The notes under the pieces are model-generated. The model was not told the origin of the DNA, did not search any database, and worked only from the letters and a program-made list of their open reading frames with translations. 64,000 nucleotides of DNA from Galaxea fascicularis. Its lineage: Eukaryota > Cnidaria > Anthozoa > Scleractinia > Euphylliidae. The stretch is from positions 10,734,501-10,798,500 of the forward strand of contig OX419345.1 in assembly GCA_948470475.1 (NCBI GenBank). The letters are read 5' to 3'. The translations under genes and the position numbers were made by a program. Below, one piece after another: positions 1-64,000 of this stretch. The stretch's first letter is position 1. Each line of letters opens with the position of its first letter.

Positions 1-447
1 AAATTGTCTGCAACAGGAAAAAACCAGAAAAAGAGGACCAGTAAGACATTAGGCTTCTATCTGCGTTTTTGTACGATAGTTTCAAAGAGAAAGGCGTGAA
101 ATTTGTGCAGCTATGGATGAAGAAGCTGCAAGTAAATATCTTGACTTAGTAAACGCTAAAAGGGTTGGTAGTCTTTGCTTAACCAGTGTCCCTGGGAGAG
201 TCAAAATGTGACCAAGATAATTATTTGTTAGTTTTGTTCAGAAAATGGAATTTCTAATTGCGGCGAATTGGTTGAGATTTTTGAGCCCACTCTTCACTCA
301 TCCTACACCAGGATTGTTCTTTCTGTTGCTTTGCAATTGCCATCATTTAAGGTACCAACCTTTTTTCAGAGTTTAAATGAAAACAGTTGAGCAATGCTTT
401 GCTTTGGTGAGTGGTGACTGTTAACGCACGCAAGTGACAACTGTTAC
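1..447 (-). other. HBS1L intron, left edge
   Basis: This is minus-strand intron sequence after the exon ending at 448, whose donor reads GTAAC. I saw no further HBS1L exon (the start of domain II is expected next) and no clear repeat. Confidence 0.6.
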
Positions 448-565
448 CTATTCTGTCCAGTAAGGTAGGCCCATCATACCACTTCCTGAGAAGGGGCTCT
501 TTACAGGGCCCTAACAGGTTTTCACCACTGAGACCACTACATGGTACATACACAACGTCAGAGTC
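448..565 (-). CDS. HBS1L: HBS1L exon: end of GTPase domain (G5 region)
   Basis: This 118-nt exon encodes [12 protein letters not shown] followed by [12 protein letters not shown], the strand after G4 and the G5 loop typical of HBS1/eRF3 GTPases. A pyrimidine-rich acceptor ending TTTAG lies at 566-567 and the donor GTAAC at 443-447. Phase 0 in, one base out. It is the last exon visible in the window. Confidence 0.9.
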
Positions 566-3500
566 CTAAACAAGAGAAAAAGTAAAACACGTGACTCCAA
601 TAAGAAAACTACTTCCGGCAATCTACAGACAATCTTGTATTGATTTAGAGAGAGAGAGAGAGGAACATCAAGAATATTCTGCATATAATACGAGCTTATG
701 GAACAATCACCAGATAAGCATCATTACAGTACGTTGCCCAGTATTCGGACTTCACTTAAAACCTGCTATAACTTTCCTTCCTCTGTCGCAAGATTTCTGA
801 AATTTGGCCCTGAGGCAATCCATTTAGTCTTTAATATAAAGATAAAACGTTATTCGTTTTTACGTTCGTATATCTCGTAAAATTTGCATTTCTGTTGAAC
901 TACTCTGTTGCCCAGTATGCGTACAGTGAGCCCAGCTGCAGTATCCGGACACAAACAAATATCAAGGTAATCAAGCGCAACTTTCAGCAGATTAGCGATG
1001 TATAGCCTCCCCTTGCTTTTACAAAGTAGTTCAACTTTCAATTTCGAAAATATACATTGACTTAGTTAATATAATAAATCCCTGTTTTGACTTCCCGTTC
1101 TGGTTACGCACAATGCAGTCACACGAAAGTAATTCGCCTCGACAAATAAAACAAATAAATAAACGTGGAACGTTTCCATAAAGAGTTGTGTAGTATGACA
1201 TTAAATGCATATCCTAAGATAAAATTATAGTTAAAGATGATAAATTAATCTTCTACGAACCGTTTACGCCACCTCTTCAACGATTTTGGAAAGTAAAGTA
1301 AAAACTGTCCGGATACTGGGCATACTAACTTAAAATTTACTGAAAGTTTCCGACCTTCGTTATTTTAGAAAAATTAAATTTCGATATCAATATTCTGACC
1401 AATAGACCTCTTTAGTGTTGTCGTTTCAAATATCACACTTTAAAGGCCTTTGCTCGAACAGCGGTAGTTTCACAACACAGTGAAAAGTGTAAATATTAGC
1501 CTTGCAATTTTCACTCACCCGAACAGAATGGCGTCTTCTGCAGGTGTTTTGTAACCTAAAAGCCCTTTAAAACTTACATTCCAAAGCTGGAATGTTTGAC
1601 TTCTTTTCGGAATACTTCATTTGCCAGAAATTAATAAGCGCGTTGCCGGATACTGGGCAACATACTGTACATATCACATCAAGCATGAGAAGACACCGGT
1701 ATTATATGGATCACATGGTACACGATTGTCATACATTCCCACGAACTTCACTGTGACAGAAAAATATAAAAAAGCCGAAAACATCCTATCATTTAGCAGT
1801 GAAGCGGTTACTTTAATATGTGAATGGAGTCAAAACTGAACACACTTTAAATCCTGCTTGTTTGAGAAAATGCTTGAGCTTTCCAACAACATGATTATAT
1901 CTATCTTCTGACCAGCCAACCTAGTGAAAGAAAACAAATCTGTATTATAATACTCGGTTAACGTGCTTTTAGGGGCCCGTCAATAATTAGAGGTGGGGAG
2001 GGGGGGTGCAAATAGGGGATAGGGTCAGCAAATTTTATGCAAGGATAAAAGGGAGGGCTGCAAAAATGTTTGTGGGTGTACTGACAATTTTTCTCAAGAC
2101 ATAATTGAAGTATCATCAGAAAAACAACCAATGCTATTTGTATTGAAAACAAAATGTTTATTTTATGTTTCTTTGTGATAACAATTATTGTAAAATGAAT
2201 TTGTAAACATCCCTTCGACTTTCATCTGACTCATCATGTGTCCTACAGCTTTAGGGGGTCATAAAAAAACCAAACATGGTATACTCACTACATTGTACGT
2301 GTAAATTGAGATGACACAAGTACAAAGTGCCTGTGATTACACTGCACCAGTTTACACATTGGTTTCTTGTGGTTGTGCTTGTGTCTATGCTTATGCTTGT
2401 ATCGTACGTGTAAACCAGTCCTTAGCTTTATTAAACGCTACCAATAAATTCCCCTTACATGAACTGACTCGGTCCAAAACAGATTTTAAAAATACTCACA
2501 TTATCAAGTTTATTGACTGCCACAATCAACTGTGTTACACCCAGTGACCTCACCAGTAGTGCATGCTCTCGGGTCTGACCCCCAGCTTCATATCCAGACT
2601 CAAACTCACCAGTGCTGGAACCAACCACCAAGATAGCTACATCAGCCTGAAATGAAACAAGTACTGATGTCTAAATGAAAAAAGATCCTGAGGCAACAAC
2701 AACGTACAATAAATTAAAACCAACTATGCTATTCTCAATCATTTGGTTTCTTTACATCTCAAACTTGGAACCAGGAAAAACCAGGAACTAGGAAAAATTT
2801 CTAAAAGCAACTATTATTCAAACTTACGAAGCTCAGCCTAAATATTATTACCCAACAATACGACAACAACACCTAAAATTGTCACTGAAAACTCTATAAT
2901 ACTTCGACAAATAAAGGGTATGTTGAACACAGAGGAAACCTCAGAACTCTACAAAGTCCAGCAACCCATACAAAAGAAGAGGTAATATCACAGTATAGTA
3001 ATCAGCAGGGCTTGAAATCAACGTTTTCATCCATTCGCCAGGTGGAAACAAGAAAGAAAAATCTGGTCACCAAATAAAAAGGTTTGGCCACCAAAACTAG
3101 TCACCAGTGCTAAATTTCTGGTTGCATTGGTGACCAGTGAGTTGCAATTCCGAGCCTTGTAATGAGCACATGTTTAGGGGGTGCCTGACAACACACCTGT
3201 GCTGCTCCAGTGATCATGTTGGGGATGAAATCTTTATGACCTGGAGCATCCATGAGTGTGATGAGCTTGGTTTCTGTCTCAAATCGTGTTAAACCAACAT
3301 CCATGGTAATACCCCTGTTGGTCAAAATTGCACAAAGACAAAGTTGACAAAATGGGAATTTTGAACTGAAAGTAGACTGAGGAAATTCTAGACAAATCTT
3401 AGCCTTCAGCGAAATCTTAAATTATGATTTTTCAATACTATGTTTTCTGAACTAACTTATATTAGTGTGAATGATGTATATGAAATCAAATAAATCAATA

Positions 3501-6500
3501 AAATCAATATATTTTGACGACTTATGAGTTCGAAGTACATGTAATATAGCACCAAAGTCTGAGTGGTTCAGCATTCCTTTTACCATTCAACTCAGAAAGG
3601 GCCACACTTAGCCTTTGATAGATACTTTGTTAACTGAATGCCTGACATTACCAGCTACATTCTGTGTTCCGTTTAGTGCCACTAACCCCAGTCTTTTCTT
3701 TCATCATCATTTTGTTGATAAACTGTCATACACTTCTGCTTGTTACTAAATGATCGAAGTACATGGTGCATAATTGATCTATGGTACTCTTTGGCTTGTT
3801 TTATTGATAAATCCAAATCAGCTGAGTTTTTGCATGTGCATGTGGGGATATAGAAAAAACAGCTGGGAATCGAGTTGCTATAGTGAAGTCAACATGCTGG
3901 TTTTATATCAAAGTAGCTGAGGATAAACCTCAAAATACGAGGGAGAAATCACCAGCCCCTGGCCCTTAATGACAACCCTGATGTGGCTTTTCATATTATA
4001 ATAACATTGTTCTGTTTCATCAGTTTCTGCTTGTTTTTCAATAAACAACATATGCAAAAACTTAGTTTTCTTCAGACAGAAGAACTTCTGATAAGCAACA
4101 AACAAAAGGAGTGGAGTCAAGACATTGCCTGGAAAAAAATGAGTTTTGCAAACCGTTATTTATTGAAAAAGACAAAATTGGCAAAAAGATACAGGACAAT
4201 GTTTTTCTTTGAAATCATAGGCCACATGCAAACATTTAGCTGATTTAGATGAAAAACAAAAAAAAGTAAGCAAGTAAGCAGACTGTGTGGTGACAGTCAG
4301 CTGATAGTCAACAAGCATTTTACCAGACAATTTAAATGATTACAGTCAGATGAAGTATCCACTCCGTAACAAAATTAAAAGAACCACCAGGGCCCTAATA
4401 GCCAATCAAAAGGTTGTGATTTTGACCAACAAAACAAACATTCAAGCCATGGCATACCTTTCTCTTTCTTCACCCGTTTCATCTAGCACCCAAGCATAAG
4501 CAAAAGAAGCTTTACCAGCCTTTTTAGATTCAGTTTCATATGTAACCAGGTCAAGGAAATCAACACTACAGTTTGAGTGTATGATCTGTCTTTTAAAGAA
4601 TAGTTCCTGCTTTTACGCCGGGTACCAGTGAAGCAATTTTGTTATTTTGGTTTCTCTCTTAGTTTTTTTTTTTCTCTTTTCAACTGAAATTTTGAGGTAC
4701 GAAAAGGATATTTATGCATTGATTTTTTGGAGACATCACCAAGACGATATAGCAGATGGCCCATAAGTGTGCTCTTCCCAGCATCCACATGACCTGCAAA
4801 TAAAACATGTAAAGAACATCTTCCAACAGCCTGTTTGATAGAAAAAGTCATTTCCATTTTCATTTGCACTCACATTTGATTCACATTTGATAATTATATT
4901 TAATACTATAATTTACAAATCAACTTCCACAAAATGTTGCATAGACCATGACTTATAATGGAAGGGATAGAGAGTATGTTATGTATAAAATTTGCATTTA
5001 GGCATTGCGTGACTATCTGGAACACTCTTTCGTGTCTAGAAGATTCTCGCGCTATGTTTACATTGTGTCAGCATGAAACAGTAGTTTTTGTCAGGTGCTT
5101 ATGGATGGTGCCTACTTTTGTTAGTGCGCACACATTCTGCGCATCACGTAAGCCATGGTTTAAGCATGCACGCACTGGAGTTGGCATTGATGCAATCAAC
5201 TACACCACCAAGTACACAACTAAAATTAAAGCAAAATTTTCCTACTGTGACCAAATCAATTTTAATGAACCCTTTACTTAAACCAGGAACACCGGAATAG
5301 CAGCATATCGCTAAGCAATAAATGTTAACGTCTTCCACCTGAAAACCTGGTTGTTATCTTTCGGAAATTACACTGAAACCCAGCTGTAATCATGTGCCTG
5401 CAGATGGCGTAGTGTGCGCACAAAAATGCAAATGTCTTACTTACTGGGGAGGTGACAGGAAAAAATGTAACAGGCACCGTAAAAGTTTTCAAAAAAGATC
5501 AATAATTTTAAAAAACACGTGGTTACCCCTACATTTTATGTTGCGAAATGGAAGTGGCAAGCCTTTTCAACTTATGACTAGTTTCTGGTTGTGAGCAAAA
5601 GGAATTTAGACTGTATTTTAGCTGAACCAGAGGAATGCTGTCAGAGACGCTAAAAGCACTTTTGCAACAATTTTGTTGTTAAAAATGTACCAAAATTGAT
5701 TTTAATGTTGCCATTTGCCATATAGTTTAAAGATCTTTTAAAATGTGTTTGCCTTTCTGTACCAGTAAAGGCGAATTCTAAGGAAATCTGTGAGGAAATA
5801 TCCTTTCCCTCTTTTTTCCGAAAAATGCTGATGTCAGCATTTTTGTTGAGATTCAAGGCTAATTATCTCGAAAAACTGCTTGGCTACCCCTATTTTTCTT
5901 TGTGGATTCCAATAGCCCTTGCAAAGATCTACTTTTTCAGCGTGGTCCTAACCTGGAGCAAAAACGTTTGTATTTAGTAGGCACCGTCCTAATGTTGTAA
6001 TGCTAATAATTTTAGCCTTTTTAGATGGTTCTACAATTTTATGTAAAAAGCATATTAGCCGCCAAGCTTGAGGTTCAGTGAGTGAGTAGTGTTTACAAGT
6101 TGTAAAGTTTTGGCAAAAGCCATGTTTATTCAAGTGGTTGTGTGTATATTTGGCAGAGGTCATGTTCATTCATGTGTGACACAGGTTGCAGTGTAACTCA
6201 CAAGCCTTGACTTGTCAGTTGGTGTAGACATTTCTTGAGCAGTATTCACTATGTTATTTTGGAATCAATCTCCTTGCTACTGTTCCAACAACCCTGCATT
6301 CCACTTGGACTACAAACTACATTCCTCTAACAACAATGGACTCATAACAGAGTAGTAAATGTATTAACAACAGCAAGGTATCTTTGAGCAAAACTTTGAG
6401 ACTCTGGATTTCACATAATACTTACTTATGAAAAGTCATTGCCCACCCTGAACAAACTTACCAATGACCACTAAATTGAGAAGAGTTTTCCCTCTCCGGC

Positions 6501-9500
6501 GTTTATAATAGTCTTCATGGGCTTCAGCAAGTAACTACAGCAACATAGATATTGCCGGTTAGTCATCATAAAAAAAATCAAGAAAAAGAAACAAAGGTAA
6601 AGAAATCATATGAGACAAAACCTGTTCTTTGTTTTTTCCAGCCATTTTCTGCTTGCCACTCTCTGCGGGTTTTTGTTCCATTTCGCCCTCAGTTGGCCAT
6701 TCAGGAGAACTAAGGGAAAAAATAAAAATTATTCTAAGGTTTCCGCTGTGTCCAGTTTAATGTGTTTGGAAAAGTGGATCATTGGTACTAACGTTCAGAT
6801 TTAGTTTCTGTACGAAGGAAAAACAGGAAAAAAAACTGTTTGTTTTGTTTCTTTTACCTTTGGATTACCGTATTCTCTGGCTATTATAACCTACAATAGT
6901 GCATTCAAGTAATCTAACATCATTTTTTCTCTGGCATTTGGTCATAACTTGCTAAACAAAAATCACCCTGAAAGTCAACATAAGAGAGTTATGCTCTCAG
7001 CCCTTCAATTATCAGCCTTGTTTCCAAACTCCTTCAATCAAAATTTTACGTATGTTTACCACACTGTAACAGTATGAAGATGCCTGTAACAGGTATTTAG
7101 TGCACCATGTCCTTACCTTTCTCTTGATTTTTTGGTGCTAACTGGAGGAGTTGAGAAACCAATGACAGTCTTCTCTGTCATTGGTGTTACCACAGGAACA
7201 GCTGAGTCTGCTGATGACTCCTTCTTGCCAGCATCACAAGAGACATGACTCACCACTGGATGCTTAAGTTTTACCTGTCGTTCAAGTTCTTTTCTTGAAG
7301 TATGAGAAGGGCCTGAGTCATAAGTTAACACAGTTATTCAAAGGCATTTCTACTGTTGAGCCAAAAAGGTCTCTACCTCCCCAAAACATTTTTATAAAGT
7401 AATTTCTTGCACTCAAAGCATAAAAAAGGGTTAAAAATGGATTTGTTTGGCTCAACCAAACTAAATTAGCCACAACAAAAAATGTAAATGATAAGAAGGG
7501 TTATATCATCTTCATTAGGGTCTCTGGGCAGGGATCCATATTCATCTTTTTTTCTGAGTCGTCAGCCCAGCGAGTAAGCATGATGGCCTACTTGCCCATT
7601 CCAATTTAGGTCGTCCAGACAAAAGTGCAGAATTAAAGAAAGAAGAGTGAATGGCTCACTCTAAAAAAATGCTAGCGGTTAACAACATGAAAACTGAGCC
7701 TGCGATCATTTTGTGGAAAATACTGCACTATCAAAAATGGTGCCCAAACATACGACTTCATTACAGACAAAAAGTTGTATGTTATTCTCCATTATTCTTA
7801 ACATTTTAAGTGGATGAGAAGTACCCAAACACAGGTGAAATGTACATGATAAATTAATAGATTTAATAGAATAGGAATTTGTGGAATATTTTGTAATTGA
7901 GCAAAACCTCACTCGTCCAAAGGACAACTTTTGGGTTACCTCAGTCGTCCGTGCCAGATTGTAGTCGTCTGGGACGACTGGACAACTGTGAATATGGATC
8001 CCTACTAGGGGGATAAAATAGTCCCATGAACAAATGATGGTAACAGATCCCTCCCTGTAACCAAGAGAATAAAATAATGCAGTGAGATTGCACCTTATGA
8101 CCATCAAATGACACTGGTAATCACTCACAATTTTACCAAATTTAACCATCTATTAGAATCAGTTTCTACCAACCAAGTTTGTTGTTAGAAGTTTGTTAGA
8201 AGCTTTATTCAAAACAAAGTGTTGCTAACTACTCCACTTACATCTCAGTGTGACACTCTTAAAGATATCACCTACACAGAACACTGAAAAATATTTTACA
8301 CGTGCCATATTAAAATAATTTATAACTATTACATAGATGTATATACATTTAATATCTTATTCTGTGGCAAAACTGTGAAATGGTTCATTAGACAATTAAT
8401 TCACCATTAATAAGGAAATAAACTTTAAAAAACTACAGTATGTACAACTTGTTTAAGATACAGTAGAGCTATAAAAATTAATAATGAAAGCTCTGTATGC
8501 TAAAATCACATACAATATTGATAGTTCACTGATAAATGCTCTAACTCATGGTTCCTGTGTTATCTAAAAAAAATACAGGTCTTGTACTACTTGAAGACCT
8601 TCACATGTAGAGTGGTAAAGCTAGAGAAAAGCAATTTTCAAAAGTGTTAAAGCATATTTGAATGTTAGCATACAACTGTATGAATTTCGCATACAAAATC
8701 TGAATTTTTCACACTTAAAAACACTGAACAGAAGATTTAAAAAGTTGCTTTATAATGTTCTACCTTTGGTAAGTAACACAGACTGAGAAGATAACAGTGA
8801 TTTCACTGCATACTGCTGCAACTAAATAACCAGTTTTCATTAAACTGTTTTAAGTCAATATTACCGTTTAATGATGTAAACCTTTCAATGAATTACTTCT
8901 TTCTTGAAAAAGCCCCTTTTTGCTTGTCTTTAACAATATCATCAGGTGATGGAGTAGAAAAATCAAAAGCAGTTATACGTAAACAATCTGAATTGTGAAG
9001 TTCATTAACAACTCGTTGCACAACAACTTTAGTGGAATCATTCTCAACAGATAAAGAATAGCAGAGGGCCAAACCAAATAATGAGGGCTTAGCAGTCAAA
9101 CCGTGAGTATCACTCCATCTGCTTGACACCTGTCTTTTTTGTTTTGAAGCAGAGACTTTTTTCTTGACACTGAAATGCTCTGATTTCATTTCTTTCTTCT
9201 CCACTGATAATTCAACTGTGGAAGCTGTACCAGAAGTGGAGTGTTTGTGTTTATGTTGAATGTTTTGGTCATAGTCTTCCTTTCCTGCACTTAAAGTGCT
9301 GGAACTCCCAGGAATATGAACGTTTTTCAAATTCTCAGCCAAATATTTAACATCTTCTGTGTCATCAACCACTTGCTCCATTGGCAATGGCTCAGTATTG
9401 CCAAGCTGCCCAGATGAAGTGAGTGGTAACGAACTCTGTACAGAATGCCCAGTTTGTGACAAACTACTGAGTGGTGTTGATAATGAAGGTTCTTGTCGAG

Positions 9501-12500
9501 GTTCGTATATAGCTGTTGCAAATGGAGTTTGTGATAATCTGCTCAGTGGAGTGGACAAAAGAGTGTGTGAAGACATTGTCTGTAAAAGGGGGCTTTTTGA
9601 TGTAGAATGAGGAATTCCAGTAACCGAGTTTCCTTGCTGAAATGACAACTGTGATAGACTACCAAGGGCCAGTGAGATGGATGATTCCTGAGGTCTGGTT
9701 GTGGGGTGAGCTGAGAGACTACTGAGAGAAACTGAAAGCAAAGGACTATGAAAGGGCTGCAACACATCCAGGGATGGTGATGTAACTGGAGAATCCGACA
9801 ATGTCCCTTCTGACTTTGTCAAACTGCTGAGTGAAGTTGAAAGTAGAGTGTTTTGGGGTGACATTTGTAAGAGATCCATGGGCTGCAACTCACTGAATAA
9901 TGACCCCCCAGATGGTACCATACTGCTACTAGAAGCTGACAGCTTCGTCCTTTGAGATGAAGACTGTGAGAAACCAAGGGACTGTGATGTCCTTGGATGA
10001 CCTGATAGTGACTCTCCTAACTGGGAAAAACTGCTAAGGGGAGCTGACATGAGGCTTTTTTGAGGTGAGGCTTCTAAAGGATCAAGGGACTGTGATGTAA
10101 CTGATTGACATGACAATGAACCCCCTGACAAACTGTTGAGAGGAGTGGACAACAGTGTGTTTTGAGATGAAGCTTGTAGTAAGTCCAAGAAGTCTGTTTT
10201 TCTTGTTTGAGCACATGATGATCCTCCTGACTGTGTTAAACTACTGAGAGGTGCTGAAAGAAGGGTGTTTTGAGGTGAAGCTGGTAACAGATCAAGAGGC
10301 TGTGATACAGATGACTGATGTAGTTGTGAGAAACTGCTAAGAGGAGCTGACAGCAGCTCATGGGCCTGTGACATAGCTGATTGACTTGACATTGAATGCC
10401 CTAATTGTGACAAGCTACTAAGAGGGGCAGACATTAAGGTGTTGTGAGCTGAGGACTGTAACAGATCCAGTGGTTGTGATTGCACTGACTGTCCAGATGA
10501 TGATTCTGTTGCCTGTGATGTAGTATAAAGGGAAGAAAATGTCTGGGTAATGTGAGTTGAGACCTGCAACAGATCTAAAGGATGCGATGCCACAGATTTC
10601 TCCAATACTGGCCCTCCTGACTGTGGGAAACTATCACCTTGTGCAAATGTGTTAACAGATGACTTCTCAGATGCATTTCCTGATGGATGCCCAATAAGAG
10701 ACTTTGATGGCTGTCCTCCTGTTACTTTTAGGTTTTCACCATCTTTACTAGCAGAGTTTACTTTCATGTTGTTTTCATACTGGACAATTTCACTTTGTTC
10801 AATATTGGCAAATAATTGAGTTTTACAAGAAACAAAGCCTTACCTTGTGAGAGCCACACATCATCAGACAAATAGCACATAATGAACATAGGAAAAGAAA
10901 AAGAAAAAGGGCAAAAAATAAGCTTTGACCTTCTTTGGACACACTCAGCTAATAACACAATACTCCTTAACACAAAAAGCCATCTGATGATGGTCATAAC
11001 AAAATCTATTCATCACTGAATTCAAGCTCACCTTCAGTTCCAAATGGATCTGAATTTGCCGTCTTTGAGTCTTGTTTTTCTCCTGGAAACATCACAGACA
11101 AATTAAACTTTGCACACCACCTGTAGTCAGCAATAAAGTTGCCCTGGGATCACATTTGTTCATAAACAGAAATTATAACATACAGTGTATTCCCAGCAGG
11201 AAACAGTCACTTAATTTAACTATTCTTGTTTCTCTGTTTGTTTACATATTTTTCTGCTTGTTTGTTAGAAGGAATTGGGAGAAGACCCTAACATAATGCA
11301 GATCATGTCAATTAAAATTCTCAGAATATAATGAGGATTAATGTCGCAGTTTCCTTGAGCATTTAAATTAGTGGCAGACTATAATAAAACACAAAAGACA
11401 TTGTTTGGTGTTAAGTGGGCAACACCGCTCCACAATCGGCGTGACAAGCAACTTCCATAGCGTGACTAAAGCCTAGACTTATCTCCCTGATGCATAAGAA
11501 GAACCCAGCTAGATCGGACAATTTGTAGGCCGGTAAAAGCCAAATTAACAATATTAAAGCCTAAATCTCCACTGCACTAGTGGAAAAAGTGTAGGCAGTT
11601 AAAACTAGCCCAAACATTATCTCCCCAGCACTACGAACCGACTCCACCGGCACGTGCTGGATTGGACAAGAACAAAGGCAGATAGAGAGTGAAACATAGC
11701 ATAGCATGAAAAACAACAAAGCTTGAGGAAGTCACTGTGAGACTTAACCAAAGTCTGTACTTAGAGGTGAACCCAAGACAACAACAACAACTCCAAAGGG
11801 GAGGGTGGGAATAAATATTAAATGGTAAAGGTGCTCCTTACAGTACCCTTAAGAGCTCAGAGAGTGATACTTTGCACTTTACTAGACCTTTTATACTGAT
11901 TAACGTACCACCGGATACAAGGACTTCGTGCAATGCTGAACACAACATGAATGGGGGTAGTTGTTCCTTATGGCCATACAGAACAAAAGATATAAATGTA
12001 GCACACAGTATTGCAACATGAATAGAGGATCTCTGTTGTATTTGTTAGGGTATAGAAGTCCATTCATGTCTCGTTTGCATTACATACTGTTTATGAATAT
12101 AATGCGACAGATGGAGGGCAGCCCTAGCGAGTCACGCTTCATTTTTCCACTGTGTAGAAAGCAGAACTGATTGATTATTACAATATTGCCAAAATGTTCA
12201 CAGAAGCCCAAAAAAATCAAGCTTTCAAAAAAGGTACATGTATAATGAAAATCATTGACTAATCATTAACTAAATTTAAACATACATGTACATTTCAGAG
12301 TTATCAATAAATCTTGAGCCACATATTGATTTCAGTGACATGAAACTACAACAGTCTAGATCACCTGTAACAACAAGGTGACAAGTGTTACTATTTACAG
12401 TGTACCTTTTAAGACAGCCCTGCAAAAGAATATAGTTATCTAGTCTACCGAAAGTCTGCCCCAGTCAACCCACCAGTAGTTAATAATCTACTACAATAAT

Positions 12501-15500
12501 CATTGTTACCTTGACTAAAAATCTGGTCCAGAGCCCTCTCCACATCATAATTACATTGTATAACAGCTGACACAGCTGTCGGTTCATGCAAGTTCTCTCC
12601 CAAAATGGAGTGAAGCTGATCCAAACAAGAAGACAACTTGGCTGAAATTAAAGAACCCTCCAACAATCATGATGTGTCTAATCATGCTTATAACTGCATT
12701 TCTTATTCTCATTATAACACCTAAATATAGAAGCTTTTGAAAGAACTACGGAAAACGGTATATATACAGCTGTATTCCATGTTTACTTGGTTAAATTGAG
12801 TGATACTAGTAACTTCCTGAGTGATGTTTTCAGATTCTTCTTTACAACAATCTTGCATAGAAAAGACAACTGTCACCCTTGAAGCATTTCTCACATAATT
12901 ACAATGAAAAGATTAGGTCAAACATGTAACTAGCGGTTCATCCAGGCTGAGAACATCGCTTACACTGTACGAGTTCAAACATTTTTTTTTAATGAAAGGT
13001 CTTACATGTACGTGTATTTAAAACACTGAGTATAAGCTACACTTTTTTGCCCATAATTTTGACTCTAAATCAGGGGTGTGGCTTATCTACAGAACAACTT
13101 GGAACTTGGGCTTGCAGTTACCAAACATCCAATAAGAATGTTAACTGCAAATGGCTCAATCCAAGGCAAACTTTTCCATTTTGTTGACATACAAATTTAC
13201 ATGAGTAAGTGAAACAGTTTGATTTCGACTTCAATTTGAAGTTGTTTTTCAGGTAAAAAACAAGTTAACAATGTACCTTCAGTTTAAGATTATGGCTTCT
13301 TTGAGAAGAAAAATAAGGCATCTGTGATTTAATTTTGCTAATGTTATAATTCACTGGAAAGGAAACAACAACTGTATAGTAAAATTTACCTTTCATGTTT
13401 TCAAAATAAAGTTATTGTTTTTTCTGTCAAGGTGCCATACGACCTTCCTTGAATGTCCAAGTTTGGGATGCCATTGATCTATGGGTACTGCTTACACACA
13501 GGCTTCTACAGTACTTATTTCTTTTCTATTAAAACAATAACATAACTGTGGGGTTTTTCATTAACAGTTTCTGATATGTTAGCATACCTTCACTTATGGG
13601 ATCTAATTGAGGTCTCCTGTAGTCCTGGGAACTATTTAGAGGTTCATCCTCATCCTCCTCCTCTTCATCCTCTTCATCCACTCGGCCAAACCTGTCTGCA
13701 ATATATGCTGAGAGGTTTGGGTCCCGGCTATTGCTACGTCTGAACATAAACCGCTCAGCTAAAAAGAGACAATCATACAATAACAATAATAAAATTATTC
13801 TTAATTTAAGAATATATTCACTATTAAGATTCTAACAACTTTGAGTTTTTATTGATTCATTTTTATTTATTTGTAGCATTTAGGAAATACATCCAAGGAG
13901 GAACAACAAGAGGACACAAAGTCCACAAAGGTTGACCTCCAGTGGTCAGACCAGTCAGCACTAGAGGTGATCACAGCCGGGGTTTGTTACGTCCCTAGTG
14001 GTTCTTAAACATCCCACAGAACCAATAATTGTGAAGAGTTGTGAGACAGGACCTCCGGTTTATCATCGCTATCTGAGAAGACTAGGAAGTCTAACCATTT
14101 GCAGGAAGCACTTTCTCCTCAAGTATTTAAAGACCCTTAGTGTTGGTCCTGCCATTCTACCAACTGAGCCAAACGGTCCACGGTTAAATAGTTTCTTTAA
14201 TTCTTTAAACCCCAAGATGAAGATTAAAATTCTCATCTGTTGTCCCTACACATTTCCTATAGAAAGAGTGGAGAGAAGTTGTTAAAATATCAAGCAAAGT
14301 CGTTGTATGTGATCTTGTCCTTGTCCTCATGACCACTCTGATCTATAAGGTGTTGAAATACATGGAGAAATTTGATGTTGATAACTTTTAGGGTCTAAAG
14401 CCTTTTTCCATTTGCCCACCAAAGCTATGGAATCACCTGCCATTACATTTAAGGAACTGTGCCTCTTTTAATATTTTTAAAAGTAACTTGAAGGTGTTTT
14501 TACCCAAGTTCACGTTCTGCTTATGATGCGTTTTTAACTTACTTAGTAATAATTTTAATTGTTAATTTAATTATTACCTTAATTAAGGTTTGTAAAGCGC
14601 CTAAGAACATTTGGCATTATTTAAATTACATTTATTATTATTATCAAAGGCCTAAAAGATAAAGAAACCTAGCAACAGGCATTATAGTTAGAGCAAGACA
14701 AAAGAAGAAAAAAAAACAAGGAATCCCTATGCCCCCTGCTTATAAATGGTATCTTGGATAAGGTATGGAGGCCCTGAGAACATTGTATGTGGCTTCAATG
14801 GAGCTCTAAAAATCAGACCACAATAAAATCTGAGGAAGAGCCTAAGCTACATGTACACCAAGCTGATGTAATCATCTATAAAGTGAAGAACAATAATTAT
14901 CTATTCACTTGTGCTGGAAAAAGTAATGTTTAAGTCAGCTGAAGTTCACGTGTTCCTGGCCATAATAGTAACAACAACTCTGTATATCAGGAATAACACC
15001 TTCAGAGCTCCTCAAGAGGGACATTATCAGCTACCAAAATGGGTTTGTATTGAGTCATGACAGCCAACCCACTTAAATTTAATCATTTCAAAATTAAAGA
15101 CATTATGCAATGGTAGGGTCATTCTTAACAATAGATGCCATTATTATAATGTTAGGGTCCATTGTTTTCACCTCTGATCTACTGTTTTTTGCTACAGTCA
15201 AACTGAAGCTTCAGTGAGGTATGACACAACTCTAGTATAATGATGCATAATGTCATTTATAACACTTTGATGAAGGCAAGATGTGGTCAACGTACATCAA
15301 CACCATATAAGTTTTGCAAAGGTTAATAAAACATCTCAGGTTCATGGCCATGTTTTATGTTTACAACAAAAAATGGCCACTCTCATTGTGATTTCTGCAT
15401 GGAGGCTGGCTTATAGGTAGTAGACAAAGAGTCATTATTCAAAATACAGTTGGAACTGAAGAAAGGATAACTGGTGAATAAAATAATCACCAAAAACATC

Positions 15501-18500
15501 TTGAGATCTTTCTGAAGTCTTCTTGTGGTGAAAGTCAGAGTTGCAGGCAAATGTGTTGTTTACAGGTGTTTATATACATGTATGTTGCCGGCATAAAAAG
15601 AGAACCCCAAGACAACAAAAAATAATTATGGCTGGTTCCTTGAGAGTGGGGATCAAGGGAAGGAGATAGGCAACTTGAAAGCTCACTGGTGGCTAAACAG
15701 TCCAATGCATGAGGTGCAAATGCTTTGGCAATGCAGGCAGGTGAAGGTTTTAACTAGTGAGGTATATGCAGCCACCCTTTATTTACGTTGCCTGCATTTT
15801 TCCTGAACAGCATTGCTCTTTTCAGATTTGGACCTACAGCTTGGTTTCCTAATTACTCAGCATCATTCACCCCATGCAAAGGCTTCCTCCTACCACAATT
15901 CATGTGGAATACCAGCCACAGCAAGCTGAATCTTAAGCTGGTCCTTAAAGTGCCTATAACCCCAAAATATTTTTTTTCGCTAACATGCATCTTTGCACCT
16001 TTTCGAAACGGATTGCAGCACTTTTTGTCCTTTTTTCTCCAAATCTTGACTTTTATAGGCTTTGAAACAGAGCATCATTTGAGTCACAACTGAGTCAGAA
16101 GGGGAGTGGGTCTATTCCTGATTTGACGTCACAAACTGATTTGCATGCATGTTTACAAAGAGTTAATGCAATGCAAATCAGTTTGTGACGTCAAATCAGG
16201 AATAGACCCACTCCCCTTCTGACTCGGTCATGAATCAAATGATGCTCTGTTTCAAAGCCTATAAAAAGTCAAGATTCAGTGAAAAAAGGAAAACAATGCC
16301 ACAACTTGTTTCAAACAGGTGCAAAGACGCATTTTAGCGAAAAAAATATTTTGGGGTTATAGGCACTTTAACCCATTGACTACCAGCTGTTTTTACGTTT
16401 TCAGAGTGATTTTCCACCTATAAATGATCCATAGCATTTCGTGACTCTTTATTTGAAACTACCATGGAAAGTGGTGCTGTCCTAGGGCACTGGAGGCTCA
16501 AGGTTTCTGAAAACGTCATTATGACATAGCTATTTTTCATCCGTGGAGCTACAAGAATGGCCCAAGTTGGGTTTGCTTCCAATTTTTGCTAAGTTTATAG
16601 CCATTTTTCATCTGTAGTGGCTGCCTGATGAGCATCATTAAGCGTGACGGTAGCTAAGAGTCCACTTTCTCAAAGAACCAAGCAAGGTGATGTACTTTGT
16701 TGTCCAATTTGGCTTGGTACTTGACGAACTGGGAATTTGGCCGGTTGGACACTTAGTACCTTTGGGACTCGACAATTGATTAATTTCTCCACCTACTGCC
16801 ACATATTTGGGAATTTGTGAGCACTGAAGATCACCAAAAGCAAGAATTTTTGGCGGTAGGTCAGAGTGGCTGTAGACTTAGTTTATATGTGAAAAAATTG
16901 GGGGAAGGAACAGGCGCTGTCAAAAATTCTCGTTGTTTCCCAGCATGCAATGCGGTTGAGAAGTTGAAAATGGTGGGAAGGTCTGAATGCACTGGAACAA
17001 AAGGCTGTATCTACGCTCGGGAGAAGAATATGAACAAAACAAGTCATTTCTAAGCTAGAACAAGGACTGAATTTTGTTATAATCATTGAAGTTTGGTAAA
17101 AATCGCTACGTTTCTTGCATTTATTGGATATCCAAATTTATTTAAAGGACATTCCATTTCGTGCTGACAACTGACAATTAAGGCAATATTCGTGCAATTG
17201 AGAAAGCTGCAATGTTTTGAAGCGTGGGAGTCTAGTACGGCCAGTTTTGGCTGCCAGGGTAGTCAGTGGGTTAATGATGAGTCCTGTTTAAAACATCATG
17301 TCTAAAGGACAAGGTTTTCAATAATTATTAGCAAAGAGTGTTCTGGAGGGTTAGCAAGAAAACCATTTGATCCTTACCAGTTGTTGGTGAGACAGCCATG
17401 TCATAATCCTCAACTGAATGTCCGTACACATCATCAGACATGTCTGGAATGAGAAAGCCTAGTTTATGGACAGTATATCTTAATTTGTGCAAACTATTTT
17501 AAGCTTCTTGAAAGCCCATTTTGACAGTGATCTTAAGATCATGAGCATCTTAAAAAATACCATTCAAATATTAAGTGCAAGTGTAAATGTATATCCACCT
17601 GGATTTTTAAAAACCAGGTTGCAAAAATGCATACTGACCCTTGTTTATTGTAGTACTGAGGTGTGTCTCCCCCATCTACTTTTCTTTGCTTTTATTTTTA
17701 AGGGGTGGGGGGGGGGGGGGGATATTGCAATTAGCTTTTTAAGAGAAATGTAATGTTAAAAGTTACAATAAGCTATTTTTCCATCACATACACATACAAC
17801 GGGAGTTCATACATACAATGGGAACTGTTGTGTTATTTATTGGCGAGCGTAAAAGATCAAAACGACGCCATTCATTCAAGAACTCAAGTGCCTTTACTCA
17901 AAGTCACGTGACTCGGTACAAAGTACAAACTATAACGATTTCAACATCACAACATCTCCCCCTTAAAAACTACAGGGCATAGCCAAAACTACTAAACATG
18001 AAGGTAATAAAGTTTGATCTAACTTATAACATAAACTGTGTAAACTTAGAGATCGGACTGTTCAGTTCATGAATTTATCCCGCACAGTCACAAGTCCAAT
18101 CTTCTGGGAGCACTGACTACTCGCCCAGATCTAGTTGTGGTTGCACCAGCTGCACAGGCAGCTGCCGGAACATCCAACTTGATCGCCTCTGGAATTTGCT
18201 TGCTCGAATCAGGACTGCTAGGACCTTGCTTGCTCAAATCAGGACTGCTAGGGTACAGCGGAGTAAGGTCCTTCCGGTTCCGTCTGATAGTTCCTCTGGG
18301 GCTGCTAACAATGTATGAACGAGGTGTCTCTGCCTCTTGAGTCACAGTCGCTGGAACTTTCATGTCTCGAATCCAAACCTCGGTCCCCACAGGAATCTTC
18401 TTTTGATCTCTTGCACCATGATGAGAATCAAAGTAAGCCTTTTGCTCTTGCTTTCGAACTTCCTCTTTACCTCGGACTATAGACAAATCAGGCCAACCGG

Positions 18501-21500
18501 GTTTCAGCTCCACCGCAGCAAGTGGAACTCTGGATCGTATCTTTCGACCAAACAGAAGCTCAGCTGGACTGTAACCATTCTCTAATGGTGTTGAGCGATA
18601 GGCAAGCAACGCCTTAGCAGGATCATCCTCCTTCTTCAGGACATTCTTTGCGGTCTGCACCGCACGTTCAGCCATCCCATTTGATTGGGGGTACTTTGGA
18701 CTGCTTGTCACACTTGCAAATCCCCATTCCTTTGCAAATTTGATGAATTCAGCTGAACTATACTGAGGACCATTGTCAGATCTGACAGAGTCTGGAATTC
18801 CATGTCTCGCAAACATAGATTTCAGTGCCTGAATGACATCTTGCGAAGTCTGGGATGATGAAAGCAAGGCCACCTCAATGTATCGGCTGAAGTAATCCAC
18901 GACAAGCAAATAGGTGCGGCCCTTTAGCTGAAGCAAATCTGTTCCAATGATCTGCCATGGCCTGTTTGGAACCACTGAGGGAATAAGGGGTTCTGCACGG
19001 AAAGATCGGTGTTCTGCACATTTGCGGCATCCCTGAACCATATCCTCAATCTGCCTACTAAGGCCTGGCCACCACACAGACATCTTGGCACGGCTGCGAC
19101 ATTTTGTGATGCCCTGATGGCCTTCATGCAAGCGATCAAGAATCTCTATCCTCATGCAGGACGGTATGATGACTCTGGAAGCCTTCAGAAGTAATCCACG
19201 AACTAAGGTAATTTCTCCTCTCTCACTCCAGTACCCTTTTAGTGCCTCCGGAACTCTATCTTTTTCTGGCCAGCCAAGTTGGCAGTAGACTGTAAGTTGT
19301 CGGCACACTTCATCCTCCTCTTGGCGTTCCCTTATCTCTTCCAGATGTCTGTCGCTGGCCGGAATTTCACTCAAAACACTGTGCGCATACAGGGCTATTT
19401 CTTCTTCTTGTAAGCCTGACTGCTGCTCTTGGTTTATCGGAGCTCTTGAGAGGGCATCTGCTGTTGTCAAACTCTTGCCTGGAACGTGTGAGATGGAATA
19501 CTGGAATCTGAGCAGCCTCATTCGTAGACGCTGAATTCTTGGTGGCATCTCATTTAAGTTCTTTGACCCCAGGAGAGGAACTAATGGTTTGTGGTCAGTT
19601 TCAATATGAAATGGCTTACCGATGAGGTAGTCCGATAACCTTTCGCATGCCCATGTCACAGCTAGGGCTTCCTTCTCAACTTGGGCGTACCTCTGTTCTG
19701 TTGGCGTCAATGCCCTGGATATGAATGCAACGGGTTTCCAACCGCCATCCTCTTGGGCTTGGGTGAGAACCGCTCCAAGACCAAACAAGGAAGCATCCGA
19801 TGATACCCTTGTCTCTTTGGCTGGATCATAAAGGGCTAGTGTTGGCACAGAGACTAGGGCCTTCTTTACGGCATTGAATGCTTTCTGCTGAGCCTCAGTC
19901 CAGAGCCATGCATTGTTCTTACTTAGAAGGTCCCTCAGTGGCTTTGTCATGTCCGCCAGGTTAGGAATGTACTTCCCTACTTGATTGACCATGCCCAGGA
20001 ACCGCCTTAATTGTGCAATGTCAGTTGGTTCCCCCATCTGTGCGACAGCTTCCACCTTAGCGGGGTCGATTTGCACTCCATCTTTGCCGATCACATGCCC
20101 CAGAAATTCCACTTTATCTGTTGAGAACTTGCACTTCTCCAGGTTAAGGGTAACATTAGCATCTGCTAACCGCTCCAGTACTGCAATCAACCTCTTATCA
20201 TGCTGCTCTTGGGTCTCTCCAAATACTAAGATGTCATCAACTTGACACTCCACCCCATCGAAACCTTCTAGGATCCTCTGCATCGCTTTCTGGAAGTGCT
20301 CGGGTGCTGAAGAAATACCGAAGGGTAGTCTTGTGAAACAGTACCTTCCCCATGGTGTGATAAAAGTGGTAAACAGCTTTGAATTCTCACTTAACTTCCT
20401 CTGCCAAAATCCACTATTTGCATCCAGCTTAGACATAATCTTTGCACCAGACAGTTTGGCTAGAGTTTGTTCAGTTGTTGGCATTTGGTGGACCTCTCTC
20501 TGAACAGCCTTATTTAACTGGACAAAGTCACCACAAATTCTGACACTGCCATTCCTTTTGGGTACAACAACAATCGGAGAACACCACTGGGTAGGTTGAT
20601 CGACCTGTTCTATCACTCCCATTTGCTCCATTCGCTCGAGCTCCTCCTTCACTTGAGGTAGTAAAGGAATAGGAATACGCCTTGGGGTACACAGATTAAA
20701 TGGAGTGACTGATTCATCCAGCTTGATCTCGTAAACACCATCCATGCATCCTAACCCCCGAAACAAGCTGGGGAATCTCTTCTCATAGTTGCTGTCCTTT
20801 GAGTCAACACCAAAATTCTAGCAATTGTCCCGAGCCGGCTACACGCACTTCTTCCCAACAAGGACTGCTCAAGGCCAGGGACCACATAAATTTCGTCAGC
20901 ACAGCATTGCAGGTTATGCGTAAGGGATGCTGTAAATTTACCTTTGCAGAACAGTGGTACTTTGCATGGGCCATACAATTTCTTATCGGGTGGAAGGAGC
21001 TTTTCCTGAATTGACAAAAGACCAAAAGTCTTTTCTGATATGACAGAAACATCAGCCCCACTGTCAAGCTTGAAACTAACTGGGACACCATTTACCAGGA
21101 TTTCAGCTTTCCACGGATGTGCACGCATGCTGTCACCACTGATCTCTCCAAGAAACACACTGGTGTCTGGATCTTCAGAAAACTGATCCTCGGTTACAAC
21201 TTCTTCAACCTGTGGGGACATGCAAACTCAGGCATAATGACCTTTCTTGGAACATTTATGACAAACAGAATTAAGTGCAGGGCAATTTCCTCTGGAGTGA
21301 TTTGCAGATAATCCACATCGTAAACAGCTACTGGGGTTTGACTTATCTCTAGCACCAACGACACCTCCACTTTTCTTTGGTGGAAACTTCTGTAACTTTG
21401 CTCTGAATTTGGCTCCAATCTCATCGATTTCGGTGGATGTCGACCGCTGACCACTCCTAATGACTTCTTGTTGTTTCTTGACTGACTCGCTTTCCCTGGC

Positions 21501-23311
21501 CATTTTCACAGCTTTTTCAAGAGTCAAAGTCGATTCCAACTGCATCTTTTCACTTAGTGTAGCATCTTTAACTCCCACCACAATACGATCCCGAATCATC
21601 TCTTCTTTCAGGGCGCCAAAATTGCAATGCTCGGCCAAGCAATGAAGCGACGTGATGAATTCCTCGGCAGTTTCGTCAGCCTGGGTTCGCTGGTTGAATT
21701 TCGCTCGCTCGTAAATGACATTTCGCCTAACCAGGAAATACTGGTCGAACTTTTCCTTTACTTTGTCGTATTTTAGCCGGTCTCCCTCATCGCCAAACAC
21801 AAATGTAGTCATAACATCGTCGGCGGCATCGCCCATCGCGTATAGCAATGTGTTTACTTGGATTTCTTCGCTTTTTTTGTGTAGATCACACGCCATCCGA
21901 TATCGACCAAACCGACGAATCCATTTCTCCCACTCGTCTGGCTTTTTGAAATCGAACATTTCGGGTGCAGTAATCTTGTTAGCCATGATTTCTCCAGAAC
22001 AGTAGGACGCTTACTTCCCGGGTTTCTTCTGCTGTCGCGGCGAACAATTTCTCTTTTGTCAATATTTAGCTTCGCTCGAGTGACCTCGAAGAACTCTCCT
22101 GTATTTTCCTCTGAGGGCCTCGGCTATCCAGCTATTCTTCTCGTCAAGGGACTCAAACAACCACTTCTGACACCATGTTGTGTTATTTATCGGCGAGCGT
22201 AAAAGATCAAAACGACACCATTCATTCAAGAACTCAAGTGCCTTTACTCAAAGTCACGTGACTCGGTACAAAGTACAAACTATAACGATTTCAACATCAC
22301 AACAGGAACAGCCCTCATTAAATCAGCAATTGCACCACATTAATTTAAGATACCACATTTTCATTATTATTCTCTGTTACACCATTATATTCACCTTGTA
22401 CTAACTTAATATTCCAACTGATGAAGGCAGAAGAACTACTGAAACATGAATCCTCTAAAAAAAATTTGTTTCCTTTCTAAAAATCACATCATTGCTGCTA
22501 TTATCAAGACAACATGGATTATAGTTTACACATACTGATTAATATTAATTTACATGTTTTAGGGAGTTGACATGATGTAATACGAGGATTAAGTTCTTCC
22601 TTGTCAGTACCCTTTTTGCTATTTGTTATCCTTTGCAAATAAAGTTTAAATTTACATTTACATAAATTAAGTCGGTACAAATCGGTAAGACATCACACTG
22701 ACCATAAAACTTAAAACCTTAAAACTCAAAATCTCAACTAATTGCTTCAAAAACGCCGACAAATTGGATTTTAAAATATCTAAGGAACTCGGAATAAATA
22801 TAAATAAATAAATAAATGACTAGGTAAATGACAGTGAGTGAAACCATTAATTCATTGGACTTTAAGTTTCAGTAAAGCTTAAGTTCAACGCTATGTGTAA
22901 ATGACCAGCAGCCAGTCAGTGGCTTTATACCTCACTTGGTTAGAGCATCGCTCCGGTATCATGAGATCACAGGTGCAAACCCCGTTAACCCTGTTGAAGT
23001 CCTGAATTTTTTCAGGCTTCTTTACGCAACTGCATAAATCGCGTTCACAACAACTGCGATGATCATTCTTCATTTCATTGTTCAGTTGTATCAAATCAAA
23101 TTCTAACCCTTCACTCATAATGTCACACTTACTACCACGATGGCAAAGAATATCACGGTACCTTTTGGACCCCGACTGCCGGTCATTTAGTGTTTGAAAA
23201 ACTTCTCCGGGTGCCGGAGCAACAACGGAAGTATCAGCAACGATAAGGTAAAGAAATAATGACATTACCGTCTTCGTAGGCATAATTTCTGTAATTCCTA
23301 TGCCTTGCCAT
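448..23311 (-). CDS. HBS1L: HBS1-like translational GTPase, 3' end outside window
   Basis: Gene-level entry; exons follow separately. HBS1L is an eEF1A/eRF3-type GTPase that with Pelota recognises ribosomes stalled with an empty A site and starts their rescue in no-go and non-stop mRNA decay, in the cytosol. Joining 14 exons gives 481 codons with consistent splice phases. In order: an acidic N-terminus; the HBS1 N-terminal helical domain (residues about 93-138); a low-complexity linker; then the GTPase domain with G1 GHVDAGKST (274-282), switch-I ERERGITMD (about 326-334), G3 DAPGH (351-355), G4 NKLD (413-416) and the G5 region (S452-G-L). Domain II and III exons should lie left of position 448. 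The start is the ATG at 23311: its 14 codons resemble the conserved metazoan HBS1L N-terminus, and the donor follows immediately. An alternative terminal exon (8893-10838) gives a second, SKI7-like product. The long introns carry many transposons. Confidence 0.93.
727..1667. mobile_element. Tc1/mariner-type MITE in an HBS1L intron
   Basis: The two ends are inverted copies of about 22 bp with two mismatches, starting CAGTA and containing GTTGCCCAGTAT. They are flanked on both sides by TA (725-726 and 1668-1669), the target site of Tc1/mariner elements. Related copies of the same motif recur inside as a second inverted pair near 908-950 and 1304-1326. No transposase reading frame is present, so it is non-autonomous. 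Confidence 0.7.
1846..1920 (-). CDS. HBS1L: HBS1L exon: helix after G4
   Basis: A 25-codon exon in phase 0 at both ends, too short for most ORF callers. It encodes [17 protein letters not shown] and KQAGFK, the segment expected between the G4 NKLD motif and the G5 strand of HBS1L. Acceptor CACTAG lies just right of 1920; donor GTGTGT just left of 1846. Confidence 0.9.
1921..2499 (-). other. HBS1L intron
   Basis: Intron of about 580 nt. It holds a G-rich run near 1990-2010 and two direct copies of a GTACGTGTAAA motif (about 2295 and 2404). No coding exon was found. Confidence 0.55.
2500..2646 (-). CDS. HBS1L: HBS1L exon: G4 motif
   Basis: A 49-codon exon, phase 0 at both ends. It encodes [20 protein letters not shown], then [17 protein letters not shown] and ends AVNKLDN, so it supplies the G4 guanine-specificity motif NKLD. 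The donor after it reads GTGAGT and the acceptor TTTCAG. Confidence 0.93.
2647..3196 (-). other. HBS1L intron with a short dispersed repeat
   Basis: About 550 nt. Around 3005-3150 is a GGTCACCA / TGGTGACC inverted motif set and a GGCTTGAAAT segment, probably part of a dispersed repeat. No coding sequence seen. Confidence 0.4.
3197..3314 (-). CDS. HBS1L: HBS1L exon: switch I end and G3 motif
   Basis: A 118-nt exon encoding [20 protein letters not shown], then [19 protein letters not shown]. It carries the effector-loop threonine of GITMD and the G3 motif DAPGH, both hallmarks of translational GTPases. The first base completes an arginine codon split with the exon at 4458-4541. Confidence 0.94.
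3315..4457 (-). other. HBS1L intron
   Basis: AT-rich intron of 1143 nt between the G3 exon and the preceding exon. Reading frames on either strand here are short and lack family signal. I see no clear mobile element. Confidence 0.5.
4458..4541 (-). CDS. HBS1L: HBS1L exon: switch I lead-in, after the AT-AC intron
   Basis: An 84-nt exon encoding [20 protein letters not shown] then ETGEERER. The spacing and sequence match the conserved stretch between the P-loop and GITMD in HBS1L. Its left donor is a normal GTATG. Its 5' boundary is reached only with a non-canonical AC acceptor, which also restores the conserved HKYE context and the reading phase. Confidence 0.92.
4542..4711 (-). other. U12-type AT-AC intron of HBS1L
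   Basis: Read on the minus strand, the intron begins ATATCCTTTT (4711 down to 4702), the textbook AT-type U12 donor. It has TTCCTTGAC at 4558-4550, close to the U12 branch-site consensus, and ends in AC at 4543-4542, about ten bases after the presumed branch adenosine. No phase-compatible GT-AG pair here keeps the conserved protein sequence. The minor spliceosome would be required. Confidence 0.9.
4712..4793 (-). CDS. HBS1L: HBS1L exon: P-loop (G1)
   Basis: An 82-nt exon encoding [20 protein letters not shown] then SKKSMH. It holds the nucleotide-binding P-loop; the first glycine codon is split with the exon at 6462-6534. Acceptor TTTGCAG. The exon ends at an AT-type U12 donor. Confidence 0.94.
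4794..6461 (-). other. HBS1L intron
   Basis: A 1668-nt intron. Open frames such as those near 4958-5338 are unsupported by any family similarity. I see nothing I can name. Confidence 0.5.
6462..6534 (-). CDS. HBS1L: HBS1L exon: first strand of the GTPase domain
   Basis: A 73-nt exon encoding [19 protein letters not shown] then NLVVIG, the basic lead-in and first beta strand just before the P-loop. Donor GTAAG; acceptor CTGTAG. Confidence 0.92.
6622..6709 (-). CDS. HBS1L: HBS1L exon: linker
   Basis: An 88-nt exon encoding the polar linker [20 protein letters not shown] then KMAGKNKEQ. The sequence is not conserved, but the phases fit both neighbours (one base in, none out). The donor is an atypical GTTTTG; the acceptor CCCTTAG is good. 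Confidence 0.75.
7117..7312 (-). CDS. HBS1L: HBS1L exon: linker, skipped in the SKI7-like form
   Basis: A 196-nt exon encoding a Ser/Pro/Thr-rich linker ([20 protein letters not shown]... ending STKKSRE). It joins the exon at 11032-11082 in phase, which bypasses the large 8893-10838 exon and gives the full-length GTPase. Confidence 0.8.
7313..8892 (-). other. SKI7-like exon 3' UTR and intron
   Basis: This stretch is intron for the full-length HBS1L transcript and, at its right end, the 3' untranslated region of the alternative terminal exon. It contains an inverted pair of GGGATCCATATTCA at about 7531-7544 and 7989-8003, which may bound a short MITE rich in GTCGTCC. No exon was found. Confidence 0.45.
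8204..8209 (-). terminator. Possible poly(A) signal of the SKI7-like isoform
   Basis: AATAAA on the minus strand, about 685 nt downstream of the stop codon at 8893. It is the best canonical hexamer I noticed in this 3' UTR; use is not shown. Confidence 0.3.
8893..10838 (-). CDS. HBS1L: Alternative terminal exon giving an SKI7-like HBS1L isoform
   Basis: A single 1946-nt exon with its own stop. Spliced to the exon at 11032-11082 it completes an 802-residue protein that shares HBS1L residues 1-154 but lacks the GTPase. In vertebrates the corresponding short HBS1L form links the cytoplasmic exosome to the SKI helicase complex. What supports this here: the position between N-terminal and GTPase exons; a long Ser/Leu/Gln-rich region with about 33-residue repeats (LDLLQ.S.QNTLL followed by SAPLSSLSQ); a conserved-looking C-terminus with KPSLFGLAL (residues about 738-746), fitting the exosome-binding RxxxFxxxL pattern with Lys for Arg; and [10 protein letters not shown] near the end. 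The acceptor at 10839-10840 is the one that fits the phase. The ATG at 10767 lies 24 codons into the exon, so an independent start is unlikely. Confidence 0.85.
11032..11082 (-). CDS. HBS1L: HBS1L exon: last exon shared by both isoforms
   Basis: A 51-nt micro-exon encoding [16 protein letters not shown]. Acceptor TTTCCAG, donor GTGAGC, one base carried in and out. It is the branch point of alternative splicing: to 10838 (SKI7-like) or to 7312 (GTPase). Confidence 0.8.
11083..12509 (-). other. HBS1L intron
   Basis: A 1427-nt intron. The stretch 11400-11900 is less AT-rich and lacks reading frames; it could be an old repeat but I cannot assign it. Confidence 0.4.
12510..12641 (-). CDS. HBS1L: HBS1L exon: HBS1 N-terminal domain
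   Basis: A 132-nt exon encoding [20 protein letters not shown] then [20 protein letters not shown], the small helical HBS1 N-terminal domain with a UBA-like helix pattern. In yeast and animals this domain contacts the ribosome entry side. Acceptor TTTCAG, donor GTAAC. Confidence 0.92.
13588..13758 (-). CDS. HBS1L: HBS1L exon: acidic N-terminal region
   Basis: A 171-nt exon encoding [20 protein letters not shown] and an acidic stretch ([12 protein letters not shown]) ending DPISE. It links in phase to the N-terminal domain exon. Acceptor TTTTTAG, donor GTATG. Confidence 0.9.
14398..14650 (+). mobile_element. LINE 3' end (CR1/L2-like), inserted antisense to HBS1L
   Basis: The plus strand encodes [18 protein letters not shown] and [10 protein letters not shown] before a stop, the usual C-terminus of CR1/L2-type ORF2. 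It is followed by a 3' UTR with AAGCGCCTAAGAAC and an ATT-repeat tail. A related tail in the opposite orientation closes the window near 63938-64000. Confidence 0.75.
15949..16367. mobile_element. TTAA-flanked foldback MITE A
   Basis: A near-complete palindrome of 419 bp: the arm starting AGTGCCTATAACCCC returns in inverse as GGGGTTATAGGCACT, with arms of about 190 bp meeting near 16150. TTAA lies at 15945-15948 and 16368-16371, the target signature of piggyBac-type transposition. No coding capacity. Confidence 0.85.
16372..17270. mobile_element. TTAA-flanked MITE B (piggyBac-like ends)
   Basis: Termini CCCATTGACTACC and GGTAGTCAGTGGG are inverted copies, directly flanked by TTAA at 16368-16371 and 17271-17274. 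Ends beginning CCC next to TTAA match piggyBac-type elements. The left TTAA is shared with element A. No transposase is encoded. Confidence 0.75.
17378..17443 (-). CDS. HBS1L: HBS1L exon 2
   Basis: A 66-nt exon encoding [20 protein letters not shown]. The [10 protein letters not shown] core matches the conserved acidic N-terminal motif of animal HBS1L. It carries two bases in (completing the split Asp codon from exon 1) and one base out. Confidence 0.92.
17826..17954 (-). repeat. Gypsy 3' LTR
   Basis: This 129-bp repeat begins TGTTGTGTTATTTAT and ends CATCACAACA on the plus strand. It matches 22176-22304 except for two transitions (near positions 16 and 42 of the LTR), about 98.4 percent by eye. 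Confidence 0.95.
17955..17964 (-). promoter_or_regulatory. Gypsy polypurine tract
   Basis: AAGGGGGAGA on the minus strand lies directly next to the 3' LTR, where plus-strand DNA priming by the retroelement is expected. Confidence 0.8.
18088..20766 (-). CDS. pol: Gypsy Pol: reverse transcriptase, RNase H, integrase
   Basis: An open frame of 892 codons; the pol frame is open from 20817. Residues about 30-220 are the reverse transcriptase, with [13 protein letters not shown] and a QVDD catalytic motif in place of the more usual YVDD or YMDD. RNase H follows ([24 protein letters not shown]). The integrase has an HHCC zinc domain ([13 protein letters not shown]) and a DDE core ([27 protein letters not shown]), then a basic, Ser/Pro-rich tail without an obvious chromodomain. 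It resembles the K02A2.6-like gypsy polyproteins common in marine invertebrates. The true N-terminus is upstream, because Pol is normally cleaved from a longer polyprotein; the first Met is only an ORF boundary. Confidence 0.93.
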   Translation of the reverse strand: MFRGLGCMDGVYEIKLDESVTPFNLCTPRRIPIPLLPQVKEELERMEQMGVIEQVDQPTQWCSPIVVVPKRNGSVRICGDFVQLNKAVQREVHQMPTTEQTLAKLSGAKIMSKLDANSGFWQRKLSENSKLFTTFITPWGRYCFTRLPFGISSAPEHFQKAMQRILEGFDGVECQVDDILVFGETQEQHDKRLIAVLERLADANVTLNLEKCKFSTDKVEFLGHVIGKDGVQIDPAKVEAVAQMGEPTDIAQLRRFLGMVNQVGKYIPNLADMTKPLRDLLSKNNAWLWTEAQQKAFNAVKKALVSVPTLALYDPAKETRVSSDASLFGLGAVLTQAQEDGGWKPVAFISRALTPTEQRYAQVEKEALAVTWACERLSDYLIGKPFHIETDHKPLVPLLGSKNLNEMPPRIQRLRMRLLRFQYSISHVPGKSLTTADALSRAPINQEQQSGLQEEEIALYAHSVLSEIPASDRHLEEIRERQEEDEVCRQLTVYCQLGWPEKDRVPEALKGYWSERGEITLVRGLLLKASRVIIPSCMRIEILDRLHEGHQGITKCRSRAKMSVWWPGLSRQIEDMVQGCRKCAEHRSFRAEPLIPSVVPNRPWQIIGTDLLQLKGRTYLLVVDYFSRYIEVALLSSSQTSQDVIQALKSMFARHGIPDSVRSDNGPQYSSAEFIKFAKEWGFASVTSSPKYPQSNGMAERAVQTAKNVLKKEDDPAKALLAYRSTPLENGYSPAELLFGRKIRSRVPLAAVELKPGWPDLSIVRGKEEVRKQEQKAYFDSHHGARDQKKIPVGTEVWIRDMKVPATVTQEAETPRSYIVSSPRGTIRRNRKDLTPLYPSSPDLSKQGPSSPDSSKQIPEAIKLDVPAAACAAGATTTRSGRVVSAPRRLDL
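20751..21221 (-). CDS. Gypsy aspartic protease
   Basis: A 156-codon frame with [15 protein letters not shown], the DSGA active site of retropepsins, and a C-terminal [11 protein letters not shown] motif. It is in the same frame as gag, separated by the gag stop at 21228-21230. It overlaps the reverse transcriptase frame (open from 20817), so a -1 shift within about 20751-20817 would be needed to continue. I saw no canonical slippery heptamer there. Confidence 0.85.
   Translation of the reverse strand: MSPQVEEVVTEDQFSEDPDTSVFLGEISGDSMRAHPWKAEILVNGVPVSFKLDSGADVSVISEKTFGLLSIQEKLLPPDKKLYGPCKVPLFCKGKFTASLTHNLQCCADEIYVVPGLEQSLLGRSACSRLGTIARILVLTQRTATMRRDSPACFGG
21228..21986 (-). CDS. gag: Gypsy Gag with zinc knuckle
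   Basis: A 252-codon frame starting [19 protein letters not shown]. It has a capsid-like helical region and, near the end, a CX2C-type knuckle (CLRCG) and [10 protein letters not shown]. It stops with TGA at 21228-21230 while the same frame stays open into the protease. Programmed readthrough or a single disabling mutation would both fit. Confidence 0.88.
   Translation of the reverse strand: MANKITAPEMFDFKKPDEWEKWIRRFGRYRMACDLHKKSEEIQVNTLLYAMGDAADDVMTTFVFGDEGDRLKYDKVKEKFDQYFLVRRNVIYERAKFNQRTQADETAEEFITSLHCLAEHCNFGALKEEMIRDRIVVGVKDATLSEKMQLESTLTLEKAVKMARESESVKKQQEVIRSGQRSTSTEIDEIGAKFRAKLQKFPPKKSGGVVGARDKSNPSSCLRCGLSANHSRGNCPALNSVCHKCSKKGHYA
22161..22175 (-). promoter_or_regulatory. Gypsy primer-binding site (tRNA-Leu)
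   Basis: TGGTGTCAGAAGTGG on the minus strand abuts the 5' LTR. It is complementary to the 3' end of a eukaryotic leucine tRNA of the CAG/CAA type, whose mature end reads CCACTTCTGACACCA. Confidence 0.85.
22176..22304 (-). repeat. Gypsy 5' LTR
   Basis: This 129-bp repeat pairs with 17826-17954. LTRs this short are unusual for gypsy. It drives the element in the same direction as HBS1L. Confidence 0.95.
22905..23080 (+). repeat. tRNA-headed SINE in HBS1L intron 1
   Basis: It has a Box A-like TGGTTAGAGCATCGC and a degenerate Box B near CACAGGTGCAAACCCC, followed by a body with GAAGTCCTGAATT and CATTCTTCATTTC. The internal promoter spacing is that of a tRNA-derived SINE. It lies antisense to HBS1L. 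Confidence 0.7.
23269..23311 (-). CDS. HBS1L: HBS1L first coding exon
   Basis: A 43-nt coding exon, ATG plus 13 codons ([14 protein letters not shown]), then donor GTAATG. MARHRN followed by a Tyr/Asp-rich stretch is the conserved start of animal HBS1L, which fixes the start codon. The last base completes an Asp codon with exon 2 almost 6 kb away. A different frame of the same bases continues through the donor into intron 1; that frame is an artefact. Confidence 0.92.
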
Positions 23312-23410
23312 TTTATGGACGTTTTTTCATTTACTAATGGTAATCAGTTCTGCATAAAAATTGTATCAAGCCATAAGGCAAACGAAGACACCTTCCACAC
23401 AGTGTCGGAC

Positions 23411-23420
23411 GCCATCTTGG
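23411..23420 (-). promoter_or_regulatory. YY1-type promoter motif of HBS1L
   Basis: CCAAGATGGC on the minus strand, 100 nt upstream of the HBS1L start codon. The AAGATGGC core is the YY1 site often found at the start of TATA-less housekeeping genes. An identical decamer overlaps the PIPOX start codon. Confidence 0.5.
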
Positions 23421-23424
23421 ATTT

Positions 23425-25191
23425 AAGAAAGAACGAAGCCTCGTTTTGGCTCCAGATTTGACCTCCCAGGACCCTGAGGAAATTGGGTCGGTCAGTCGAA
23501 TTGCACTTTCATTTACCTCATCCCCATGCTCAAGGTTACACAGTCAAAAGACAAGTTTGATCGGATGAAAAACCAAAGTTGCAGGAAACTTGCCCAATAT
23601 TTCGGCCTTTTCGGAGCAATAAGAACAAAATGCTGCATGAAGGTCGAAAGGTAAGGGCGTTAACAAAACCAGGATCGGATTGACAAAACCAGGATCAGAT
23701 CGGATCGGATCGGACTGGCAAAACCCGGACCGGATCATGGAAACATTTAAAACGTTACGTGGCAAAAAATATTTATCCAATTCTGGTGCCTTTGGCCTTA
23801 CAATTCTCACGTTCTCTGTTCACTGCAACAAAATATCAACTCGTTTCACCGATATAACTCCACGAAAAATCTGAGCTAGGAATTTTAAAGACGACGTCAA
23901 ATTGTCAAGTTGTAAATCTAACGGTGGTTGTAAACGTCTTGTTGAAGCCTTTGCAAATTATGCATAGACTTGTGACCACTGAATTTAATAACGCCTCTAT
24001 CAACAACAAAGGCAGTCATCGCACTTAGAAAGTTTGGAATCTTGGCACACCATGACTATCTCCAACGCGGACGTCTCTTACAATTGTCTACATACGGGAC
24101 AATACAACAAACTTATCACCAAGAATTTTTAAGTTTATGTCCATAATTTGATTCTTTTTTTACTCTTTTCATTACACTACTTTATGAGAATTCTAACCTC
24201 CTCTTTGGTCGTTTCACCCGTTGAAGACTGCAGTTTAGGCAGTCGAAAGCTTGTGTTTCTTAAAAGACTCGTTGATCCGGTCTTGGTTTTACCAGTCCGA
24301 TCCGATCTGATCCGATCCGAGCCTATCCTGGTTTTGTCAATCCGATCCGATCCGATCCTGGTTTTGTTAACGCCTGTATTTATATATGAAACAGATGACA
24401 ACGATGGGTTTTATCGGCCTTTCATTTTTAACTCGGTAAGTGGCTTCGCCAATTCTAAGTTGTGGGTTCGCGGTGAAGCTGTTTTCATTAGTTTCCCCAA
24501 AAGACTATTCTCCACACACTATTATTATCCTAACATTTCACTGTCGCACTTGAGGTGGTTTGGTTATTTGAAATGCTTTCCTTTCTGAAACTGCGTTTTT
24601 CTTACTAAGAGGGTGACTATATGACGTGGTAACATGAGGTATATACCTTTCAAAAACTTGGCAGTAATTGCGTACTCCCTCCCCCACCCCCTTGCTTTCA
24701 GCGGACGTTAATTATACCGTTAATGACCCTTAAAAAACAACGCTCGTTATTTACAGCATAAAGGTGTCATTTTCTTTAAAATTCCAATAATTCCTTTGTA
24801 AATGTTATTGACCCCAGAATTCTTTTTAGAACCTTTAACAAGAAAATCGTTTACCTTCTCCGTCACAAAACTAAGAAATGTACAAAGGAAATAATCAGCC
24901 TTCTTGGTTCCGGGCCTTGCACGACAGCTTTCAAGCTGTTTCCCACTGAATGTAAAGGACTTGTACGTATTTTTAGACAGCAGGTACTATGAATAACGTA
25001 CCACAAATTTTAAAGCTTAAGATAATATCAACTTACTTTAAATATTGCTTTCAAATCTGATATATGAAGTGTGTTTATTAGCACAATATGAGTAATGTTG
25101 CTTGAGTGATCACTATACAGTGGACTGATAAAGTGCTTCATGTATTTCTCCACGTATTTCAGTTCCTTTTCACTAAGTTGCAAAGGTGCTC
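23425..25191. other. Intergenic stretch between HBS1L and the coiled-coil gene
   Basis: A presumed head-to-head promoter region. It contains the GGATCGG-rich inverted-repeat element (about 23648-24376). An open frame at about 24822-24989 has splice-like borders, but its phase does not fit the next exon and I do not call it. Confidence 0.5.
23648..24376. mobile_element. MITE with GGATCGG-rich inverted ends
   Basis: The left end reads GCGTTAACAAAACCAGGATC and the right end is its inverse (GATCCTGGTTTTGTTAACGC). Both arms, about 90-110 bp, go on through variable numbers of GGATC/GGATCG units separated by GACAAAACC or CTGGCAAAACC. The interior of about 540 bp has no coding signal. Target duplication not resolved. 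Confidence 0.65.
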
Positions 25192-25278
25192 ATGCAATAT
25201 CTGCATGACAGCGTCGAAAGACAAGGCACTGATTTGACAATGGACGGATTTGAAGTTCTGCCTGCAAGCAGTGTACAG
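25192..25278 (+). CDS. Candidate first coding exon of the coiled-coil gene
   Basis: An open stretch of 29 codons with in-frame ATGs at 25192 and 25240, the latter in better context (ACAATGG). It ends GTACAG before donor GTCAGT, phase 0, which fits the next exon at 31327. It could instead be an internal exon starting about 25178 (acceptor ACTAAG), with earlier exons unseen. Confidence 0.45.
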
Positions 25279-28200
25279 GTCAGTTTAGACTAAAGCTTGT
25301 GCTTTCTTCACAAACATGTTTATCTTACTCGACTGGTTTCCGCTGTACCACCTCAAACTTCCCCACTGAGACTGAACCAGCGTGAATTGTAATCATTTAA
25401 TATACGATATTTACAATTATCAAATCCACTTCGACTAACTCTAGACTGTAAACTGTATCGGTCTATTTGAGTGTTAATTTTCAAGGATATGTGTGTATTC
25501 ATCAGTGAACTCTTTCTTTAATTCTTTAACACTGCCACTGAGGCTAAACTGTTCTAACGGCGTATAAATGCCATAGCGTGCCTCAGGTAAGTTCAGGAAT
25601 TCTGAAATGCTCATCCCACAAACTGAATCACATTAACTAAAGCGCATAATTAAGTTAACTAGTTCCCTTGGTTTTCATAACCTACTTATTTAGTCAGGCA
25701 AAGCCCAGCTACTGTGCCATGCGCACAATCGAGACGACAAATTATTAACAGCTGTGGTATGAATATGGCGGGAGTCACGCGCAGATGTGTCGTTGTTCCT
25801 GGCTATGCACCAAGGAAATGATGGTTTGTTGTTATTCGTAATACGAACAAGTCCAGAAAGAAAACGATACTCTCCTTATTCTTATTCTTATTCTTATTCT
25901 TCTTCTCCTCTTCCTCTTCTTTTCCTTAGTTCTCCGTTTTGCTTTTACTTATATGGCCTTCTTAAATGGCCTTCGTGACATGCGACATAACGCTACATAC
26001 AACATGGTTAGTCAAATAGTTTTAAGTACTGAATCCAAATTCTCGCGCACTACAACCTGTAATAATAAAAACATAACATCTGTCCACCCTGCATGCACAT
26101 ATTACCACGGCAGCTACACTTAAGACCAAGGCAGTCCTGGTTGACTCGATGTGTTTCGAACGGTTGATCACTGAATTTGTTATGAGCAACTGAATTAGGA
26201 AAAGATTGAAAAAGTTGATTTTAAAAATCAAAACTGTATCAAACCAAACCAATAGAACACGGAAAAATGAGCACAATAAACAACAGTGGCACAGGTGCAA
26301 CCGCTATCACAAATGGACTCTGCTTATCGCACTTCGCCTGCAGGCACTAACAGTGTTAATGCACTGTCACTGACAATCTTGCTTGTGAATTGCTGTCATG
26401 TTCCTTAAAGAAATACTTCAACTTGATTTCCGATAGGGGAGCAAGGATAGCGCAGTGGTGAGAACACTCGCCTCTCACCTTTGTGACCCGGGTTCAAGCC
26501 TCGATCGGCTCGGCATCACATGTGGGTTGAGTTTGTTCTTGGTTCTTGTCCTTGCTCAGAGAGGTTTTTCTCCGGGTACTCCGGTTTTCACCTCTCCTCA
26601 AAAATCAGCATTTCCAATTAAATTCCAATTCAATCTGGAGTTCGAGTTCCACAGGTTTGTCAGTCATATGGACTGTTAAGTGTCACGGTCGTTAAAAAAA
26701 AGCCGGTTGATTTGATTTGATTTGGTTTGATTTTTCTGGGAGTTTATCGCCGGATTTATTGTAATCAAGTCAATAAATTTAATTTGCTTGAATAGTAAAC
26801 AATGATAATTCAGAAGTAGAAGTGTTCATGGAACACACGTAAACTCTTCCTTATTTTGCCAAGGTGGTACATAAGTGGGTATATGTTCCTGACAAATTGT
26901 GTGCTGAATTATGCGGGTACCAACAGAGCAGTGTACTCCAAAGGTTTGCTGAAAGCAGAATAAATCAGCGAAACTTGTGTGAGCGGAGTGTTTAAAGGGG
27001 TAGTAACAACACAACCCAAACATTTGTTTGGAGCAGTGTCACATTAAAAAAAATTACAGTTTTCCTACGAACTACTTGATATCTATGGCCACGGAGGGGC
27101 CGACCAGGAGGGGCGACAAGAAAAAGTTGGGCTAATCCTTTTCGAGTTTCATAACTGTGTCGAAGCAAAATTGCATTAAAATAATTGTAGTTTCTTTACT
27201 GTCCAAGAAATCGTAAAATGTTACCGTCAATCTTACATCAGTCTGCAAACTAAATGACTCCTCTATGAAATCGCCAGTAACACCGTCTTACTGTGAAAGC
27301 CGCGCAATACAACTTATTGGCTGGTTGACAGGCTTTTTTCGACTTAAGTTTGATAATTACAAAACGCCATTCCTCTGAGTTGAAAAGTACCCTTAAATGC
27401 CTAAAATGCATTTTATAATTGCAACATAATCTACGCAGATATTGCATTCTATCTACTTTTGAGCGATAACGTACAAGCAAACTCGTGGCATACCCTCACT
27501 TTTCCTTTCGTACTGAAATCAATTTTCGTTCAGTGGATTAAGACAATCCGAAGCCATTGTGCCAAATAAGCCCACGCGAAAATCAAGAGATAAGGTTCCT
27601 TGTCCTATGTAATTTACCTTGAAAATATGTTCTGGTTAATCAATATAAGGCCAGTATTGAAACACCGGATCATTTCTTCTCGCCAACGTGCTTGAACTTC
27701 AAATTAGTCAATTGCGGTTTCTGTATTCACTTGTTCACAAAAGAAAAAAACCCTATGCGATACTAAAACAAATGAGCTCAAGTTGCAGTCAGTGACAAGC
27801 GCGGGGAAATCTTACAACGAATTTAGTCCAAGATCGCGTCTCTTCCTATCATTTTGAAAAACAATAAGGCATGGACATCACGCGCCACTTTAAAATCAGA
27901 GTGACTTTGACGAGGTATGATCATCACGAGTTTGCATAAAAATCCAGCATTTAAGCACGATTTCCATAGAACTGTCAGCTCTCAGTTTAAAGAAGTGATC
28001 ATTGACTTTCTCGACAAGTCTAAAGAAAAACATTCTCCAAGACATGTTTGTGCTAGCGACCAAATTTTTGGGTCTCATGAGAAATTTGTACACAACATAA
28101 CAACAATAAGGGCCGATTACTTTTATTTTAAGAAATATATTGATATTTTTCATCGAAGTTGCAAGTAAATTGCACTTTGAATGCTACAGTTCTAACTCTG

Positions 28201-31200
28201 GATTTTTAGTAGAGAACACTCAACGTTGTTGCATATGAAGGATGCCATTGCGCCAGACTTTGCAAATGGTTTATTTCCCATCCACATACGATGTTAGGAC
28301 TATGCCGGAACGCCTCCATCCAGTGCCTCAGAACACGCTACAAAATGCATCGTTCTCCACGAACAATATACCAGGAATATATGACGGAGTATGATATATG
28401 ATTGCATTCCTTTCATTCCATAACAAAAGGAGTACCCGCTGTGTCGAAAATTGTACCATAACCTTTTGACAGTGTAGTTTGAAGTGAAGCCTGCTACCTG
28501 CAGCTGTGTTAGAAGGCGTGTGATATCTCTTTGTGTGTTTAAATAGCTAGTAACTCTCGGCACTCCCTCGGGTAATTTAAATTCAAGAAAGAGAGCATCA
28601 CTCTAAAAACGCATCAGAGCGTGTAGCGAGTGAGTAGCTTGTCAATAACTCACTGACTCACTTCCATTCTTCGTCGCTGTAAATAACCATGTGTTGGGGA
28701 AAACCAGCTTCATCGCTCGAGTAGCGGCTTGCAGAGGTGTTGTATAAAGTTGTGGTAGGTACCAATGTAGCTCACTTATATTATTTGACGAGGCTGGCTT
28801 TTATTTGTTCCTGTCGTCCGTACATCACGTTTGTTGCATCGGCTAGGTGAGTGTTGCTCTGGGCTGCCATCTTGAAACTGTTCTCGTAGTATGAGATCAA
28901 CTGTAATTGTACCCTGCTAAATACTCTAGTCCGATTTGGTGTTCTTAATCCAACATATTTTGTCCAGGGCTTTTCCGACACTGCTCCCGTGCTTGAAATA
29001 CATCTACGGACACCGTTAACATGTGTTCAGGTGTCACTGATTTGAGATTTCACTGGCAATAAACGTCGTTGTGCAGGACATTATGATGGCCAATTTGTTT
29101 TAGCTCATGTTGAGTATCGATGTATAAAAGCCGTTTCCTCTTTCTGTTTACAAATCCTCGCTTTTCTAATTAGGATTTATGTTTGCACGATGTTTTGAAC
29201 TTTTTTAAGCGATTAAGGACTGCAATAATTAGTTTGCTGTTGCGATTCGTGCTTCTTCCACTGAAGTCACGTTTTTAATAAATTCAATTTACAGAGATAT
29301 GTCGCATTAAAGTATCTTTTCCCTTTTTGGTCAGTATGTTTAGGTTGTTGTTGTTACAAGGCGAATTCGACGTTCGGTAGTCTTTGCTTAAGCTAATGAA
29401 TCTTGCAAACAACGCGGGTAAACAATGGAGTGTACAACTAGTGTTAACAGCAATAAAGGTTAAACTCGCAATCCGATCAGCTTCCGATATTTAAGTGAAA
29501 GTGTCGACAGCATGCAAGTGAACTGATTGATCTTAGGTGCACAATTCTCGTATCCTTTATTTCATATCTTGGATAATATTATCGTCGCTGAGTAGACCAC
29601 AAGAGTGAGTTCTGTAGAAGATCATAATTTGTGTTCATCTAGCATGATTTAACGATTACATATTGTTTGTTCTAACATTAGTGGTTTAGTGAACCTTGAG
29701 TGATCTGTCGCTAACTGCTTCTGGGGATACTGTTTAAAGTTAGTTGAATTATTTTCCTTCTGTCCTTGCAAAATACCCGACGCAGCGTTATTCAGGCTTT
29801 GTTCCACGAGATCGTGAATCAAACACTGATGATGCCCTCATAATGGATATCTTTATTTGTCGCTCTACATTATACTTGTTTTTGTATTGTTGTTTCTGAG
29901 AAAGAAATCGGTAAGCGAAATATATACATTTTTTTTTATTTTCCTGAACCCTTCTCTCCGATTTATTTATTCTCCCAGAACAGAATGAGAGCAAAACTCA
30001 AACAATTACAAGTTATTGTCTAGCGGCTTTGTGTTTCAAATCTTTGTGCCGTTATGCGCGGACAAGTCAATGAGGTGGTCCATATATGAGGTGTGATAAA
30101 GTACGAGAGTACAAGTTTAATTATTAAAGTAAATAATATTAAGTGTTAAAAGGTTCAAGTAGGCTCGACTGTTTAACACAAATACCTAACATGCTACCAC
30201 GAGACTTGATGACGGTCCTGAGTGCACAAATTTAATTTGCTTACGGCTTATTTACCCCCATGATGCGCTTCTTTCGGAGAGAATGTACACATGTACTTTG
30301 TTTTTTCGTGTAGTAACAGTTTCCCCTTTTTCGTGATTTTACTATCAGACTGCAAATCAAAAACCTGTTCGTACATCCAAACTGGACAAAGAAAAAAAAA
30401 CCTTGACGAGACTTTCTGTTTGCTGTTCCTTTTAAATGATGTCATTATGTTGCTATGCTTATTTTGACTTACCGCTACCGCTATGTTAAATGAGAAACTT
30501 TTTTTACGGAAACAGTTAGCACCTGTTTTCCGACCACGAGTACAAGTTCCCTTGAACGTGAAAATTTAGTATTGAATCTTTCTCTCAACGTTAAAAATAC
30601 TGAGAAACAGTGCTCCATGTTTCATTGTCCAAAATGCAAGACCGAGTATATCATGCGAAACTTGAGAAAGTGCTCATGGTGCTTTTTGGGGGCGGGAAAC
30701 GGTTTATTTACAGTAAACGATACCATCAGGAAACTCAAGAAACTTCGACATACTTTTTGCTTCCATACGAAATTGCTTGCCGGAGATTACGAAACAGCAT
30801 AAACGTGTGTACCGTAATAGACATATATAACGTTAGTTCCAAACGTGACGGTAAAAAGCCCAGAGGCCTTTGAACTCCCACATTCTCCTACAGGCTGCCG
30901 GTTCTCTTACAATACAGTTCAGAAGGTAAAGTGGCCTGTGGCCGAATTAGAGATAGACCGGCTATTTGGGCACTGCTGACTAAAAACGTGCGTAACGAAC
31001 CTTCCACATATTGAGGCACCTTTCGTTTTGTATGGGTTTCTGGCGCACATAGATCCACCCATGCATTAGTATATAAAAATGTACGTAAAATCTAATGCTG
31101 CACTTGCAGGCAATGGCCGAAGGTTTCTGCTCTCTCAAACCGTAATGAAGAGCATTAGATATGACTTTTGACAAGTCTGGGAGAATTTGCAATTCAGATG

Positions 31201-33292
31201 CGCACCTGCCTTATCAAAAAACAACTTTTACAAGCTTCTCTAAAGGTTCAATATCACTGGTTTGTTTTCTGTTCGATCAAAAGAAAATTGATTCTAAAAA
31301 TAACTCACAATTTGTTTGTGTGTCAGGAAAATCCTTCTCAAAAATCGAGTTTTGGGGCAACAATTCGCTTCGTCAAAGAAAAGAGGTTGAAGGAAAAATA
31401 TGTCAATGCTTCAGAGCGATGGTCAGATGACGAGTCTGGCGTGGAATTAGAGGGAACATCCAATCAAACGAAAAAAAGATCTTCTTGGAGGTTTGCTGCC
31501 ATGTTTACCAAGTCACCGAGCGCCTCTAGACAAGATAAAGGTAAGCTGAACTTTTTTAGGCTTTTTACGGAGTCTTCCGCTATAGAAGGAGAGAAATCCA
31601 AAGAGCATTGCAAAATGCGATAGGTTGTAGCCTCTTGTACAGTCAATTCGATCTGTTTTGTTTTACACACTTTCCTGCGCTGAGGTGTCCAGCTGTGTGT
31701 GTCCGGTTCACGCGGATTCAATCCGCTTTACTCCAGCAATCCAGCTACAAGTGCAGCAACAAAAATAAATAAACTGTGGAGAGGCCTGTCCCTTCAGTTC
31801 TTTCTTGATCTCGGCTTTGCCTTCTGCTCTTGGAAATAAATGGCACTCAGCATAATCTTCGCGAAAACAGTATTGTTAGCTATAGGTAGACAAGAAAAGT
31901 AATCTATTACGGCTTTCTAGTGACGGAAAATCTAATATGTTGTCATAACGTTTTTCTTCACTTGTATGCAGTAATCCTGTGTCATCTTTTTGGTCCTTAC
32001 AGGGCCTTCAAAACAGTCGGTTTTCCCTAACAATGGAAACATCCTAAAGAAGAAAGCACGCAGTACGATATTATCTGTGTTATCTAAACGCCAAACACAA
32101 GAAAAGCAGTTTCTTGGGGAAAGGTCTGAAGGCCAGCAAAATAACTCTATTAGTTCCTTGGAGCCGGCGTTGCAACAAGCAAAATGGCCCTCTGAGGCAA
32201 TGATGGTCAATCCACCCTCAACAAAACCAAAACCACAGAGGTCTGTTCCAGTAAGAAGCCAGAGTTATCAATTTGCACCTCCAAGCCAGGCTTGGACTTC
32301 TCAACAAGACATCATCGCCTCTTCACGTCACGTTGAAACACAGGATATCGCTCGCACTGGATTAGATGTCTTAGATGGCAACTCAAATGTTGGCAAACTA
32401 AGCTCGCGATGGCCGCCACAACCACGCTATCCGGTCAGTGATAGGGGGTCACTTGGATGGCGGAGAACTTCAGCGCCAAAACACCTGTCCTGTCCATCAG
32501 ACATGGAAACTGCTTTGCAGAATTCGGACGCCATGGTGGTTTCCATGTCTCCATCATACACGAGTGTGAAAGACATTACACAAGAAACCCCAATGAGTCC
32601 TAAGTTTGAGTCAGATTCAGTTAAGGTTTCCATACCTTTCCAGGTTCAAAGTCAGAATCAAAAGCCCATACAACCCAGCCAGACCTCAGATGCTTGGTCA
32701 TCTTCTGTGTCCATATGCGTGCCATTTCAAGTAAACGAGAATGGTGATAGTGTGTCTTTACTGTCGCACGAGCCTTCACTTCCGGCAGACAGTGGTCACA
32801 AAGGAAAGTCACCTATTGTTACGGGTGAAGATGAAAAAGATGGAGCGGATACCAAACCTCGTGCTGAATCCTCCCCCCAACCCGGAAGACGAAAGCCACC
32901 AAAAGGTACTTCCAATCGGATATTTATTTTCTTAACAGAGACAGCAACTCCCAGTTATATGAGGCTCAATCATGCTAAACATATACTTGATGCAAATCGA
33001 AAAAAACTTCCTTTACCACTGTAAGTTTCTGAACGAAAAAGAGCACTGCTTAGAAAAAAATAGGAAATTGTGCCTGTATTAAATTTCATTTATTTCTTTC
33101 GTTCTTGCAACCAACACTTAATCGTGTGATTGGATATAAAGCAGTCTTCCATAGAGTGTGCCGGCAAAGCTAAATCCAAATTAAATTAATCACGCTGGTC
33201 AATCATTTGAGTCAAAAACAGCACGGGGAACAATAAGAATTCGCAGCAAATACAGTTAACCTGTGCTAACCGCACAAATATTAAATATTAAA

Positions 33293-33325
<33 letters not shown>

Positions 33326-36300
33326 ATATTGATGATGATGATGAGGATGAGGATGAACGAGACTATTAAAAATAAGACTCAACTGACGTGAGGCTTTACA
33401 GTCTAGATAATATATAAAAATAGGATGGTCAGTTTTTTTACAATAGTTAAAAAATGTGATGAAACAAATGTAAAAAGACATCTGTTAATAACTGCCCATC
33501 GAATGCAAACAAAATGCGATGATTACTTTTTTCCTTGGTCACTGATTCAAAAACCGTTTCACTCAAACTCTTTTGAGGGGCAGGCCGTTTCCGCGTCGTA
33601 TTATAAACACACTGACTAAACCGTGTCATCAATGCTTAAATGATGACCGACGAACTTACGTAATACAAGTACGTGACACTATGTACAAGGCATGCTTATA
33701 TTGATTGGCCATTACTAAGAGAACGCAACAACTAAAAGTCACGTGACAACTAAATTAGTTCCCAGGACATCACAGAGAACAACACAAAAATGTGAGCGCC
33801 ATCTTCTGCTGAGGAAACAAGGTTTATCCAGCTGTGATTTGAAACCTAATAGACAAGTCACCTCAGTGAAGGTCAATATGGGGGCGCTAGTGGAGTCGAA
33901 ACTATCCGTAAGAAATTTAGTAAGTAGAAATGAATAATTAAATAAATTAAATTAAATTAATATAATGAATTCTAGCCGACAGGTAAATTTTGCCCAATTT
34001 TCGCGATCAGTGAAATCCCAGCCAGACCATGGAGTGCCTCTACGAATGACTGATTACATTTACATCATATTCGAATGACGATTGTCGTCATTATTAGATT
34101 ATGCTCTGCCTCGGAAGTTGAATTTCCTTTATGTAAGTAGGATTAAAGAATGAATTGGACTGATTTTCGCATTGTTCACCTTCTCCATCTCGTCCCATCC
34201 CGTCGATGTTTCATGGAACTAAAGGGAACGATCTTTGACCCGCTCTGTTTATCACTTTTTTTGTCGAAAAACAAAAGAAATATGTTCACGGTATTCCAAT
34301 ATCGTTGTTTCAGTCTGTGAGTAAATCAGTAGAGCATGTGAACGCGTATTTGAATAGCGATTAGTTAAAATCATGCAAACCCCTTCTGCATTTATAAGTT
34401 ATGTTAAATAATCACTAAAACTGACGAAACGTCTTCAAGTCTTCAACAGACATAAAGAAGGAAAGGATTAGGGCGAGTTTGTAGTAACATCGCGTGACAC
34501 ATTGGATTTATTCAAAGTGCAGATGCGTGGCACAAATTCCAAAGTAAAATATGTTCATACATGGGCGCAGACGGAAAAGCTTGTCGCGATGCCGTAATTG
34601 TGCTAAAAACAACAGAAAAGCCATCTAAAACTAGCTGTCGCAGGTCACTAAGTCGGCACGACTTTTCACTCAACAGAAGGTCAATCCAGGAATAAGAAAG
34701 TAACAAAAGATTCGCTGAAGACCATGGGCAAGGAAGCAAGTAAACATAAACCAATGGACAAGGCAGTGTCCTCCACCACGGCTCTAAAAGTTTCACCAGG
34801 AGGTAAATATGTTGATGAACTGCTAAAAGGTTAACATGTTGCCAGACCTCACTATTCTGGCACATTCATCACACTATCATGTTCGTGGTTGAATGTTTAT
34901 ATTTCTAATTTAGTCTGACAGCCAAGAAATAATGTTTGTTTTCGTCCTCAAGTGTCAGCTAGCTCTTATTAACGCTTCATTTAAACTTCCCTGACCACGA
35001 GGATGTTGCCACTGATGACAGAACCTCTGCATCAGCCTGAGAGAGGAGCAAAATAACTTCGGCTTTCGTAAAACAAAATCTCTGTGTTCCAGACGAAAAG
35101 TGATACAAGGATTTGCGTATTACTGATAGCGTGACGTGGAAACTGAAACGTTTCATGTGAAGTTAAAAGAATACGCTCCTCGAAGAGATCGATAGATTCT
35201 TTGTGGTTCTTTGTTCAATGTGATAACCTTCGTGTTGCTAAGTAATGTTCCACAAAGGAGGTAAGACAGTATATATCCCTTCCTATGCCGTGGTATTATG
35301 TAAACTGTCACTACATGCCTGTCATGCTTTTCATTTTTGACTTAGCAGTGCGTGTTCATTTTGTATTTCATTTTGTGACTGTATGGCAAATCTGCAATTT
35401 ACATTAACCAGAAATAATCGAAACGGTTTCTGTTCGCTGAATCAGAGCTGACATATGACCCGCTGAATTACGCAAGAGAGCAATGCGCTACTTTTATATC
35501 ATGTTTATTTCTGATTATCGCCGAGCCAATATGTACCCTGTTTGTCTTTAAATACCATTGCAGTGTTAGTTCGAACAGTATGTCCTCTCTATGTGTAGAT
35601 AATTCATCTCTACAACGGTCAAATGGCTGGCTGTACTAAACAAGAGCGTCAATAAGACACAGTTGGTCTGACAGAGGCGAATATAGGGTCATTCCTCTTT
35701 CCGTAAAATATCTTGTATTAAAGCTGACATTTCGCCGGTGGGAAGATACGTAATTTCTCAAAATAGCACACGTCCCATACTTCACTATGACAGATCGACG
35801 TTTGCTCATCAAGTTTTAATGACGCTCTCTGGTCTTCGGAATAATGAAAGAAAACATATTGTTTTCCTTTGAAAATTAAATTCAGTAATAAAACTTAATA
35901 ATGCACACTCTCAGGTCGGCCATGCGGTGAACCTCAAACATTCATCGTAATAATACATTGATATCTTTTCCCCCTAAAGGCAAACAAAGATCAAAATCCT
36001 TCAATGCGGGGGACAGAGTGAAGCTTGCCCCAAGTCCCACTGGAACTCCACCCAATGGAACTCCGAGATCAAGTCCCGGTAATTCCCCGAAACCCCCGAG
36101 ACGTCACGCTATGTCCAAAGATATGATCAAGAAGAGACCCAGTGATCTGAAAAAACATGACGCTCAAGGCAGGCCTCACTCAGACCCCATCATCGCTGAA
36201 AAGTACGTTTTCATATTTTTCCCGGAAGTTGAGCTCGACCCTATCCACGTACAGCCTACAAGACTGAATTCTTTTTTTTTCTATTTCCACCGGTTTGCGT

Positions 36301-39300
36301 TAGGCCGCTAACCCGGAGGGGTTGGACAAGAGCACGCATGGACTAAATCACTGCTCGCTTGTTGTTCGCCGCTTATTGGCGACTCTCCTTTTACCATATT
36401 ATGTGAGGCCCTGTTAGGGGTTTTAGGGATAAGGGATAACTGGCAAAATAATTTTAGGGATAAGGGATAACTTACTAAATAATTTTAGAGATAAAGATAG
36501 TTTTAGGGATAATAATAATAGTAATAGCTTTGATTTCTCAATTGTCACACGTTTGGTCACTTTTGCCAACGATTTGCTTTACTGTCGACTGGTAAGTGCG
36601 AAGAGTAACGGGTCATTTATCAGTCCAAATTCAAGCAAGATGGGTCAGATGTCAAATTCCAAAGATAAGTAGTTTTGGGGATAACAATCTCGGTAATTTT
36701 AGGGATAAAAGATAACTGCACCCGGAATTTTAGGGATACGTGGATGTCTAACCCCCCCCCCCCCCTAACAGGGCCTCTTATGTTGCTGACATTTGAAACT
36801 GCTTTTAGAAAGTTCAGTGCTAGTTATCACGGTCGTTTCTGTTACCATCGTGGACTCCATAAGCTTTTTTTTTTCTCGGAGGATAGGTAAACCAATAATT
36901 TGACGCTGGAATTTGATTCTTTAATCTTGCAGGGTTCATAACAAGAAGAAATTTCCTGGAGGTTCTGCAAATGATCCTTCAGCAACAGGTATGCATCAAA
37001 TGTTCATAGCAAACGAGGAGGGGATGGGGGAGCGAAGGCTGCCACGAAGGGTAACCCGGGGAAATTAGGCGAATTCATCTTTTCTTTTAAATGTCGGTCG
37101 GTAGGGGAAAAAACGGAATGGGGTGGCTATACAAAGGCTAATTCTTTAGAGTAACAGTAAAGGAACAGGGATTGATCGGGGACTCGCTGTTGCAACAAAA
37201 CGCGTTCAATCGGAGTCTCAGCTTAACGCTGGTGTCCCTATAGCCTGTCTCAAAGAATCAGATTGTTTCAAAGTTCCTATATGCACAGTTCTAAATAAAC
37301 TTGAGTGATGTGACAGTTTCGGTTGCTGCTGTTACTTCAGCCGCAATTCGGCAGTCATCTCATTATTAGTTGTATTTCCGCAAGTCTCAGTTTCTGTAAC
37401 TTCGTAGTCTTTCATTTGTGAATGTTTTAGTTCTTATCTTTCAACAGGGAAAACAACCGAGGTAGAGACTTTGAAAAGCAAAGTCAAAGATCTTGAGCAA
37501 GAAAACAACAAATTGAAAGAGAAAATCCAACCCATGGAACACAGGCTGGCAGTAGTACCACTCTTAGAGAAAGAAAAGCTTCATTTGCAAAAACAGTTCA
37601 ACGAAATTATGCAAGAAAACGAAAAATTAAAAAGTGAACTGGAATCTATTAATTTGTCCACGAAAAAGCAAAATGAAGAAAGACTAGAACTTCAAGCCAA
37701 ACACGATAAACTGACAGAAGATCTGGAAAATAGTCAAGAAGTGGTTAAGGACCTCAAACACAAAAACCTTTTGCTGGAGGAGGTAAAGTCTACCCTGGAA
37801 CGGGAAAATGAAGTAAAAGAGGTAGCAATGGAAAGGTACCTTGCCAATATCGAAAATCTGACCAGTTCAAACACAGCATTGTTGCTGCAGGACGGTCGAT
37901 CAAGGAACAAGATTTCAATACTTTTGGAAGGTTTACAGTCGTTTAAAGCCTGCGTTGTAAAGTTAAAAGAGGAAAACAATGGCTTACATTTGCAAATTAT
38001 TGAAAATGGCAATGAGCTTGCTCGGACAATGAAAAATTGCGTTAGTGGTCTGGGAAAAGTTCTTGATGGGCTGGAAACAGAGAGAAGCGGCAAACTTGAC
38101 CAGGAAGTACAAGTGTTTATTGATACGGAAAAGCTTGAAAAAGATACACAGTGTGGTGATTTTCAATCAGTAGAATTGATTTTATTGCAGCTTGAAGAAA
38201 GTAAACAGTCAGTCGAGTGTTTGAAAAACAGGATTAATGAACTAGAAAGTAGGACGGTGGCAAATGAGGAGCAAGGGGAGAATGTGGACAGTGAATTGTT
38301 CGCGACAACAGTTGAAACCACTTCAGACCCACAAAGAACCGTACAAGAGGTCAATGAAGGAGACAGAACCGGTAACTGTACCGGATGTAAGAGCCTTCAA
38401 ATGAAAATGGAGGCGCTATCAACCGACTTGGACACAGTCAAGGCTTCTTTGCAGAAATCAGAAAGCGAAAGGGATGACGCTATTGAAGAAAGGAATGAGC
38501 TGAGACGCGAGGCCAAATATTTGAAGTATGTGCTTTCCTATCGAGAGGACGTACAAAGTCTGCAAGCGAACAACCAACAGTGCAAAGAACTGGAAAGAAT
38601 GGGCACGAACCTCGTGGAAGCAGAGAAAAAAGTATTGGATTTGGAAGATGAAGTTGGAAGACTTCAAGAAGAAAAACAAACTTTGCTACTGAGCATTTTA
38701 AACCTGTACGCTGGGCATGAAGTGGAAGATGTTAAAGAAGAGGACGAGGAAGAGGCAGAACACGAAGTTGAGGGCGAAACTAAAGATGTAAACACAGACA
38801 AAGAGGATAAAGATAATTCCAGCGAAGTGTTTGCGAAGTCGCCTTCAGTTGGTGTAAGCCCTCGAACTCCCGAGTCTTCGGCTCGGAGGGAACAACTGAA
38901 ATTCCGATTTCAGTTATCTTTGTCAGAGTCCGAATACAGTTACAGTTCCGATCGAACAGAAGGAGAGGAAGAAAGTGACAGTGAAGATGTCAACTCACCA
39001 ACCACGGTAAACGTGCAGGCCATTAAAACTGAAAACAAGCAATTGAAAACAAATTTGTTTGAAGCCAACGAGGAAAAGGAAGAGCTTTTATCCAGTCTGG
39101 ATAAGCTATGTGAAGAGTATGACTCGCTTAAGGAAAGCCATGACAAACTAGAGGAAGAGCATAATCTAATGTCAGATAGAGCCACGAAAGAAAAGATCGC
39201 TCATCAAACTCGGCTTCGCCAGGTTGAAATGGAAAGAGAAAACATGCGGGACACTTTGAGGCAAGTTCAAGACGAGAAACTTGCACTTTTGAAATGCCTT

Positions 39301-42300
39301 GAAATGAAGAACTCTGACGCACAACCGCTGTCTCCACTGTCGGATACTGAACTAAGCAAAATCGTTGCGTGTGCTCAGTCTCTTACACAGGAAGAAAGCA
39401 AATCAAACGAATCAACTCCAGTGCAGAACCTAGAGATGGATAAAATTATTGCGCAAGCGCAGTCGTTTACAGAGAACGAAAACAAATCGGACGAACAAAC
39501 TTCAATGTCAAACGTAGAATTGGACAAAATCATCGCGCGCGCACAATCTTTTACGCGAGAAAAAAGTGAGTCCAGCAAACCAAGTTCAGTGCCGAATCAG
39601 GAATTGGACACGATTATCGCACGAACCCAGTCGTTAACCAGAGAAGAAAACAAGTCGAGCGAACCAACATCGAATGAGGAAGATTCTGATGCGTCACTGT
39701 CATCTGAGACGGAGGATGACGAAAAGGCCTATAATAAACACATCCTTCAAAAGACGCCTAACAATGAAGAGGTTTCTGATACCCAGACCACACCCACCAC
39801 CCCTGAGGATAGAGACCTGGCTGGTATAGTGGCTTCTATTGAAAACGACCTGAGCAAACTCAAGGAGAGGCTTTACAGAAGAGATACACTGGGTAAGAAA
39901 ATGCCAGACACTTTTGTTGCTTTCGTTTTAAACCTCTGAACATAAATGCTTAAATAGACGTAAATTCTTTGTCGCGCTATTAAAAAAATTAGGGACAGTT
40001 TTGGCTACTCGGAAAAACAGAGGAAATATTACTCAGGCCAGACCAGGAGCCCGATGGGCTCCTGGGCCAGACGGCCAGACATATTTAGGATATAATGATT
40101 TCTGAGAGCGCCTGGCTCGCTTTAGCCGACCTTTTGTTCGGGAAAAGCAGTGAAGGCGGGTGACACCAGTTTCCACCATCTTTCCAGTCTAATTGCTTGA
40201 TGGACCAATACTAATACTCTGTCGGGTTGGTCAGTCGATAGCATGTTCATAGTGGTATCAAACAAACGCCCGATCAGTATAGGTTATCGCATGGGGCCGA
40301 GTAAAATTAAGGATTAATCATCGCTTGCGTTTTCAGAATTTCGGCAACTTCTGAAAAAAGTGATGATTAATCCTTAATTTTACGAGGAAACATGCGATTA
40401 CTTGTTTATCACTAAAAGGGCAAAATTTAGTAGGGAATAGTGCATGCGGTTTACTCATTTCTCATTGGAAGCCCGCTTAAAGTGCCTATGAAGTAAAAAA
40501 TGTATGTTTGCTCATTTGAAAGGCCTTTACAAGTGAATAAGAATGGCCCTTTCTTTTTCGAAAGATCTTCTTTCATTCCCGAGAAATTCAAGTTTTTGCT
40601 TAAAAATTGATGACACCACAAATGGTTTAAGGAAGAATATACATCACAAATCAAGAATATCTCTGGAAATATTTGACTGATGCAATTCAAACTTGGCACC
40701 AGTAATGTACATCACGTAAGATACAAAATGACACCCACTGTGCTGTTACCATGGCAACAGTTCGGCTTCCCAGTTTATTTCATGTGAGATTCACTTTCCC
40801 AGTTTTTGTGTTAATCAAGCATTGTTCAGCTAGTCAGTAGACGTAAAGTAATCGGGGTATCACACCTGTTTTAAGTATTACCATCTGACACTCCTCATCT
40901 GGTCAAAATATGGGGATTTATTATATGGAGGAGTGTTTTACTGGAAACTAAACCACTCGTAGATTCCATACGCCACTTCATCCGGGACCCGAGTGGCGTA
41001 TTCCGTATGTCTCCTTTGTGAGTGTCGTATCGTTCAATGACGTCACGATTCCCGCCTTTTGCTTTTCAGGGCTTTTGTTGAATTGGTTTCTCACGTCGCG
41101 TTTGTTTAGTCTCCATATAATAAAAAGAACATTACACGTTGGCTCGAAGATATGAATTTTATGTTCTTGCCACTCGAACATAAAATTCATATCTTCTCGC
41201 CACCGTGTAATTTCCTCTATATAGGATTCTTGGCAAACAAGCCCTGCAGCCTAGGCTGTTGCCATGGCAACATCATCGGGGGTATCATTTTTTATCCTAC
41301 CTGACGTCACTCAAATATTTCCAGAGATATTCTTGATTTTGTGATGTCATTAATTTTTGAGCAAAAACTTGAATATCTCGGGAATAAAAGATTTTTCAAA
41401 AAGGAATGTACCATTCTTATTCACTTTTAACGACCTTTTAAATTAGCAAACTTAATTTTTTACTTCGTAAGCACTTTCATGCAAATACAAATTTCAATCA
41501 AATCTAACCAACCAATCGATTCAATGGTCAATGGTCAAAAAACACCTGTTTCAAATGAATCACGTTGGCCATTGTAAAGTTTGTTTGAACTCATTTACAA
41601 AAACATAGTAGTCGGCTCTCTTGACTACAAAAAATGCCCTTTATTAAGAAAAAAATGCCCTCTGTTTCAGCCAATCAGCGTTCCGGCAGTAATTTTTTTC
41701 CTTATTGATAAGTTGTAAAATCAGTGGGAATGGATTCATAGCCATCTTAATTAGAACCCAACCCCGCCATTTAACACGACCCGTACCTCGGACCACGAGC
41801 TCTGAAAACCATATACAAGTTTGTGGCAGGAATGAAAACAGTCCTCCGGTAACTTTCTTCGCATTGTACCAGCTATTAGGACCATATTTGTTAATTCTCG
41901 ACGACGATCACTTTTAAACGTTGGTTTGCGGCATGGGTGGGAATGGTTTTGTGAAATTGCCCAAAATGAGGTCAAAACCATACACTACAGCTTTTGGTTA
42001 AAAAATACACATAAAACGATCGTCGTAAAGGTGATACATTTCTAGACATTGTTCTCCCCAGCATGTCGTGAAACCAAACTTCAAATGATTCGTCTGGTAC
42101 ATACATACATACATACATACATACATACATCACCTTTATTTCACCTCGGATTTACAAGAGTAGCTGTATAGTTAATTTCTCCGAGAAAGAAAAAGAGGAA
42201 AAAAAATAAAATCGTATATTTTTTACAGTACATTAAACTACTATTTAAATAAGTAACAATTGCATTGATGTTCGAAAGAAATTTGGCATATTTTAGCTCT

Positions 42301-45300
42301 GAACTCATTCAAGGACGTTAATGACCTCAGGTCCTCTGTTAGTTTGTTCCACATGTTTGAAGAAGTGTATCTGAAGGAGTGAAGACCATAAGTGGTTGTA
42401 TTAACGTATGGGACAACAAGTTTGCTTGATCCTCGTAGGTTGCGTTCAGCATTTCTCATTTGAAAAAGACCACGAACGTATTTCGGCATCGTTTCAAAGT
42501 GAATTGCCTAAAAACTGTTTTCATCATGTCTTGGCACCTAATACAATACAGATCACTAGTACTGAATTTGCTCAGTAGCTCCTGATAGTGCAGAGACGTC
42601 TCGTCCACAACAATCCTGAGCGCCCTTTTGTTAAGACTTTCTAATTTATTTCTATTTCGAGCCCCGCAAAAGTGCCAAACTGCCGAGCAATATCTAAAAT
42701 ATGGAACAATGAAGGCCTTATGAAGTTTACATTTTACATCTGTCGGTACTATTTTTCGAAAACGAGAAATTACATTAATTTGATTGTTGACCTTTGTACA
42801 AATGTTTTTTAAATGGGTGTTGACCTGCAGATTCTTATCAATGTTCACTCCTAAAAGGTCAATGTTGTCTTTGACCGGAATATTAATGTCATTCACTGTA
42901 AAACTAAAGGTGTAGTTTGTGTTCCCTAAAATCATTGCTTGATACTTATCCGGATTTGTAATCATACCATTCATACCAAACCATTGGTCAGCTTCGAGAA
43001 GCTGGCATTGAAGTTTCATTTCTAACTTCACTGGATGTATCCGGCCGAGGCATAAATTTGCTAATCATCAGCATAGGCATTGATACAAACTCCTTTCAGG
43101 AAGTAAAAGAGATCATTCATAAATATATTGAAGAAAAGAGGTCCAAGGACGGATCCCTGAGGTACCCCTTTTATAACCTGCAGCCAAGAAGAAAATTTGT
43201 CGCCTACTTTAAGGGCCCGATTACATGGCGAATTTCAGCCCGGGCTGAAATTTCAGCCCGGTTAACCGGGCTGAAATTTCATCCCGGCTTCTGAAACAAA
43301 TCCTCTGAAAATCAAATCGTCGATTACATGAGATTTTTTCAGCCCGGGCTGAACTGCGCCCCGGGCTGAAAAAATCTCATGTAATCGAAAAGAAATTTCA
43401 GCCCGGGCTGAAAAGCAGGAAATAACATGGCTGCCTGATTTTCCCGAGACTCTTCGCGCCAAATTTCATATTTGGTGCCGAGACTAATATTTCAGCCCGG
43501 GCTGAAGTTCATCATGTAATCGCAACAAAATTTCAGCCCGGGCTGAAATTCGCCATGTAATCGGGCCCTAACTCTCTGTGATCTTCCAGACAAATAGTTT
43601 CGCAACAGAGCAACGCCGTGTTCGGCCACTCCATACGCCTTCAACTTAGCTAGCAACAACTCGTGTGGTACACAATCAAAGGCCTTTGAAAGGTCTAAAG
43701 ATATCACAGCAACCAGTTCTTTATTATCTAAGCCAGCCCTCCAATCTTCTGTTAGACACAGCAGTGTGCTCTCACAGCTATGATTCTTGCGATATGCAGA
43801 AATGAAGTCAGACAATATATCTTTGAAATATACCGATAATTGATCAGACAAGACTCTCTCGTAGATGTTATTTAAAATGGGTGGTACCGTCACCGGTCGA
43901 TAATTCTTCTAGTTAAGTTCGTCTTCTTTTTTATATAACGGTGTTACTTGGCCCATTTTCCACCTGACCGGATAACAACACAAGATGATTGAGGAATTGA
44001 TGATTTTTGACACTGGAAGCGCTATAACAGGAGCAGATAATTTGAGTAGCGTCGGATGTAGCATATCATGACCACAAGATTTGCGACTGTTTATAGAAGA
44101 TAGTAAGAGATCCACCTGAGATGGATTCACAAGATCAAAGTTGAAAGTTTCCCTTTCCACCTTATTGTGCATTATTTCTCTGATACTTGGATGTTCAAGG
44201 AAATCTGTACCATATTCCATTTCCGTGATCTCATTTGCATCTTCCAGAATGTTTACAAAATAATCATTAAGCTCAGCAAGAATTGGTCAATCACAACGAC
44301 GTAAACAACGCAACGAACCAATCAGAATTTGAAGCAAATACAATGTACGTACCCGGCGTCAAGCGCGGGAAAATGGATGTGGGCACGTGACGATTGGGGC
44401 AGTGGGTCAAATAGAGTCAGTTTTGATAATCATTCTTATTATATCTCTCGGTTAGTACGCACGCTGTGATTGATCAATCTTGAAAAATTGATTAATTGAA
44501 AATTTCCTTTCCCGCGCGCCCGATTAACCTCAGATATAATAAATATCTTACTAACCTCGTTTTCTCGGTCCGTACTGTAAGTTACGGATCCTTAAACGGA
44601 CGGGAAAAAACTCGGTCCGTAACTTACAGTCCGGACCTCAAACTCGGTTAGTAAGAGGTATGTAGAGCGAAGTAAAGCGAAACCGATTCAACGCAAATTG
44701 TTTTCGGCAAAAATAAAAACTGCTTTAATGCAAGGTAATTACTGAACACCGTTCGGCTACACACGTTAAAACTTTGGCGCGAGTATTAAACTGCTGCTGT
44801 TAAAGTAGCACTTAACCTTAGTTACGATTATGATAGCAGTTGAGACAAGATAACGAGACCTTTTGAGCTCTAACTAATATATCTTGTTTGTCCCGCAGGC
44901 GATGGCTCTGAATCGAGGCCCAGTAAACCACCTCCTGGTGCGCGCATTCTCAAACGCCAGGCATCAACTGTCAAGTCGAACTTAGATCGGGTGTCCCGAG
45001 AGAAACAGCATCTACAAGATGAGGTGGAGTCTTTAAGGCGATACCTGCTTAAACGAAGAGATTCTGCCATGGACCTCACAAAAAAGCGCTCCCGAGGGAG
45101 CCTCAAAAGGGACTCCGCCTCAGAAGTAGAGAGTCACTTGGAAGGAATAAAAACCTTACAAGCCTTGCTGGGAAAATCCGACGAACAGCTCCGACAGTCG
45201 AACGAGATAATTTCCCGACTCGAGGCGGTTAATGATGAGACAGAAGAAAAACTTCGAGAATACGAACTGCTCAAAGATGACTTGCGACGTGCTGTTCAGA

Positions 45301-45770
45301 TAGCAAATAATTTCGCGATGGAGGAACAACAGAAAGCAGAACAACTTGCACAACGGAACGAAGACTTACTCAAACAAATTGAAGTTATGAAAAAGGCGGG
45401 AGCTTTACTGGGTCAAAAGGACGTGAATGACGATTCAAAAGAAATGTTTGCCCCAAAACCCAAACCCAAACTGCAGCTAAAAGGAAGTAAAACTTATAAT
45501 CGCAATATCAGCGAGGATGACTACGAAGACGATGAAAGTAACTTGACAACAGAAGGTGAATCAGATTTTTATTCTTCGCGTCATTCCAGCATCAATAGTG
45601 AATCAGATTTTGTAAGAAGCCCAGGGGATTACTCGCCACGTGACATGAATTCTAGTGTGGCATCACTGAATGGAGAGGAAGACATAAAGAACCAAGATAC
45701 AGAGACTGAAGGCACCAGTCAGCACAGCTCTACAGTGGATACTTCAGACACTGACGACGATAAGGAATAA
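25192..45770 (+). CDS. Large coiled-coil, low-complexity protein (unrecognised)
   Basis: Gene-level entry; exons are listed separately. Seven exons joined by GT-AG introns with matching phases give 1600 codons including the stop (1641 codons-minus-stop with the candidate cassette exon at 34677-34802). The N-terminal third is Ser/Pro/Gln-rich and basic. Residues about 495-1310 are mainly heptad-rich coiled coil with an acidic insert and four 28-residue repeats. The C-terminal 290 residues are a further coiled coil ending in an acidic, Ser-rich tail. There is no membrane segment, and I see no catalytic motif. A cytoskeletal or organelle-tethering scaffold would fit this architecture, but that is a guess. 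The first exon is the least certain part. Introns are up to 6 kb and hold SINE, MITE and LINE insertions. Confidence 0.8.
25279..31326 (+). other. First intron of the coiled-coil gene
   Basis: A 6-kb stretch holding a tRNA-headed SINE (26436-26733) and a CTTATT/CTTCCT microsatellite (about 25875-25928). A YY1-like CAAGATGGC on the minus strand (28866-28874) is followed by a 29-codon frame without a good donor. Two overlapping frames near 30572-30873, one with CPKC and CSWC pairs, have no family match I recognise. No exon can be supported. Confidence 0.45.
26436..26733 (+). repeat. tRNA-headed SINE with GATTT tail
   Basis: It starts GGGGAGCAAGGATAGCGCAG (Box A region TAGCGCAGTGG) with Box B-like GGGTTCAAGCC about 40 bp on. 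The body is about 200 bp and the tail is TTGATTTGATTTGATTTGG. The head is closely similar to the SINE at 61826-61928 on the other strand. Confidence 0.85.
31327..31540 (+). CDS. Coiled-coil gene exon 2
   Basis: A 214-nt exon, acceptor TGTGTCAG, donor GTAAGC. It encodes a basic segment (RFVKEKRLKEKYVNASERW), an acidic patch (SDDESGVELEG) and KKRSSWRFAAMFTKSPSA. Charged and Ser-rich; no known domain. Confidence 0.75.
31541..32002 (+). other. Intron
   Basis: A 462-nt intron. The reading frame of exon 2 runs on to a stop at 31621-31623, so retention would truncate the protein. Nothing else seen. Confidence 0.6.
32003..32905 (+). CDS. Coiled-coil gene exon 3, Ser/Pro/Gln-rich
   Basis: A 903-nt exon (acceptor CCTTACAG, donor GTACTT), phase 1 in and out. 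It encodes a disordered region of about 300 residues. A short motif recurs as VSIPFQVQ and VSICVPFQV, followed by polar sequence, which could be a binding repeat. The frame continues 40 codons into the intron, which is not coding in the spliced form. Confidence 0.8.
32906..35979 (+). other. Intron with a candidate cassette exon and a microsatellite
   Basis: A 3.07-kb intron. An ATT repeat followed by GATGAT units lies at about 33280-33355. The candidate exon at 34677-34802 is listed separately. Nothing else recognised. Confidence 0.55.
34677..34802 (+). CDS. Candidate cassette exon of the coiled-coil gene
   Basis: A 126-nt open segment between a good acceptor (TTTTCACTCAACAG) and a donor GTAAAT, phase 1 in and out, so it can be included or skipped without changing the frame. 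It encodes a Lys/Ser/Thr-rich stretch (SRNKKVTKDSLKTMGKEASK) like the neighbouring exon. The antisense 117-codon frame over it is probably a shadow. Confidence 0.45.
35980..36202 (+). CDS. Coiled-coil gene exon 4, basic and proline-rich
   Basis: A 223-nt exon (acceptor CCTAAAG, donor GTACGT) encoding KQRSKSFNAGDRVKLAPSPT, then a Gly/Pro/Thr/Ser run and basic RRHAMSKDMIKKRPSDLKKH. Several SPxxP-like sites could be phosphorylated or bind SH3 domains (inference). Confidence 0.75.
36405..36777. mobile_element. MITE with GAGGCCCTGTTAGGGG ends
   Basis: Inverted ends GAGGCCCTGTTAGGGG and CCCCTAACAGGGCCTC, flanked by a perfect 6-bp duplication TTATGT (36399-36404 and 36778-36783). Inside, TTTTAGGGATAAGGGATAAC-like units recur on the left and AATTTTAGGGATA on the right, with a C run next to the right end. 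373 bp, no coding capacity. Confidence 0.75.
36933..36988 (+). CDS. Coiled-coil gene exon 5
   Basis: A 56-nt micro-exon (acceptor TCTTGCAG, donor GTATGC) encoding VHNKKKFPGGSANDPSAT. It is supported mainly by strong splice sites and by phases that fit both neighbours. Confidence 0.65.
37448..39892 (+). CDS. Coiled-coil gene exon 6, main coiled coil
   Basis: A 2445-nt exon (acceptor TCAACAG, donor GTAAG) encoding about 815 residues. Long heptad-rich stretches such as ETLKSKVKDLEQENNKLKEK show parallel coiled-coil character. Landmarks are an acidic block near 38727-38820, a Ser/Tyr-rich SESEYSYSSDRTEGEEESDS at about 38923-38982, a second coiled coil to 39300, and four tandem 28-residue repeats at 39349-39684. 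The exon's large size and the absence of internal stops make it the firmest part of the gene. Confidence 0.88.
39349..39684 (+). repeat. Four tandem 84-bp coding repeats
   Basis: Four in-frame 28-codon units with the core E-L/M-x-K/T-I-I/V-A-x-A/T-Q-S-F/L-T followed by a polar Glu/Asn/Lys/Ser spacer, ending before SDASLSS. The first and fourth copies are the most diverged. The core looks like a short amphipathic helix. Confidence 0.85.
40283..40400. repeat. Foldback repeat
   Basis: Left arm ATCGCATG plus GTAAAATTAAGGATTAATCA; right arm the inverse, ending ACATGCGAT. A 118-bp imperfect palindrome that is probably a MITE remnant. Confidence 0.6.
40481..41475. mobile_element. TTAA-type MITE with long arms and nested foldback
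   Basis: It begins AGTGCCTATGAAGTAAAAAA after TTAA (40477-40480) and ends in the inverse before TTCA (41476-41479, one change from TTAA). The arms reach about 300 bp and include GTTACCATGGCAACAG with its inverse. The middle (about 40917-41222) contains a second foldback with TATTATATGGAG ends and a strong hairpin at 41131-41216. It shares AGTGCCTAT ends with the MITE at 15949-16367. Confidence 0.7.
41131..41216. repeat. Strong hairpin inside the MITE
   Basis: Arms containing GAAGATATGAATTTTATGTTC and its exact inverse are separated by about 9 bases, with further pairing of ATTACACG and CGTGTAAT outside. Confidence 0.75.
42099..42130. repeat. CATA microsatellite, LINE tail
   Basis: About eight CATA units directly after the LINE 3' UTR. 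On the LINE strand this reads TATG repeats, the simple-repeat tail type typical of CR1/L2-like elements. Confidence 0.8.
42131..44280 (-). mobile_element. 5'-truncated CR1/L2-like LINE
   Basis: Decayed ORF2 on the minus strand. Segments in order: LLSSINSRKSCGHDMLHPTL (about 44090), VTPLYKKEDELN then a TAG, VPPILNNIYERVLSDQL and ISLDLSKAFDCVPHELLLAK (about 43700), then an interruption by a MITE, GVPQGSVLGPLFF and NAYADD followed by a TAG (about 43060), and a C-terminal region ending at 42241. Two in-frame stops and truncation near 44280 show it is dead. Confidence 0.88.
43213..43568. mobile_element. Harbinger-like MITE nested in the LINE
   Basis: A 356-bp element with inverted ends GGGCCCGATTACATGGCGAA, flanked by TAA (43210-43212 and 43569-43571). 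GGGCC ends and a 3-bp TAA duplication are PIF/Harbinger features. It contains five perfect copies of the palindrome TTCAGCCCGGGCTGAA plus degenerate ones. Removing the element with one TAA restores the LINE reading frame across the site. Confidence 0.85.
44553..44655. repeat. Hairpin repeat
   Basis: CTCGGTCCGTACTGTAAGTT and its inverse with GTCCGTAACTTACAGTCCG, the arms separated by about 30 bases. The outer TTACTAACC / GGTTAGTAAG also pair. Probably a dispersed foldback element. Confidence 0.6.
44899..45770 (+). CDS. Coiled-coil gene last exon
   Basis: An 872-nt exon (acceptor TCCCGCAG) ending in TAA at 45768-45770. It encodes PSKPPPGARILKRQAS, then a coiled coil (REKQHLQDEVESLRRYLLKR... 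to about residue 150) and an acidic Ser/Asp-rich tail (SSTVDTSDTDDDKE). It is joined in phase to exon 6 across a 5-kb intron. Confidence 0.85.
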
Positions 45771-47984
45771 ACGACTCACAGTGGCACTTCATTTGAACAG
45801 TTTCAAAAACTGAATAGTACAAAATACTCGACCACGAAGAATTAAGGGCAAAAATCGAGTCACAGTTGCTTGAAGAACGTATTAGCTAATACCAAATTAG
45901 TTTTGGCGTTACATTTTGACCATATGCTCTCAAATTTTACCGGAACTTGCTCGAAAGAATTTACCAGGCTTCGTCTCTGTAGTGAAAAGGTAGCTGGGTA
46001 ATTTTGAAAGTGGAAAGAATTCACTTACACAACGTTAATATTGATTGCAATTAAAAGCCGAAATTAGAGGAAACTGGCCATGGTTAATCGATAAACTTGG
46101 GTATGCCGATTTGACACCAATTCAGAGTTGGCGTAACGTTATTGTAAGCAACTGGCCACATAAAAAAACAAAACACAGTGGGAGATTCCGGTGTGGATTT
46201 CGCTTGTTGGGTAACAATGAATTTGTAGGCAAGATAGTCTACTTCTCTTAAAGATTTATGTCTGGAATTTAACCTGACATAATCAGTTTTAATAGCCTGG
46301 GTTCGATCTCCTGTTTTCTCTTCCAGTTGAATACATAGCAGTTCATGGCCTTGTGCTAACTGGCTGGTAAATTAGCTTTGGCACTCGGTAACTGCACACG
46401 AGGACTCCGTATCAAATTCTTTTGCTATTCACGTTACTACAGATCATTCAAAACTAACGATAATGCTTAAATGATTCCCCCAAATAAAAAAAATTGACAT
46501 TAAAGATACGTCTCATACGAGTCTTGGGTAAGTTTGGTTATTTGCGGGGTAGAGAAGAAATGAAAGGGTGGACTACTTGCAGTTCTATTCTGGAGATTGG
46601 AACAAGGAGAACAGAGGGAAGCGCCTTACGCAGACCTTCTCAGGGGTTCGTCATGCGTTCTTGACCCCTCGTGGAGGACGAACACGAGACGAAACCCAAA
46701 GAAAATCTACGCGGGAGGTTATCCCAAACCCTGCTTCGGCTCGTTCGTTACGCGTTTCAGAATTTTCACGCGCCGCGCCGCTCCGCTCGACTTTTCAGAA
46801 AACTAAGTCGAGAAGAGAAGCTTCCTGGGTCCCAGTTGAACAGACCATATGCGCGTACGGTGACTGAAAGATATCCAGCTATCTAAATTTCTTAAAACGT
46901 TAGGCCTTCCCTTCGTGGTGAAATAACGAATAACAAAAGTACACCCCCGTACTTTAAGATGGAAGTCACGTTAGTTAATAAAATGGGACCTCTTCTCTGC
47001 CAAAGTTCTAAAATCAACTGCAATCAGTAAATGCTCAAGGTACTATAGTTTTTTTGACATACTAGCGTCAAACTGACGGCAACAGTAAGGTCAAAGTTAC
47101 GTTTATTGAATGTAATCCATCTGCATTAACGAATAGTATAACTCATTCAACTATTTGCTATACAATAAGACCCAGTGATGTCCGTTATTGCGACATTACT
47201 TAATGAGAAGCATATAAAATGTGTGTTTTGAATAACAAGATGAATGGACGACGATAAATGGTGCGAAAGAAATAAGAATTATTCGTTAAGCCGTAAAGCG
47301 CGATTTTGTTATGGCTATTAAAAGACTGAATAAAAATTACTAATAATCTTTCGACAGACCTTGGTTCAGTCATTAATCGATAAGATAGCTCGTTTGATTA
47401 TGTGGAACCGGGTTCCTTCACAAGCAGTAAAAACCATTAACCCTATCTTTGATTTCAGAAGCCTAAATGTTCGAGTTTGATACTTAAATACCAGGCCCAT
47501 GTAGCAAGGCTAACGTATAACTGGGGCGGAGCAAGTTGACCAAGCAAAGCTACCCCCATCCCACCCACCCCGTCGTAGACGTAATTGATAAGGGAGTTTA
47601 AGGTGACATGACTACGACGCAAGGGTTATTTAGGGAAATCATTTTTTAACTTCCATAAATTTAAGTGGGGGCGGAGGGGGTCTCAAGTCCCCCTGCCACG
47701 GGCCCGACCACACACAATAGTTTCAAATACTTTTCTCCTTGTACATTAATGATTATAAAATGTTAGCATTTCCTCTTTATTCCCTTGACGCCAGTGTCGC
47801 AATTCACCGCTGAGAAAATATGGCACGTGACAGAAGGCGGCACGCGACACATCTCCTTAAAAGGGGTACTTTATTCGAAGCTGGTTGAGGTAGGAGCTCA
47901 AACCTGGGTTAGTCACAAGCTCCTTCCATGAAGAAAACTTACTCAGAATTCTACTGAACATTCTCACCATTAGTGCATGTTATG

Positions 47985-48123
47985 TACTTATTGGCTGAGT
48001 GGGAAGGCCGGAAGGGAAAATATTTGGCTCGAGGTGATGGCGTACGGACCGAGCAAGGTCCGTGCGCCATGACCGAGAGCCAAATCTCTTCCCGTCCGAC
48101 CCGACCTAACTCAGCCAATAAGT
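47985..48123. mobile_element. Foldback MITE
   Basis: An imperfect palindrome of 139 bp. The left arm starts TACTTATTGGCTGAGT and the right arm ends ACTCAGCCAATAAGTA, meeting around GTACGGACCGAGCAAGGTCC. No coding capacity. Confidence 0.7.
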
Positions 48124-48289
48124 ATTTTATCATAAGGCCTCCTTAGACTCTTCATGAGCGCGTTAAAGATGAAGTTTTTATAAAAAAGCGACTAATTCGC
48201 ACATAAAATTGACCTAATATGTTGTTTGTATTTGCTTTCTGCTTGTAAAATAAACTTACACGGTTAGACGCGACGAAATCCTCTAAAAT

Positions 48290-48425
48290 CGTATCTCGTG
48301 GGGCCGTACGTGTTCCAAGCAGGGCCGTACGGCTTTTTCCGGCCCTGCTCGCGCTAATGCGTACGGCCCTCATACGGGGATTTTCTCAATATTTTTTTAA
48401 TGAAAGCGCGCGCGGGCCCGTACGG
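48290..48425. repeat. CCGTACGG-rich repeat block
   Basis: At least four GGCCGTACG or CGTACGGCCC motifs in about 130 bp, with CGCGCGCG nearby. GC-rich against an AT-rich background. Related motifs occur in the foldback just to its left. Confidence 0.45.
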
Positions 48426-48507
48426 GTCATATGATAATAAGAGGTTTTTTCCCCATTACTTCGACGTTTCATTTGATATTAGGAGTACAGTTACTGGAAG
48501 TAAAGTT

Positions 48508-48644
48508 CTACAGTGAAGATTTAATTTCTTTAAAGCTTGTAAACCTCGAAAGCCTGAAGGGTAGCATATCATACAACACCTTCTCACCCAGTGCCATCTG
48601 GGACAGGATCTTTCCGATAACAGGTGCCATTTTAAAACCATGAC
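48508..48644 (-). CDS. PIPOX: PIPOX exon 9 (last)
   Basis: A 137-nt exon encoding [20 protein letters not shown] and ending in SFKEIKSSL then TAG. The final tripeptide SSL fits a variant type-1 peroxisomal targeting signal. Acceptor CTCTCAG. Confidence 0.93.
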
Positions 48645-51600
48645 CTGAGAGCAAATTCAAACAAGAAAAAGGAATAAAAGTCGAGGAAAATGTGACGTTC
48701 TGTTGAAGTACAGAGTCTGAAATGAAATCAGGACTTTTCCAACACCAATCGGATGGCCCGCTCTCCCTTGATCATTATACAATGGACAGTGTGCACCTCT
48801 CGCGTTGATTGGTGTAGATATGTGCGAATGAGGTCATGAGTCGAAGAAAGTAGAAAACACAATGTCACACAAATAGATTCCATTTGTCAGTGCAAGTGTA
48901 CTCTGAAAACACACAGAGGACATCAAAATGTGGTAAAGACCCTGGCATACGAGGCACATTGTTGTGGACACATTGTTGCTCATTATGTTTTTTGGGCGCG
49001 CAAACGCGCAAGACACAAAATGAATGTTGTGTGTCCATGCTGAGCAAACGGGGAAACATTTGTTGCGCGCGCGGGCAATCGGGGAAACATTTGTGTCGAC
49101 AACAATGTGTCAGCAACAATGTGTCCTCGTTTGCCAGGGCCCTAAGAACGCTAACCACGCTACTCTCTTGTGGCTCGTAGTGATGTCATCCGTGTGTTTT
49201 CCGAGTACACACGCACTGATAAATGGAATCTACTTGTTAAATCTTGTTCACAATATTCGCCATGTAGCATACCATTTACTTACCTGAGAACCCAGCACCG
49301 ATTATGATGTTGTTGAATTCAGGGTGTCTATCCAACACAAACAACTGATCAGGAGTTACCTAAAGCCATGACAACATTTCATTTGTTAGAGTCATGGAAC
49401 AGCCTGGCTTTATGATACACGTGGAAACAAATTTAAAATACTGGCATCAGTGCACACAAGAATTAACATTTTCATAGAAAAAACTATGAAATCACGGAGA
49501 GTCAACAATTTTTTTCCTACCACTTTCAAACTGCAATATCTTTCCGGTGTTGCTATTGATAACTTACAGAATACAAACAGGTTTCTATAATGCTTGGTTG
49601 TGCTTTCACACCAGGAAAGTAAGCTTTAATGAGCTCAGCAACTTTGTCGATGTAAACCTGACCCTGTTGCTTGGAAGGAACATCCCTGAAATCAGGGTGA
49701 TTTATCTCTGCGCCCTTATGAGGACAAATCTGGAGATAAAAAGAATTGGACTCATTACCCGTATTTACATTTTGGGTGACTCAGATGTCAACGGAGTCAC
49801 ACTTGGACATGTTTGAATAAAAAAAAAAAACCGGAAAGACTACTGACTAAATATGTCTTCCGATCACTTTTTGTCCCCTCTCTACAATTCCAACTAAAAT
49901 CGCAGAGGACATGGGTCTGACTACTGCACAAGCCTGAATGTTTTTCAGGCTTTATTTTCACTACTGCTCAACAGTGGTGTTCAAGACTGCGATGATAACT
50001 CACATCCTCATTTTAAAATAGTCTAAAATACTGCTGAGTAGATAAGTATTACAAACAATAAATTCTGACAGTTTATATAAGTTCTGTGCAAAATCTACCC
50101 AAAAAATACTACACACAGCTCTTTCAAAAATGTCAATAATTCAGAGTCAATAACAAATCTAAAACACCATACTTGATCGCATTTTTAAAGTCTGAATAGA
50201 GTTTGAAATTTACATGTCAGTCTTGAACATCATGAGCTAGATTTCAGACTTCCTATGGGAATACCCTTCATTTATTGTCAAATGTTGCAGTGTTTAACGT
50301 TTTCAGAGTAATCATCAAGAGTTCATTCAAATGCTAGACATTACAAAGAGGAATTCAAATGTTCATTCTCTGAAATACTGGTCACGAGTGATGCAGACTG
50401 ACTGTGACATGATGTTATTGAAAAACCTAAACATAACAATTTGCCCTAAGAAAATCTTATTTTCTCCAAATTGGTTGTCATTTTTCACAATAACTGTAAG
50501 TACACATTTTCTGACATGTATTAACCTATGTCTTTGGTGAACTGGCTTATTACATTTAGTAGAAAGGAAGGGAAAGGAAAAGGACCAATGAACAAAAGAA
50601 TCATTTATTATAGGACTCAAGAAATAATAAATTATTACGTTTTCATGGAACACCAATAATTCTGTTAAGAATTAAAACAAACAAACAAAACAAAACAAAA
50701 AACAAATGTCACTTCCAATTTCATTGGCTTTTGGAATGACCAGAACCATGGAAATTGAGGTGACAAAATGTTGCTGGCAAGAATATAATGCACCTATCAA
50801 TGTTAACCTGCAGTGGGGGAAAGGCCAGGCATAGGTGACGTAAGAAGTCTGCCCGTGGCAGGGGCTTTTGGTCATTGCGACCTGGTCTGTGGGTCGGGAC
50901 ATTTACCGTTAGTGGGAAATTTGTACTCTTTTGAACAATGACAACATCCCTGGGGTTGGGCATTTGAACGGAAAAAATGAAGAAAGGTCAAATCCCCCAC
51001 CTATGCCCCCCCCCCCTCCCCCTTAGGCTTAACATTGATAGGTGCATGATGTAAACCCTCAAGATTATACTTTGATAAGTGACCAAATGTTCCAACATAT
51101 ATAAGCAATAATTGATGTTACCTTAATGAGTCCAGGATATTCATTTATAGGGAATCCATATATATGCATGTCATTATTTCCAAGGGGTGTGCGAAATATA
51201 AATCCAGGAAATTTGTCAGCAGAGTAAAGCTGAGGTTCGTCTGCAGGCCAGTAGCAAACATCCAGTCTTTCAACCTGTAAATGATACAATGAAACTTTGA
51301 ATTTGAAGGGGATGGGGTTTCTAATATATAAATATCATGGCAACTTCTGTGGACTGGTACCACTACTAGCACTAAACGAAAGTGACCAGCATGACTTTGA
51401 AAGCAGGAAATGAAAATCCTCTCTCTGCATTCATAATAAACCCTGCCATCTAATCACAAAATAGATCACATTATTTTTTTAACATATGATTGTTACAACA
51501 CCTTTTTTTCAACACCTGTAAATTAAGAACAGAGAACTACAAACACTTACCGTGATTGGTATTTGAACACCGAGAGGTTTGAGAATGCTGTTTACCCATG

Positions 51601-53631
51601 GACCTATAGCAGAGAAGACAATAACATTTTAGGAATGAAAGTTTAGAGCATTAAACAGAAGGCAAAGTCAACCTTGGTCCTGAGCTCTCTCTTCTTCCCA
51701 TCCCCAAGGAAAAGGGGAGTTCCTGGGAAAGAGGTTGAAAGTAATACTAGCAAAAATCAAAGGTTATGAAGTGTGGGCAAGGACAATGCCAGGTGTTGTT
51801 GGTTAAATAAAAGTCATATTTCTCCAAGGTATAGTCAGTGGTGGGGGATGCTATGTACTTCGTCTCGGGGATTATTCCACAATATTCACCTCGCCATCTG
51901 CGAATAATTGTTAAATAGTATTTTGCTTAATGAAGCCTCCAAGAATACTGTTTTTGGACATTAAACCCCAGATCATTTAAAAATTCAGCTTTATTTCTTG
52001 AACAAAAGTTAAGAACCTAATTAAGAACCTAGTTAGCCTAATTTTACACTAAATACCATTTATATAAGAACCTGTTTAGGCTAACTTAGAAAAACCTAGG
52101 TTCTTATATGCGGGTTTTTACTGTATGGCATGACGCAGATGTGCTTATTCTGCATTTATTCAATCACTCCAGGGATACCATTAAGGGTCTGTGGGACACA
52201 GGTGTCCTAGATGTTTTCAATAAAATTACAACCCTTGCTACTTTGATACAAAAACTGTACATGATATGTCACAATAGCTGGAATTCCCAGCTAAGTACTG
52301 TTCATTCCTATTTAATTGTCATTGATTAACATATACACTTACAGTAAGTATATATTTCTTCATTGTAATCAATATTAAGTTTCTTATTATTTACTTATTA
52401 TCTCCTAAGTTTCTATCAGTAATACCATGCTTTGAAATACTGGAATACTGGAATAAAATTGTTGTATTTCAACAATTTGTGGCAGCCCTGCACTAGTTTA
52501 ATATTGTCCTGAAAGACAGATGAGCTTACCTGCAGTAATAATAACACTTTTGGCTTTGTAACAGTTTTTGGTTGTTTTGATGTAGATAATAGGACCTGGC
52601 CGAATATCCAACACCCTCTCACTGTCATGTAACGTCCCTCCAAACTCCACAAATTGCTCCTTTTCAATCAAATAAAATAATGCAAAAAAGTGTATGTGAT
52701 CAAAAACTTCAATCTACTCTGCCATTCATGACTCCCCATGAAAAAGGCTTAGTGTATGTGATCAATGCTGAGAAAAATATTATTCAAGTCAAACCACAGC
52801 TCATCTATACTCCAATTTATGGAAACCAGGCTAACTTGAGAGTTAAGGTCGGCACACATGCAAACCAGTTTGAATTTGTGGAATACGTCCCTGTGACTTG
52901 TCCCTCAAACCTCTCATGTGAACTGTTCACAGATCAGCATAATATTCATGTATCCATAAAGGAATTCCCTGAATTGCATTGCACTTCCTTACTATATATA
53001 TGTTGTGGTTCAAATTTAGGTATATTTGGTTTAAAAATTTTCAACTAATTTTTGTTTTCCTTTGTCTCAGATTATGGTTAAACTGGTTTGAAATTTTTTA
53101 AACCAAAGAAAAATTTGAACCACAACATATACATGCATTATTACTCTCTGCTTCAACGTATTGAGCACTGTTCCACGAGAAAATCGACTTACAGACTCCC
53201 TATATATATATATAAATGTAGTTGATGTTCACCGCTGAATCCCGGATAGTGCTCTACAATAAAGGAGCTGTGATAGTAATAGTAGATGGACTACTCAATA
53301 TGAGTACATACGGAGTTTAACAAATTTGTATTAAACTCCGTATGTACTCATATTGAGTAGTCCATCTACTATTACTATATATATATATATATATTTACAT
53401 TCTTAAGTATGATTGATTTACATTAAACAGCCACTCATAAGCGCGCACGTGCATCTTCAAATTTTCAAATTAGCATCTGTTGGCAGTGTTGCGCGATCAT
53501 GTTCCGATGTAAACTTAACAATAGCCCAGTGTGTATGGGGATTAACTGATGAGTGGATTAACTCTGTTGGTCTACGAAACAAATTTGTATTAAACTCTGT
53601 ATGTACTCATATTGAGTAGTCCATCTACTAT

Positions 53632-53666
<35 letters not shown>

Positions 53667-56600
53667 GTATAAATAAGGTGATGCCATGCCTCGTTGTAAT
53701 ATTAAATAACTTGTGAAGACTTCTTAAGGCAAATTGATTTTGATCGAACATCAAACGTTTCGCCAGTTAGGACTTCATCAGTGACTGATAAGTTATTTTA
53801 CAAGACAGAATATATAAAAAGTAAAGAACAATGGTCCTAGATAAGGTTCATTAAGTCTACTATTGTATGGTCAGGACACGCCCAATACAACCATTGATGA
53901 TGGTTTCAGTGTTTTTCTTTCTGATTTTGAGTGCTTCAGTGATATAAACTAAATGACAGTGTGTACATTCAATTATGTACATGCAGTTCTTAGATAAGCA
54001 TTTGTTTGTCTTCTTAGCAGATGTGCAGGTCTCACAAGTCTCAGGACACTTCTGTTGTTCCTTTGGTGGTCTAAAGATACTTGAGAGCGGGTGACCAGTC
54101 ATATAATGAACTTTGATATTTTGGATACCTGATCGCTTGATTACTGCTTGCGTTTGTTGTTTTAGGCCCTTGTTGATAAATGGGACTTTTATATACACTG
54201 GGTCTTGTTCTAGTTCTTGTTCTGTGGGTTGAATATTGCATGTCCGTAGTGTGCGTTTGATAGTAGAGGTCACGAATCGTTTAGGATATCCATTCCTCTT
54301 ATGCAGTAGATGAGATCCTTTCTTTGAGATGGTTTCAGCATACTGTTGAATCATATTGCTGAATCTACAGGGATAACTTGTTCATCTCAGCAGCAAACAC
54401 AGTCCCTCCAAACCAAGGCAAATGCTTCTCTGTCTGCATTGGAACACTGCAGTAATCTGTAAGGCATCTGCAAGGTCAGAGGAAGGTCTTCCTTTTCAAC
54501 TTAAAGTTCTGCCTTGCAGTCAGCTGAATTCATGTTTTCTGGACTGAAAACATTGTACAACTGATAGCCGAAATCTGGATTTTTTGAGTGATAACAGTTG
54601 TATAATGAAACAAATTCTTCATCAGAAATGTCGTGGTCTGCATAGCTAAGCAAAAGTATCTCTCAACAAGTCTTAAATTTGTTCATTTTCACAGACAAAG
54701 ATTTCAAAGAACTTGGAGAGTTGCTAAAGGTTTATATTTTGGCAGGAACAACACCTTCCTCACCAAAGTCTATTTGTTTTCGTCTGCCAACATCACTGCC
54801 AAAACCTCTTGGTGCTAAAGGTCTGTATTGAAACTTTAATGGTAAACCACAGGTGCAAAAATCACCACCAGTTTGAGAGCTTAAACTCGAACAGTGATGT
54901 ATGTGCACTTGACAAAATAAAAGCTATATCTCACTGTTTCTGTCCCAGTTTTTCTAAATGATACAGTTTCAGACCACTTTCAGCCATCTTAAAACTGTGC
55001 TAGGAATTTTATCAATGCCTCAAAGCATGGAAATGGACTTGCGGACCCTCTCTTCTTATTTCATTTCTTTGATGTTCCTTTCCCCTTGCAAAGTTTCAAA
55101 TAAAATCAAATGTAAACTATATTTCTGGGGAATGACCATAAGAACTCTGTTTCAAGATGGTAGCTGATGTAGAGGAAGGTGTTGATGCTTGGAGATCTTG
55201 ATCAACTATTCGCCCCTTTTTGTTTCTGTATTGGTTATGTCCAGATCTGTATTAACAAAACACTATTTTCTGTTTATATCTGGACTGAATCAGAAAAATT
55301 CAAGCACTGAATAATTTAGTAGCCAGAACATTCTGCAGTTTGTATAATGTGCTGATATATTCCAAAACCACATTGTTACTTAATTTTGGTTTCACTTTGG
55401 AAAAGCCACAAAGTGAAAGAAATATACCTTTTGCCCCAAGTTTTTGTTAGGTTCCTGTGCAGTTAATCACAAGGGTCTAGTCCCCTGATATGCAGCTCCA
55501 GAGAAAATCTATACAGCTGTACCTCCCTTACAGGAGGTCAATGGAAATTCCAAGGGGGAGGAGGTGTTGCAAAAAGCAAAAGTTTTTCAAAACAATAATT
55601 TTTATGGAACTTAATTGGAATTAGACATGGTTTGATGCTACTCTGGTTTGAAAATTGATGAATGTAACTTGGGTCATGAATTGTAACGTTTTAAGTTACA
55701 TTCATCAATTTTCAAACCAGAGTAGCATCAAACCATGTCTGATTGTCCACCTGGTTGCAGTGTGAACTTGAACATACCTTAATTGGAATTTTCAGAGAAG
55801 TAGGGAGTGCAAAACAAAAAACATTCTATGAGGGGGAGGGGGAGGGGAGGGGAGGGTATGGATTTTTCTGGAACAACACAATATTTATCAAAATGAAAGA
55901 ACTTTCAAGTGCGTGGCTGCAAAATGTTGGTTTCAATAGGAAAACATTCAGGTCAACTGTCCAAGATCACAAGAGTTGTTGTTTTTAGTTGCCTGAGAAA
56001 TTTAGAGCAAAGTATTTCAGTCTAACTACAAAACATGTGACCATGTTGTTAAAGCACTACCAAAAATTAGTCATAGAAACTTGTAGCAAGCTAGGGCTCT
56101 CCATGTAAGACCAGTGGGGATTGCTCAAAATCAAATTTCCATAACATCCACTGATTGAGTGATTGATTGTTGATTACCGGTATTATGGCAAAATCAGCAA
56201 TGACCTCAAACAATCACAAAGCTTTCTTTACCAGCAAATGACTGCTTACTGTCTACAGTCACCATAAATTGTTAACAAAAGTAAATAAGTCTGGTCATAT
56301 ATGTTTGAAAATGATTGAATGACAGCCTCTGGCCGTGTGTTTATAGAGATATAATTCTTATTAATTTTATACCATTCAAAATTTTAAGAATATACAATAC
56401 TTTCTCAGTTTTAGCAGCAACAGAAGGGTCATGTCCAAGCAAAAACATGTTTGATCAGACAATATGACCGGTGCCTACCGGTTCCTTATTTCAAGCCCTG
56501 CTTTCTTTCCCCTCAAAGAGGGTTCAATAAACAGAGTTTGATCCTAATTAAATCTGTCCATCTACTCTGCCATAAGGTATCCTACTGCATTTGAAGCCAG

Positions 56601-59600
56601 TGGACATTGTGCAAAGTATCATGAAAATAATATGTGCATCACTTCTAGTGTAGTACAAGCATTCGTACCTGCAAGCTTTTAAGAGCAAGATCTGCATTTA
56701 CAAATCCACTTGTGGGCTCAAGACAACCAAACTCCTGGGAAGATACATTTAACCCTGGAAACCGCTTATTTATTTCATCTGCAGTGAGCTGCACACACTC
56801 TTGACCAACATTCCGCACATTGGTAATAATGCGTGACATTGCAGCATAAGGTGGTTGGTCTATTGTTAACAGTCCCACTTGTCTGAAATAAATTGATAAA
56901 TAGAATTCTTGCATGTCTTTCATTTCTAGTATTGTAAAAAGTAGCAGATAAGCTTCACCTCAAAACCCAACAAATTTGACCTGTGCACCATAAAAAATAA
57001 AAACCTTCTAAATACAGTGCATCCCAAATATAAATCCCCCAAACCTTGGTATTGTTTGAAGATACTACTTCCCTTTTTTCCTCTAGACCCTCCACCTCTA
57101 ACTGAAAGGAACTTCCAATCCAAAGTTATAGCTTCCCAGATGCATAGGTATGCTCTTAATGCAACAATTATTATTTAAAATACACCTCAATCGTAGTTAC
57201 ATATGTAGCTTGATCACTGATGTACAGATGTATAAAATACATGTACAGTGCTTTGACTATGAAGGATAGTTGGGCCTCTGTGAATTTGACCTCTTCAACT
57301 TGAAGAGCAGTTTTGAGCACAGCTTATCTGCAAGTACTTATGGTCATTAGACTGTATATTGGAGAGGACCTCACTGAAGATGAGGCCAGTTTGATTTACC
57401 TTTTCATCAAAGTTGCACCCTAGGAGTATTTTGCTGACCAGTTAAGTCTCAGTGTATACTAAAACTACATTAACCAGAAAGAAGAGATTTAACCTCTATT
57501 GTACCATTGTTTGGTTGAAGGGAAGGTGATTCAAAGTTTTAGAGGTCACATGCCTCACATCATTGATAGGTGCAAAATAAACAGATCAAAGATATATTTT
57601 GAAAAATTATTGAATGTTGCTAACAGCAAGATGAGTGTTTTTAAAATCAGATTGAAGCAAACATGCAGCTGAAGAATTATCTATTGTATTATGGCCTGAA
57701 TCAGTACCAACACAAATTTTCACTCAAGCAAAAGAACAGCAAAAAATTTAAAGACTGATGAATGTAAATAACTAAATACTGTACAATAAATACTGTACAA
57801 TAAACCTGAACAAGGTTCTCCCAGATTTTTTCTCCACCTCATCCCACATTTGAAAAGCTTCTGGCATTAATGCTGTATGAAATGCTTCTGGATAACCATA
57901 ACGCACCAGCCTACTGTGACCATGTGAGCTGCCACGGCAATGCGGAAGAGGAAACTGAGTAACAGAACAAAACTGAATGAAGTTGGGGTGTAAAATCTTT
58001 AGTTGGTCAATAAACTATCAATTCCCCAAACCTTTTTAAAATGCAGTAGGTTGGTTAGCTTGAGCCTTATCCCCAAACAACTTTTGAAATTCCAGTTAAG
58101 CTTTATATTTAACAAAATAACAATTATTGTTATGAAGGTGTCACAACTAATTTGTGGTTATTCCATCATGTTCAGCTTGTATAAATTGAGCAAACCATAT
58201 AGCAAGTAAAGTGGTGGAAGCAACATCACGCATCACTGTTAATTCCACAAAAGCTTGAATCTCAGGTCATTTAATGTTGTTGTTTAGCAGAAGACGGCAT
58301 TGAAACCTAGCAGATTCACTAAAGCACGTGCAAAGCCACTGTTTTTGCTCCTTAAACTGACATATTTTGCAGTTCTCATTAATGCTACTGCTATTGCCGC
58401 AGTCACTGCTCAAACTCCCTTTTGTCGTTATTGGCACAAAGTTTTAAATCACATATTCACAATAAACATGAATGTGCCCTTTAACACTTGGTGTATAATA
58501 ATTATTAGGTCTTATGATGTAATTATAATGATATTAGAAAATTAATTGGAATGTGGTTCAAACCAAACAAATAGGCCATTTCCGAGATCGCTTGAGCCTC
58601 TATTTCAAAGCGAGTCTAAGTGCGAAGTCTTTGTAATGAAAATGAGTTTTCACTCATATGGAACGCTGAACTTATTACCATCACAAAACTTTGTGACATT
58701 TTGGGACATTGCTTCATGCATATACATTGATGGATAAATCAATATGCCTTGATGATGATAATGATGATAGTGGAAAAAATAATTGCTATAACAAGAGGAT
58801 AAGAGAGAGGCCACATGATATTCCAGCCCATTCAAACAGTTTTTCATTTTTCATGCAAACTGATAAATGGAAAAACAGAACAAACACTGAATAAACCTAT
58901 CAGTGAGCATGCAAATTTGGTGGCTTACTATGTCACACTGTTCAGGGAAAAAATCCCTGAGTGTCAGGAAAAGCAATAATAACTTACCGGTGAGTTTAGG
59001 CCACACAACAGCGATCTGGGGCCAGTTCCTGAAAGGTGTAATAACTCGATCTATTCCAGGGATAAATGTGCCTTATTCCACGGATAAATAACTAAGTAAG
59101 GCACATTTATCCCTGGAATAGAGTTATTACACCTTTCAGGAACCGGGCCCTGGTATCTAACTCTATTACCAAAAGCTTAGACTCTACCAGAAAAAGGCCT
59201 GAAATCTGGGGTTTACAGTTGACAAACTTGCAATTGTGCATAATACATAATACCCTGGGAGAGATACTGAAGGATATCAGCTATGTGACGGTGCAAAGGC
59301 TTTTTCTCGGGTTTGAAACTGGAATTTTTTCGGCAAGATTTCCGCACAGCCCCCTACATTAATTATGCATTCCGTCTTTGTTCCATGAAAACAATAGCGA
59401 TAACAATAGAATACCTCAGAGACTAGTTTTCTTCAAAAATCTTGAAATTTTTTTTGTTAAATCATTTTTTACTTGCACGTTTAAGCTAAGGCGGAACTAG
59501 AGAAGCAGGGAGAACACCCAGCTGACCAGCAAAAGCTATAAAAAGCGTACAGTACTCTGCCACAAAAGTTATCATCTGTTAATTTCAGTAATTAAAATAA

Positions 59601-59734
59601 CTTCATGACTAGGGATATACCTGTTCCAGCAGAAGTGCGTTTTTGCCTCTGGAAGCAAGGTACCTAGCAGTGGAACTTCCTTCTACTCCAGCTCCTACAA
59701 CACACACATCAAATACTTCCCCACCGGTCGCCAT
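48508..59734 (-). CDS. PIPOX: Peroxisomal sarcosine / L-pipecolate oxidase
   Basis: Gene-level entry. PIPOX is an FAD enzyme that oxidises sarcosine, L-pipecolate and L-proline to imino acids with release of hydrogen peroxide, in peroxisomes. Nine exons join in phase to 395 codons plus stop, close to the roughly 390 residues of vertebrate PIPOX. N-terminal FAD dinucleotide motif [10 protein letters not shown] (residues 12-21); FAD-contact GSSHGHSR (46-53); ITAGPW at about 200-205; ETCLY with Cys322, the expected covalent FAD attachment site; GAGFSGHGFK near the C-terminus (about 346-355). It ends in SSL, a plausible type-1 peroxisomal signal. No frameshift or missing motif, so it should be functional. 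The start ATG at 59734 sits inside a YY1-type motif. Confidence 0.95.
48645..49283 (-). other. PIPOX intron 8 holding a foldback MITE
   Basis: A 639-nt intron. More than half of it (about 48868-49240) is an inverted-repeat element listed separately. Confidence 0.7.
48868..49240. mobile_element. Foldback MITE in PIPOX intron 8
   Basis: The left arm AATAGATTCCATTTGTCAGT matches the inverse of the right end with about 85-90 percent identity over 60 bp, both containing AAAACACACxGAxGACATCA. A second inner pair carries CACATTGTTGTGGACACATT. The centre is rich in CGCGCAAACGCGC. Confidence 0.7.
49284..49359 (-). CDS. PIPOX: PIPOX exon 8
   Basis: A 76-nt exon encoding [20 protein letters not shown] then GAGFS, which begins the C-terminal FAD-contact loop GAGFSGHGF completed in exon 9. 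Donor GTAAGT. Confidence 0.93.
49568..49729 (-). CDS. PIPOX: PIPOX exon 7, covalent-FAD cysteine
   Basis: A 54-codon exon in phase 0 at both ends, encoding [17 protein letters not shown]... and ending [10 protein letters not shown]. The cysteine (residue 322) aligns with the residue that carries covalent FAD in monomeric sarcosine oxidases. Confidence 0.93.
49730..51121 (-). other. PIPOX intron 6
   Basis: A 1392-nt AT-rich intron with a C-rich run at about 50996-51022. No exon or clear transposon found. Confidence 0.5.
51122..51274 (-). CDS. PIPOX: PIPOX exon 6
   Basis: A 51-codon exon, phase 0, encoding [20 protein letters not shown]... [17 protein letters not shown]. The IYGFP...YPGLIK stretch is characteristic of the substrate-domain sheet of this family. 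Confidence 0.93.
51551..51603 (-). CDS. PIPOX: PIPOX exon 5
   Basis: A 53-nt micro-exon encoding [17 protein letters not shown], preceded by a glycine codon split with exon 4, so the protein reads ITAGPW across the junction. Donor GTAAGT, acceptor GCTATAG. Confidence 0.92.
52530..52659 (-). CDS. PIPOX: PIPOX exon 4
   Basis: A 130-nt exon encoding [20 protein letters not shown], then [17 protein letters not shown], the strands leading to the second FAD-binding segment. Donor GTAAGC. Confidence 0.93.
52997..53152. repeat. Inverted repeat
   Basis: TATATGTTGTGGTTCAAATT at the left and its inverse AATTTGAACCACAACATATA at the right, with inner pairing of TTTGGTTTAAAAATTT and AAATTTTTTAAACCAAA. 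A foldback of about 155 bp. Confidence 0.7.
53280..53380. repeat. Perfect hairpin within the Penelope-like flank
   Basis: AGTAGATGGACTACTCAATA and GAGTACATACGGAGTTTAA are followed after a short loop by their exact inverses. A further single copy of the right arm recurs at about 53580. Confidence 0.85.
53640..53662. repeat. AT microsatellite
   Basis: A run of about eleven TA units. Shorter runs of the same kind lie at about 53200 and 53377-53393, each next to a copy of the Penelope-like terminal unit. Confidence 0.85.
53740..53790 (-). ncRNA. Possible hammerhead-ribozyme-like motif
   Basis: On the minus strand, CTGATGA is followed after 13 bases by GAAA, then a 6-bp hairpin TTTGAT/ATCAAA with loop GTTCG and ATC. 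This resembles the hammerhead core known from Penelope-like terminal repeats. Stem I is not convincing and stem III has an internal mismatch, so a chance match or a dead copy is quite possible. Confidence 0.3.
53860..54354 (-). pseudogene. Penelope-like GIY-YIG endonuclease fragment
   Basis: A 164-codon frame. The N-terminal half ([25 protein letters not shown]) matches the linker found before the endonuclease in Penelope-like proteins. The C-terminal half has [28 protein letters not shown], a Cys-rich GIY-YIG start. The usual Gly after the second Tyr-Ile is replaced by Thr, and the domain stops early, so it is likely inactive. Confidence 0.75.
55622..55740. repeat. Long perfect hairpin
   Basis: About 47-bp arms, AGACATGGTTTGATGCTACT... 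and its exact inverse, separated by about 25 bases containing TAACGTTTTA. Near-perfect arms suggest a recent foldback element. Confidence 0.85.
56669..56882 (-). CDS. PIPOX: PIPOX exon 3
   Basis: A 214-nt exon encoding [20 protein letters not shown]... [20 protein letters not shown]... ADLALKSLQ. The RFPGLNV segment and the helix after it match the substrate-binding half of PIPOX. One base carried in, phase 0 out. Confidence 0.93.
56883..57805 (-). other. PIPOX intron 2
   Basis: A 923-nt intron with no exon and no mobile element that I can name. A CTGTACAATAAA unit occurs twice next to the exon 2 donor. Confidence 0.5.
57806..57954 (-). CDS. PIPOX: PIPOX exon 2
   Basis: A 149-nt exon encoding [20 protein letters not shown] then [28 protein letters not shown] is the conserved FAD-contact loop. 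Acceptor TTACTCAG; donor GTTTAT is weak but fits in phase. Confidence 0.92.
57955..59620 (-). other. PIPOX intron 1
   Basis: A 1666-nt intron containing a long hairpin (59026-59152). Reading frames are short and unsupported. Confidence 0.55.
59026..59152. repeat. Long hairpin in PIPOX intron 1
   Basis: Left arm CCAGTTCCTGAAAGGTGTAA, TAACTC and CTATTCCAGGGATAAATGTG; the right arm is the inverse, ending CAGGAACCGG. Arms of about 50 bp with one or two changes, loop of about 25 bases. Confidence 0.8.
59621..59734 (-). CDS. PIPOX: PIPOX exon 1
   Basis: A 38-codon exon encoding [20 protein letters not shown] and continuing [17 protein letters not shown], the N-terminal beta-alpha-beta FAD fold. 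GxGxxG is intact and an acidic residue ends the second strand. Donor GTATAT, phase 0. Confidence 0.95.
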
Positions 59735-59739
59735 CTTGG
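59730..59739 (-). promoter_or_regulatory. YY1-type motif over the PIPOX start codon
   Basis: CCAAGATGGC on the minus strand with the ATG inside. The same decamer lies 100 nt upstream of the HBS1L start codon. Start-codon overlap is a known arrangement for YY1 sites in short-5'-UTR genes. Confidence 0.5.
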
Positions 59740-60712
59740 GGCATATCGTCTCCCCAAAAAGTCTCCCTTATTTACCTTACATAACTGGGGAGTACTGGAA
59801 ACGAATTAGACCGCTCGCGCGCGACAGGCGTCCGTATCTCGCGCTTCGCGCTCTGATATCGATAGACGCTTGTGCAGGTTGTTACAATCATCAGTTTTCC
59901 TCATTCGAAAAAAAATAATAAAGACATACAGTGCCAACCAGTCTCCACACACTCCGCTTTAAAAAATCTTTTAAGTGAACCAACAAAACTACGTCAGTTT
60001 TTTGTCGTCTGTACCCTTATAGACCATATAATGAGGTCATTATTTTATTTAATAACTATTATGTTAGATTCTTTTATTGGAAATTTTTAATCTGATGTTT
60101 AAACAGTATATACGCTTTTGTATACCTCATTAATTGAAACTGATGTGATCCAGTCATTCTGCTTTATCAGGCAATAAAATAGACGTAGACGTCATAAACT
60201 GTTCAAAACGAGTCGCAACCAAGTGACCACGTTTACAATGTGGCATTCAAACAAATCAAAATTTCAAAGACTTCGTTTTTCCAACCACTTTTAAGTTTAA
60301 TTGATTTTTGTTTGAATAACATTAAGTTTTAAGGGACGCCTCGCGTCCACGGGGGCGAGGATAAAAACTTGTTGCTGTTGGCACAGAAGACCCAAGCTCA
60401 AGATAGGAATATACGCGACGAACGGCACCTTTGCGTAGCTGCAAGTAGTGGTGTCACAATAAAGTCGACATAAAATAAATAAATAAATAAATCCACAGAA
60501 AATATCTCGGAAAGATTTCAGCACGGCATCAACATCAATTACACATGCATCACCGTCATACTAACCCTGTTCCAAAAACGAAAAGAGTAAGTCACAAATG
60601 CATGTATGGGACTGTGCGCAATATCCCTACTGGCCCGTCGTGAGACAGGTTAGTTTTATCCTACTGACGAAGTTATTTTTTTCTACGAGTGGAAGATTTC
60701 CAAAGAATTATC
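59740..60712. other. PIPOX upstream region
   Basis: A likely 5' flank of PIPOX. CG-containing words cluster at 59810-59870. Nothing coding was recognised, and a TAAA repeat lies at about 60470-60493. Confidence 0.45.
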
Positions 60713-60769
60713 GTGACCTCGCTCATATAGGGAATAACCAATAAGAGAGAGCAGGATTCCGTACCACAT

Positions 60770-61050
60770 GACCCAAATGGACCAATGAAAAGACGATCCA
60801 TCTCATTAGGGTTTTTTACAAAATTTTGGCGGGAAACGGAGTGAGTCGGACCAATGAAAAGACGGGAAAACATTTTGGTAGGAAACATGGTTGACCCAAA
60901 TGGGCCAATGAAAAGACGAACCATCTCATTAGGGATTTTTGGAAAATTTTAGCGGAAAACAAAGTGGAGCGAAACCAATGAGAATGCGACCCATCTCATT
61001 AGAAATTTTTTATGTCGCGGGAAACCTGGTGATCCCCAATGAGATGTAGT
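60770..61050. repeat. CCAATGAAAAGACG-type internal repeats
   Basis: Five tandemly spaced copies of a CCAATGA(A/G)AA-like word, about 55-75 bp apart, each usually followed by CCATCTCATTAG and a CGGGAAAC word. The first three belong to the terminal repeat; the last two extend inward only on this side. Confidence 0.7.
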
Positions 61051-61400
61051 TGGTAGACTTGAAAGGAGACAGAGTTGGAGAACAGCCAAAGAGTTTTTTG
61101 TGGACAAAACCTATTGTACAAGAGGGAACGTAGTGGGGCGTGCCCAAGTGGTCTCTCCGTTCCTGGCAACATAAGTCACGGCGTGGCCTGACGGTGATCC
61201 TGCACCTGTTGGGTTCGGCGGGCGTCCGCACGACGATGCCAGCTGGCACGATTGGCGGCACGTATCTCCTCCATGTCCAAGGAATGGCGACGATGATACC
61301 ATCGTGCTCGTTCAGCAGCACGGCGACGGTCGGCTTGCTCGGTGCATTGTCGGGCGGTGTCATCCTTGACACGCTGGAGCCGTTGCGGGGTCCTGTCGTG

Positions 61401-62257
61401 TCATGCCAGGGTCTCTGGGTGAGTGGCGAGATGACCGTAGGCGTACGAAGTGGCGGTGGCGGGATCGACGACGCGCTTGTCGGAGACCAGTTGGTACCGT
61501 TTGGTCCTGGACACCGTCATCAAACGGTGAAAGGCGTCGTGCTGGATACAGCAAGTATCGTTGATGGGAATCTGACGCGGTTCGTCCTGGGGATCGTGCA
61601 ACTCAAGCAAGACGTTGTCTTTCAGGATGTCGTAATTGAGTTGCCCGCTTCCATGGATGTTCATGGTGAATCCCCGCACCTTTCAGATTTTCTTGCCTTG
61701 ACGAGTCTTGTACCCGTAATTTTTGGGTCGGCCGGACACGAATTCCACGATGTGGTCGTCGGGGTCTCCCAACTCATCGGTCATCTCGCCGAGGAAGTTA
61801 CCGAGGGGAATTCGAGGACGACCGAAAACAACAAACTCAACCAACATATGACCACGAGTCCGGGGATCGAACCCGGGCCACATTGGTGGAAGGCGAGCGC
61901 TCTCACCACTGCGCAATCCCTGCTCCCCACCCTGCTTTGGGTGGCCTCGTAGTCTGCGTACACCAGCAGGGGCTTTTTGTGGCGCGGATCGTCGTCACTG
62001 CCGCTGCACTCGGCGTCGGAGTAACTTTCAAAGATCCGCAACGTTCGTAATCCGGCTTGGGCACCAGTGGTCGCCCCGTGTCGCTTCTTTTTCTCCACCA
62101 CTTTCTGCATGTAGCACTGGTGAGTGCGCAAGTCGACGTTCTTGTGGCAGGTGGGGCAGGCCGCGTGTCCGCAACCATGGGTGCGCTGCTGGTCGCCTTT
62201 GATCTCCTTGCAACACTGAGGGCAACGGGCAAACTGGTCACAGATGCGGTTGCGCAA
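61401..62257 (-). pseudogene. Polinton/Maverick-type DNA polymerase B, internally deleted
   Basis: Three minus-strand frames together give both ends of a protein-primed type B DNA polymerase of the kind found in Polintons and related DNA viruses, without the middle. From 62257: a Cys/His zinc-ribbon region (CPQCCKEI, CPTCHKN, THQCYMQKV) and an exonuclease-I-like LLVYADYEA. After the SINE: LGNFLGEMTDEL and EFVSGRPKNYGYKT (about 61690-61815). Then RGFTMNIHGSGQLNYD and SDKRVVDP (61401-61679), the C-terminal signature. The catalytic palm is missing and the frames are split by stops, so it cannot act as a polymerase. It is much richer in GC than its surroundings. Confidence 0.75.
61826..61928 (-). 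repeat. tRNA-headed SINE within the PolB relic
   Basis: Minus-strand GGGGAGCAGGGATTGCGCAG (Box A region) and GGGTTCGATCCC (Box B), followed by CTCGTGGTCATATG and GGTTGAGTTTGTTG. The head matches the SINE at 26436. It sits exactly between the two retained ends of the polymerase relic. Confidence 0.8.
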
Positions 62258-62527
62258 GACTCAAATACTAGAGACCTAATAAAACTCAGCTGTAAACATC
62301 ATTTAGATAAAAACGTTAATTTAAATGTTTTTACTTGCAATTTTCATTGTACTTATCACATGGCAATCTCACCCTTAATTGTTAATTCAAGATTATGAGA
62401 TTTTTTATCAATGTTTTGAGTTAAAGTTTTTTCTCCTGCTGTCACATCAGTTGACTCAGTAATCTAAGAGGAATCAGAGGACGCGAATTTCATCCTTAAG
62501 CAAACACCTCTTGGCATTATGTCTTCA
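62258..62527. other. AT-rich spacer inside the ITR element
   Basis: A noncoding stretch between the polymerase relic and the right terminal repeat. Nothing recognised. Confidence 0.6.
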
Positions 62528-62738
62528 GATGGTTCGTCTTTTCATTGGCCCATTTGGATCAACCAGGTTTCCCGCCAAAACGTTTTCCCGTCTTTTCATT
62601 GGTCCAACTCACTCCGTTTCCCCCCAAAATTTTGTAAAAAACCCTAATGAGATGGATCGTCTTTTCATTGGTCCATTTCGGTGAAGTGGTACGAAATCCT
62701 GCTCTCTCATGGGTTACTTCCTATATGAGTGAGGTTAC

Positions 62739-63400
62739 AATTAAGTCTGATCCTAACAACTATAGATCTATATCTATTCTACGAGATGTCAGAAAAACAA
62801 TCGAAAATATTATTTTCAAACAACTATATGAATGCTTACAGTAACTCACAATAATTTGCTGGCAGGTTCTCAGCATGGTTTCAGACCGATGCATTCTACT
62901 TTGACTGCCTTGCTTCAAGCTACTGGTACTTAAATATCGATGATGGCCCAGTTAACAGTGTACTCTTCTTAGATCTTAAGAAGGCCTTTGATATGGTTGA
63001 CGACAGCATATTGTTGAAAAAACTGCGACTTTATGTCCTCGACCCGAATGCAGTTTAGTGGTTCAAATCATACTTATCAAATCGCTTTCAGGGTGCATAT
63101 GTTCATGGACTCTATCAGACTATCTTTCTATTAGTTGTGGGGTCCCACAAGGTTCTGTGCTTGGACCCTTGTTGCTTCTTATTTATATAAATGACCTACA
63201 AGACTGTGAACTGTCATCATCTGTACTCATGTTTGCTGCTGACACCTCGCTTACCATTTCCGCTACGACCCCACAACTCTTGAAGAAAAATTAAACAAAG
63301 ACTTGGATGAGGTTCAAAAGTGGCTGAAATCCAATTAACTCAAATTAAATGTCTAAAAGACAAAATATCTGATTATTGGTCGTGTACTTAACAAAATAAT
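62739..63400 (+). pseudogene. Decayed LINE reverse transcriptase fragment
   Basis: Across three frames the plus strand shows SDPNNYRSISIL, then about 62877 GSQHGFRP-like sequence, LDLKKAFDMVDDSILLKKL (about 62970-63030), and CGVPQGSVLGPL with INDL at about 63140-63195. These are successive motifs of a CR1/L2/jockey-type reverse transcriptase. Frameshifts and stops are frequent and the YADD box is altered, so it is dead. Its left edge coincides with the right end of the ITR element. Confidence 0.8.
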
Positions 63401-63587
63401 TACCTACTCGTCCAATAAAAAACTATTAATTATAACTAAAACACATTTCTAAAACCATTCCTAAAGATTACAATTCTCAAAATCAGCCAACCAAGTAAGA
63501 AACTAATACAAACCGGCGAACATTAAAATTTAAAATTTTACTTCAGTCTCTATTTAAAAATACGTCAGGTAATCAGTTAATCTGTTC

Positions 63588-63942
63588 CTAACCGTTAAAC
63601 CCGGTAAACCGGTGAAGGTAAAAGCTCCTGAAGTGATCATTTCTCCTGAGGTCGATCCTACCTACATTTTTGACATGATGGTTAACAAAGTTCCATAGCA
63701 CTGAACCTCGATATGCTAGTGAATCTTTTGACAATCTAGTATTGAATCTAGGTGAGGTGATTGCTTCTTGATCTCCCAGTCTTAGTGAATAGCTACATTC
63801 CAGTCTTTTGAATATGCTATTAATTAGACACTCAGGTAGTAAGACTTTACTTGCTCTGTGATATAGTTTAAATATTTGAAATTTGTAATCTAAACTGATC
63901 GTATCCCATACCGCAACGTTGAGAGCTTCACTAGATAATAAC

Positions 63943-63944
<2 letters not shown>
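63588..63944 (-). pseudogene. LINE ORF2 C-terminal fragment
   Basis: A 118-codon frame on the minus strand with LYHRASKVLLPECLINSIF and SLAYRGSVLWNFVNHHVKNV, the region after the reverse transcriptase in CR1/L2-type LINEs. It is oriented opposite to the fragment at 62739-63400, so it is a separate insertion. Confidence 0.7.
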
Positions 63945-63975
<31 letters not shown>

Positions 63976-64000
63976 TTACATTTCTACAGCGCTAAAATTA
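63938..64000. repeat. AAT microsatellite and LINE/SINE tail
   Basis: About twelve AAT/ATA units followed by TTTACATTTCTACAGCGCTA. The flank resembles, in reverse, the tail of the LINE end at 14590-14650, so another element probably continues past the window edge. Confidence 0.65.

Follow-up and report, generated by a model that had tools for sequence, protein, structure and literature searches.

Our analysis of a 64,000-nucleotide stretch of Galaxea fascicularis DNA (the window) indicates that this coral very likely has one HBS1L gene from which splicing yields two products, one of them through a SKI7 exon. Neither the HBS1L/SKI7 splicing arrangement nor the existence of SKI7 in cnidarians is new. 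One feature does look new: a short motif that mammals seem to retain once is present in many copies in coral SKI7.

Results

The gene lies on the minus strand (Table 1). Its five shared exons sum to 463 nt (43 + 66 + 171 + 132 + 51), all five with GT donors and exons 2–5 with AG acceptors; HBS1_N and GTPase exons flank the SKI7 exon on both sides, and the intron phases fit. The first-pass annotation had claimed that a 1946-nt open exon with its own stop lies between the N-terminal and GTPase exons and that both routes from the fifth exon keep frame, and this is what we find. The SKI7 route (463 nt plus the 1946-nt exon) encodes 802 residues plus a stop, while the route via 7312 stays open through the GTPase exons to the edge of the window, giving 483 residues. 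The HBS1L-route protein matches the Pfam families HBS1_N (E 3e-12) and GTP_EFTU (E 6e-51), its best solved relative is Hbs1l (5lzw_jj, E 1e-133), and further GTPase exons follow beyond the edge of the window in this genome. The SKI7-route product is without the GTPase, ending at 8893 inside its specific exon. Weaker ATTAAA and TATAAA sites lie near the candidate polyadenylation signal beyond that stop. One intron of the HBS1L route has AT-AC borders, and we take it to be U12-type from the consensus; in the part of the open-licence literature covered, nothing on topic linked HBS1L with the minor spliceosome or U12-type introns (one off-topic match, judged by title).

Table 1. Features of the HBS1L/SKI7 gene, in window coordinates.
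Feature	Position	Strand	Remarks
Exon 1, start codon ATG	23311-23269	-	43 nt; tblastn with coral models, GT donor
Shared exon 2	17443-17378	-	66 nt; tblastn, AG/GT borders
Shared exon 3, acidic stretch, HBS1_N begins	13758-13588	-	171 nt; tblastn, AG/GT borders
Shared exon 4, HBS1_N / UBA-like domain	12641-12510	-	132 nt; tblastn, borders, Pfam PF08938 on joined protein
Shared exon 5, donor for both routes	11082-11032	-	51 nt; AG/GT borders; frame kept both ways
SKI7-specific terminal exon	10838-8893	-	1946 nt; acceptor AG 10840-10839; stop TAA 8895-8893; open frame, homologues, human SKI7 match
Array of LLSxPLSSLSQ-ending units	10440-9454	-	12 codons per copy; the profile finds ten, the strict pattern nine
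Array copies 1-5	10440-10405, 10359-10324, 10266-10231, 10158-10123, 10056-10021	-	
Array copies 6-10	9849-9814, 9744-9709, 9684-9649, 9564-9529, 9489-9454	-	
SKI7-like motif	9093-9064	-	10 residues; RRP43-cleft helix in human SKI7; alignment, hhalign to mammals, PMC6143672 consensus
Patch-4-like motif	8976-8929	-	16 residues; CSL4 contact in human SKI7
C-terminal helix	8949-8896	-	18 residues; SKI2 RecA1 contact in human SKI7; predicted helix, exon residues 632-644
AATAAA, candidate polyadenylation signal	8209-8204	-	683 nt beyond SKI7 stop
First HBS1L-specific exon, alternative to SKI7 exon	7312-7117	-	
HBS1L GTPase exons	6709-6622, 6534-6462, 4793-4712, 4541-4458, 3314-3197, 2646-2500, 1920-1846, 565-448	-	
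Next GTPase exon	begins at 7	-	
Putative U12-type AT-AC intron, HBS1L route	4711-4542	-	reads ATATCCTTTT ... TTCCTTGAC ... GGTTAC

An open frame by chance can be rejected for the SKI7 exon, since its 648 stop-free codons exceed the longest run in every one of 2000 Markov resamples of the exon over six frames (mean 120, maximum 290); its other five frames hold 17–93 stops. Searched against its own genome, the exon has one match at E ≤ 0.001 and is thus single-copy at that threshold. Among 7986 proteins scored, 24 are homologues at E ≤ 10, including a near twin, P0001 (96% identity), and the four that carry species names are all stony corals, in keeping with the cnidarian-type gene of the first-pass annotation. 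Two named gene models, which may be computational, have the SKI7 exon joined behind the same N-terminus and end at its stop: P0012 (Porites harrisoni, 797 aa) and P0013 (Montipora capricornis isoform X1, 705 aa). No Pfam family matches the exon. Its predicted structure is of low confidence (mean pLDDT 44.5, pTM 0.23), with helices predicted only at the C-terminal end (exon residues 587-592, 601-616, 618-621, 632-644).

It is this C-terminal end that identifies the exon. The final ~70 residues are similar to the solved human SKI7 (9g8m_E), with E 2.8e-4 by phmmer and E 6e-11 when a coral profile is used, and a profile-profile comparison of coral with 21 mammalian-type SKI7s gives E 1e-13 (probability 98%; 71 columns, of which 45% are identical). 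Similarity to the human HBS1L short isoform is thus clear, and we conclude from the sequence that the C-terminus is homologous to human SKI7 and that this is a true SKI7 exon. The coral C-terminus searched against the protein database gave 31 candidates and two matches, one of them the query itself. The SKI7-like motif fits the metazoan consensus A+PShFAahL at nine of ten positions by eye, and its A, P and F are invariant in 23 of 23 aligned proteins. FDFxxxSPDDIV+, covering the Patch-4-like motif and the C-terminal helix, is present, while the wider metazoan Patch-4 consensus is matched in part, the P before FDF being A in the coral exon.

Upstream of this module lies the array. Nine strict copies stand against 0.04 in shuffles (the copy at 9684-9649 departs from the strict pattern), and 25 other related proteins hold 3–10 strict copies each. 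Serine codons keep to one class per position throughout the ten copies (AGY at +2 in 9/9 serines, TCN at -3 in 10/10), the pattern that copying of a single unit would leave. Tandem Repeats Finder at score 30 reports no DNA-level repeat inside the exon, its sole row lying at 10893-10909, so that the array looks old.

Does the array have a counterpart in mammals? In human SKI7, residues 430-465 form the SKI3-binding segment H1+H2, and in pull-downs the extra helix makes no substantial contribution to SKI3 binding (PMC11540850); PMC6143672 describes the function of the long insert as unknown. A coral unit profile built from 21 proteins picks the same top-ranked site in 120 of 120 mammalian-type SKI7s: LTGSLSSLA in 114, end variants of it in five, and LTESLSSLA in P0125. 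In P0026 this site scores 16.9 bits and the runner-up 6.7. The shuffle P has a median of 0.01 (range 0–0.12) and counts once, the 120 proteins being one lineage. Reversed mammalian inserts score up to 14.9 bits; in one mammalian-type protein the site ranked second scores 15.0 bits. A 14-column profile places the H1 site above the 95% shuffle limit in two mammals out of three; in the third, P0026, it falls short. Among 21 aligned mammalian sequences, no 9-mer of the insert is better conserved than the one at H1, which falls in the segment modelled on SKI3.

Other comparisons gave less. The exon middle yields no profile-profile alignment with mammalian SKI7, and the mammalian H1 peptide is significant in none of 11 coral-type proteins (P 0.06–0.77). 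Human SKI3 anchor H2 (L454, I458) finds two weak matches in the same 11 (P 0.04 and 0.06), with P 0.44 in the window, and the idea that the coral unit is that anchor has no support from profile or peptide searches. Two further stretches conserved in mammals, IDLSVLI and PLSQL, have no convincing coral match either (0/11 below P 0.13 and 1/11 at P 0.03, respectively). A looser SLSxL-type pattern was dropped: P0026 holds 9 against 2.5 (0/1000 shuffles), and the excess is marginal in P0113 (P 0.08) and P0142 (P 0.05). As a candidate likeness, the LDLL-to-LSSL spacing is 20 residues in several coral units, and L435 to L454 in P0026 is 19.

Discussion

In the mechanism we propose, the exon that follows the shared fifth would be a choice between two acceptors. 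Joining its donor from 11032 to 7312 would give the ribosome-rescue GTPase HBS1L; joining the same donor to 10838, a junction we infer from the sequence and from gene models in relatives, would give SKI7, keeping the shared N-terminus and replacing the GTPase by an adaptor with its own stop and probably its own polyadenylation site. The dual output claimed by the first-pass annotation finds support in the gene structure, the human SKI7 match and the coral models with the same join. By analogy with the human structures, the last ~70 residues of coral SKI7 would run along the exosome, from the RRP43 cleft to CSL4, with the terminal helix reaching SKI2, while the disordered part upstream would dock the SKI complex via SKI3.

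How else could the exon be read? Splicing might continue past it and produce, as plants do, an HBS1 that carries the adaptor as an insert, and a Porites evermanni model (P0018, 917 aa) does link the N-terminus and a portion of the exon with the GTPase exons. However, P0018 leaves the exon mid-array, loses the exosome-binding end and looks like a prediction steered round a stop; moreover, P0012 and P0013 stop where the exon stops, and 23 aligned proteins finish at the same place or at most two residues off, so that we consider onward splicing improbable. We give still less credence, indeed hardly any, to a dead or unspliced open frame, a retained intron without product: the 648-codon frame, the C-terminal residues invariant among homologues and the models with the joined N-terminus all argue against it.

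For the array the balance is closer. Rather than a docking platform, it may be a disordered linker prone to repeats, gaining and losing units without any function, so that the C-terminal module alone would matter; this is a serious possibility, if short of an even chance. It would account for the low predicted confidence all along the array, the widely varying copy number, the failure of the exon middle to align to mammals, the non-significant reverse search with mammalian H1 and the small contribution of the extra human helix to binding. Against it stand the excess of pS over pN among copies (0.71 against 0.25, biased by the choice of copies by motif), the lack of any DNA-level tandem repeat left in the exon, and the conservation of the matching mammalian site, which exceeds that of every other 9-mer in its insert. 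Alternatively, the array in corals may be the counterpart of the H1 motif (LTGSLSSLA) that mammalian SKI7 has once, and if H1-like would offer several weak docking points; the link with H1 is suggestive, and docking to SKI3 only suggested. More boldly, and as a tentative conjecture that we think rather unlikely, LSxxLSSLS could be an ancient animal SKI7 element that predates the split between cnidarians and mammals and was amplified by corals to 3–10 copies, so that a single coral SKI7 would contact SKI3, or some other partner, at many sites or would link several SKI complexes on collided ribosomes. If this ancient-H1 reading is true, near-invariance in mammals would mark a function outside the scope of the human pull-downs.

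The closest known system is the vertebrate HBS1L short isoform, or SKI7 (HBS1LV3, human HBS1L isoform 3; zebrafish Ski7 exon 5). The coral insert differs in being a repeat array with nine strict units, whereas mammalian-type proteins have one strict match in 119/120 and none in 1/120, and human SKI7 has the SKI3 anchor H2, for which the coral shows no clear match. Plant HBS1/SKI7, like the coral gene, is a single locus with two splice outputs and the same two exosome motifs, but Arabidopsis SKI7 keeps the GTPase and is without the long insert. Budding yeast Ski7 has the exosome-SKI adaptor role that coral SKI7 would have by analogy, yet it is a separate paralogous gene with a GTPase-like end. 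A 2018 PNAS paper is said to treat Ski7 conservation. Brunkard and Baker described cnidarian SKI7 orthologues in 2018 (PMC6143672, section 8), and Stylophora pistillata is named for SKI7 in PMC7924785; section 8 and further passages of the first paper, like the passages considered from the second, present neither a gene structure for cnidarians nor a repeat array nor any connection with H1. The coral exon, we infer, very probably belongs to the orthologue group of the cnidarian SKI7-like proteins named in those two papers. Among the matches listed from the open-licence SKI7/HBS1L literature, the array goes unmentioned in titles and abstract openings.

Thus we provide an exon-by-exon account of how a stony coral would be able to make HBS1L and SKI7 from a single gene, consistent with a splicing choice between ribosome rescue and 3'-5' decay that predates the cnidarian-bilaterian split. 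If the AT-AC intron is spliced as read, the minor spliceosome would be needed for the HBS1L product only. Finally, the best-conserved 9-mer of the mammalian insert sits at an extra helix that is dispensable in the binding assay; since what looks like the H1 motif has been amplified naturally in corals, its role becomes testable.

Results

The first-pass annotation had placed a 1946-nt open terminal exon between the N-terminal and GTPase exons of HBS1L, and our minus-strand reading, tblastn with coral proteins and explicit joining bear this out, as joining does for the lengths given: five upstream exons of 463 nt plus the 1946-nt SKI7 exon make 803 codons including the stop. The exon holds 648 open codons, against a maximum of 290 in six frames over 2000 Markov resamples of it, and is single-copy in its own 416.6 Mb genome (one match at E ≤ 0.001; seven candidates scored). 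The second in-frame route that had been proposed also exists, acceptor 7312 preserving the frame; as far as the window reaches, the joined product is HBS1L, with Pfam HBS1_N and GTP_EFTU and a match to solved Hbs1l (5lzw_jj, E 1e-133), and past the window edge the genome matches the Porites evermanni protein P0018 on to residue 867 of 917. The intron measures 193 nt to the near acceptor and 3719 nt to the far one. Most likely, donor 11032 would be common to both routes, and the choice of acceptor would set the SKI7:HBS1L ratio.

Features of the window discussed in the text
Feature	Position	Strand	Remarks
SKI7 terminal exon	10838-8893	minus	
Tandem acceptor	10838-10845	minus	CACAAG/GTAAG/G; extra AG 5 bases ahead of SKI7 acceptor
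U12-type AT-AC intron (putative class)	4542-4711	minus	HBS1L GTPase part; ATATCCTTTT ... TTCCTTGAC ... GGTTAC
Retroelement-like gag and pol open frames	18088-22010	minus	intron 1, same strand as gene; by eye; gag-like frame without Pfam match
MITE-like element	7530-8003		intron following SKI7 exon
Perfect 15-bp inverted repeats	7530-7544, 7989-8003		
843-residue open frame	37408-39939	plus	coiled-coil look; without Pfam family

Use of the upstream AG of the tandem acceptor would yield a frameshifted product of 180 residues, and the same sequence fits a 5' splice-site consensus. The AT-AC intron we take, from its consensus, to be of U12 type; since it lies only in the HBS1L route, the two products would differ in that HBS1L mRNA, not SKI7 mRNA, would require the minor spliceosome.

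The SKI7 exon matched no family in a Pfam search. Its C-terminus does resemble human SKI7, matching the solved chain 9g8m_E at E 2.8e-4 as a single sequence and 6e-11 as a coral profile, and comparison of coral and mammalian profiles gives an alignment confined to 71 C-terminal columns (probability 98%, E 1e-13), which contain a SKI7-like motif, a Patch-4-like motif and the last helix. In the human structure (PMC11540850), the corresponding stretches bind the RRP43-MTR3 cleft, CSL4 and SKI2 RecA1. The AlphaFold model of the exon (mean pLDDT 44.5) confines helices to the C-terminal end (residues 587-592, 601-616, 618-621 and 632-644), with block pLDDT of 67-78 from residue 601 onward.

Protein searching gave 24 proteins at E ≤ 10 among 7986 scored, and a second search contributed P0025, making 25 relatives; the four that are named are all stony corals (Porites harrisoni, P. 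evermanni, Montipora capricornis and Desmophyllum pertusum). P0012 (P. harrisoni) and P0013 (M. capricornis) fuse the same N-terminus to the SKI7 exon at an identical glycine, and these joins, though the models may be computational, support the predicted 11032-10838 junction. The P0018 gene model leaves the SKI7 exon in mid-array and joins exon pieces to GTPase exons, probably a gene-prediction artefact.

The middle of the exon consists of repeated units, each with LLSxPLSSLSQ at its end, spaced 25-36 residues apart in the window or about twice that; in relatives such as P0003 and P0008 the most frequent spacing is 36. Nine copies in the window exon fit a strict pattern, and each of the 25 other proteins has 3-10 (shuffle means 0.01-0.07). 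Repeat finding detected no DNA-level repeat inside the exon, the ten profile-found copies differ by 0.71 at synonymous and 0.25 at replacement sites (the latter low partly by selection, as copies were chosen by motif), and serine codon class is set by position across these ten; from these three observations the copies are probably descended from a single unit, their divergence being old.

A nine-column profile of 101 unique units from 21 coral-type proteins was run against the inserts of the best 120 of 345 SKI7 proteins found, all named ones mammals. All 120 share one top site: 114 read LTGSLSSLA, five differ from this in the last residue, and the mammalian-type P0125 has LTESLSSLA. Its score never falls below 12.9 and has a median of 16.9; for the runner-up the median is 6.7 and the highest value 15.0. 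Shuffle P has a median of 0.01 (range 0-0.12), and reversed mammalian inserts average 9.0 and peak at 14.9. Among 21 aligned proteins no invariant run is longer than that of this site (8 columns), and of all 9-mers in residues 145-540 it is the best conserved. The site falls inside 430-465 (632-residue numbering), which PMC11540850 models on SKI3 as two helices, H1 (extra) and H2 (anchor), and from that residue range we infer that LTGSLSSLA is H1. Several results speak against linking the coral unit to H1. A wider 14-column profile takes the H1 site past the 95% shuffle limit in two mammals out of three but leaves it short in the mammalian-type P0026. In human pull-downs the extra helix contributed little to SKI3 binding. 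The profile-profile comparison left the middle of the exon unaligned to mammals, the mammalian H1 peptide as reverse query was significant in none of 11 coral-type proteins, and H2, important for human SKI3 binding, gave only two weak matches in these 11. Besides H1 and part of H2, the mammalian insert has a second invariant run, IDLSVLI (P0026 residues 490-496), with no counterpart in the 11 coral proteins examined.

Discussion

The interpretation that SKI7 and HBS1L come from one gene is supported at the sequence level by the exon ends, the coral models with the same join and the C-terminal match to human SKI7. This claim is largely known in kind: SKI7-like orthologues have been described from cnidarians and further invertebrates by Brunkard and Baker 2018 (PMC6143672), and a zebrafish paper (PMC7924785) places a SKI7 orthologue in Stylophora pistillata, so that gene kind and cnidarian occurrence are already published. 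Coral SKI7 would bridge the exosome and the SKI complex, its shared N-terminus could reach the 40S subunit, as in human SKI7, and the array may supply further docking points. What the window adds is the gene structure at exon level, and the part meriting a second look is the repeat array with its possible H1 counterpart.
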